Below are positions 1 through 64,000 of a stretch of 64,000 nucleotides of DNA, one piece after another. The notes below the pieces were generated by a model that was given only the letters and a program-made list of their open reading frames with translations, was not told the origin of the DNA and searched no databases. Within the stretch, counting starts at the first letter, position 1; the number at the start of each line of letters is the position of its first letter. The position numbers and the translations under genes are program-made. The stretch is from Branchipolynoe longqiensis (taxonomy: Eukaryota > Annelida > Polychaeta > Phyllodocida > Polynoidae), in contig CM059193.1 of assembly GCA_030323885.1 (NCBI GenBank), positions 71,143,997 through 71,207,996 of the forward strand, written 5' to 3'.

Positions 1-422
1 TCCCGTGCTCAGAGGTGTCCCTCGCTTCTGCGCATGCGTCAGAATCTAATAAGGATGGCCGTAATCAATTAACACTACCCGGGCGACTCGGGTCATCCGA
101 GTCGTCAGAAATTCAAATAGAACACGGCGAGTGGAGTCGACAAATACACGTGCCATGTGCATAAAAAGAATAACTTAGATTAATTAAATGGAAATATAGG
201 TAAACTGGGCCATCATAAAATACTTTAAATCCTATTTTGCTGTATTTTTATCGGTTATTAAAAAAAAAAAGAAAGATTGTCCACCCAAGCGCGGAGAAGC
301 GTATTCGATTATTCGACCCGAGTTTGTAGGATGTGCGCATGCGCCAATAAGTGGCTCAGGTGACCCGAGTTGATGCGAAATCCGCGCATGCGCAGAAGCG
401 AGGGACACCTCTGAGCACGGGA
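1..422. mobile_element. MITE-like element with 38-bp perfect terminal inverted repeats
   Basis: Bases 1-38 are the exact reverse complement of 385-422. The interior shares blocks with the better-bounded element at 20101-20565: the AAATAGAACAC stretch, the CTTTAAATCCTATTTTGCTGTA stretch, the poly-A part and the GTATTCGATTA / GGTGACCCGAGTT blocks. The inverted repeat reaches the first base of the window, so the true left end and any target duplication cannot be seen. No coding capacity. Confidence 0.7.
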
Positions 423-2065
423 ACCCGCTGAAACCACCACACCGGCTCAATAAATTCATTCAAGAACCGATTAGAAAAAGCATGGGCTGATGATACAGGG
501 AAATTTGACCAATTATTCACCACATGCTACTAATTTATTCCTTGTGTTGCTAATTACTTGCACTCAAGCAAAAATGAGAGACAAATAAGTGTTCACACTT
601 CCTGTCTACCAATCACTATATCACATACCCCAGATTCTGCACTTTATCCATCTGCTACCACACCCTCCACATGTCTGGTGTTTGCAACATTTGCATCCTT
701 TGTGAGTTCAGACGCTCACCCCAACTCTTATCGTTTCGAGTCCTCTATGGTGTCGAATTATCGAACTTTGATAGTCGTAAAATTTCATCATGATTGATTA
801 TATATTCTGTCCTGGCATATACGGACGAAAACATCACTATGTATACTTTGACGCATAATTGATGCATTGCTATGAGACGACTTGTAAAATGAATAATTAA
901 TTATCATTAGCCTAGACATTGCGACACAATATGGACGTCGAGTTGACGAAATCGTTGCTCAACTTCGGCTGAAGAAGAAACAAAAAACTATTTCTATACA
1001 AAGACAAAGTAAGGCTTCCTTGTCAGAGTACTTTATTGCATTTGGTGAACACATATTTATGACACAATGGCTATGCAAATCGCCCTTGGCAATGAGAATT
1101 CCTATTCAAGCATGGACCATGGTGTCAGACTCGTTCAGTTTGTCAGGGCCACGATTAGATAATGATTGGGACGCTTCTATAGACGACATCACGGTTCCGA
1201 CTGCGCATGCGCTGAAAACTGCGTTGGGAGCAAAGCAAAGGCGTATGGCCATTGAGTTTGCCGATATGCGCAGTGAAAAACGTCAGTTTTATTCAAAATT
1301 AATAGAAATCCAAAACCCTAAACGTATCAATTTAATATAATCTTTTTGTTAAACATGTTTTCTATATGTGTTCCAAACGGTTTGTGTCTAGGTGGTGTGG
1401 TTTTTATCAATATTTTACTTTTTCTGTATGGAGATTGCTCACTATCATTGACAATGCATTGATTGAGTATGGCGTACGGCCATTGAGTTTGCCGATATGC
1501 GTAGGGCAAAACTGGCATATTATTCAAAATAAATAGAAATACATAACAATTTGGCACAAAAATGGACAGAAGGATGCAATATAATAATATAATGAATATG
1601 ACTAAGACACAACTCTCCATAATTAAGCATTTTGAGCTAAGAAACATACAATTTCAGTCACTTTACAGGCTGATGTTTACATCACCATTGATTAGCCAGA
1701 AGTAATTCTTGTTCTAAATATTAAAATGTCAAATGTGTCAACAAAAACTTGTTTCGAAGAAATATATAACCAATATCTGATTAACCCTACTCATTTTCTA
1801 TTTCTACTTATGTCATTAACCATAGGATATAAATAAAAACATGAATAAAATAAGCAAAACTGACTCTGGCTATGGCTCTAATGCTAGTCTGAGTGCCTAG
1901 ATTTGTCTAAATCTAAATGCACATGGCATAAGATGTCCTGATTATATTGATGTAAATGCAATGCTGGATAAAAGATTAATATCTTAATTTATTATATATA
2001 TTTTTTTAGCTGGTATTCTATGTTTTAAACAAGAGCTGAGATGAGCTGAAACTAGCACATTTCAT
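423..2065. other. Intergenic, no convincing gene
   Basis: Mostly AT-rich DNA. An open frame of 106 codons on + (1020-1340) has no recognisable domain. Its end overlaps a block (about 1238-1320) that recurs in diverged form at about 1467-1548 (shared GGCCATTGAGTTTGCCGATATGCG), which suggests repeat DNA rather than an exon. Confidence 0.5.
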
Positions 2066-2276
2066 AGCTGCACCAAGATAAAAGATTCACCCGGTACTTG
2101 TAGTACACGGGTGAACGACAACGTAGTCTAAATACGGGCGAAAATATCTTTAGTATGGAACAGGGAGTAGAATGTCTGCCTCCAGTATCAAATGGATACT
2201 GTAGTGGTCTGCACTGACCTCTCAGGCAAGGAGCTGCATAGACAGGTAGGCGTGGGTAGTGTGTTGATATCAGGGA

Positions 2277-2349
2277 GCCTAGGTGGTGTAATGGTTAGCA
2301 CACTGGCCCGGAATGCAAAGAGATGTGGGTTCGAGTCCCACTCTAGGCG
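2277..2349 (+). repeat. tRNA-like sequence, array copy 1
   Basis: Has a 7-base acceptor-like pairing (GCCTAGG / CTAGGC), an A-box-like TGGTGTAATGG and a B box GGTTCGAGTCC. The D-arm half resembles animal tRNA-Gln. The anticodon stem does not pair, so this looks like a tRNA-derived repeat rather than a working tRNA gene. Confidence 0.65.
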
Positions 2350-2596
2350 CAATATTTCCCATTTTCATCACCCCCACGACACTGGTTGCCGTGACCATGA
2401 TTCTGTACAAGCTACGCGCTGTATGGTTGTTGAACCTACCCTGTGTATGTGAGTGCGTTGCCTTGCCTGTGTGTATGTAATTGTAAGCATTACAAGACTT
2501 ACAATTCCAGGGGGACGAGTGTAGTGGTCTGCACTGACCTCTCAGGCAAGGAGCCGCATAGACAGGTAGGCGTGGGTAGTGTGTTGATATCAGGGA

Positions 2597-2669
2597 GCCT
2601 AGGTGGTGTAATGGTTAGCACACTGGCCCGGAATGCAAAGAGATGTGGGTTCGAGTCCCACTCTAGGCG
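2597..2669 (+). repeat. tRNA-like sequence, array copy 2
   Basis: Same tRNA-like block as copy 1, identical through the A and B boxes, 320 bp further along within the second tandem unit. Confidence 0.65.
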
Positions 2670-2917
2670 CAGTATTTCCCATTTTCATCACACCCACGAC
2701 ACTGGTTGCCGTGATCAGGATCCTGTACAAGCTTTGCGCTGTATGGTTGTTGAACCTACCCTGTGTATGTATGTGTAAGTGCATTGCCTGTATGTATGTA
2801 ATTGTAAGCATTACAAGACTTACAATTCCAGGGGGACGAGTGTAGTGGTCTGCACTGACCTCTCAGGCAAGTAACCACATAGACAGGTAGGCGTGGGGAG
2901 TGTCTTGATATCAGGGA

Positions 2918-2990
2918 GCCTAGGTGGTGTAATGGTTAGCACACTGGCCCGGAATGCAAAGAGATGTGGGTTCGAGTCCCACTCTAGGCG
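2918..2990 (+). repeat. tRNA-like sequence, array copy 3
   Basis: Third copy, in a tandem unit that breaks off at about 3022 after the CCCCCACGACA block. The sequence that follows belongs to the right arm of the enclosing TIR element. Confidence 0.65.
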
Positions 2991-3313
2991 CAGTATTTCC
3001 CATTTTCATCACCCCCACGACAATACTTATATAGGCACAGAGTTGGTGAAATGGCAGAGAATGCAAAAAGACAAGATGGCAGCTGTAGAATGCCGTCGAT
3101 TTCACTTTTAAATCTTATTAAACTAGATATATTATATTTTTCAACTCAAAGGTAGCGGGCTAATAATAAGACATGTAAAGAATAATTGTTGCTTCTTACA
3201 TTGTGAAATTAGGCTCTCATTTCATTGACCCGTATTTTCGACCGTTTTTATATAGGGTTGGTATTCACCCGTGTACTGCGAGTACCGGGTGAATCATTTA
3301 TCTAAGCTGCACC

Positions 3314-4586
3314 CAGTGTATTAGCATGTGCCAGGTGCTTCTGGGGGGGGGCGGGGGGTGTTGTTTTGCTCTGACGCATCCCACAATGCACCGCGCCGCT
3401 GGAACGGTGATGTTGTTTATTATCACGGTACCCATTACCATAAACTTGTCTTTATCCTATTGTGGAACAATGTGGTGAAACTATGCGAAGTCTAAGGTTG
3501 CTAAAAAAAAAAAGAAGGGTATTCAGATCTAGATTTAAAAAATGTGTATTCAGATTTATATTTGTGAAGAGTGGTTTCTAGCAAAACTGACGTCATTCTG
3601 CTGGCATGGAGAGAAATGTCACCTGACCGGGTCTCCTGAAAACTGGCCAGAAGTGTCACATGGAGAGTTAAAATCTAATATTTGAATTTTAAACATTTGT
3701 TGGTTGCAAATGAAAGATGGAAATCTCCCCATTACATAAATATGTAAAACATAAATTGATGTGATAAAAAATAAAGGTGTAGTCCATGATTAAGCTATAT
3801 CATATGGCAGTACAACATGTTGCTCAGACATAGCAAATGTTTAGGACACCACACACTATGCTTAATAAAAATCTAAGCAGAATTAAATAATTTCATACTG
3901 AGAAGCATATTAATCATGGCATAATATACAGAAATATGTAGTGCTTATATTGATAAAAAAAATAATTTCCCAGCCATGCTTTATTCACTGAATAATTAGT
4001 GTACAATATTTGTGTGGCATCCAGACACCATTGGTTACATCTCTGACGGAAATTTGTAATGTTATTTCTGAAGACATCAAATAATTTTGTTTATAAATTT
4101 AAGCATGCATACATGTTAATAAATACTTCCTTTTGATTTGGGAACTGTTTTGTTGGATATATCAATGCAATACAAGATGTTAGTAAAGATCCAACCATGT
4201 CCCATATGTCATGTTACAAATGGCTGACTGTAAAATGGTGTTTTTTTTGTACAAAAACACTTCATAACTAAAAAGACCAAAGTTGCACACAGTTTATGTT
4301 ATTTCCCTTGTTTCTTACATCAAATCTGAACATGAAAAGTAGAAGGGAAAAAATAAGCAGGACGTTTTTTTATTGATGTTTTAAAATCCTATCCTCTGCT
4401 GACCAGTTTTCAGGATAGTGACTCATCTACATATATGTATATACTGCCACTTCATATGCCATTTCTATCGCACAAATGAGTAAAAATATAATATAATCCC
4501 ATATGCGAAGATTTGTCAATTGTTAGGTCTTCAATTGCGATGCACATACTATGCTTCATTGTAACTATGGGACCCTCTGTTTCTAG
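3314..4586. other. Upstream region of the TSSC4-like gene
   Basis: AT-rich and without open frames. It should contain the promoter and a non-coding first exon if the acceptor at 4581-4586 is used, but I cannot place either. Confidence 0.4.
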
Positions 4587-4590
4587 ACAT

Positions 4591-5502
4591 ATGATGACAG
4601 ACTCAGTTTCAACTGGCTTTTCACTCAACTCGGAAGAGAGTGGTTTTAACAGTAGATGCAATGATGTCTTTGCGGATCTTGCGACACTGGAAAAGAAACA
4701 TGATGCGCTGGACACAGTGAGGTCAAGAAAGCGCGGTAATGAAGAAAGGTCCAGTCTACAAAGGCCCGACCCTCTGGAGGACCCTGTAGAGCCACATGAG
4801 GGGAGGCCATTCTTTAAGAACCCTCATGGTCGGGCTCCACGCCGACTGCAGCACAGTGCGGGGTTCAAAAAGGACCCCAAGAAATGGATTTCCTATGATC
4901 TGTCTGATGTTTCCCCAGATCAACTCTCGGATAAAGGGAATAAAGCTGCAGCACTGGCTTTTCTCCAGGAGCGTCAGAAGGCCAGGGAAGGCGACAACAC
5001 CGATGAAACTGCCGCAGATCTGAACCAGAAGGTTCAGTTTTCATACCGTCCATCAGTGGATGATAGTAAACCAGAAGCGAGTGACTCGTCAGATACAAAA
5101 TTCTGTGGCGGTAAACTTGTGATGCCTGAGTATGACATGGGCCAGCGAATGGCAAAACCAAAGCACAAATGGAGGAAGATGGACAAGTCAGCAGCCACTG
5201 GATCTGCCGCAGTTAACCTGGACTATCTTGAGAGGGGTGATCATGAAGTCGACGAAACTACAGAAGTTATCCCCGCTGTAAGTTCTGAGGGAAGTATGGC
5301 TAAAGCGATTTCAGACAAAACAACGCTTACCTTTGCCGCAAAGGAAAATGTGGAGGGAGAAATGGACACAGACACAAGCTCTGAGGCAATGTCCTCTTTT
5401 GATAGTGTTGAAGTTAAGTTCAAAAAGAAATCAGGAAGGAAGGGGATTCGTCAGAGAAAAAGAGATGATGGTGATGACGACGACGACGATGATGATGATT
5501 AA
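4591..5502 (+). CDS. tssc4: TSSC4-like U5 snRNP assembly factor
   Basis: 303 codons. The open frame runs further upstream, but a strong acceptor (polypyrimidine then TTCTAG at 4581-4586) lies 4 bases before two consecutive ATGs at 4591 and 4594, so I start there; the usual TSSC4 arrangement has the CDS in one exon after a 5' non-coding exon. Recognised by the family pattern: an N-terminal DVFADLATLEKK segment (vertebrate TSSC4 has a similar DIFDCLEG), then an FKKDPKKWISYDLSDV segment followed by NKAAALAFLQE, which parallels the W-x-x-Y-[SD]-L-x-D-V ... ALAFL core. The C-terminus is basic (KFKKKSGRKG) and then a run of aspartates encoded by GAY codons. TSSC4 is known as a nuclear chaperone of U5 and tri-snRNP assembly; that role here is by homology only. 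It is otherwise poorly conserved, so a distant paralogue is possible. Confidence 0.75.
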   Translation: MMTDSVSTGFSLNSEESGFNSRCNDVFADLATLEKKHDALDTVRSRKRGNEERSSLQRPDPLEDPVEPHEGRPFFKNPHGRAPRRLQHSAGFKKDPKKWISYDLSDVSPDQLSDKGNKAAALAFLQERQKAREGDNTDETAADLNQKVQFSYRPSVDDSKPEASDSSDTKFCGGKLVMPEYDMGQRMAKPKHKWRKMDKSAATGSAAVNLDYLERGDHEVDETTEVIPAVSSEGSMAKAISDKTTLTFAAKENVEGEMDTDTSSEAMSSFDSVEVKFKKKSGRKGIRQRKRDDGDDDDDDDDD

Positions 5503-5717
5503 AGGGGGGCGGAGGGGGGGGGGGAAACACTCTTGCTTGACATTGTGTAAATATGATGTATGGTGTCAAATGAATTGTAACTTTATGTTGCTTTATATGT
5601 GACATGATGTTGGAATGTTTGCGTGTCTGTTTTATGCTAGCCTATATTGTGGAAGATTGGGATTACTACATAAATATGGAACAATTATAGCCTTACAAAT
5701 AGTGTTGGGTGTAAATG

Positions 5718-5723
5718 AATAAA
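5718..5723 (+). promoter_or_regulatory. Poly(A) signal of the TSSC4-like gene
   Basis: AATAAA 216 bases after the stop codon. The 3' UTR begins with a G-rich tract (5503-5524). Confidence 0.6.
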
Positions 5724-5740
5724 CAGTTCAACGATAATAA

Positions 5741-7224
5741 AACAACTTTATTTATTCTTCAGTTCCCTCATATACACATGTAGCTTCATGCAACTATGAC
5801 AAAGACTACGATTCAGAGCATTCACAGAACATGGTATTTTCGGCACAACGTTTTTTTTTTTTTTTTTAAAGAAAAGACATGTTGATTTCTTTAATACACA
5901 GATGAATTCTTTTATAGGAGATAAGCACACCATCAAACAACGATATATTTCCCTTGTATCGGCACTGTTTACACATTTCGTTTGAGTTGAAGAGTTTCAC
6001 GGAATATTCTCATGGTGTAAAATATAACCCCTTTTCTTGATCAATACTCAAAATTCTGGGGCAAGTACCATTAAACTACTCATGCTTTCTAAATTAACAT
6101 GTGCTTACCTAATTAGGTGAGCGCTGGGCTATTATGACCCAATTGAACCCCCTAACACTGAAGATGCATTCTCGGGCAGTGTTCTTAGGGTAGGTTCATC
6201 AACCATACGTTTACTGCCATTCAGGATACAGGGCACAAGTCTTGCGGATTGATTTCAAACTAGAAAAAAAACTGAAGAGGTCTATGAGTCTATCTTGATA
6301 TGCATCCGCGATAACTACGTCCTGCATCGTGAATGGCAGACATCTGAATTATTTATTCCACCACTGAAACACTTTTCTTTTGTTATTTCACGATTTAAAC
6401 AACTACTGCCATCAAGTACACATCCATATTGACACCAAAGCTTTATGTTGCCCAGATGTGACGAGTAGTAGTGTGAGTGGCAAACATTGTTCAGTTGGCA
6501 AACCGAGAGCTTGTGGAATTTTAGACGAATACATTTAAAAAATCACAAATTTGTTTAAATGTAGTGGTGGTTAAATGGAACTAGTACCATTACCAGTAAA
6601 CACTAGGCGACCTCGTATCACCCTATGGTACACGAAACGACTCTGTGCTGTTGATGATGTAATAAAGTGCTCCCCGTCCTGATATTACTGTTGCCAGGGC
6701 GTAAAACTCCAACAACCAATAAAGTGTTGAACATGTATAAATTTCTAGATTTCTCGTCAATACCACTTTAAAAGAGATTTGAGAAAAGGGCAGCCCCCCC
6801 CCCCCCCTGCCCGCATGGACATGATCCTTATCAGGTGACAGGACTGTTCCTATCACATTTTTAACATTTCCTATTAGGTTTTAAATTTGTACACCTGCAA
6901 TGATACACAATCCATCTATATTATTTGCATATTTAAACCAGCTAAGAACTCAGTATTATTCAATTAATTGGCACAATTATCTATCCAAGGAGCAGTGGAA
7001 AATATTTATTTTCAGTGCCAATCCCATTTGCGACTACATCTCTTAAGGGAGGATTGTCCCATAACATCCACCAGGGAGCCACTCTCACGGATACAGAGTA
7101 ACTCATTTAATAAAGATACACCAAGAAACAATCACTCGATAAATTGATAAAGATTACTTTCTCTACAATTCAAAAAAAGAAAAGGTAGGCATTTATGGAT
7201 ATATATATAGTAACCTAGTATATA
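5741..7224. other. Intergenic, no gene seen
   Basis: AT-rich. Contains a poly-T run near 5851, a C-run near 6795 and a short decayed SINE-tail fragment near 6668-6712 (CCGTCCTGATAT...GTTGCCAGGGCGTAAAA). Confidence 0.5.
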
Positions 7225-7596
7225 CAGGGATGAAAGATCTCTGCGATTTCCGGGATTTTTCCTGTAGCTATAAGTGTATACTAATACGTTGCGGCCTTCC
7301 TGATATGACCTTAGATGTTGCCAGGACGTCTTCAAACGCCACAGCAGTGTCAGCGAATACCGATATGTGGTGCAAACGCCGCAGCACTATCAGTGTATAC
7401 CGATATGGGGTGCAAACGTCGCAGCACTAGCAGCGTATACTACTAATACATGCTTCAAATGGTGCAGCACTATCAGCGTATATCAATATGTATGAAATCC
7501 GACTTCGGGAATTTTCAGCGATTCCCTGACAATGCTAAGCCTATGGGAGAATATTAGCATTTCCGCTTTTTTCCCCGGAGACCACTTTCATCCCTG
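7225..7596. mobile_element. MITE with CAGGGATGAAAG terminal inverted repeats
   Basis: The left end CAGGGATGAAAG at 7225 and the right end CTTTCATCCCTG ending at 7596 are exact complements, with TATA directly outside both. The interior holds a SINE-tail fragment (7289-7332) and a minisatellite, and no transposase. CAGGG-type ends occur in hAT elements, but no 8-bp duplication is visible, so the superfamily is open. Confidence 0.6.
7333..7490 (+). repeat. Minisatellite, about 46-bp unit, 3 to 4 copies
   Basis: Repeated blocks of the form GCAGCACTATCAGYGTAT followed by ACCGATATGKGGTGCAAACG, inside the TIR element at 7225-7596. Confidence 0.7.
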
Positions 7597-9501
7597 TATA
7601 TAGAAGTAAGGAACAATCCAAGTCATACATGTTAAAACTCGTATTAGGATCTTTGTCAAAACCAGCGATAAATGGAAGTACATTCAAAAGAAAGGGGAGG
7701 AAATACCAAATCGAAATTCCATCTGAAGTTAGCACTCCAGGAAACCTTAAAGGAAGGCACCAGCACTCAAGAAACAGTAGTCGCTAGATATGTGTATATT
7801 CTTTTTAAAGAGGCATGCATGAATTTAATATATTTTCTCAGCATTCTGAATGAGATGTCACCAAAGCTTTAGTGTATAGATTCTAGCATAACTATCGAAT
7901 GGACTTCCACTTTGGGGACCTATTGAATAGAAGCTATTCTACAACTCTGGACAATTCCATTGGCGAAGAAACCCACGGTGCCACTTTAAGTGTGCAGTCT
8001 GGTCTTCCTGGCTATTTACACTTTAGCGTGCGGTCTACTTGCATTTTTACACTTCAGCGTATTGTCTATTTACTTAACCATAGCCTTCAATTTGAGGATA
8101 CTGGTCACAAAACCAGCTGAGGTCTCGGTGGACAGATCAGGTCATTTCACAGCGTAGACTAGCTTTCCTAAAAATACAGTACCTAATAATATCAGTTATT
8201 TCTAATGATATTTGTGACAGATTCAACACATCAACCGTCAGAGCGCTTCTGTCACACACGTCACCATTTCTCCGGCACACTAATTCAACAATTGTTGGTA
8301 ATTCGGACCCATGTGGCTAATAGCCAAATGCCGGTTCTTACTGAAGGTTCAATGCTGTGCGCTGACTGGCATCTTTGAAAGCGTGAGAGAAAAAACCACC
8401 AGTGTACAGCGTGACGTTAATATTTGTCAACAGGACAATTCACCAGGTTTAGATGTGATGCACATGTATTAAGCAACCACGCATATATAAATTAATTACT
8501 AAGTAGTGGACAGAGTAGCCTGTCTGATTTCTTGCATATTCATTTGTACCCTAATATTGAATTCAAACAACGTAAAATCACCACGAATAATTTTATTAAT
8601 GATGCGCATGGTTTGGAAAAGTGCATCTTTGAATAAATGATGTGTAATGAGGTAGCGTGTCTGCAACCATGTTCCAATAAACATTTAATTGCGAGTGGGT
8701 GTGGGTGTGTGGGTGGGGTGTGTGATGATTTGTGATTTTCACTGTGAACCATAAGAGAATTTCTGTTATCTAAGAGGAATCGCAATCTGGAAGCTTTAAT
8801 TATAGACTTGCAAGGAATATGTTTTATTGATAATTTAAAAAGAGGGGAAAAAAAGTTAAATCCAAACAAATAATGTATAATTGATTATAATAACATAAAG
8901 ACATGTAAATGTAGTTTTGCACATGAAGAATGGTAAGGTAAGGTTGAGGCCCTCCTCCCTTACTTACCATAAATACTGTTATTTTGGACCCTCAAAAGGA
9001 ATAACTATCTGCGAGCGCACTCATGGAGTAGCTTAAGACTTAAGAGGTTGGTGGCAAGATCTCACGTTCATGCGCTGTTGCGAGATTTCCACAAGAAGTG
9101 GCCATTTTTTAAATTTAATTAACAATAGAATAACGAGATAGCAAGAGGGACGAGCAAAATCAACATAGAGTAGACTGATTTACTGCTGGCAAATATCAGA
9201 CACATATGCCTCTAAACAAACTTCAACCACATACTGCTTCAAATTGAACCTATTCACACGAATCAGTGCTATATCCTAAACCGCTTCATCATAAATTGTT
9301 TGAATGCAACTGTGGCAAATAGTTGTAAGACAATATGGATGAGTCAGCAATGATAATCTTGTAACGGACTTTGAAATATGATAGCACTGTAATAAGCTTT
9401 AGAAAGTGAAACTAGATTAGAATTAGAAGTCCTTCCATATTTGATTTCCTTCGAAATCCTTGTAGATTTGCATTGTGAATTTCTAGAAGAGATTTTCTTT
9501 T
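7597..9501. other. Intergenic, no gene seen
   Basis: No open frame with recognisable content. A GT-rich stretch (8690-8730) is the only low-complexity feature. Confidence 0.5.
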
Positions 9502-10053
9502 TTAAAGTCGCCGGTTATACCTCACCCAGATACAAACGAATCCAGCATCAAAAGCTCTCCAAACATACCTTTGCTTAGTTTGTTCAGTTCATGCCACTGA
9601 ACATGTGGGAGGAGAGTTGAGGTCTGTGATGTCTGAATGACATCATAGGTGGGATTCCCTCATCACATGACCTAGAGGGGTTCTCCACACACAGGGGAAG
9701 CCATGGCAACCACCAAGATGGCAGCCACAGAAAGCTCTCAATTCAACTTTTAAAGTCTATTAATCTACATGATTTAATCAATTATTCACACACAAAGTAG
9801 CTGGTTATGATAAATAAACATAGTACCTTTATATTTATCATTTTAGATTGCAATTTCTAACATTTCTTTCTCTATATGGTTGTATAAAATTGTCAGTGCT
9901 GCTGGACTAAATAAAACACAACAGAGGCAACCAATGTCAGCACTCTCCCCCCACATATGTAGTTGCATGAACTGAAAACCAGCAAACGTATGCTTGGAGA
10001 GCATTTATCAGAGTACGGGTGGTGTCTCAATGACCTACAACTGGCCCCTTTAA
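9502..10053. mobile_element. TTAA-flanked MITE with about 75-bp imperfect inverted repeats
   Basis: The left arm (9502-9597) and the reverse complement of the right arm (9960-10053) align: both contain GCTCTCCAA[A/G]CATAC[C/G]TTTGCT followed by TTCAGTTCATGC. At the outer edge AGnnGCCnG follows TTAA at both ends (9502-9505 and 10050-10053). TTAA duplication is the hallmark of piggyBac-type insertion. The interior has no ORF but contains an AAGATGGCAGC...ACTTTTAAA block resembling 3075-3120. Confidence 0.55.
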
Positions 10054-10472
10054 AGACCTTTTAAAAGAGACGCTTCTGAAATTATGACACTTTTCCATGG
10101 CATACATTTTCAGCTTGTGTGGGTTTTCTTAGTCAATGCCGTGTTACTATTGTGAGTACCGCATGATTACTAAAGGCCAGCCACATCTATCCACTGACTG
10201 ACAATCTCAGAAGCAACTAGCTTTTATGCAATGGAGGGGACAGTTCCCTGCAGAGTGAAGGAATTGAACTGAACTAATTAATCATAAATTGTCATAAATC
10301 ACAGGGTACTACCATTAAATAAACATCCCAAAGGATATTTACCACACAAAATAAACCCACAAGACCATATTATACACCCAACAGTAAATCCTGATATTAA
10401 TGAGTGATTGAACATCAGATTGGCAATAGATGTCACTTTGGCTAGAAACTATACGAACCCTTTTCACTTACA

Positions 10473-10754
10473 GTTGCAGTCCGATGGTTTTGAGTTTGTA
10501 AATTTTCCGAGATAAACTTTAGTTTTAAATGGCTAACTTTTGAGATACTTGAAGTGCAAATATGTCAAATAAATGTTGTCAAGCATACCAACAATCTGAA
10601 ACCATAGGCTTCTGTAGGAACAGGTTCTATTAAATTGATTCTATGTGGCATCAAATGCTTAATACTTTTATCAGTATCTAAGCTAGCTGTGTAGAATCAA
10701 ATCTAAATAAATGTTTTGGTTTAGAAAATATGATGCTTCATCGGACTTTGCAAC
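10473..10754. repeat. Dispersed TIR repeat (family with AGTCCGATG ends)
   Basis: Starts GTTGCAGTCCGATGG and ends CATCGGACTTTGCAAC, so the ends are inverted. Internal blocks such as AGAATCAAATCTA recur (also as complements) at 50495-51145, 56790-57125, 61190-61440 and 63890-64000, which defines a family of about 300 bp. Confidence 0.6.
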
Positions 10755-11034
10755 TTTAGACATGCTTATATTAATATGACAGAATTCAACCACTAGCAGT
10801 TGGCACAATGTCGAGTGGAATCCAACCAAAACATTGGATGTCTGCTTAGAGCCGAACAGTCTACCAGCAGGTATTGATTTAATAACGATTCACGAATTGT
10901 ATTGATCCGGATATGGTTGAGCAAATTTAATCTAGTAAGACAATGAAATAACGAGGGTCTCTGTATGCCAGCTGAGCCTGAGCATAAATGGCTGAAGTTT
11001 ATTCCAACGTGTGAACGCCAGTTGATGTTTTCAC

Positions 11035-11432
11035 CAATCTGTATGAACACCGATGGATATTCCTACATATTTGAATGATTCCAACAATCTGTATGACACC
11101 GATTGATATTCACACATTTAAATGATTTCAACAATTTTGTATAAACATCAATTGCTATTCACTCATTTGAATGATTGTAACAATTTGCACAAACACCAAT
11201 TGATATTCACACATATTTGAACAGTTCCAACAATCTACATGGACACGAATTGATATTCACACAGATTTGAATAGTTCAATCTGTATGAACACCGACTCTA
11301 TATTCACACATATTTGAATGGTTCCAACAGTCTCTATGAACACTGAAGGAGCTCACACAGACACCCCACTGGTATTCACACATACCTGAATAGTCCTTGT
11401 AACCCATAGAATGGTATTCACACAGATTTGAA
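11035..11432 (+). repeat. Minisatellite, 50-bp unit, about 7 copies
   Basis: Degenerate tandem copies of a unit like CAATCTGTATGAACACCGAT followed by TGATATTCACACATATTTGAATGATTCCAA. The array decays toward 11432, about 230 bp downstream of the stop of the minus-strand gene. Confidence 0.8.
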
Positions 11433-11665
11433 GTACAACAATATTTCCCCAACAGAATTACAAGCGTGCAGTATAGAGGATATTTTCCCAGTTCAAACAA
11501 TGCTGCTTAGGAATTCAACAAAAAGAAAGAAAATATATAAGTCATTACCCAATAATCACCAGTTAACACAGTCGAGCAACAAGTATCTAAGCATACATTG
11601 TGCGAGTGTGAGAATAATCTGTGCATAATCCTGGGATCATTTATACAATCAACACAAGCACAGCC

Positions 11666-12468
11666 CTATAGACGCACCCCTCCCATCGCCCCGGACAGGT
11701 AAGCATCTTCATCTTCGCTGCACCAGTTCAAGTCATTGATGAGATATTCGGGCGAGTTGGTTGGCCCCGGCTGTCCGTCGCTGCTGTCGGACGTTGAGCA
11801 CTCCGCAACGGGCAACGATGACCCCAGCTTCTGCTCCCCCGCGTCACCCGGTGCCTGCTCAAGCGCCACCAGCTGCTCTTGCCTTTCCAGCTGCTCAAAT
11901 GGTAGCCGGTCCGAGTCCAGTCCCTGCGGTTGTGGTTGCAGCTGCAGCTGAGGTTGCTGTGGCTGGACTTCTGGTTTCGGTTGCAGCTGCAGTGCTTGCT
12001 CGACTAACTGCGGCTGTGCAAACAGCTCTTGCTGCTGCTGTTTCTGTGTGTGCTGTTGCTGCTGCTGTTTCTGTGTGTGCTGTTGGTGCTGCTGTTTCGA
12101 TGGTTGCTTCTGAGTGTGCTGCTGTTTCGATGGTTGCTTCTGAGTGTGCTGCTGTTGGTGCTGCTGCTGCTGCTGTTTCGATGGTTGCTTCTGAGTGTGC
12201 TGCTGTTTCTGGGTGTGTTGTTGCCGCTGTTGCTTCTGCGTGGATGCTTGCGGCTCCTGTGGCCGTGGTTCCTGTGACTGTGGCTCCTGCTGCGGTTGGC
12301 GTGTGTTCACCGCAGACTGCCAGGCCCATGCCGTGGGCTGGACCTGACGTGACGTGATGCTGTGTATGGGTGGTAGGTCCCCCGTGATGGGAGGGTAGGG
12401 GCTGTCATAGCACAGGTCGTAGAAGTCGCCGGGGGTGTAGGGTGGTGGCGGCTCCACATCATCCAGGG
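11666..12468 (-). CDS. BAR-like gene, last exon with Gln-rich tract
   Basis: Acceptor TTCCCACAG; 803 nt to the TAG. Starts with DDVEPPPPYTPGDFYD. A CAG/CAA-rich repeat follows with a recurring HTQKQPSKQQ unit, then a QPQPQ-type stretch and an acidic end (WCSEDEDAYLSG). The repeat makes several antisense shadow frames of Leu/Val/Ala runs that are not genes. Confidence 0.85.
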
Positions 12469-15400
12469 CTGTGGGAAGAAACACACCATTATAGAACAGA
12501 CTAGAAACTGCAATTATTTAACCCCCAGGTTGGTTGGTTGTTGGAGTTTTATATCCTGGCAACATCTAAGGTCATATCAGGATGAGCACCGACTTGTGAC
12601 AGTGTGCAGTGATGGCGACTTCATAGTGCTGCCCCACTAGGAAATCAGGCCACCAGCACCATGACCTGATATCCCACTCAGTCACATTATCCTGACACTG
12701 AACGAACCAGTCCTTGCCCTATCCTATTAATGTTGAGCGCCAGGCTAGGAAGCGACACCTAGTGATTTAGAAGATTATAATCCTATATCAGGATATCAAC
12801 AAAACTTTGTATCCTCAGATTGTCACCCATCAAAGTACCTACAAAGTTCCAATGCTGCCTAACTTTGGTGATCGGATGAGAACCAGCATTTTAAAGGTGA
12901 TTTTGGCCATATTATAATTTCATTTTGTACTCTGGCTACGTGGAAGACTATATCAGATGTACTACTATACTTCTATAAAAACAAATATGAGTAACTATGT
13001 ATGTAGTGCTATAAATCCCACCTCTTAGATCACGACTAATAAAGATATTTATTGAAAGACAGCAATGCTTTATTTTACAATCACTGAACTAGTGTATTTG
13101 TAATCATTATTATCACTATTACTTCCATGACGTAACATTTTCTTATTCAAAAACAACTATCAGTCATTGTAGTAGGTACATATGGATTGGTATACTCAAT
13201 CACTAGTGGGATTCATTCTAGGCCAGAAATCTAGGACCAGACAGGCAGGCCAAATAACTTAAGTGCCCGCTTCCTATTTGCAGGTCGTGGAATTCAAAGT
13301 CGTCGTTTAAACCCTGACAGAGACAAACCAATGATATACAATTTTGTACTTGTCGCGACCTAGCTTGGCACTAAGCACTACTAGGATGGGAAGGAGTAGT
13401 GGAATGCGGAAGACCACATGATCAAAATAAAACACACAAAAACTTCGCTTTGCTTTAAATAGACAAAAACAGATTAATCAAATTGGTCGTAATGCTCGCA
13501 TTGCGTTTGATTCGTGGCGGGGGAGGAGGACCCCCCCCCCCTCTTTCATCCCTCCCCTGCCGCGACCGTTGGGTCGGTGACATAACACCCCCCCCCCTTT
13601 CCCTCGGCCCTTATAACCGGCCGCCCCTGCTGCTCCTAGCCACTCGCCTCCTATCACCCTCCTGGCCCGGACATAATTCTTCTTTCTTTGGCACCCCCGC
13701 CTCCTCGCCTCACGCCGCCTCCTCGCCTCACGCCGCCTCCACGGCTCGCGCTCCACGGCTCGCGCTCCACGCCTCACGCCTCACGCACGCACACCATCAT
13801 GCCAGCCGGCTCACGCCCCCGAGGTCGCCCCCCGGGCCGCCGAGGATCACGCCGAGGCAGGAGCGCCTCAGCCACCCCACACGACGCCGCCTCCGCGACT
13901 TCAACCGCCCCCAGCCTCCAGTCGGAGGCCACCTCCTGGGCTAGCGCCGTGGACGCCCGCATGGATGCCCAGGCCGCGGCCATGCAATCCCAGTCCGGCG
14001 CCATCGACCACCTCACAGCCCTCGTGGAGTCCATCACCCTCGCTCCACCTCGGGCGCCAGCTCTCCCGGAGCCTGCCGCCGCGCCCCCGCCTCGGGCCCC
14101 GGCCATATCGCCCCCCTCCATCGCCGACCGCCTAGCCGACCTGCTGCAGGAGCTCACCGCCGGGACTGGAGGGGGCGTTCACCCGGCCACGCACCCTCGC
14201 CTCCTCCCCGCCTCCGCGACTCCCGCCCATCCGACCTACCAACGCTACACGAGGCGCGGCCTATACACCACACAGCAGGCCGCCTCCGCGGCCCGCCTCC
14301 CCGCTGCCGCCCACCCCGCCCCCGACCGCTCCCCCGCATCCGCGGCCGACGCGGTCAGGGAGATATTGGAGTCCGCCGAGGCCCAGGGCAGCGGACGACG
14401 AAAAGGTATTCCACCCGGTTACCTCTTCCCTCACGACCTCATTGAGAGGGGCGCCGAGGGGAAGGCCCTGAAGCGCGGCGAGGCGACCATGGAGGAATAT
14501 AACCTCGCCCTCCGCATGCTCGAGTCGCACCCTGCCTTCCCCACCGACTCCCTCCCCGGATTACTCCACCACAACATGACCGTCCTCAGAGACTGTGTCA
14601 CCCATCCGTGGCCGACCGTACGGCGATATTCAGAGACCATATTCGCCTGGATCGCCGACGGACGGCTCCCGGATGGGTGGCGCGACCCAGTCGCGATTAA
14701 CTCAGTCCGTATGGATGTCATCACCGCCCCCGCGACTGCCTCCGGGGCGGAGCCAGAGCCCTCCCCTCCTCTACCCGCGCCCCCGCCCGACTACCCCCTC
14801 CCCCACACACTCCCGCCCCACCCACGCACACCCTACACCCACGAAGCTTACGGGATACCCTGCCCCGCCTGGAACCGGGACCCCACCTCATGCGACCAAC
14901 CCAGCCCCGACCGGAAGTCCGCCCCAGGGTGCCCCGCCACCAAAGCAACCGCCTGCCAACACCCGACACCACCCCCAACCGCCTCCCTAAACAACCCTGC
15001 ACTGTCCGCGCCAACCGCCACTCCAGTATCCTCACATCTCACGCCGGCCCAGATGGCCCCCATCACCCCCCCCCCCCCCCCCCGCCAGACTTCTCACATC
15101 TCCCGCCGGCCCAGATGGCTCCCATCACACCGCCCCTCACATCTCTGCCGCCGCCGCCGCAACCCCCCCACCCCTGCCTCAAATACCCCTCCCCCACCCG
15201 CACCCCCCCCCTCCCCCTCCCCCGGCGACACTGCATACATCGGCCGCCTCCCCGGCTCCGCCCCCTCAGCCCACGCTTTCGCCCTTCCCTTCTCCCACCC
15301 CTCCCGCACCTCCCACCCACCACCACCCCACCCCCCAGCGACCTCGGCGAACCAGTCGCCGAGGTCATCAACCCAGGCATTCAGGACACCCTTCCCGCCG

Positions 15401-18400
15401 CCCCCTCCTGCGGCCCCACCCCCACCGCCTACCGCCCCACCCTCCTCTCCATATGGCCCCACCTCTCCGGCGCCGCCTGGAGCCGCCACCCCATTTTCTC
15501 CCGAGCCTACCACACCCTCCGCGCTGCGGGCCTCCCTAATTTTTTGGCCGCCCGCATCCCCCTCCCTTCAGGCCTACACATCCCCGCCTGGCGTACCCGC
15601 CTCCGAGATCACCCCGACAAGGACCTAGTCGACCTCCTCGAGTACGGCTTCCCAGCCAATTACTCCGCCAGCACCCCCCCCCCCCCCGGCCCACATACAC
15701 TAACCACCGCGAGGCCCCGGAGCACCAGGCCCACCTCCGGGACTTCATTGCCACCGAGCTCGCACACGGCGCCCTTGCCGGCCCCTTCCTCGCCCCCCCC
15801 CTTCACCCCCTGGGCCCAGGTCTCCCCCATGATGACCCGCCCCAAATCCGACCCGGGCAAGAGGCGGGTCATCGTCGACCTCTCTTACCCCCCTGGCCAC
15901 AGCGTCAATGCTGGGATACCACGCCGTGAGTACCTGGGTAGGCCCCACGCCTACCGGCTTCCCTCCGTGGCCGACGTGGGCCGCCGCCTCGTCGGTCAGG
16001 GCACCGGGGCCTACACCTGGACCGCGGATATCTCCAGGGCCTACCGCCAGCTACGGGCCGACCCCCTCTCCTGCCCCCTCTACGGGATCGCCTTCGAGGG
16101 GGCCACCTATGTTGACCTCGCCCTCCCCTTCGGCTGCCGCTCCTCGGGCGCCGCCTGCGTCAGGGTGACCGCCGCGGTGGCCTGGATCCTCCGGCGCGAG
16201 GGCTTCCATGCCCTCGTGTACGTCGACGACTTTGTCGGGTGCGAGCTCACCTACCTGAGGGCCCGCCAGGCCTTCGACGGCTTCATCGCCCTCGTCGGCG
16301 CCCTCGGCCTGGAGGTCGCCTCAGGGAAGTGCCACCCCCCGGCGGTGCGGGTGTCCTGGCTCGGATTCGCCATCGACAGCGACGCCATGACCATCCGCAT
16401 CGCCCCCGACAAGGTCGACGAGCTCGTCGCCGACTGCGAGGCCCGGGTCGCCCGGCCTACCCTCGGGCGCCAGGAGCTCCAGAGCATCCTCGGCCGCCTC
16501 AACCACGTCGGCAGCTGCGTCCTGCCCGCGAGGAAGTTCATGGCGCGCCTCCTCGCGGCCCTGCGCAGCTGCCACGGGTTCGCCACCATCACCCTCGGGG
16601 ACGACGCCCTCCGGGACCTGGCCTGGTTCGCGGCCTATGGGCGCGCCTCCAACGGCCTCCACCTCCTCCGCCCGCCCGGGACCCGGAGGATCGTCATCGA
16701 GTGCGACTCGTGCCTCACCGGGGGCGGGGCCTACTCCCCCAGGCGATATTACGCCCGAGGGTACTCCAAGGCCTTCCGGGCCCGCTTCCCCGCCATCCAC
16801 GAGCTCGAGGCGGTCAACCTGGTGGTGGCGCTCCGCGCTCTCCTCCTCCCGGCTGACGTCGCGGGGGCCAACGTCGTCGTCAATACGGACAACATGGCCT
16901 CCGCCGCCTCCCTCGACTCGGGGCGGGCCCGGGACCCCACCCTCGGGACCTGCGCCCGGGAACTCTGGCTGATGGCGGCCGAGGCCTGCTTTGAGCTCAC
17001 CATCGTCCATAAGCCCGGGGCCGACCTCGTTCTGGCCGACGCCCTCAGCCGTGCCCACCTCCCTGGCCGGTGGGCCGGCGTGGCCCGAGACGAGGTCGCC
17101 CGCCTCGGGCTCGAGCGCGCCGACGCCGACCATGACGACTTTCCCTACAACCCCGGCCTCTGATCCAGGATACACCGCCTCCGAGGTCGCCGCCGTCGAC
17201 GGGCTGCGCATTGCCGCCCTCGCCCCCTCCACCTGGAGGAACCGTCGTCGACAGGCCCGAGGATACGTCGAGTTCGCCTCGGGCCACCGCTGGGACCCCC
17301 TCGCCCCGACGCCCTTCGACGTCGCCGCCTACACCGCCTCGCTCTACGCCCGCCCCCGTCCGGTACGCCCTCTCCGGGGCGCGCTCCTGGATGGAGGCGG
17401 CCGGGGGCGACCCCAGCGCCTTCACCTCCCGCCTCGCCAGAGACGTATGTCGCGGTGGGGAGCGGGCCTCCGGGCATGTCGCCCGCCCCGCCCCTCCCCT
17501 GACGCCTACCATCCTCGCCGCCGTCGCCCAGCACCTCGCCCTCGCCAGGCCCTCGGGCGTCGTCCCCCGGGCCGCTCTGCTCCTCGGGTACTACGGGATG
17601 CTACGGCAGTCCAGCCTCCTCTCCCCCGGCCCCGAGGTGTGGGGCGGCCCCCACACCATCACCCGCGGCGACGTCGCCCCCGCCCCCGGGGGGCTGCGGG
17701 TCACCCTCCGAACCACCAAGACCATCGCGCTGCCCTCGGGGGCGGTCGCCCTCTTCATCCTCGCCTCGCCAGGGCGCCCGCTCTGCCCCGTCGCCGCCTG
17801 GACCGCCTCCGTTGCCCTGGCGCCTGCCGGCCCCGCCGATCCCGCCTTCATACTGCCCTCCGGCCGCCCCCTCGACCCTCGGACTCTGACGGCCATCCTG
17901 CGAGGCGCCCTCTCGGCCCTCGGGGTGCCCGCCCCCGACGGCTACACTCTCCACAGCCTGCGCCGGGGGGCGGCCCAGGCCTGCCAGCGCGCCGGCGTCC
18001 CCCTCGCGGACATAATGGAACAGGGGACCTGGACCTCCGCCTCGGTCCACGCCTACGTCCCCCGTATCGCCGCCTCGGGCGCCCCTCGAGCCCTCTCCTC
18101 AGTTTTGGTGGAGGGCTCCTCGGGCCCCCTCCCTCCCATCTGACTTCAGACCCTGAGATGACACTAAACCTCGGGCTTGGCCCTCTGCGCCTATCTGACT
18201 CTTGATTTCTATATGGTACTGCACTTGAGCTTCATTGATACATGTTATACCTCATGTTAACTACATCCATTGCACGCTATAACATTGCCCCTTTGTCTGT
18301 GAATAAAGTGTGTTTTATTCCAATACCTGCCTCCCTCTCCTTCCTCGTCACGTATCGGTCGTAATGCTCGCATTGCGTTTGATTCGTGGCGGGGGAGGAG

Positions 18401-21400
18401 GACCCCCCCCCTCTTTCATCCCTCCCCTGCCGCGACCGTTGGGTCGGTGACATAACACCCCCCCCCTTTCCCTCGGCCCTTATAACCGGCCGCCCCTGCT
18501 GCTCCTAGCCACTCGCCTCCTATCACCCTCCTGGCCCGGACATAATTCTTTCCACCCACCCACCCTTACTTACTCTCATCACTAAACCTCGGGCTTGGCC
18601 CTCTGCGCCTATCTGACTCTTGATTTCTATATGGTACTGCACTTGAGCTTCATTGATACATGTTATACCTCATGTTAACTACATCCATTGCACGCTATAA
18701 CATTGCCCCTTTGTCTGTGAATAAAGTGTGTTTTATTCCAATACCTGCCTCCCTCTCCTTCCTCGTCACGTATCAACTCACATCAGACTAAAAACTAAGA
18801 CGCAGTTGACCTACTGCATCCAAGAGTGCAAGCACCAGGAGTTGAATAAAAACTCACATGTCTAGTACCCCTACCCTTGACCCCCATTGGCTGGCTGACT
18901 GGCACACACCTGGCATGGTGACGGCGCCCTGACCCTTCTGCTGCCGCTTGTACTGTCGAACCCGCTCCTTGGCGCGAACCACAAACTGCTTGGTGGCACC
19001 AGAACCTACAAGACATAAATAAATTAATGGCAAATCCATATGAAATAACCACAACTGTTAAAGTTGCATGATCCAAGGCTATTAAGCTTCTGCATTAAAA
19101 GAATATATTTGCAAGTTAAATCTATTAGGTTGATCGTTATAACCTAATTTACTTCAGTTTGAAGTGAATTTAATTTTAAGTGGTTAAATTTGGATAAATT
19201 TAAAATGAAAATGCGGGACATCATAAGCTTCAGCAGTGACAGCAGCTACGTGTATTTGTTTTCAAATTTGATGCTTTTCTCTGATTATGCAGCTTTTAAG
19301 AGTCAACCACAGTATCGACCAAGATTGTGTGTTTTTGTTTTCAAATTTGATGTTTCTCTCTGATTATCCAGCTTTTAAGAGTCAACCACAGGAAAGACTT
19401 AGATTGTATCTCTGTATCCATCTGTACATTGAAATATCCAACAAGGACACATAGCAAAACCATTAAAAACACAGCTACCACTAGTACTTTACACTCGACC
19501 AAGCACATGTTACATTGATTGATAGATGATGGCTTAACACCGTGTTAGCAACAAGGGCCACATTCATGGCGAAAAGCTAGGGGTATCTATTTTGTCAGTC
19601 TTGTAAAACACCACCAACATGCCTACTTTCAAATTTACACGAAACTCCAAAATTATCAGATCCACGTCAAATGATGTCGAAAGCCATCTCTGATGCAATT
19701 TTGAAGTGGTTAGACATTTATTTGAAGAAAGAAAAGCAGCAATAAAAACCAAAAATAGCAGGAACTGACGGTTGCTTACCTGTATACTTGAAGTCGCCGA
19801 GGTCGCCATTGTAGGCGTCTGGTAGCTGCGTTGCGATGTCACGCTGCGCCTCAAAGATGATGTTACATTTGCGGCTCATCTCCATGTACGCCGTAGACAG
19901 CCGTGTGTAGCCGTCCTTAAAGCGGATCAGCTTCACCGCTTCGTTCTCACGGATCTTGTCCTCAACTGTCACAACAGAAGTGATTAGAGATTAGAGTGTT
20001 TGAGCTATATGCTCAGGCCAAGTCAGAGACTCCACCATCAGGGCCCACAACATGTGGTGAGGATGCAATCTTTGAATAATAATCACCTGTGTATCTACTA
20101 GGCCGTATTCGATTATGACGAGCCGGGTCACCCGAGACATTAGGAGTTCGGGTCACCCGAGACGTCAGGATTTCAAATAGAACACCGCGAGTTGAGTCTA
20201 AAAATACAAGTGCCGTGTGCAAAACGACCCAACCCCAGTAACCCACGTCTTGACTCCGGGTGCTCGGAGCAATGACGTCACATTTGTGCTAGTACCTGTA
20301 GGATAACAGCTACCAGTGCAAGTCCTACACGTTTTTTAATGCTTTTTTTGTTGTTGTAATAATGAAATGGAAATATAACTAAACTATGCAATCATACTTT
20401 AAATCCTATTTTGCTGTAGTTATATCGGTTATTCCAACAACAACAAAAAAGAGTTTGGGATTAAGCCACCCCGAGAGTGTTCGTTTATGTAACCCGAGGT
20501 TATAGGCACTGTGCATGCGTCAAAAAGTGATTCGGGTGACCCGAGTTGTTTAATCGAATACGGCCCTAGTGATTTGGTAGGCTATTAGCGTGTATCACGA
20601 TGTCTATGGCACCTTGCATTCACAGGTCGTCACCCATTCAAGTACTAATCAGGCTCAATGTGGTTGCTTTTTTGTGTGTGATCAGACAAGAACCGGTGTT
20701 TCCAACATTCCGATAAATGCATTCAGAAATAAAATATTGCAGGGTGTGCACAGTACCGAAGACTATTCAAGATTTTTCATGGGTATTAAACACATTACAT
20801 TTACTTTGGAACCATTTATGTATGTATGTATGTATGTATGTATGTATGTATGTATGTATGTATGTATGTATGTATGTATGTATGTATGTATGTATGTATG
20901 TATGTATGTATGTGTAATGGCCCACGGCCCTCCGACTCTCACTCACGCAGTCACCCACGGAAGAACACCAAGATTCAATTCAGTGTACGCTTCACCCTTG
21001 GTTTATTGAACCATCTGCTCTCCGCGGCGTCAGTAGTTGTCTGACCCGCCCCCTGACTCGCCAGATCCCACATCGACTCTATAGGTGTGTGTGGGGGGGT
21101 GGGTCAGCCACACGCAGTAGAGGTCAGCCCAGTTGGGGTCTGACCGGTGGCTACCCGTGCCGCCACCTAGCGCAGTGTAATGGTACTGCGCTGGTGGACG
21201 GCGTAGTCTCCGCTGCTACCGCGTGATAGTAGAGCTCATGTTCAGACTACTACACTGCCCCCCCTAGAGTCTCACCGGTTGCAAACTGCAAACCGATGAG
21301 AATCGAGAAATGATAGAAGTCAACATGAGAACTAACTTGAAAGGGAGAGAAGCCTTACAAAGCTATGTATCCTTATGCGCAATTCCTAGACCTGCCTGCA

Positions 21401-24400
21401 GCGAATAGCAATGTGTTTCTAGCTAGCTGCAAGGCAAACATGTCATCAATCTAGGTGAAGAAAGAGTCTTTAAATGAGTCGCACAAAAACGACCTCTCCC
21501 AGCCTCTATGTAGTTGGTGTATAGAATGTTTTTTGCTGGGAGAGAGTTCATACCCCACAAGTGGAGCCCCCTCGACAGAAGGAAGCAGGGAACTGCTCAG
21601 TCCGCCCCCCGCCGCCCCCCATCTCAGGAGAACCGTTAGCGGGGCGCTCTTCCTTCTACGCGGAGCGGCTCCTCTTCGAGCTTCCTCAGTCCGTCCTTCT
21701 TGTGCCCGCGTCGCCTGGCCAGTAGATCACAGACGGTATTACACCGCGGACACGTCAAGCAGCCACACCCAGGACCCGCCACGCTCGGTGACCCGCTCCG
21801 GTGCAGAGTGCATGAAAGTAGAAGGGCGGTGTTACTTATAACAATTGAGAAAGTCTCCGCAGATACAACGTTTAGGTATGCAATACATTTCATAAGAAGC
21901 ACTGGGCGCCAGCAAGAACCCGGCCTCCTACAAAGTAAACTACACCCCATGTGCATCCTCCCCTGCCGTAACAGGAGCCGATGCACACGCTGTCAATCAT
22001 GTTCTGCCAGAAGCGCTTACTATAGTAGTAATTTTGAAATTAAAGAATGCAGCATAAAATAAGAGCCAGGGCGACACTGCATAGGAAAATCTTTTAGTGT
22101 GAAATGTACAGTGTCAACCCACCAACTCCCACACCATTGACCACCTCGTTCCACTGAATAAATTTAGAATATAATGTTTCCTAATAGTGTGGAAAAAGGA
22201 AGTCAAAACGGGGTGAAAGTTGAGGAATATCTAGAAATAATTAATCTAATATATATATATATAAAAAAAATTATTCCGACCCTTACTGCAGAAAAATAGG
22301 CAGAACACAAGAAGCTAGATCCTCCAATCGGGAGAAAGCTAAGCTCTTCACCACAACATATATTATCAACAATCGTACTGCAAAGAAAAATAATGTTGGA
22401 ATAGAGCAGTACGAAATGCTAAATACATCATGGTTATCAATGTAAAAATAGCACCGTAGTACTAAAAAGGTATATACAATATTATATTAGTATCAATATA
22501 TATATATATATATATATACAAGGCGGTATCCACCTCCTTAAGGGAGATGAACTATCAGAAAAAAAATTATTTTATATATTATTAATGTGTATATATATAA
22601 AAAAAATTAATAACCGCCACAGGGGTGCTGGTCTTTCAATTACCCCCGACGTGGAACCCGGAATCCCTCGGACAGAGCTAGCGCCGATCACCTGCGCGAG
22701 CAGTCAACCACCGCTAACCTAACTGCCACCTGTCATCCGAGACATCACGTTATCCAGAATCCCTCGGACAGAGGAGAGCGACGCCCAACTGTGCCAACAG
22801 TTAAACGTCGTCCACCACCCCGTCACTTGTCATCTGAATTTTGACGTGACGTCCAAAATCCCTCGGACAGGACAGAACGACGACTAATCGCCGTCCACCT
22901 TCCCGTCACCTGTCATCTGAACGTCCCCGTCAGCGTCAGAAGGCGCCCTTGCCGCCCGCGCCAGCAGCGCCCGATGTGCCGCAGCAGCATCAGCCACCAA
23001 GCTGGCCGGCAGGCCGTGCAGCCTGTCCTCGACGCTGAAGCCAGAGAGATCCAAAGCACGCAATGAACCATCCCAGCTCCGGAAGTCAGAGCGAAACGCG
23101 GCAGAAAAAGTCATGTCAATGTCATCAATGACTGCCGCCTGCCGCGCCCTCTGCTCGCGCGATGCCTCCAACTTTCGCTCGACAATCTTTTTGTCCTCAA
23201 CGATATTGTCGAAGTCTGCACCGCGCCTACCCTCAGCCTGGCGCGCCAGAACATCCTGTGTCTGCGCGACGACCGCGTCAAAGCCCCCTATGAAGGCTTT
23301 AACCAGGCCGTCGACCGACTCAGTGATCCTGGCCGTCACGTCCAAGCGGTTGGCCTCGCAGAGACGCTCCGTGATGCCGTCCAGCGCAAGGGCGACACTG
23401 TGTTCGACCAATGGGGCCGCAGCCACCACCGGTCGCACAGGTACCACCCCCGGAGAAGGACCGACAACAGGAGCAATCACCACTGGTCTCACAACCGGGC
23501 TTGCAGACGCTGTCACCGTCAACTGAGAGGCAGATCCCGCAGCCGCCGACACACGTCGCCGCGGAACCTGACCCAACGACACCGGTTGGGACACCGATGC
23601 CACTGGCACCGTCGCCACGGTCGCCGGAGCACGCGCTACCACCGCACTCAGAGTGTCGGGTGTCAGCGCAGCCACCAGCTTCCGACGCTTACGACGGCGC
23701 ACGCCCCTTGATCCACCCTCCTCCGGATCAATAGTCGCGACTGGCAACTCAGGCCAGTCTTTCAACCCCTGCTGGGCAGCAGATGGAGGGGGTGGAGGCG
23801 GCGGCGGGGGAGGCGAAGCTGACCTGTCCGACCCCTGGTTCCGCTGCAGCTGGATAGCAGAGCCATCGCGCAATGGTACCAGGGACGAGGACCTCTTACC
23901 TCTCCCCTTGCCTTTCCCCTGGACGGACCTAGCACCCCGCCCAGAGCTCGAAGAGGCCACAGGAGCCGCTCGCCCCTGCTGGTCCCTCCTCACGGCAACA
24001 GCACCACGACCCCTGCCCCGTTTCGCCGAAGATGCGCCGCGACCGGTGTAGAACCGCTCACGACGTACCTCCGCCGACCCAGGAACATATATAAACAGGG
24101 CAATCAACCTGTGCTGCTTGGGCAGCACCAGGGTTTCCCTGCTATAGTGGAAGTCTGTGCGCTGCTTCATCGTGAAGGACACAGCTCTCTTCGACACGGA
24201 CTGAGGATTCCACTGAATCTCACTCAGCCCCTTCACGACGTCATCTAACATACGTCCGTGGCCCTCCATGAGATGCTTGATCATCACCCCGCGGCGAGCA
24301 GTCACGAAGTACTGTCCTGTCGCCTTAAGCGTTGGACAGCCCTCAGAACCACTCGCCACGTTGAACGGTCTAGTGCACCTCCAGAGAGGGGCGGTGTGCA

Positions 24401-27400
24401 AGTGGCTCTCACAAATGTGTCGAGCCAACTGTACCCACCGCAGAAACAGCTTTGGGGTCTGCCTACGCCCGACCGGGTTCAGCTCACAGAACAGACAAGT
24501 CTGTCCTGGGCGAAACACACGGCGGACATACCCCAGGCACGCCAGTTCCTGTTTCGTATAACCGTCCCCCCTCGTTGGATCCTTCAACGCCCCAAATATC
24601 TCACATAGATGGGCGTTGTACCACTCCAACGCAGCGCGGGGACGGCTGTCAGCCTCGGTCCAGCCCTCATCATCGGAGACCTCATAATCTCCATGCACAT
24701 CATAAGGCCGCATGATCCGCTGGTACCCGTTCTCCCAGATCACGTAGTCGCTGAGGCTACGGGGCTCCTCGTGAGGGTCATTCCATAGCCGCGACAGGGT
24801 AGTCTCTGTCAAACCGGCCACGTTTCCCGAAAGAAACCGCGCCAGCTTAACAGGTCCACCCCTACGCGACCTGACGATCCACTCAGACGATGGAGTGAGG
24901 TCCTCAGCGATCTCATAACCGAGCTCCACCCCAAACCTACCACTGGCAGACCAACACGCAAGCATGTAGGCCATCCAACCCGTTCTCCGATCGTCCCCCC
25001 CCTGCTCTTGTTCAGAGCAGGCAGCGGCCGATCTCGACGGACGTGCAGTACCAGAACTGCTACCAGTGGGGACGTCCTCGACGTCCACGGGTACGGTTCG
25101 TTTCGAACCATCGCTATTATGATAGCGATAGTCGAACGACCCATAAGACACCTTAGCAGGAGGGATCGATGCCTTAGGGGGCACCGACACAACCTCCAAG
25201 CGAGGACCAGCGTCACGCTGTACAGAGGCTTTAGCCTTCTCCACAGCAATCCTCACCTGCGCTTCCGTCAAAGCACCAGACTCACGAGAAGGGGCAGGAG
25301 GCCGAAGCAGCTCACCGCCCACAACCGGGGTAGACTCGACAGAATCGACGTCCATCCTCACACTGGAACCTCCCCCTACTGACCGTCCGTTGTCGTGAGG
25401 TGCCGGCGCCAGACTCCCTAGGGTTCTAGCGCCTACATCCTCAGAGCCTGCGGACGGTAGCATAGGAGGTCGGACAGCAACTGCAGTCGGCAGTACCACC
25501 TGGCAAGAACCCGATGAACTACCGCTGAGAGGCTGCGCCATCCTCACATCAGCTGGGCTGAGCGAGAACGGATCCGTGCGGGACGAACAAACCGACTCCC
25601 TCAACGCCTTCTCACGCAGCTGCCACTCCCGAAAGCGTGACAACTCGTCAGCATTAACCATTGTCTGAGCATTCGAGATAATGGAAGCTGGGTGTAGCCG
25701 ATCATCGAACCCAACAGGGGAACGTAACGACAGGCTAGCTACTCCCGGAGGAGAAACCAGCCCAGCCGCCGTAACCCGCTGAGGGCCCCTCACGACCGCC
25801 AACACGGGCGACAATAGGGGACTAGACAGCTGCGGGGAGACTGTAGCAACAATCTCCCTACCGCCTAAAGGCCTAATGGTCCCTATACAGGATAAACCTG
25901 CCTCGTCGCCACCCTCGGCCTCATCGAAGAGAATACCGAGAGAACTCACGGCCTCAGCTCCCCCTAATGGAGTGCTGGGCGAATCCAGAATATCATCTGA
26001 CATGGTCCACACGCAACGAACTGCCACGGCAGCTCAAGTCGCGTGTCCCCCACGACAGACGATCGCCGTACACGCTGTGTCAAGTCTGCGCGATAAACGC
26101 ACAGACCAACACAGTCGCGGCCGGCCTTGCTATATTCTTATAGTTTGTCACAGTAAACAAGTACAATAAGGAATACGCGAATAGAGATAGGATTAATGTT
26201 CGAGGAACAAAGACACCCACCTGGTCTGCCGGCAGCCGGTAGAGTGACTGGCTCCACGTCCTCCCACGCAGAACCGCAGAGTCCAGCCGGCGTACCAACC
26301 AGAGAGTGCTTACCTCACTCGCGAAACACCAGGTGCGCCACCGGTACAACTAGCGTGACCTACATAGGAACCCAGCCAAACCACCCGACGGCGGTATTCC
26401 CCGCCCCCCCGCAGTACCGCTGACGTCACCGCACCACGTGGTCACGGAGAATCCCCAACCGCAGAATATCAGGGTGACCTAGTTAGCTCAACCACAAGGC
26501 CCGCCCGCCAGCTAGTGCACAATACTGAGCCACCCCCGGCGACAGATCCCCGGCACTTACGCAGTACCCACCAACAACAACACGTACTGCGTAGCGCCAG
26601 CAACCCACTCGCCCGGTTACACGCACATGCTATAAGTGACCCAGTTACGCCAAACTGAACAGTCCAACCAGTTACACACCCATGCCCGCAGCAAACATAA
26701 ACACTCCCCCGGTTATAGCAGCTAACACGCAGTACGCCCCGTCAACAATAACCAACGCGTTAGACAAGAAATAGCAGATAATAAACACACGGCTTAGGCA
26801 AAGGCATTACGCAGAACAGTAGTAACTGCGCCCATTCATTGGCGCCCCCGGGGCCCCCGGTCTTTCCCCACTACTCTCAAATAACTGCGTAGTAAAGTTT
26901 AACTGAACATATGTACTGCGTTACTCGTTGTGTGACAGGGATTGGAGTATCTCATGTACGACCAACCCCTGGAGACCAGACAACACCAGGGTGGAGTAGC
27001 CTAATACCCACTACCCCACCCCATACCAGTTATCTGCGTCGTAATGCTAAACGCTCAGATCGCCGCACAGGCGGTGCATCCGAACCCACATCAGACCCCT
27101 GTCTAACTGGTACAAAGTCGCTGTCACTACCCGAGCTACTGCGTACAGAAACAACACTATCGACATCAGACACTGATCTAGAACGACGCCGACGTTTATT
27201 TTTCCGTTTATCAGGCCTATGCCGCCTAGGGCGCATAGCCTCCCCCGCAGTAACTGGAAGCCCAGGTACTTTCTTCTGACTGAACGCATCTATAGTGCCA
27301 GCCTCCACCCTCGCAGGTGCGGGCTCGTCCCCTACATGTGCATCCAGCCAGGAGGATGGTCCAGCGTTTCTAGACATCTGCTCGGTGTAAAGCTTAAGAC

Positions 27401-30400
27401 GTCTAACGTTAGATTTACGGTATTTACCATCCTTGCCCTTCATAATAACTGTGGTGTCAGAGACAACTTCTGTTATAGTAAAGGGACCATCCCAGTTCTT
27501 TGCGAGTTTGACCCGAGCTAGCGGCGCATGATACCGCACCACCCGATCCCCCACCTTGAACTGGCGCCACGCAGCAGGCCCGTAGTCAGATTTCTGACGA
27601 ACCGCTGCCCGACCTAAAGCATCGCGAACTGCGCTATACGCGTGGTGAAAGCAATGCTCCAACCATCTTACAAACACGATCTCACAAGGCCGGTCTACTT
27701 GACGATTCACCACCCCAAACTGCAGATCAGCTGCTAGTCGGAGCTCCTCCCCAAATAGTAACCTGTTAGGAGTCACACCCGTAGATGCGTGCTCCGTACA
27801 GTTATATGCGTGTGCCACAAACTTGACCTGTAAATCCCAATCATCTTGAAAGTCATTCACGGTACAAGCCAACGCAGATATCAGCGTCTTATTAAAACGC
27901 TCTACCATACCATCCGATTGTGGACAGTACGGGTTCGTACGCGTTTTCTTAACGCCCAACAAGCGCAACATGGACTGAAACAGTGTGGACTCAAATTCCC
28001 GTCCCTGATCCGAATGGATCCGCATTGGGGCACCGAATATCAAAACCCAGTTATCCACCAACGCCTGCGCTGCAGTGGGTGCAGTGTGATCTTTTAAGGG
28101 GTACACTTGCACGTACTTAGTGTAATAGTCTTGGACTACCATCATCACCACATTCCCCCTAGACGTCGTCTTAAACCCGGACACAAAGTCACACGCTAGA
28201 CGGCGCCACCGATGCCCAGACAATTCCTGAGTCAACGGTAGCTTAGCAATCCCTTCACCTGGCTTCACCACCTGACATTTATGGCAAGTGCGTACCCACC
28301 GCCTAATATCAGAAGTCATGCCAGGCCAATAGAACCGCCAAGCTAAACGCTTGGTGGAGCGAACACGCCCAAAGTGCGTAGCTGTAGAATGCCCATGACA
28401 AAACAACAACACATCATCGCGCAATGCAAATGGCACGACGATCTGCAGGCGACTGCGTAGGTCTTCACCCACTACCTTCCACCTGCAGAGCACACCCTCA
28501 CGCAGTTCCAGCAGGTCCCATTGATTTATAATCTTACGAGTCTCTGCATTCTCCACCGCCAGCTCGTCACGCAAAGGCTTCGAGCGGCCTACCTCCAACC
28601 ACTTGATCACACGCAGTATGGAGGGATCTTGGCGCTGCGCCAAGCGAACCTCTGATAACGTCCAAAGCTCATCATCATCTATGTCCGCCAGACGCATCGC
28701 AGAAATTGCTGCGAGTACACAATTATGCGCGCCACAGTCCGTGCAATCACCCCGGCCGCACTTACGCACCGGGATTCTACTCAGACTATCTGCGTTGATG
28801 TGATCCACCCCTTTCTGTACACAATATGCTCATTCGTCACACCATATTCAGATAAAGTGGCCAACCAACGCCCCATCATCCCCTCCGCCTCCTTGAAATT
28901 CAACAACCAACGAAGAGAATGATGATCAGTCCGGATAATAAAATCCGACCCTATCAAGAAATGTTTCCACTTCCTGCTATACACGACGATAGCCATCAAC
29001 TCACGCTTCGTCGTGCAATAATTCCGCTGCGCTTTATTAAGTTTATTACTCGCAAAAGACAACGGGACCTCTACCCCATCCTGAACCTGACTCAACACGC
29101 CTGAGATTGCAAACCCCGACGCATCAGTGTCCAGAATGAACTGCCCCACCGCCCGCGGATATCGCAGCACTGGGGTCTGAGTAAAGGCACGTTTCAAGCC
29201 CAGAAATGCCGCCTCCTGAGCGTCGCCCCACACAAATTTTATTTTTTTCGCGGTAACGACCAAGTCCTGCAGAGGAACAGCCAACCGCGCAAAATCAGCA
29301 ATGAAATCGCGGTAATACGACACAAACCCAAGGAATGATCTCACTTCCTTCATATCCTCAGGTCTGGGCCACCCCGCAATTGCAGAGAGCTTTTCCGGGT
29401 CTGCCTTAATCCCCTTCGCAGAAACCACACGCCCTAGGTACTGCGTCTCACGCCTAAAAAGCCTACACTTTGAAGCCTTGAGTCTCAGCCCATAGGAACG
29501 TAAACGATCAAACACTGCTTGAAGCCGATCCTCGACATTCGGTTAGTGTCCGACCAAAGACAATGATATCATCCAAATACACCAAGCAGATCTTCCACTG
29601 AAGACCAGCCAGCATATCCGTCATCATCTTTTCGAACGTGGCTGGAGCATTACATAGCCCAAACGGCATCACGTTCCACTCGAATAAGCCTAAGTGAGTG
29701 CTAAAAGCAGTCTTAGCAATATCCTCCGGATCCATTGCTACCTGATGATACCCAGATTGCAGATCCAGAGTGCAAAACCACTCATTACCCCCTAAACTCT
29801 CGAGCGACTCATCTATGCGCGGTAATGGGTAAGCATTTTTCCGCGTCACAGTATTGAGTTTTTTATAGTCAATGCAAAAACGGATCGAACCATCTTTTTT
29901 CTTGACTAAATGGACAGGTGAACTCCACGGTGAATCACTACTCCTAATCACTCCACTATCTAGCAGCTTATGCAACTCCGTCTCCAGTGCTTCTTTTTTA
30001 GAATGCACGAAACGCCGATAGGGAATCCTAAAAGCAGCAGACTCACCGACATCTATGCCATGCTTCACCACCTCAGTCCAGCCTAACGTCTCACCAGGCA
30101 CTGCGAAAACCTGAATATTTCTACCCAGAAATTCCACAACCTGAGAGCGATCAGACTCATCAACCACCTCACACCCCATAGCCAAAGGTATAAGATGGGC
30201 AGGCAAGCTTCCATCAAGGGACCGAGATACAACAGAAGGCGCCACGCACTCCTCCGTAGTACCAAAAGTAACCGCCTCGGCTACCTCCCCCAACGCAGCA
30301 ACGCCCACTTCCCCTCTACTACTCACAACACTAGAGGGGCAATCCAACTGCGCCGCCCGCGCGACACGCAGTTCGGGCCAACCACTGCTCCAATTACCAG

Positions 30401-33400
30401 GTAACTGCGAACAGCTGACCGCACAACACCGCCCCGCGCCAACCCCGTCCACTGGGTCAACTGCGCCAACAGCTGACTCAGCGACCCCGTTGCCGCGAGC
30501 AATGTTTACACCGGATTGTTTACTCAACCCCGCCTTAGCGTATTCACTATGAACATTACCAAAGTCAGTAGCTTCACTCAACAACCCGATAGTCGTACCC
30601 TTCTGTAACCTAACCGCATAACGATTTGGATTAAACAAAGGCACAACCGAGTCAACAGGACTCCACACTAGCGTATTCTGACCTACCAATCCCAGTTCAT
30701 GCAATTCTGAGACCATTGGTTCAAATAGGCTCTGGTGATCACCGTCAACCCCTACAGCTGTAATTTTAACATCACAGCCGGTCATCGGAGCAATGCGAAT
30801 ATCTTGCGCAACCGCAGACACAGTCTGACTATCGCGACGCAATTCACACTGCACCGTGAGTTGATACGGATATCGAAGATATAGGCTGCCCGCCTGACGC
30901 AGCTCACAACCATAATACTCCAAAAATTCCGCACCCAAAATACCATCTTCTGAAATATCGGAAACAGTAGGGGCATAATGAAATATTTTCCCCCCGATTT
31001 CCAGAGATAGTATGGCTTGTCCGTACTGCTTGAGTGGCGCACCGGTGACAGTGACAGGCTTCACGCTATTATCGAAAAACACCTTATCACCGTCCAACTT
31101 ATCGAAGAATTTTCGTCCAACACATGTGACCGCAGCCCCACTGTCTATTAAAAAATACCCGATAGTCCCTCTAACGCACACTCTCACATACCACCGTTTT
31201 CCGTCCAAAGTCCAGAAAGTGGAATCCACGAATAGGCGCTTACCACAAGGGTGAGACAGGTCGCACCCCTGACGCTGTATTATAAATTGCATACAGTCGT
31301 CCAAAGGTGCGGGAGCCAAAGCAGAAACGCAACGCGCTATCTGCTCCATGCCATCCCACAATACCGACTCCACTGGGATAGAATCACCAGGGGCGATCAC
31401 CGGCGGTCCCGCGCTAGCATCAGACTGCACACCGGCTTCCTCGACAGTTAACACCGCATCCGTTTTGGCGGTATCCGGGCTTGCCAATTGGGTTGAGCCT
31501 AAGCCCAAACGGTCCAACCCTAGGCGTTTAAATGAGGCTTAGCCTTTGCGTCCCTGTCCTTACGGAGACGCGCCAACCTAGCCCGATCAACACCTGAGTT
31601 GTCCCTACCCTCGCGATCACCGGCTATTACAGCCTCCTCGAGAGTACGTTTTACTCCAGTACATTGGATAGGCCAATGACCGAAAGCAAAGCAACGACCA
31701 CACTCGTGATCACGAGCACGCGTATCTTTCTTAGCTACGCGCCTGCGCGCAGATAACCCAGATGAGCTAGGCCCACCTGTTGCTACCTGCGCAGCAGATT
31801 TCTGCTCCCCCATCACATCACGCACCCAACCTTGGACTAACGCTTTAGTGATAGGCGGCGACTGATAACCCCCCCCAGAGCTCGCCCGGAAATTGCCACC
31901 ATCCCGATAGCCACCGCCCGACGAACCCCGATAGGAATTACCACCACGATAGCTTCCCCCAGAACTCCCCCGAGAGTAACCACCGCCGCCATTACGCCGA
32001 GGATCACGTGGCGCGTTATACGCAGCCACCTCAACCTCGAACTCACCATCCGACTCATCTGACAGTCGAATAGCCTCCACCGCAGTCGACCGCCCAGCAC
32101 GCAGTGCCTTGGCGCAGTAATCGTCGACTACCTCAAACATCTCCTCCAGAGATGACTTACCCGGCCGCCACCGGTCATAGGCGGCACGCTGCTCTCCCGG
32201 ATCCATGAGTGAGCATACGAAACGCTCGACTATCTTAGTCTCGATCGCACGCTCACTCATCCCAGTATCTCTCGCAGCCTCCCGCCCATCAACCTGCAGC
32301 TGTAGACCGTACGCACGGTACGATCCATCACGGGCAGTTTGGACGCGCTTCTTCCACTGATACCAGCGCGCCATGGGGTCCACTGGACGGAACTTATACG
32401 AGATGATAGGAAGCAATTCCCTCATCGTCGTCAACCCATGGCGCCTCCACGCGTCCACGCAGTCCTGCGCCGGCCCACTCCTCAGCAGAGGTAACAGCTG
32501 AATGAGAGCTACCCTCTCATCCCACATGTTGGACCGCATATCCAACGTAAAATCCCGCCACCAAGTATTCCATTCCTGCTTAATACCTGTAAATGGCTTA
32601 GGACGCAACGTCGGAATACGCGCAGAACCTGCCACAGGATACCTCAGAACATTCTCATCTAGTTCTAACGTATCCCGATTACACGACTCCCATCCGGCCC
32701 CACCCCCAATCGAAGCAGGCTCCCGAATCACATCCATTATTGCAGGATGATTCCGGAACAACCACATCTCTTCCACTGAGTACTGGCGACCCACCGGCAG
32801 CCCAGGCAACGACGCAATGGGCACTGCGTCACCGCCCAAACCCACCGGGTCAGGAATCCTCTCACCCCGTATCTCCTCATGAGTATTACCCACGTATACG
32901 GAATCCTGAACAACACCCCGTCGATGTTGCCCAGCACCCCCCCCCCCCCCGAGAACTAACATCCCCAGGAGAGGGCACCGGCTCCCTAGGACCCCCACAT
33001 CCACCGCCGCCCCCCTTAGAAGGCGCCGGCGAACGCGGTGAGCTACCCGCGGAAGCCGGGCGCGCACTATGCCCTGGATACTGCGTCTCGCGGCTATCCA
33101 ACCGCGTAGACTCAGTAACCCTCGCACCACTCTCCCCAAGCCCCAAACCGCGTTGAAACGCCAGTTTCTCAGCCTGAAAAGCTGCGCGCTCACTTGCAAG
33201 GATCTCCAGAGCAGAATCAATGCTAAACCTCTCGGCAGCTAGCAACTGTTCACACCTCTGGTTCTCGTCCTGCAACTGAACATTCAGCGCCTCCCGCATG
33301 GACAAATCCTCCAACTGTTTCGTGAACGCAGTTTGCTGCTCTTCCACCAACACTCGACTAGATTCTGCCTCCTCTGCGGAAATGCGCCGCGTTTAGCTCT

Positions 33401-34825
33401 GCTAAATCGCGTGCGAAGGATGCAGCATTGGAGACTCTTAAATCATCCAACGCCCGTCTCTCCCCCGCCATCCGGTCAAACTGGACCCGCTTCCAAGCTC
33501 GCAGACGGCGGATACGCATCGATTCTTGACGCTCCACCTCCGACTGCGACCCCGAAAACGTACGACCCATAACCAAATCACGCTCTAACGTAAACGTTAA
33601 CGAGTCATCGGCTACGAGCCCTGTCTCCAAAGCCGGGGAAATCTCCCTACGACAGGGAATTTGGGGATCATCACGCCCAGCTCCCATCCCCACAGAATGG
33701 ACAACTGAACTTCCCCACGGTGAATACTCCAGCGGCACTCCTCCCACAGAACTCCCGCGTACGCCCAGACCTAAATCATCACGACACACGATTGAACTGC
33801 TACCCTCACGTACACCCGCCCCCGAATCAATATTGATCGACAGAGACTGTATATCATCAAGAGCGAAGCCCACTTTCATCGCACTCCCCGTAATGCCCTC
33901 CCCAGTACTATCATCAACTGAGAGAACATTTCGCGCTGCTGTTGATGGCGCGACATTTTTCAACGCCGCGCCACCACTACCAGAACGAGTGCCCAACTGC
34001 GCGTCACGCCCACCACCCTGTATCGCCACCGGTGTAAACAACGGCGCAATACCTGGCGGCGGACTGCCACTCAGTCGCGCTAACTGCGTCCAATAGCTAT
34101 CAACGCCTTCAGCACCTCTAGGCGACACCACCGGCACTAGCGCGGGAGTGGCTACGCCCCCCCCCACTCACTGACACCTGGCGGCGGTCCCCTATGACGC
34201 CGGCACCTGCATTAGGAATGAACGTATTAACATCAACATCCCCAACAGGTGAATAGTGAGCGTGGTGCAGTGTACTCACCACAGAAGCGTCCACGCTCAC
34301 CGGCGGTCCCACCGCGTCGGGACGCCCTGTACCATCAGTTTGGTACTGGCGCCCACTGCGCAGTTGACCTGCCGTCGCCCCCTCCATAACTACAAATTAC
34401 GAAGAGAACCTACCTTCGGAGTCCATGGCCCAGGTCCAATACTCACCCCTTACGCAGAAGGCGAGCTGGCTCACGGCACCAATGTAATGGCCCACGGCCC
34501 TCCGACTCTCACTCACGCAGTCACCCACGGAAGAACACCAAGATTCAATTCAGTGTACGCTTCACCCTTGGTTTATTGAACCATCTGCTCTCCGCGGCGT
34601 CAGTAGTTGTCTGACCCGCCCCCTGACTCGCCAGATCCCACATCGACTCTATAGGTGTGTGTGTGGGGGGGTGGGTCAGCCACACGCAGTAGAGGTCAGC
34701 CCAGTTGGGGTCTGACCGGTGGCTACCCGTGCCGCCACCTGGCGCAGTGTAATGGTACTGCGCTGGTGTACGGCGTAGTCTCCGCTGCTACCGCGTGATA
34801 GTAGAGCTCATGTTCAGACTACTAC

Positions 34826-34856
<31 letters not shown>

Positions 34857-37800
34857 TGTATGTATGTATGTATGTATGTATGTATGTATGTATGTATGTA
34901 TGTATGTATGTATGTATGTATGTATGTATGTATGTATGTATGTATGTATGTATGTATGTATGTATGTATGTATGTATGTATGTATGTATGTATGTATGTG
35001 GTTCCAAAGTAAATTTATCGACATCAATACATAATGCATTACTGAATAGTGTTGTCTGTTAGGTAAGCAAACGTCTCATTTGATGAAATTGTTGCAAACT
35101 AAATTACACACCCATGAACTGGGTTGATAGGAACAGGAAAGAGAAAAGGAAAGAGAAAAGGAAAGAGAAAAGGAAAGAGAAAAGGAAAGAGAAAAGGAAA
35201 GAGAAAAGGAGGAAAGAGAAATAGAATGGAAGTGGAAATGTCCAGGAATTCTTCAATGAGTGACAGTGAAGCAGCTGCTCATCTGAGGCCAGAATTTTAT
35301 GGACCCAAATTAAATTCAAAACATTTCCAGACTACTTTGACAAATTCAAAGCTGCCAAGGCCAACCCGTTGGATTAAGTCAAATGAAACACCGACTTAAA
35401 CATGTCAAAGGTCTCCTACGAATCCTTGTGTTCGTAAAGCACATCACTGAAGAGATACACAATATTCGTTTATTAATAACTAACACACAATATATATAGA
35501 GAACTGACTACACACATAAATATAAATATAGAACTCACCCTCTAGGACAGCTAGGTCCTTCTGGCGTTCGGCTTGTGCCAGTCTACTCTCCAGAATCCTA
35601 AGCTCGTCTGGCGTAGCTTTCTGTATAAAATAACCCACATAATACAACGGGCTAGTTCCTAAACGCTCTGTGACAAATTAATTACTAACACACTAATTTC
35701 ATAATAAATCTTTACAGTTTATCAGAGTTAGCACCAGGGTTCATACAAAAGGTTGGCCACCAGGTTCAAGAGCATTTTCAAGAACCATACATACACAGGG
35801 TCCATACACATGTGAAGATATGGAATTCAAGGCTATTTCAAGACTGTTTTTGATAGGAATTCAAGACTATTTTCATTTGGATTTAGTCCGAATTCGCCAT
35901 TCGGAATATCGATTTTACACTAATTTAAATCGGTGGGGACAGTTTAATGGAATTCAAGGGTATTCAAGACTAATCACCCAAAATAGGTTCTCAGGCCTTT
36001 CAAGGCCGGAAGACCAGCGCCTCAGTGCTGAAAAAAAGATGTTATTCAACTGGAATAAAAATTTGGAAAAAAAAGAAGAAAAAAATGGGGCAAATGAAGT
36101 TCAAAACTTTAAAGGCCAAATACAGACCCTGCATACATTAATTATTATGAATGCTGGAAATATATGTTATGCTTTCTCCACAAAATACATGCCAAGTGGG
36201 GTGAAAGAGGGTGGGCAGGAAGGGGTTGGGCCCTGGTTATCACACATCAATAGTATTATGTTTATGTGTATATTTCTTTAAAGACCATGCGATTTAAAAT
36301 GGGAGGATAAATTTTCATGAATATCGTCTCATTGTCGAGTGTAAATAATATGTGAATAGCTAAGATTTTTTTATTATATCACGTTTTTCGCTTACCTTAG
36401 CAACCTTTTTGAGCTCCTTCTTAATTTTTACTTCCCTCTGCTCACATACCATCTAAAGGGAAATGGTGAATCCGTATGAAACTAACCAGCAGTATATATA
36501 GTTATCTTAACATATGTCGTTCAAAATAATTCCCTACTTAATGATTAGCACATATAAGTTCCATTTATTCTTTAGATAAAGGAAACATCAATTTGCAGTT
36601 CTAGATTCATAATAGATTAAAACAACTAAAATAGCGTAATATATTTTTAAGCTTTAGTAGTAGTACATTTCATATGCTATTTTCTAAGTTTTCAGTTTAT
36701 TCTATTATTTACATATGCCTAATTTAGATTGAAGAAGTAACTCTAAATTATACTAATATCTAATGTAGATTTGTATACTTACTAAGTTTCCTTTAGCATA
36801 GTCCACCTGTTTCTCGCCATCCAAGACTAAATCGAACATGTGCTTAAACTCTTTTAGTTGTTCTGGAAAGGAAAGGAAAAAAATATATTCTTATTTACAT
36901 TTAGCAACTGAATGCCTTTTGAATACATACTCTGGCAATCGTGACATTAAACAAACTCATCAACATATTTAGTTTTTAGATGATTTGCAGCGAAACGTAA
37001 TCTAGGTATGCCTAGTTCAGACTGTAGGATTTCACGGTAACGTGTCGTTACCGTGCTGGGGAAACTACGGAACCGAAATTGTGTTTCCCATGATATTAAT
37101 CAAAGCAAGGCAATTACATTAACATTAAAAAAAAAAATTTAATGCTACAGACGGTTGTTTCCATTACATTGTAGATGACCAGACGGGATGGCCGAATGAG
37201 TTAGAGCGTCCGTCTCCTGTGCTGGTAGATCGTGGGGTCGAGTCCTGGTCGAGTCAAACCAATGACTTTAAAATTGATACTTGTCGCTTCCTAGCCAGGC
37301 GCTCGGCATTATTAGGATAGGGCAAGGACTGGTGTGCTCAGTGTCAGGATAATGTGACTGAGTGGGATACCAGGTCATGGTGCCGGCGGCCTGGTTTCCC
37401 AGTGGGACAGCACTATAAAGTCGCCATGAGTGCGCACTGTCACAAGTCGGTACCCGTCCTGATATGACCTTGGATGTTGCTGGGACGTAAAACAACAACA
37501 AACAAACATTGTAGATTATTAAAGGTATATGTACAATTTCTGCACAGGTGGGTTCAAAATATACTCTTACTAAATTTAATTAACTGTTTCAAGAATGGGT
37601 ACCCATCTCCAATTTTACGGAACCGAAAAACAGTTACCCATGGGTTCCCATGAGTACCGGGCACGGAACCCAAAAAGTGTTTCCCATGAAATCTGAAATC
37701 CTACAGCCTGTAGTTACATGGCTTTCTATGAACAGTTTATATTGCACGCAATCGTGAAAGCCCTCTGGTTGTGCAGGAACTAAAACGGATGTGTTTGTTG

Positions 37801-40800
37801 GGGTTTTACGTCCTAGTAACATCTATGGTCATATCAGGAGGGCACCAATTTGTGTTCACTCACGGCGACGTATATAGTGCTACCCCGCTGGGAGATCCGG
37901 CCGCCAGCACCATGACCCGACATGCCACTCAGTCACATTATCCAGACCGTGGCGCTATCCTAGTAATGCCGAGCGCCAGGCTAGGTAGCAACACGTATCA
38001 ATTTTGGAAGTCATTGGTTTGACTCGGCCTGGATTTGATCTCCCGACCTTCCGACTTAAGGAAGCATGTCGAGACATCCACACAAATTGGAATACATAAT
38101 TAATTAGCTAGCATTACCTTAATTTACCAGCAGATAGAACTACAGTGTTAGTCTTGTTAAGCAGAAAAGCCTGCCTCAGTAAACCAGCAGTAACTGCTCC
38201 AGTACCGATTTTGCTGTTGTCGTTGTTGGTACATTAGTTGTTTAAGAAGGGGAAATTTCAATCGCTGATGATTGGTCTTCCACATTCCACTGCTCCTTGC
38301 CCTATCCTAATAATGCCAAGCGCCTAGCTAGGAAGCGACAAGTATAAATTTTTAAGTCATTGGTTTGACTCGACCAGGATTCAAACCCATGATCTACCAA
38401 CACGAGAGATGGACGCTCTAACTCATTCGGCCATCCCGTCTGGTTAATTTAAAATGTTCTTTTATACCGGAAAGTGTAGCCTGCTATGTAAGAACTAGGA
38501 GCAGCACGCCAATACAGGGATGAGAAGAGGTCAAACCTAAAAAGGCTGGAAACTGTGGATTGGTGGGAAATTCTCATCCCTGCCGATTGCTGAGTGCCCC
38601 AATGGCTACGTGACAATGCAGACAATCAAATAACTTATCAGCAGCTACTGCTTGGTAAGACAACACCAACACTACAGCTGGCCAGCATTGAAAACAAGCC
38701 TGGGTATCCGGGCTTACATGCTATGGACAGTATAAATACAGCCTCAATACAAAAATACATTTGAAAGTGATCTTTTTGTTCAAATTAAATCTGATTAATA
38801 TTAATATTATAATGCATTAGCCGAAAGTGTACGCCCAACGGAAGATTGTTTTTATTATATGAGTTCAACTCATAGAATATGCACTTAAAATATGAAAAAT
38901 ACATGAAAGTAACACCACTCATAAATAGTTACCATTTTAAAACCACATGTGTACCAACAGTAACAGCATTCGAAATGAGCTTTTCCACGCCAAGTGAGAG
39001 TAGGCACGAACAAGCAGAATATAGCTTAAGCTTTTCCGTTGGACAAGTGAAAACTTTGGCCTGAAAAACATGTATTTCGTGATTTTATTGCTTTCCGTGA
39101 TCATCTTTAAATGTAATTTACATTATTTATGACATTTGTTTTGATTTATTTGTAGAGTTTTATTCCCATAACCATGCAGGTTAACTGAGATAATAAAGTG
39201 AGTACTGTGGACAAGTAAAAGTTCAGACGGACAAGTGAATATCACACCAGACTTGTCCCATGGACAAGTCAATCTTTTTTTGCTTATTTCTATCACTGTG
39301 TAAAATAAACAATACAATTAAAAAGAGATAGTCATGAAGATAATACCAGGCTTCCATCCCATAGATTGGTGTTTTTGTTCAGTTATCACTGGACAGTGGC
39401 ACGGAAATTAAAAACCTCACCGACAAAGTCTCGTTGTGCCTCCGTCCAAATTTGGTTGAGCTCGGTGATGTGTTGTGAGACATCCTGGATTGCACGGTTC
39501 TCCTCGTTAGTAGCCCACTTCACCAGGTACTGCGCAGCTGAACACACACAAACACATAACACTCACATAGTTGTATGCAATAAATTATTATTTGAACAAA
39601 TAAATATTAAACCACTGAGAAGATGTTATATGGTTGGTTGTTGGAGCTTTGCGTCCTTGCAAGATCTAAGGCCATATCACGACGGGTACCGACTTGTGAC
39701 AGTGCACACTCGTTGTGACTTTATAGTGCTGCCCGACTGGGAGACCAGGCCACCAGCACCATGACAAGATATTCCACTCAGTCACATTATCCTGATACAG
39801 AGCTAACCAGTCCATATCCTATCCTAATAATGCTGAGCGCTTGGCTAGGAAGCAACAAGTATCAATTTTGTAAATCATTGGTTTGACTTGACAGTTTTTC
39901 TATTCTGTTTTGGGGACTTTTCATTGCTAATTGGTGTTTATTTACTCTTTTACTCAGGTACAAAATCCTGCAATTGATAACCAAACGAATTACTGTTAGA
40001 TAATTAGTCTATATTCCTGATACATGCAAATAATAACTTTGCTTCTGCTCGTCATATAAAGTTCATCTATATGTCAAATTAAAGGGCTTAAATCCCCTTA
40101 ATGTGCTTCACCAGAATGCATTTGTTTTGAAAGGCTATCTTGAATTTGAAATTTGTCTGCGAGTCTCTATCACTGATACTAGTAATAGATAGTAATATCA
40201 ATATCCCAGACACTAGCGGTGACACTTAGAAGGGTGGGAAGGGGGGAAACACAAACTTTTAATTTTCATTATTAATAATTCTAGATTCTTGAGATAAATT
40301 CATCACTTTACTCTATCTCAGTATATATACAAAATATCATCGGTTATCATAATATATTGAACATATCATCGGTTATCATAATCAGGAATGATGAATATAA
40401 TTATTTAATTAAAGCAATGAATAAATAATATTTAATTGAATACATAGGTATATGCCAAACCACTGACCAGCGACCGATATTTTCATACCACAAAACTGAT
40501 CCAGCAAATCCCACTTTGTTTGTGGAGGGGTGAAGAAAAACACCTCTATGGTCGGTTTGCATTGGTCAATCTTGGGTATTCCTAGTCTATTATGTAGTAT
40601 GGGAATCCCTTTACAGCTTAGTTTAAAAATATTTCAATTTGGTCAAGTTTTGCTATTCCAAAAACAACTTCAAAAGTTTCACTCAATTTCAACCTGCAAC
40701 TTCACCCTTTTATATCAATCTGAAACATTTAAAAAGTAGACTGTCGAGAGTAACCATTATTAATCTTACATACTGTTGAGTTTGGGGAAATTATGATCAG

Positions 40801-42058
40801 TACATCATGATTGGTGTGTTCAAGAATGCAACAGGTATGCACTTGTGTTTATCACAATCTAAGGCGAAAAGGTATGTGGTGGCTTATTGGTCACAGAATG
40901 AGTCTCATGACAATACTACTGTCTATGACGTATAAATTCTTTGCCTTGGCAGCTGATCTCATGCTTAACTGATATTTTGCGAATGACTCTTGATCGTGAT
41001 TTGTTGATTTACCTTTATGGAATATGTTGTGAACAAACGGTCATGGAGTTCACTAATTAACCACAAATGTTATTTTCATATCACTTATTTTGTTTCAAAT
41101 GTCACTTCATTTAATTGTATCAATAGAACATGAATTAAACTAACTTCAGTGAAAATGTCATCAAGATATCTCAATTATTAAAGAAAGTACATGAATTTCA
41201 CCAATTTTAGTCACAGAAAATGTATTGTTTCAGGTCACTTTACTTTGTTTCAGGTCACTTAATTTTGTTTCAAATGTCACTTTATTGGATTATATCACTA
41301 GAACATGCCTTAATCTAGCTCCAGTCCAAATTTCATCTAGATATCTCAATTATTAAAGAAATTACATGCATTTTCCCATAAAAGTCACCAATTTCGGTCA
41401 GAGAAATCTAGTGCTATATATACCTTAAATTAATTTAATGGAAGAAAATAAGGACCGATTTCAGAGTTGGATAACGCCATAACTTTCTTAATACTCCACC
41501 TATTCTGATAATCTTGGTGTCATGTTAAAGGGCCTTTCAAGCTGTTTCCAGTGGTGACTTTTGTTTTATTATTGAAGGAATAGTTTCGTCACATACCTAG
41601 AATACAATTACCAATTTAATAAATGTAACATCGTCATCGACTATTCTACCGTCACTAGTACTAGTAGTTCTACTAGTAGTCAATGGCACCTTGACTTAGT
41701 ATCACGTGAATTGGAAGGGAGGAAACAACACTTCATAAACAACGCTAAGTTGTGTTTATTTCAGACAAAAGCTGTGTAAAGCTTTACCCGAGTTTTGGGC
41801 TGCCATGAACGCTTTTGCCGTGTTTTTGACATCCTTCTGCTCCGAAATTACCATGTTCAGTTCTCCATGTCCACCTCCAAGGGAAAGCAGTTTCACCCCG
41901 CTCCTGGAAGAAAGTGGTACAATTTAGCCACTTCATGTGATGCGTATTTGTTTTACCTATATGTTGAAATGTCAAAACATTATATATAAACGAGTGATAT
42001 TACATTTTTTTAAAGATATTCCCTATTACCTGCGGACTGCCTTTGCAGCTCGTTCCAT
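11666..42058 (-). CDS. Nine-exon gene: BAR/coiled-coil-like protein with PPPPY motif and Gln-rich tail
   Basis: Exons on -, from 5' to 3': 42058-42030, 41903-41788, 39537-39421, 36862-36783, 36452-36396, 35620-35539, 19965-19780, 19005-18910 and 12468-11666; 1566 nt including the stop, 521 aa. Every junction has GT/AG and the phases fit in series. About the first 250 residues are charged and helix-rich with no prolines in long stretches (NEENRAIQDV..., LKEFKHMFDLVLDGEKQVDY, DELRILESRLAQAERQKD), as expected of a BAR or arfaptin-type helical bundle. A basic segment (KERVRQYKRQQK) follows, then PPPPYTPGDFY, a possible WW-domain ligand, then a long Gln/His/Lys tract and an acidic C-terminus. A membrane-shaping or adaptor role is inference only. 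Introns 6 and 8 carry the two large retrotransposons. Confidence 0.75.
12530..12762 (-). mobile_element. SINE copy, 5'-truncated
   Basis: On - it reads from the CTAGCCTGGCGCTCAACATT block to GATATGACCTTAGATGTTGC and the short tail shared by the SINE family. The tRNA-like head is missing. Lies in intron 8 of the minus-strand gene. Confidence 0.75.
13296..13432 (+). mobile_element. SINE fragment, variant tail
   Basis: Matches the SINE body (AACCCTGACAGAGACAAACCAATGA, CTTGTCGCGACCTAGC) but ends in the AGTAGTGGAATGCGGAAGACCA variant also seen at 52768-52975 and, inverted, at 38217-38443 and 55935-56150. Ends 50 bp before the Ngaro-like element. Confidence 0.65.
13485..13681 (+). repeat. Ngaro-like terminal repeat A1
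   Basis: From GGTCGTAATGCTCGC to GGACATAATTCTT; recurs at 18357-18550 with shorter C-runs. Confidence 0.95.
13799..15628 (+). CDS. Gag-like ORF of the Ngaro-like element
   Basis: ATG at 13799 (ACCATCATG). The basic N-terminus (RPRGRPPGRRGSRRGR) is followed by an Ala/Pro-rich linker and a conserved-looking core (IPPGYLFPHDLIERGAEG, YNLALRMLESHPAFP, DGRLPDGWRDP) of the kind seen in DIRS-order gag proteins. A Cys-containing segment (CPAWNRDPTSC) may be a degenerate zinc knuckle. The last several hundred bases of the frame are Pro-rich and overlap the RT frame, so the true end is probably earlier, near 15000-15300. Start choice is by context only. Confidence 0.65.
   Translation: MPAGSRPRGRPPGRRGSRRGRSASATPHDAASATSTAPSLQSEATSWASAVDARMDAQAAAMQSQSGAIDHLTALVESITLAPPRAPALPEPAAAPPPRAPAISPPSIADRLADLLQELTAGTGGGVHPATHPRLLPASATPAHPTYQRYTRRGLYTTQQAASAARLPAAAHPAPDRSPASAADAVREILESAEAQGSGRRKGIPPGYLFPHDLIERGAEGKALKRGEATMEEYNLALRMLESHPAFPTDSLPGLLHHNMTVLRDCVTHPWPTVRRYSETIFAWIADGRLPDGWRDPVAINSVRMDVITAPATASGAEPEPSPPLPAPPPDYPLPHTLPPHPRTPYTHEAYGIPCPAWNRDPTSCDQPSPDRKSAPGCPATKATACQHPTPPPTASLNNPALSAPTATPVSSHLTPAQMAPITPPPPPRQTSHISRRPRWLPSHRPSHLCRRRRNPPTPASNTPPPPAPPPSPSPGDTAYIGRLPGSAPSAHAFALPFSHPSRTSHPPPPHPPATSANQSPRSSTQAFRTPFPPPPPAAPPPPPTAPPSSPYGPTSPAPPGAATPFSPEPTTPSALRASLIFWPPASPSLQAYTSPPGVPASEITPTRT
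14890..17163 (+). CDS. Reverse transcriptase/RNase H of the Ngaro-like element
   Basis: Recognisable homology begins near 15330. RT blocks: MTRPKSDPGKRRVIVDLSYP, TWTADISRAYRQL, DLALPFGCRSSGA, and the catalytic YVDD at 16219-16230. RNase H follows with ECDSCLTGGG, HELEAVNLV, NTDNMAS and DALSR supplying the acidic residues. Between a C14 run (15674-15687) and a C9 run (15793-15801) the homology (for example ATELAHGALAGPF) is in a different frame and then returns, so the coding sequence is broken twice in a compensating way. The upstream Pro-rich part of the frame overlaps gag and is probably not translated. RNA-dependent DNA synthesis is the expected activity. Confidence 0.85.
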   Translation: MRPTQPRPEVRPRVPRHQSNRLPTPDTTPNRLPKQPCTVRANRHSSILTSHAGPDGPHHPPPPPPPDFSHLPPAQMAPITPPLTSLPPPPQPPHPCLKYPSPTRTPPLPLPRRHCIHRPPPRLRPLSPRFRPSLLPPLPHLPPTTTPPPSDLGEPVAEVINPGIQDTLPAAPSCGPTPTAYRPTLLSIWPHLSGAAWSRHPIFSRAYHTLRAAGLPNFLAARIPLPSGLHIPAWRTRLRDHPDKDLVDLLEYGFPANYSASTPPPPGPHTLTTARPRSTRPTSGTSLPPSSHTAPLPAPSSPPPFTPWAQVSPMMTRPKSDPGKRRVIVDLSYPPGHSVNAGIPRREYLGRPHAYRLPSVADVGRRLVGQGTGAYTWTADISRAYRQLRADPLSCPLYGIAFEGATYVDLALPFGCRSSGAACVRVTAAVAWILRREGFHALVYVDDFVGCELTYLRARQAFDGFIALVGALGLEVASGKCHPPAVRVSWLGFAIDSDAMTIRIAPDKVDELVADCEARVARPTLGRQELQSILGRLNHVGSCVLPARKFMARLLAALRSCHGFATITLGDDALRDLAWFAAYGRASNGLHLLRPPGTRRIVIECDSCLTGGGAYSPRRYYARGYSKAFRARFPAIHELEAVNLVVALRALLLPADVAGANVVVNTDNMASAASLDSGRARDPTLGTCARELWLMAAEACFELTIVHKPGADLVLADALSRAHLPGRWAGVARDEVARLGLERADADHDDFPYNPGL
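17132..18143 (+). CDS. Tyrosine recombinase of the Ngaro-like element (one frame break)
   Basis: ATG at 17132 overlaps the end of the RT frame by 32 nt. The N-terminal SAM-like core-binding part (YTASEVAAVDGLRI, STWRNRRRQARGYVEF) is in the first frame. Homology moves to a second frame at a C5 run (17353-17357) and then runs to the stop at 18143. Catalytic residues are present: Arg in YYGMLRQSSLL, His-x-x-Arg in LHSLRRGAAQ, and the C-terminal Tyr in SVHAYVPR. This enzyme inserts the circular cDNA by recombination and replaces the integrase of LTR elements. Either a real +1/-1 indel or a homopolymer error explains the break. Confidence 0.88.
18162..18356 (+). repeat. Ngaro-like terminal repeat B1
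   Basis: 195 bp from CACTAAACCTCGGG to CTCGTCACGTATC; repeated as B2. Holds the poly(A) signal AATAAA at 18302-18307. Confidence 0.95.
18357..18550 (+). repeat. Ngaro-like terminal repeat A2
   Basis: Copy of A1 abutting B1 directly. A 29-bp linker separates it from B2. Confidence 0.95.
18580..18774 (+). repeat. Ngaro-like terminal repeat B2
   Basis: Second 195-bp copy of B, ending the element at CACGTATC. AATAAA near 18720. Confidence 0.95.
18910..19005 (-). CDS. BAR-like gene, exon 8
   Basis: 96 nt, phase 1-1, acceptor TCTTGTAG, donor GTGTGT. Basic segment FVVRAKERVRQYKRQQKG, marking the end of the helical region. Confidence 0.85.
19247..19393 (+). repeat. Tandem duplication of about 80 bp
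   Basis: TTTGTTTTCAAATTTGATG...CAGCTTTTAAGAGTCAACCACAG occurs twice in succession, in intron 7 of the minus-strand gene. Confidence 0.8.
19780..19965 (-). CDS. BAR-like gene, exon 7
   Basis: 186 nt, phase 1-1, acceptor TGTGACAG, donor GTAAGC. Encodes ENEAVKLIRFKDGYTRL and EAQRDIATQLPDAYNG; the most conserved-looking part of the protein. Confidence 0.9.
20101..20565. mobile_element. PIF/Harbinger-like MITE
   Basis: The left end GGCCGTATTCGATTA and the right end TAATCGAATACGGCC are exact complements, and the inverted similarity continues through GGGTCACCCGA. The trinucleotide CTA flanks both sides (20098-20100 and 20566-20568), matching the 3-bp duplications of PIF/Harbinger elements. Shares its interior with the element at 1-422. 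Non-coding. Confidence 0.75.
20817..20912 (+). repeat. (TATG)n microsatellite, left part
   Basis: About 24 uninterrupted tetranucleotide units directly abutting the gypsy LTR. Gives Met-Tyr-Val-Cys pseudo-ORFs. Confidence 0.97.
20913..21254 (-). repeat. Gypsy 3' LTR
   Basis: On - it runs TGTAGTAGTCTG...GGGCCATTACA. AATAAA on - at 21007-21002 is the likely poly(A) signal. Confidence 0.95.
21255..21266 (-). promoter_or_regulatory. Polypurine tract
   Basis: On - CTAGGGGGGGCAG directly precedes the 3' LTR, the expected place for plus-strand priming. Confidence 0.7.
21267..22883 (-). other. Gypsy non-coding region between the extra ORF and 3' LTR
   Basis: 1.6 kb without a coding frame. Contains AT-dinucleotide stretches (22246-22262 and 22496-22518) and three copies of an ATCCCTCGGACAG block spaced about 90-105 bp (22663-22870). 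Confidence 0.6.
22884..26003 (-). CDS. Unrecognised 1039-aa ORF downstream of integrase
   Basis: ATG at 26003-26001 in good context (GGACCATGT); an in-frame GTG lies 8 codons earlier. Uninterrupted. Visible features in order: a Ser/Pro/Val-rich N-terminal third; a globular, conserved-looking middle (GWMAYMLACWSASGRFG, WENGYQRIMRPYDVHGDY); a Cys/His cluster that could bind zinc (CLFCELN ... ARHICESHLH, then WRCTRPFN ... IKHLMEGH); an Arg/Gly-rich basic tract (KRGRGRGAVAVRR, GKGKGRGKR); a Pro run; RRRKRRK, a possible nuclear signal; and a charged C-terminal segment. No signal peptide or membrane segment is apparent, so it is not a typical envelope. I cannot name its function. It is in the same strand and element as gag-pol, so it is an accessory ORF or a captured host sequence. 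Confidence 0.8.
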   Translation of the reverse strand: MSDDILDSPSTPLGGAEAVSSLGILFDEAEGGDEAGLSCIGTIRPLGGREIVATVSPQLSSPLLSPVLAVVRGPQRVTAAGLVSPPGVASLSLRSPVGFDDRLHPASIISNAQTMVNADELSRFREWQLREKALRESVCSSRTDPFSLSPADVRMAQPLSGSSSGSCQVVLPTAVAVRPPMLPSAGSEDVGARTLGSLAPAPHDNGRSVGGGSSVRMDVDSVESTPVVGGELLRPPAPSRESGALTEAQVRIAVEKAKASVQRDAGPRLEVVSVPPKASIPPAKVSYGSFDYRYHNSDGSKRTVPVDVEDVPTGSSSGTARPSRSAAACSEQEQGGDDRRTGWMAYMLACWSASGRFGVELGYEIAEDLTPSSEWIVRSRRGGPVKLARFLSGNVAGLTETTLSRLWNDPHEEPRSLSDYVIWENGYQRIMRPYDVHGDYEVSDDEGWTEADSRPRAALEWYNAHLCEIFGALKDPTRGDGYTKQELACLGYVRRVFRPGQTCLFCELNPVGRRQTPKLFLRWVQLARHICESHLHTAPLWRCTRPFNVASGSEGCPTLKATGQYFVTARRGVMIKHLMEGHGRMLDDVVKGLSEIQWNPQSVSKRAVSFTMKQRTDFHYSRETLVLPKQHRLIALFIYVPGSAEVRRERFYTGRGASSAKRGRGRGAVAVRRDQQGRAAPVASSSSGRGARSVQGKGKGRGKRSSSLVPLRDGSAIQLQRNQGSDRSASPPPPPPPPPPSAAQQGLKDWPELPVATIDPEEGGSRGVRRRKRRKLVAALTPDTLSAVVARAPATVATVPVASVSQPVSLGQVPRRRVSAAAGSASQLTVTASASPVVRPVVIAPVVGPSPGVVPVRPVVAAAPLVEHSVALALDGITERLCEANRLDVTARITESVDGLVKAFIGGFDAVVAQTQDVLARQAEGRRGADFDNIVEDKKIVERKLEASREQRARQAAVIDDIDMTFSAAFRSDFRSWDGSLRALDLSGFSVEDRLHGLPASLVADAAAAHRALLARAARAPSDADGDVQMTGDGKVDGD
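26004..27029 (-). other. Gypsy spacer between integrase and the extra ORF
   Basis: About 1 kb without a coding frame. Rich in the hexamer ACTGCG/CGCAGT (near 26411, 26559, 26585, 26730, 26815, 26825, 26885 and 26915), which also occurs in the LTR. It may hold the leader or splice site for the extra ORF; this is inference. Confidence 0.5.
27030..28808 (-). CDS. Gypsy integrase
   Basis: HHCC zinc-binding part near 28260-28400 (HSTATHFGRV ... CHKCQVV). DDE core: LACDFVSGF, IHSDQGREF and DGMVERFNKT. A C-terminal KNWDGPFTI gives the GPF motif, followed by a basic tail. No chromodomain seen. The frame joins RNase H only through a break in a G4 run near 28808 (MDHINADSLSR follows it). This enzyme inserts the element cDNA. 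Confidence 0.93.
   Translation of the reverse strand: MDHINADSLSRIPVRKCGRGDCTDCGAHNCVLAAISAMRLADIDDDELWTLSEVRLAQRQDPSILRVIKWLEVGRSKPLRDELAVENAETRKIINQWDLLELREGVLCRWKVVGEDLRSRLQIVVPFALRDDVLLFCHGHSTATHFGRVRSTKRLAWRFYWPGMTSDIRRWVRTCHKCQVVKPGEGIAKLPLTQELSGHRWRRLACDFVSGFKTTSRGNVVMMVVQDYYTKYVQVYPLKDHTAPTAAQALVDNWVLIFGAPMRIHSDQGREFESTLFQSMLRLLGVKKTRTNPYCPQSDGMVERFNKTLISALACTVNDFQDDWDLQVKFVAHAYNCTEHASTGVTPNRLLFGEELRLAADLQFGVVNRQVDRPCEIVFVRWLEHCFHHAYSAVRDALGRAAVRQKSDYGPAAWRQFKVGDRVVRYHAPLARVKLAKNWDGPFTITEVVSDTTVIMKGKDGKYRKSNVRRLKLYTEQMSRNAGPSSWLDAHVGDEPAPARVEAGTIDAFSQKKVPGLPVTAGEAMRPRRHRPDKRKNKRRRRSRSVSDVDSVVSVRSSSGSDSDFVPVRQGSDVGSDAPPVRRSERLALRRR
28781..29515 (-). CDS. Gypsy RT C-terminus and RNase H
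   Basis: RT thumb/connection (GLRLKASKCRLF, EVRSFLGFVSYYRDFI) and RNase H with FILDTDASGFAI, TTKRELMAIV and IRTDHHSLRW as the acidic motifs. Separated from the upstream RT frame by a break near 29540 and from integrase by one near 28808. Confidence 0.9.
   Translation of the reverse strand: MFDRLRSYGLRLKASKCRLFRRETQYLGRVVSAKGIKADPEKLSAIAGWPRPEDMKEVRSFLGFVSYYRDFIADFARLAVPLQDLVVTAKKIKFVWGDAQEAAFLGLKRAFTQTPVLRYPRAVGQFILDTDASGFAISGVLSQVQDGVEVPLSFASNKLNKAQRNYCTTKRELMAIVVYSRKWKHFLIGSDFIIRTDHHSLRWLLNFKEAEGMMGRWLATLSEYGVTNEHIVYRKGWITSTQIV
29508..31517 (-). CDS. Gypsy protease and reverse transcriptase (pol N-terminal part)
   Basis: The aspartic protease is shown by YFLIDSGAAVTCVG near 31120-31160. 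RT follows: DSPWSSPVHLVKKKDGSIRF, CTLDLQSGYHQVAM, MPFGLCNAPATFEKMM and the catalytic YLDD near 29575. The frame has no ATG near its start; it is -1 to gag and continuous with the slippery site at 31526-31532, so it is expected to be made as a gag-pol fusion. A single-base break near 29540 ends the frame soon after YLDD. Confidence 0.92.
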   Translation of the reverse strand: MDRLGLGSTQLASPDTAKTDAVLTVEEAGVQSDASAGPPVIAPGDSIPVESVLWDGMEQIARCVSALAPAPLDDCMQFIIQRQGCDLSHPCGKRLFVDSTFWTLDGKRWYVRVCVRGTIGYFLIDSGAAVTCVGRKFFDKLDGDKVFFDNSVKPVTVTGAPLKQYGQAILSLEIGGKIFHYAPTVSDISEDGILGAEFLEYYGCELRQAGSLYLRYPYQLTVQCELRRDSQTVSAVAQDIRIAPMTGCDVKITAVGVDGDHQSLFEPMVSELHELGLVGQNTLVWSPVDSVVPLFNPNRYAVRLQKGTTIGLLSEATDFGNVHSEYAKAGLSKQSGVNIARGNGVAESAVGAVDPVDGVGAGRCCAVSCSQLPGNWSSGWPELRVARAAQLDCPSSVVSSRGEVGVAALGEVAEAVTFGTTEECVAPSVVSRSLDGSLPAHLIPLAMGCEVVDESDRSQVVEFLGRNIQVFAVPGETLGWTEVVKHGIDVGESAAFRIPYRRFVHSKKEALETELHKLLDSGVIRSSDSPWSSPVHLVKKKDGSIRFCIDYKKLNTVTRKNAYPLPRIDESLESLGGNEWFCTLDLQSGYHQVAMDPEDIAKTAFSTHLGLFEWNVMPFGLCNAPATFEKMMTDMLAGLQWKICLVYLDDIIVFGRTLTECRGSASSSV
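31477..31532 (-). promoter_or_regulatory. Probable -1 ribosomal frameshift signal at gag-pol
   Basis: On - the heptamer TTTAAAC (31532-31526) is read in gag as T TTA AAC, two codons before the gag TAG at 31522-31520. A -1 slip enters pol exactly. Five nt later GGGTTG (31520-31515) can pair with CAACCC (31495-31490). The loop holds GGGCTT (31506-31501), which can pair with AAGCCC (31482-31477) downstream, giving an H-type pseudoknot. X XXY YYZ plus spacer plus pseudoknot is the established architecture for -1 frameshifting. Confidence 0.8.
31520..34387 (-). CDS. Gypsy gag (frame-broken)
   Basis: ATG at 34387-34385, 96 bases inside the 5' LTR. Coding segments in different frames: 34387-34118, 34167-33358, 33353-32886 and 33220-31520. 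The first change is at a C9 run (34156-34164) and the third at a C14 run (32937-32950); the second, near 33360, is not at a long homopolymer. Content: Ser/Gly/Val-rich N-terminus, a coiled coil (TKQLEDLSMREALNVQLQDE), a capsid-like region (WNTWWRDFTLDMRSNMWDE, MARWYQWKKRVQ), an SYRGGNSYRG-type Gly/Arg/Tyr region and one knuckle, C-x2-C-x4-H-x4-C (CGRCFAFGHWPIQC). The gag stop is at 31522-31520 next to the frameshift signal. Confidence 0.82.
34468..34482 (-). promoter_or_regulatory. Primer-binding site
   Basis: On - TTGGTGCCGTGAGCC starts directly after the 5' LTR. The TGG start pairs with a tRNA 3' CCA; which tRNA is not determined. Confidence 0.6.
34483..34826 (-). repeat. Gypsy 5' LTR
   Basis: 344 bp. 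Compared with the other LTR it has one extra GT and two substitutions (CACCTGG and GGTGTAC). Confidence 0.95.
34827..34999 (+). repeat. (TATG)n microsatellite, right part
   Basis: About 43 tetranucleotide units, the other side of the microsatellite split by the gypsy insertion. It is followed by GGTTCCAAAGTAAA, the complement of TTTACTTTGGAACC before the left part. Confidence 0.97.
35134..35216 (+). repeat. Purine-strand tandem repeat, 12-bp unit
   Basis: About seven copies of GGAAAGAGAAAA. It generates a Lys/Arg/Gly pseudo-ORF on + and a Phe/Leu/Ser one on -. Confidence 0.9.
35539..35620 (-). CDS. BAR-like gene, exon 6
   Basis: 82 nt, acceptor TATACAG, donor GTGAGT. Encodes DELRILESRLAQAERQKD. 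The next intron is about 15.6 kb because of the gypsy insertion. Confidence 0.85.
35800..36005 (+). repeat. Dispersed repeat, copy 1
   Basis: Contains GATATGGAATTCAAGG, CAAGACTATTTTCATTTGGATTT and GACAGTTTAATGGAATTCAAGG. The reverse complement of the same series is at 54476-54690. Confidence 0.7.
36396..36452 (-). CDS. BAR-like gene, exon 5
   Basis: 57 nt, phase 0-0, acceptor CCTTTAG, donor GTAAGC. Encodes the lysine-rich EVKIKKELKKVAK helix. Symmetric, so it could be skipped without changing frame. Confidence 0.8.
36783..36862 (-). CDS. BAR-like gene, exon 4
   Basis: 80 nt, acceptor TTTCCAG, donor GTAAGT. Encodes QLKEFKHMFDLVLDGEKQ, predicted helical. Confidence 0.85.
37182..37506 (+). mobile_element. 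Full-length tRNA-derived SINE
   Basis: The head GACGGGATGGCCGAATGAGTTAGAGCG with B box GGTCGAGTCC is tRNA-Ser/Leu-like. The body includes ACTTGTCGCTTCCTAGCC and GATAATGTGACTGAGTGGGAT. The tail is GATATGACCTTGGATGTTGC then GGGACGTAAAACAACAACA. This is the reference copy for the others. Confidence 0.88.
37795..38075 (-). mobile_element. SINE copy
   Basis: Inverted copy with body and tail; the head is truncated in the DGGTCGGGAGATC region. In intron 3 of the minus-strand gene. Confidence 0.8.
38217..38443 (-). mobile_element. SINE copy, variant tail
   Basis: On - a complete tRNA-like head (CCAGACGGGATGGCCGAATG) and body, then the variant ending GCAGTGGAATGTGGAAGACCA instead of the standard tail. 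Confidence 0.8.
38515..38582. mobile_element. Short palindromic TIR element
   Basis: 68 bp with CAGGGATGAGAA at the left and TTCTCATCCCTG at the right, similar ends to the element at 7225-7596. Confidence 0.5.
39421..39537 (-). CDS. BAR-like gene, exon 3
   Basis: 117 nt, phase 1-1, acceptor TGTTCAG, donor GTGAGG. Encodes helical QYLVKWATNEENRAIQDV and a downstream TEAQRDFV. Confidence 0.85.
39632..39896 (-). mobile_element. SINE copy, head truncated
   Basis: On - GTCAAACCAATGATTTACAAAATT through the body to the GATATGGCCTTAGATCTTGC tail, 120 bp downstream (on +) of exon 3 of the minus-strand gene. Confidence 0.8.
41090..41408 (+). repeat. Tandem duplication of about 176 bp
   Basis: TTTGTTTCAAATGTCACTT...GATATCTCAATTATTAAAGAAA...TCACCAATTT occurs twice (from about 41090 and 41266) with roughly 85% similarity by eye. 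Confidence 0.75.
41788..41903 (-). CDS. BAR-like gene, exon 2
   Basis: Acceptor TTCTTCCAG, donor GTAAAG. Encodes a Gly-rich patch (LSLGGGHGELN) and then the start of a helical segment (SEQKDVKNTAKAFMAAQ). Confidence 0.75.
42030..42058 (-). CDS. BAR-like gene, exon 1 (start)
   Basis: ATG at 42058-42056 followed by ERAAKAVR; the donor GTAATA follows CCGCAG. Phase 2, completed in frame by exon 2. It is the only ATG that joins exon 2 in frame nearby. Confidence 0.65.
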
Positions 42059-42293
42059 GTTTTGGTTTTAGGTACCGGAAGTAATAATGAGGAAATCTGC
42101 AGTCAACGGATGATTTAAAATTCAATTTCAGATAACGTCATTTATTGTAGTAAATTTGAGTATAAATATATTAATTACATTAACCATAACTAAAGAATAT
42201 CTACTTCGTAGTACATTTACCGACATATTTACTATTTCAGTTTACCGTTAAGACCTATATTCAGTACACCTGCAGATAAATACAAGTACACGG

Positions 42294-42320
42294 CCATCTT
42301 TGTTTTAGTACGACAGGAAG
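42294..42320 (-). promoter_or_regulatory. Candidate core promoter of the BAR-like gene
   Basis: About 240 bases upstream of the ATG, - carries AAGATGGCCG (42300-42291), a YY1-like site, next to CTTCCTG (42321-42315), an ETS-like site. Paired YY1/ETS sites are common at housekeeping promoters. There is no transcript evidence. Confidence 0.35.
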
Positions 42321-43343
42321 TTTTCGTAGATGTCGAGCAACCAAGAGTGTTTACTGTTTAAGCGGAATATTATCTGATATTATCACTTTAAGTTCCCGAA
42401 AAAGAGGAGCGGTTACAAGGTTTGATAGGTTAACTATTTTAGTTAAATTGATCTGTTCTCTTTCGGTTAGATAGTCGTATTCTGGCAGTGGTGTTATCAG
42501 TTTGACAGCAACTGCCCGTTCTGACGTCAGTGGACGATGTTGGATAGTTAGTAGGTCGTGAAATTGTCGCGTAATAAAATCGGAAGACGTACTAGTCTAT
42601 ATATCTTAGGTATCTTTTCAAAATATATACGGAAGCAACATTTAACAAATATTTGTATAAAAAGAAACCACCCCTCTGACTCATGACATAAGGCCACATG
42701 TTTAGTTTCAAATTGATTTGATCTGTCATCTGAGTGAGGCACTGAGGTGAGGGCAAACTGTCAAAGTTACGGTTATAACAAACGTAGAGAATGCTTCCTC
42801 CCCCCCCCCCCCCCGATAATGTATGTTTTTAAAGAGTTAACATTAAAAGTCGGTCAATTTTATGTCCGATTGTTCCTCGTGTTTATCTAGTTTGTGGGTT
42901 TCTGAAGAAAACGGGATAACCATTTATTTGTTATCCCCAATCTAGAATCTGATGATCTCGTTGATGTTGTGACCTCTAAACAATTTAACACAGTTTACTG
43001 CAAGATCAAGCCTAACGTGCTCAGTTCTCATCTTAAAACGATTTGTAGCGTAAACCACTTGCTAGTTTTCTACTTGCACCTATTAAATTAACTACACATA
43101 TGCTAGCTGTGTGCGAATACCACCGATCGCCGCAAATCAGTTCGGCAACGACGGTAATGCTAGCCCCATTCAGCTGCGCGGAGGTGCTTTGCAGTAGACG
43201 CTACCTTTCAGTTCCTCAAAAGGAGGGTTTTCTAGCTACAATTTAGCTCTTTTTTTCATGACACAGGGCACAGATTTCTCTACATCCTCGTTTTTGAATT
43301 GTTTCAATTGGATCAGTATCAGTTTTAAAAGTTTATGGTTGAA

Positions 43344-43690
43344 TTTCAAGTTCTACTTTTCTCCACAAAATCTTCATCAAATCACTCAAAGGGGTTCAAT
43401 TATCCTATCAAACTATGAAATTATTGTTTATTCAATAGTTGTCTGCATCTTGTGAAATTTTAAGGAATTTTGATCGATTCCCAAAGGAGATATTTGATCT
43501 GCTGATAAATTTGCCCAATGATAAATTTCAAGTTCTACTTTTCTCCACAAAATTTTTATCAAATCACTAAAAGGGGATTAAATTATTTGATCAAACTATG
43601 AAATTGTTGTTCCTTCATTAGTTTTCTATAAGTTGTGAACTTTTAAGGATGTTTGATCAATTCCTAAAGGAGATATGTGATCAATTTGAT
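43344..43690 (+). repeat. Tandem duplication of about 182 bp
   Basis: TTTCAAGTTCTACTTTTCTC...AAACTATGAAATT...AAAGGAGATAT is present twice (from 43345 and 43527), diverged. Confidence 0.8.
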
Positions 43691-46600
43691 GTAAACATTG
43701 ATCTAATGTGGTTGTGTTAAGTGACACTCATACTGTCAGTGTCACTGATATTCAGGGTCACATCTGGTTGCTGGTTTACTGTAGAACAAAGGGCCCATGA
43801 TAGCCTGATTTTTTCCAAGTTCCGATCAATGTAACTTCCTTCAGATTTACTTTAGGAAAATTATATAACTACCATGTTTAAGGTCCCTTCAAGCTCTTTC
43901 CATTTATATATATTCCATTGAGATCAAATGCATTCTTTAAAAAAATACTCACATACCTACATATGCATAGTCTAGATCATATATCCAGTCATTTTAGATT
44001 TGCACTCAGTCTTGGCTACGTATCCACTTCATTTCTTATCTCACACCCATTCCTGAAATTTATAATGTTAAAGACAGAGTATGTTAGTTAGTATGTACAT
44101 ACTTATTTGGTCCATAGCTTTAGATCCTTACAATGTCTTTGGGGATATCGAACACTGTATTTGGGAGGAAGACTTAGTCGGTATAGGGTGAATTAATTGA
44201 TTAGTGTGATATGGAATCAAATTCAATTAGTCTTGTCTCAGAAGACACTAGACAGCAATTCAAACACCAATGTCCCAACTAAGTAATGGCACAGTTGCTG
44301 TTATTTACCAGTGCATTGAGTTAGAAAAGGGAATGGTTCATAGTTCCAAATAGAATCAGCGTAGCTCCTCCAGATGTATGGACTGGAGATGGCTGTGACG
44401 TTTGATTTTATTTGAATAGCACCAATATTGTCAAACAAAAATGGGTGATAGTTCGACGATTTCTGTTGCAGTAGCAAGGTGGGGGGCTGTTTTATTTACT
44501 GGATAATTAATGTTGTCAGTTTATTATATATATAGATCTACATAGCGAGTTCAACTTGCATACATTCCTTAATGAGAATCACAAGACTATTTTGACATCT
44601 CGAAAAATCTCCGAATGGATAAAAGGAACAAACAAAAATAACAAAGCACTTTATAATTCGGACCTTTCAGAATGTGATGTAATTTTAACTTCCAAGTGTT
44701 AGATGGGTTGAAATTCTGAATTATGGCATACTAAAAAAAAAACGAGGATCCAAGGCGCCCCCATTGGGCAATGGGACATACAATTCAGGAACGAACATAG
44801 AGCAATAGAAGGTGAGTATTGATCTTGGGTTACCATTTTATCCATTGAATAAATGTAGGTACTCCAAACTGATTTTGGAAATGTATATTTGCATTTCACG
44901 TTTGTGATAATTAGATAGAACTTCATACACTGATTTCAGTGGTATACAAGTTATCTTGATGTGACAATCGGTTCAAAAGTTATGAGCATTTTAAAATATA
45001 ATTTTGAGGGCTTTTTTGTTGTTGTCCAAAAACAGCTAAAATATCAAATTGGCCCTGTTGTAAAGTTAACAGTACCTATTTACTACCTAACGGCAAAAGT
45101 AACATTTTTATGGAAATTTCAAAATGCCATAGCTCAGCTTCTAATTAAGATCCATAGATAAATTTGGTATCACTAGAATCAGCAGAACTGTATCCATAAC
45201 TTGCATCTACTTAACAAATTTAGACAATTGAACACTAAATTGTGTTCCAACTACCATTCGTGGCACATGAAATTCGGTTATATGCCTTCACAATGTCTTT
45301 AATACACTCCACATGACAAACACAGAATTCACTGCTCACACTAGTCACAGACAGAACATTATTATGTAGTAGTAGGTACCCCAAACCCAGGCTGATTACT
45401 TGTTGAATATGCCAAATTCTATCAAAAAATGCTCCACTTCAACACCTTGCCAAAACAAACCACAAAGGACTTTTACAAATGTATTACAGCAGTTCTCTTA
45501 CCTTTAACCTGGTCTTGGATTCATTTTATTATTCAAATAAATAAGCCTGATATAGCTAAATATAAACTACCACCAACTCCCATTTTTCACTCTCAAACCA
45601 TGTAATTTCCCAGGTGGAGATGTGTCATGGTATCCCTAGTAGAATTAGCTAGTGTACATCCAATTTGTGCAACAACGCCATTTGTTGATCAAAGTACCCA
45701 GGAAAAAGGTACTAATACCCCTAGATAGGTGAGATTCCGAGCTTTCCATTCATATAAAACTCTATATGTTTTAATTTTAGAGAGAATGCAAAAAAAAATG
45801 ATTGAAATTTGAAGTTACAAAAATTTCCATTTTAAGTGCTATTTTCTACTGAAAATATAATTTAAAAACCATTAAAAGTTGGTATTGAATTAAAGAGAAT
45901 TTAATTTCCTGTCCAATCATAATTATCAGCGCTCATGCGAACCTATGGCGCTCATGCGCACGGCGATTTAATGACTAAAAATGTTTTGTTTTTTTTAACT
46001 TTTCTTTTTAAAATTTGTTTTAAAATTTGTTTTTGGATACATTATTAGTTTAAGCAGGAGAACTGGTCTTCCTCATTTCCACTGCTCATTTCCTTAGTTT
46101 TAATTTTGGGAGCTATAATTTTTTTCAAACTCAACATTTTTCATGATTTTGGTAAAATGTGCATTCTTTCTCCTCACTTATAAAATATTTAACTCTTTTG
46201 TAATGTATGTTGTTATGGATGTATTGAAGTATCTGATAAAGATGAATAGCACCTGAAAATTTCATCCAATTCCATTGTACAGTTTTTGTTCTGTGATTTT
46301 TCAAACTTTTCCAAAAAGCCAGTTTTTCACCAAATTTTATCACCTGCCAAAACTGGCTCTCGGGTGTTTTCAGCCTATTTATTTTAATTGTTCCCCATGG
46401 TTTGGGGCCTTGAAAAAAAATAGAGTTACTAGCACTACCCCATAGGCCCGGGATAATTAGAAAAGAATCAATTTGGGTGGCAATTTTTACCACCAGCGCA
46501 CTCGAAAAAGTGCTCTGGGGCCTAATTTCACAAATGGTGAATTCAAGGAAAATGCTATTTTTACCAAGTTTGAAGGTCTATATTTTTTAAACTAGCCACC

Positions 46601-47404
46601 CCATGCACCTGTAACTGTATATACACTGTGTACAGACCAGGGACTCTTAGCCTCTGCCTTGTGGAGCAAGCTGGGTGATCCCTTTAAATTTTGGAGACCA
46701 TCAAAAATGCTATCTTTTAGACTTTGCAGCGTGACCGATTTCAAGTAGGGTTAGTAAAATTTAAAAAGGCTGTATTTGCCTTAATACTTGACCGATTTTG
46801 ACAAATGAAGTATCATTGTATTTCGAATTGCATATACTAACAGATGGAATCATTTATATCAAACTCCGAACTCATACAAAATTTCACTTGGGATACCTAG
46901 TAGTAGGAATCAGTTACAGCAACATCCACTTTGAAGCATTTGAAATAATGTTTTCAGCTCGCCAGTTGCCAAATTGGTCTCACTTCTTCAGCTTCTTGAT
47001 TCGCATGCAATGAATGAATTTACTATTTTTTATGCTGATTTATTAGCAAAAAGCCTTTTCAATTTGACAGGTGTTGAACCAGGAATTTGTGTCTTTGTCA
47101 CTGTGAAATCTTGTCTTCAACCTTTCCTTTTGAATTTTCCATCACTTCTATCACATGTATAGATAGATCTCAAAATGAGGCTCAAACTGTCTTCTGTTCT
47201 GCCCATTGTTAGATAATTTTAGTAACTGTTTAACACGCCAATCACTGCCACACAAAGACATGGTGGTTCAGGGCCAACTCCTGCCAGGTTTCATGCAGCC
47301 TGGCTGAGTCACTGATGGCAGCCTGTTTGGAGTAGCTAATAAATGTATTTATGTGGCTGTTTAAGAGATGGAAGATCTCTGGTTTCTGAGATTTTTCTAT
47401 TTAT

Positions 47405-48250
47405 GTTTATAAAATGTCTATGCGGAAAACCTCAACAAACAAATCTAATTATATATATTCTTCATCTACCTATCATCATAAAATGGACTGGGAGCATTTA
47501 GCGCTGCTCGAGACTGACGTCTAGTCAGAATTGGGAATACAAATCATGTGGGCAATTTCTTTAAATATTTTTTTTAATGACATCCATCCTTTTTTTAAAG
47601 AACAAAAATGTATTTAAACTAATGTTTTTTAATCATCAGATTGGGTTCTGGTGTTTGGTATCTTTTGCAGGGGGCAGTGACAGGGTTTCCGGCAGGAAAT
47701 AATTTGATGGTGCGCGGAATGGGGGTGGGGAGGGGGTATTTTGTTCCCACATCACTTGGTCAATTATGAACACTGCTACTGCTAGTGCTATGATTACTGT
47801 TGTATACTAACTGATTATTGATTCTGGCTTTCTTGTCTCTGGCTCCTTGAACCTTTTTTAACAAATTATCCTGGTAATTTGAGGGTACATCATTCTACCC
47901 ATTTTACCCTCTGACAAAAACCCTGAGTGGGGATAAAAACTAAGATGAATACTAACATTTGGGTTTTTAAGTTTGTTAAATTTCAAACAGTTGGATTCAC
48001 TGGCAGACTGATGTTTCTAAAATATCTAGGCATAAAACCCCAACAAACAATCTAATTCTATGTATTTTCTCCATTTACCTATCATCATAAAATGGCATTT
48101 AACCCTTCCCCAGGCTCTTTATGTGACTGCTGGTGTTATCAAAATTGGGAGTCTGATAATAATTTTTTTAAGTAATTTTTTTTTTTAATGTTTGAACAAA
48201 AGGTATTTCAATTACTTAATACAATAATTATCAGATTGTATTGTGGTTGT
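47405..48250 (+). repeat. Pair of diverged direct repeats
   Basis: About 47405-47660 and 48025-48250 share CCTATCATCATAAAATGG, the AACCCCAACAAACAA block and the later ATCAGATTG block. Another short duplicate, CAGTTGGATTCACTGGCAG, is at 47990 and 49060. Confidence 0.6.
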
Positions 48251-48315
48251 ATTTGGGGGGGGGGGTCGTAGCAATAAAACAAAAATGCATATTAAGATTT
48301 TGTGTTTTAACTTAG

Positions 48316-49039
48316 TTAAGGGGAGACACTAAGTCAGTCTGCTATTCGATTTCAAACTTTACCGGTAAGCCTGTTTATTATGCTCGCCATGTCGCACAAT
48401 AAAAAGTGAAGTTTGAAATCGAATAGCAGACTGACTTAGGCCTGCCCGTTCCGCGGCATTGCCGAGGCAACAGGGGCAAATGGAGGCTAGTCAGCGATTG
48501 GACATAATAAATTAGAGAGTAATTGGTATAATAGTAATAATAAGGAATATATACTCCGCCTACTTATATACGCATAATTCATTATACATCCCATATGTCA
48601 TTACCAACATGTCCCTACATGACGAACCAGAGGTAAAAAAAAATTCAATGGTCAATTTTTGTGTCTCCATCCCTAGCTCTTGGACTATGAAAGATACAGT
48701 GTTTTTAACCATCTTATTGCACTCAGCAGCAACTTTTACATAAGACTGCCAAGTTTCAACTTTCTGCTACAATTATAACTTACATTTTTAGAGGGGGCAA
48801 ATTGGCAAAACTCTGGGAAAAGCACTTCTGAGAAAACGAGCTTCAAAGTTCACAAAGTGTTTCTTTCAAATGTTAAAGTCCAGTATCATCATCTAGAATT
48901 CCATATTATATACACAAATATCCAGTCATTTAATCATCTGTCCATAAAACATATCATTTACACCAAATTAGTACACCAAAAACCAGAAATCACCAGTTTC
49001 ACCCAAATTCATGTTCCGATCACCCGTGTCTCCCCTTAA
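48316..49039. mobile_element. TTAA-flanked TIR element with an internal long hairpin
   Basis: Begins TTAAGGGGAGACAC (48316) and ends GTGTCTCCCCTTAA (49039), a perfect 14-bp inverted repeat that includes TTAA at both ends, consistent with a piggyBac-type MITE. No transposase inside. Confidence 0.65.
48329..48439. repeat. Perfect 31-bp inverted repeat (hairpin)
   Basis: 48329-48359 is the exact reverse complement of 48409-48439, with a 49-nt loop in which TTTATT and AATAAA can extend the pairing. Confidence 0.9.
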
Positions 49040-49593
49040 TGTACTTTTTACAATTTCAGACAGTTGGATTCACTGGCAGGCTGCTTCACAGACCCAGTTG
49101 ATTGACCTGGTAACACCGCACGCTGCTTGTGAACAACCGTAAAGAGGAATGTTGTAGTGGTGGGGTTCACGGGTGGAGTTAAATCAGGATGGAAAGCACA
49201 CATCCAAACAACCAAAAATGAGAGAGAGAAAAAATCAATAATTAATACATGCTTTATGCTGCTTGGCGTACTGAGCACATTTGTGTCTCATGGTAGAATA
49301 TTCCCCCTAATTGCAGCGTCGACGACTGTAGCATACACGTGAATGCTTTTTTGTGTGACCGAATATGTGAAGAACTCCGACACTGATGTCGGAGTACATG
49401 GATGTTGATTAGAGTGAATCTCTAAGTAATACCCAACAAACAAGAACTCGGTCAAGAAGGGAAAGTGCCAGGGAAACCAACAACAACAAACAAAGAATCT
49501 TAAGATCAAACCACACGGGCCAAGAACTGACATCGCACGTCACCAGGGAGCAACCTATATACGAGGCCAGGGCATCTCGAACGATAGACGACG

Positions 49594-63320
<13,727 letters not shown>

Positions 63321-63534
63321 GTGAGTAGTTAATTCACACACTCGGACAAAGTGAGAAAGAAAGAACATGATTTAATGGTGTTTATTTAATAACAAAAATG
63401 AATCATAAGCGATAAGCAGTTGAGCAGTAATGAGTTCATGAAGTCCGAGGACCGAGCAGTCAAGAGCAGTTCAGTGATGGAGGGTTGCAGATATGTAGAG
63501 TTCAGTTCGGCGATGATGAAGCGTCAAGCCTTAT

Positions 63535-63685
63535 CTGGGCCCGTATGCATGATGCAGTGTTAGCTTACACTCGGTGTGTTTGCGCTAACACCGCTCCTTG
63601 CATACTGAGTTTTCGCCGCTAACCTAGAAATCCCCGTCAAAACCAGTTTTGGCTCGCTAACACCACGTCATGCATATGGGCCCAG
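63535..63685. mobile_element. Short MITE with GGGCCC-type inverted ends
   Basis: CTGGGCCCGTATGCATGA...GTGTTAGC at the left and GCTAACACCACGTCATGCATATGGGCCCAG at the right are imperfect complements over about 27 bp. Confidence 0.6.
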
Positions 63686-63889
63686 GAGACTATCCGACCG
63701 GCGCTCAGACACCCGAGTAGTGGGTGGGTGGGTGGGTGGGTGGGTGATCGAAGTGGTCAGAGCAGCAGCCAGCGGAGAAGTGACGAGGCAAGGGTTTGAC
63801 GGTTCAGCACGTCGACTAAAATAGATCAGCGCCTCGTGTGCAAATTAGCCATGTTAGCCTGCAGCCAACATGCATGATGGCATGATTTG

Positions 63890-64000
63890 AAAGCATAACA
63901 TTGTCAGAGCCAAACTAGATTTGATTCTCCATATAACTTAGACACTGGTGCACTTATTAAGTACTTGTTGCTGCCTAGAAGGGGATGCTAAGTCAATTTA
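63890..64000 (+). repeat. Dispersed TIR repeat fragment, cut by window edge
   Basis: CTAGATTTGATTCTCCATATAACTTAG, TGGTGCACTTATTAAGTA and CTAGAAGGGGATGCTAAGTCAATTTA match the AGTCCGATG family. Confidence 0.65.

Follow-up and report, generated by a model that had tools for sequence, protein, structure and literature searches.

The window (the whole stretch analyzed, 64,000 nucleotides of Branchipolynoe longqiensis contig CM059193.1) contains a Ty3/gypsy LTR retrotransposon, so classified by its pol order and LTR ends, in which a large third open reading frame, ORF3, lies in sense orientation after integrase and before the 3′ LTR (Table 1). Pfam matches to RVT_1, RT_RNaseH, H2C2 and rve were above cut-off and in Ty3/gypsy (Metaviridae) order, and the protease match (gag-asp_proteas, E 6e-4) was under its own cut-off. 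The LTRs have the TG...CA ends of this group and a primer site adjoins the 5′ LTR, for which the primer is presumably tRNA-His. The Troyka LTR elements of invertebrates share a gypsy-like pol with the window element, but they are described as ending in CG...CG (PMC12440569). Alignment of the LTR pair (344 and 341 bp as cut) gave 339 matches in 343 columns, with 2 substitutions and one 2-base gap; the window copy is therefore young, and both its age and its length of about 13.9 kb from LTR to LTR are as proposed in the preliminary description.

Table 1. Features of the window element, listed in the direction of transcription.
Feature	Position	Strand	Basis
5′ LTR, 344 bp, TGTAGT...ATTACA	34483..34826	-	repeat search and LTR alignment
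Putative primer binding site (PBS), TTGGTGCCGTGAGCCAGC, adjoining 5′ LTR	34465..34482	-	nearly identical site in L001
Leader ATG (34426) and donor-like AAG/GTAGGT (GT at 34413)	34408..34426	-	leader alignment
gag region, candidate ATG near 34387, several frames	31523..34387	-	ORFs and Pfam
pol: protease (weak), RT, RNase H, integrase (H2C2 and rve)	27033..31538	-	Pfam, frames
Non-coding pol/ORF3 spacer, about 1 kb	26004..27029	-	sequence inspection of window
ORF3, 1039 aa, type A (ATG 26003, stop 22884)	22884..26003	-	ORF list, translation
ORF3 residues 1-284, acidic (pI 5.2), Ser/Pro/Ala-rich; pN/pS 0.46	25152..26003	-	composition, copies
ORF3 core (residues 285-650), conserved across sources; copies diverge most here	24054..25151	-	alignments
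Putative zinc ligands C503 C506 H529 H534, C543 C556 H577 H582	24258..24497	-	invariance
ORF3 residues 651-860, RG tract, poly-Pro, basic cluster RRRKRRK; pI 12.0	23424..24053	-	composition
ORF3 residues 861-1010, long helix (low-confidence prediction); pN/pS 0.16, most constrained	22974..23423	-	model, copies
3′ non-coding region, about 1.6 kb, AT-rich mid-part	21255..22883	-	sequence inspection of window
3′ LTR	20913..21254	-	repeat search and LTR alignment

A (CATA)n microsatellite lies on either side of the window copy (20817-20913 and 34827-34999). Microsatellite targeting was rejected as an insertion rule, as only 3 of the 18 complete 3′ ends sit in CATA/TATG repeats; these 18 ends came from 20 insertions, and their flanks differ, with no common target seen by eye.

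The pol of the window copy is frameshifted and split over three frames, and its gag, with a weak CCHC-like knuckle (E 0.05) near the 3′ end, is spread over several; neither was mentioned in the preliminary description. The genome holds at least 74 integrase loci, 95-100% identical in amino acids (best 74 of 9980 candidates scored, with the last two rows counted as one locus), and at 14 of the 74 listed pol forms a single open frame of 1500-1502 codons, in one case with a TGA within its match.

ORF3 is a maintained gene

The 1039-codon frame, for which no strand had been given, is intact on the minus strand, which also carries gag and pol, and its placement downstream of integrase (27033-28829) was borne out. 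The open frame extends up to 26033, and the plus-strand reading of 22884-26003 has 18 stops. The translation contains every feature ascribed to it earlier: Cys/His pairs, an Arg/Gly tract, a poly-Pro run and a basic cluster. Residues 1-284 are probably disordered, and two structure predictions were of low confidence (pLDDT 37 and 36). The eight Cys/His residues that we regard as putative zinc ligands are present without exception in all 18 copies and all 4 aligned proteins, and occur in the three type-B pieces described below. Their first set (C-x2-C-x22-H-x4-H) fits the C2H2 spacing loosely, while the second (C-x12-C-x20-H-x4-H) does not, and no C2H2 zinc finger in ORF3 was matched in Pfam. 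The earlier proposal of a nucleic-acid-binding protein is thus upheld in part: the invariant Cys/His residues and the strongly basic linker are consistent with it, but no profile matched.

As the preliminary description had stated, ORF3 has no signal peptide on inspection of its N-terminus and no membrane segment (best 19-residue hydropathy mean 1.51), and so lacks the two hallmarks of an errantivirus-like envelope. Profile searches for a known env, gag or host protein gave no Pfam or PDB match. We considered whether ORF3 might nevertheless belong to the particle or serve a structural role, as a second Gag-like or an envelope-like component, with a variable core that recognizes partner capsids or receptors. 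The position between integrase and the 3′ LTR is that of env in errantiviruses, and ORF3 divergence is concentrated in one exchangeable segment (see below), as it is in env genes. Yet ORF3 is without a membrane segment, has no similarity to the element's own Gag (best E 1.8), and gave no relative when viral_contigs was scanned twice, once with ORF3 and once with its alignment; we consider a particle role unlikely. A viral_contigs scan with the integrase was likewise without a hit.

Homologues were found in other sources. Search words drawn from residues 345-660 retrieved three from a set of 5.8 billion proteins, in which words from the first 500 residues gave no relative, and a profile search gave back the same three. 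One of the homologues occupies the equivalent place in a gag-pol-ORF3 metagenome contig. The scan of genome_contigs gave a single locus, L001, which has the gag-pol-ORF3 order of the window with 65% identity in integrase and 33% in ORF3.

Within the genome (best 44 of 10117 candidates scored), 15 of 21 listed full-length ORF3 matches have no stop. The expectation that other copies would carry the ORF held for these, but some copies lack or break ORF3, even with an open pol. Comparison between copies, as had been suggested, revealed purifying selection, with a median dN/dS of 0.317 over 153 pairs of 18 copies (20 fetched copies minus L027 and L029, whose frames are broken; L028 entered with 944 codons); the copies were picked by similarity and openness, so intact ones are favored. 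Summed pN/pS was 0.33-0.41 in each of four dS bins and 0.23 at residues 490-600. The closest pairs reached a dN/dS of up to 0.87 (close pairs 0.6-0.9), which is expected from decay after insertion. For pol, dN/dS came from 5 of the 20 copies only, with artefacts in two of the 60-codon windows. Because ORF3 is conserved in other sources and under selection between copies, a chance ORF is excluded, and ORF3 is a maintained gene.

Two ORF3 types, deletions and exchange of the core

Downstream of the 74 listed integrase loci we found 27 type-A zinc regions, 16 of type B and 31 of neither type among the matches listed. The zinc-region matches were the best 150 of 811 and the best 150 of 777 candidates scored, so that "neither" includes loci too decayed to score. 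Type B comprises the first 69 matches, at 86% or more; lower matches left out of it were six at 86-99%, none of which adjoins a "neither" locus, and seven intermediate ones at 77-81%. At two type-A loci, C8:96628796 and C2:4324982, the distance to the zinc region is unusual (5.6 and 0.6 kb).

The two types are 72-74% identical in the zinc region where sampled, with a dS of about 0.8 (0.81-0.86 for the window against L059, L061 and L063), type B having been read over 480 bases in three copies only, one of them with two stops. In contrast, integrase dS between the window and two type-B copies is 0.12-0.13. Two diverged ORF3 types therefore coexist on nearly the same pol. This near-identity of the integrases weighs against a role for ORF3 in integration-site choice or nuclear import as a companion of the integrase complex, as do the differing flanks of the 18 complete 3′ ends; the basic cluster and the nucleic-acid-binding look of the protein would suit such a role, which we hold to be quite improbable.

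At 5 of the 14 integrase loci with a 1500-1502-codon pol frame, neither ORF3 type was among the matches listed, and L060, L062 and L064 have lost the ORF3 region but keep an open pol; in two of these three the deletion has the same size. ORF3 is thus not needed in cis, and pol and ORF3 are partly uncoupled. These deletions, the 31 of 74 loci with neither type and the high dN/dS of close pairs would also be explained if ORF3 were a passenger, a captured gene that stays open for a while without function for the element, the core pattern reflecting recombination of old lineages. Such a passenger would not account for the summed pN/pS across all four dS bins (with the copy choice favoring intact ones), the invariant Cys/His residues, or the retention of ORF3 in another element at 33% identity, and we judge it very improbable.

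A comparison of the type-A copies L015 and L021 localized exchange to a segment of the ORF3 core at about 25200-24100. These copies differ by 1.0% in RT/RH, 1.3% in integrase (IN), 1.5% in the C-terminus and 2.3% in the 3′ region, but by 11-18% in the core, so that 147 of their 292 differences fall in 1011 of 9884 columns. Across 16 copies (leaving out L012, L014, L019 and L023, which have no aligned integrase), the core, with a mean divergence of 14% compared with 3.5% in IN, is the most diverged part reliably measured; a single poorly aligned copy inflates the RT mean of 8.3%. Exchange is not free: core distances rise with integrase distances (Spearman 0.75), and in IN, RT/RH, the C-terminus and the 3′ region, too, the window's class (L010, L011, L016) forms a supported group; class 2 alone is specific to the core. 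Taken together, type-A copies have exchanged cores, and other copies have had ORF3 deleted. Core swapping among near-identical copies suggests that ORF3 decides which copies thrive. That two diverged types share nearly one pol, and that the core can move between copies, is the main point of this analysis and goes beyond the preliminary description.

The diverged core also bears on another possibility, that ORF3 acts on the element's own DNA as a sequence-specific factor for anti-silencing or transcription, with a core that tracks host silencing and target motifs. VANDAL elements are plant transposons, of another class than the Ty3/gypsy element. Those of Arabidopsis offer a precedent in the VANC anti-silencing proteins, which, like ORF3, are accessory and element-encoded, and of which related forms hit different targets (PMC5735166); the likeness is one of description, and VANC belongs to DNA transposons. 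The zinc-finger-like core, the NLS-like cluster and the long non-coding spacers flanking ORF3 would fit, as would a weak repeat, ACGCAGT, with five copies in the pol-ORF3 spacer. However, ORF3 has no recognized DNA-binding domain, and the enrichment of ACGCAGT, a word chosen post hoc, is marginal (its top count is equaled in 8 of 200 shuffles), and the word is missing from the top-ranking words of the L001 spacer. We regard this reading as rather unlikely.

A candidate accessory protein and comparable systems

Among known systems, ORF3 resembles CERV of Cer1, a Ty3/gypsy element of Caenorhabditis elegans. CERV has 517 aa, is made from a 5-exon mRNA and is needed for export of genomic RNA; it is divergent between species, and no homologues are reported outside its group (PMC10309623). 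Both are large, sense, non-Env ORFs at the env position, between pol and the 3′ LTR, with a candidate nuclear signal, a Cys-rich region and sequence divergence, again likened by description and not by sequence (PMC10309623). ORF3 differs in its 1039 aa and two Cys2-His2-like sets and is characterized here from sequence alone; exchangeable types on one pol are not described for CERV in the portion of PMC10309623 drawn upon. LTR elements of bdelloid rotifers also carry an extra third ORF that has been exchanged between retroelements, but theirs encode a fusion glycoprotein, a GDSL esterase or a DEDDy exonuclease and are shared across element classes (PMC5408684), whereas ORF3 matched no Pfam family and its segment moves within one family. 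The aORF-3S of plant elements are similar in position, orientation, high copy number and unknown function; some encode transmembrane segments and have been termed env-like (PMC7264820), while ORF3 has no such segment.

The leader offers a candidate route to a separate ORF3 message. The donor-like site is present in all four alignable leaders, those of the window, L050, L052 and L054 (CAG/GTAGGT in the latter three), and L001 has one of another sequence between PBS and gag. The window leader has a second donor-like site, GGG/GTGAGT, at 34446. No clear acceptor stood out before ORF3 when polypyrimidine-AG candidates were scored by a rough rule. A fusion of the leader ATG to ORF3 is possible on paper, but the data do not favor it.

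We tentatively favor, as a possible reading, that ORF3 is a nuclear, nucleic-acid-binding accessory protein of one Ty3/gypsy lineage, made from a spliced RNA in the manner of CERV or Rev and bearing an exchangeable core. Rev helps unspliced genomic RNA leave the nucleus. ORF3 would combine a disordered N-terminus, a putatively zinc-binding core, a basic RG/NLS linker and a helical C-terminal oligomerization segment. It would probably be translated from an RNA spliced at the donor between PBS and gag, would probably be located in the nucleus and would most likely bind RNA (or DNA) of the element itself and thereby assist nuclear exit and packaging of unspliced genomic RNA. The core (about residues 285-605) may set specificity and passes between copies by recombination, and copies that lack ORF3 may draw on protein supplied in trans by others.

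A bolder and doubtful extension is that one backbone carries competing ORF3 alleles in a social system of self-recognition, frequency-dependent selection, core swapping and ORF3-less cheats. Each ORF3 would serve mainly RNAs with a matching partner site; frequency-dependent selection would keep diverged types side by side, core swapping would spread them, and ORF3-less copies would cheat on the protein of others.

Third ORFs after pol are common in LTR elements, and few are understood. Here a large, non-envelope, zinc-finger-like ORF is conserved across sources, and its types, exchange and deletions occur together in one genome. These natural ORF3 variants provide a handle on the role of the protein, on whether it acts in cis or in trans, and on cheating between elements.

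The element and its third frame

The frame that follows integrase (ORF3) was found intact over 1039 amino acids, reading in the direction of gag and pol, and the full-length Ty3/gypsy element around it bears out the length of about 13.9 kb given in the preliminary description. The LTRs match in 339 of 343 aligned columns, the PBS adjoins the 5' LTR, and Pfam searches identified reverse transcriptase, RNase H, integrase and, weakly, protease in Pol, together with a weak CCHC-like match in Gag. Pol of the window copy is spread over three frames and its gag region likewise over several, while at 14 of 74 integrase loci elsewhere, among those scored, pol is a single open frame of 1500-1502 codons. 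A three-unit imperfect repeat of about 90 bp starts inside the end of ORF3 and continues into 3' non-coding DNA. Outside the window, at G000:C8:71136446-71137108, lies a second ORF3 zinc region (that of the putative Cys/His ligands), 88% identical to the window copy's, about 31 kb from it and on the same strand.

The window also holds a tyrosine-recombinase retroelement of DIRS/PAT appearance with split direct repeats, which is GC-rich (70-74% in its middle; the rest of the window, about 34-45%).

Features of the window, with positions in window coordinates
Feature	Position	Strand	Remark
tRNA-like gene, three copies	2200-3022		anticodon GGA, 74 nt; within a 320-bp tandem repeat
Host gene frame matching TSSC4	4492-5499	+	E 3.5e-11
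5S rRNA-like match	12793-12911	-	barely above family threshold
DIRS/PAT-like element	13482-18774	+	
RT ORF of DIRS/PAT-like element	14701-17160	+	
Recombinase ORF of DIRS/PAT-like element	17136-18140	+	
Imperfect repeat at ORF3 end	22640-22960		
ORF3	22884-26003	-	ATG at 26003, stop at 22884

Protein features, relatives and possible roles

Neither sequence nor profile searches matched ORF3 to Pfam or PDB and, as first noted, it has no membrane segment. The Arg/Gly, poly-Pro and basic tracts described at the outset fall in residues 651-860 (RG, poly-Pro and RRRKRRK stretches), where the pI is 12.0. Two AlphaFold runs covering four sequences gave pLDDT values of 37 and 36, too low to read a fold; a long C-terminal helix is possible from these models.

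A single-sequence protein search with a query drawn from residues 345-660 revealed three relatives, P0001, P0002 and P0003, which are 52, 41 and 40% identical over these residues and 47, 33 and 32% identical over the full alignment. Residues C503, C506, H529, H534, C543, C556, H577 and H582 are invariant in the four aligned proteins (window and relatives) and in 18 of 18 genomic copies, and three pieces of a second, diverged ORF3 type (type B; the window copy is type A) carry the same positions, a pattern that fits zinc binding.

P0002 is encoded on L001, a contig of 13,374 bp assigned to a Calditrichota MAG, in which positions 1-13374 hold nearly a whole gypsy element. The contig ends are identical over 91 bp, and L001 is a circular assembly, as expected from a multicopy LTR element. 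It has gag, pol (a single frame of 1599 codons) and ORF3 in the order of the window element, and the two integrases are 65% identical. Because its content is a gypsy element, we infer that L001 is eukaryotic contamination of a bacterial MAG, and the hypothetical protein listed for this MAG is probably not bacterial.

A donor-like site lies between PBS and gag in all four alignable leaders (the window copy and copies L050, L052 and L054); L051, with no leader shown, and L053, which ends at the PBS, were left out of the comparison. L001 has another donor-like site in this interval. No splice acceptor for ORF3 was identified; the leader sites are consistent with a spliced RNA for ORF3. The nearest functional parallel is CERV of Cer1, which has the same element position and is described as a nuclear protein that is made from spliced RNA and that export of genomic RNA requires (PMC10309623). 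The chief alternative to a CERV-like role would be an anti-silencing role like that of the VANC proteins (PMC5735166). The open PMC literature, as far as it was searched, yielded no description of ORF3 or of ORF3 types sharing one pol; LTR elements with an accessory third ORF are an already known kind.

Selection between copies and two ORF3 types

Purifying selection was looked for between copies and found, with a median dN/dS of 0.317 among 18 of 20 fetched copies (range 0.18-0.87 over 153 non-independent pairs, the highest values in the closest pairs). Summed pN/pS was 0.46 in the N-terminus, 0.35 in the core (0.23 in residues 490-600), 0.38 in the linker and 0.16 in the C-terminal helix, and stayed at 0.33-0.41 in each of four dS bins. 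The copies were chosen from the best matches, which biases them towards intact ones, but frames under no selection would not give such a pattern even so. Because of this selection between copies, we conclude that the ORF3 gene matters to the element.

Retention of the frame proved partial. Among 50 ORF3 matches listed in the window's own genome, 21 span residues 1-1039 and 15 of these are without a stop, but other copies lack ORF3 or carry it broken. We hand-picked eight integrase loci with an open pol frame and no ORF3 among the listed genome matches, and sampled them with 481-base pieces. Two had a type-A zinc region (92 and 88% identical), three had type B (L059, L061 and L063; 72-74% identical, L061 with two stops), and at L060, L062 and L064 3' non-coding DNA was present where the zinc region was expected, which points to deletions of about 2.3, 2.9 and 2.9 kb. 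A ninth locus, L055, is without residues ~435-705, and its remainder is 55-66% identical, with stops. Some copies with open pol are without ORF3, which means that it is not needed in cis or is provided in trans.

The two types are deeply diverged. Among the matches listed genome-wide, a type-A query gave 140 at 76-100%, followed by ten at 70-71%, and a type-B query gave 69 at 86-100% (11 of them with frames of 1047-1049 codons), a few intermediates and then type A. The window copy differs from type B by a dS of 0.81-0.86 and a dN of 0.17-0.18, and other type-A copies by a dS of 0.77-1.33; over 400 bases of integrase, by contrast, divergence from the window copy is 2.5 and 3.0% in two type-B copies (dS 0.12 from 10 changes and 0.13 from 11). 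Among the 74 integrase loci, type A follows at least 27, type B follows at least 16, and 31 have neither among the matches listed; for the 14 loci with the 1500-1502 codon pol frame the figures are at least five, at least four and five. The type-A and type-B counts are lower bounds, as the genome searches scored part of the candidates.

Exchange of the ORF3 core

Integrase was aligned in 16 of the 20 copies, and nucleotide divergence between pairs of these was averaged by region. Outside ORF3 the means were 3.5% for integrase, 5.5% for the spacer, 4.6% for the 3' region and 4.1% for the LTR; within ORF3 they were 8.0% (residues 1-284), 14.0% (285-605), 7.9% (605-860) and 6.9% (860-1039). Synonymous divergence was raised too, at 0.34-0.49 in residues 353-591 versus a median of 0.06 in pol (five copies), so the core difference reflects older ancestry and not merely faster protein change.

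The pattern is seen between two type-A copies, L015 and L021, in which RT/RH differs by 1.0%, integrase by 1.3%, the spacer by 0.7% and the 3' region by 2.3%. Along ORF3 they differ by 5.5% in residues 1-140 and 2.1% in 141-284, then by 18, 15 and 11% across the core, and by 2.8% in 606-700 and 1.5% in the C-terminus. Of their 292 differences over 9884 columns, 147 are concentrated in 1011 (odds ratio 10.2 with sites treated as independent), which we read as one segment of about 1 kb having been exchanged. Two observations speak against unrestricted shuffling: distances in integrase correlate with those in the core (Spearman 0.75), and every region tested supports the class of the window copy (L010, L011 and L016); class 2 (L020, L021, L022, L025 and L026) is the sole class grouped in the core alone. 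On our reading, the core is the most variable part of ORF3 and has been exchanged between copies of the element.
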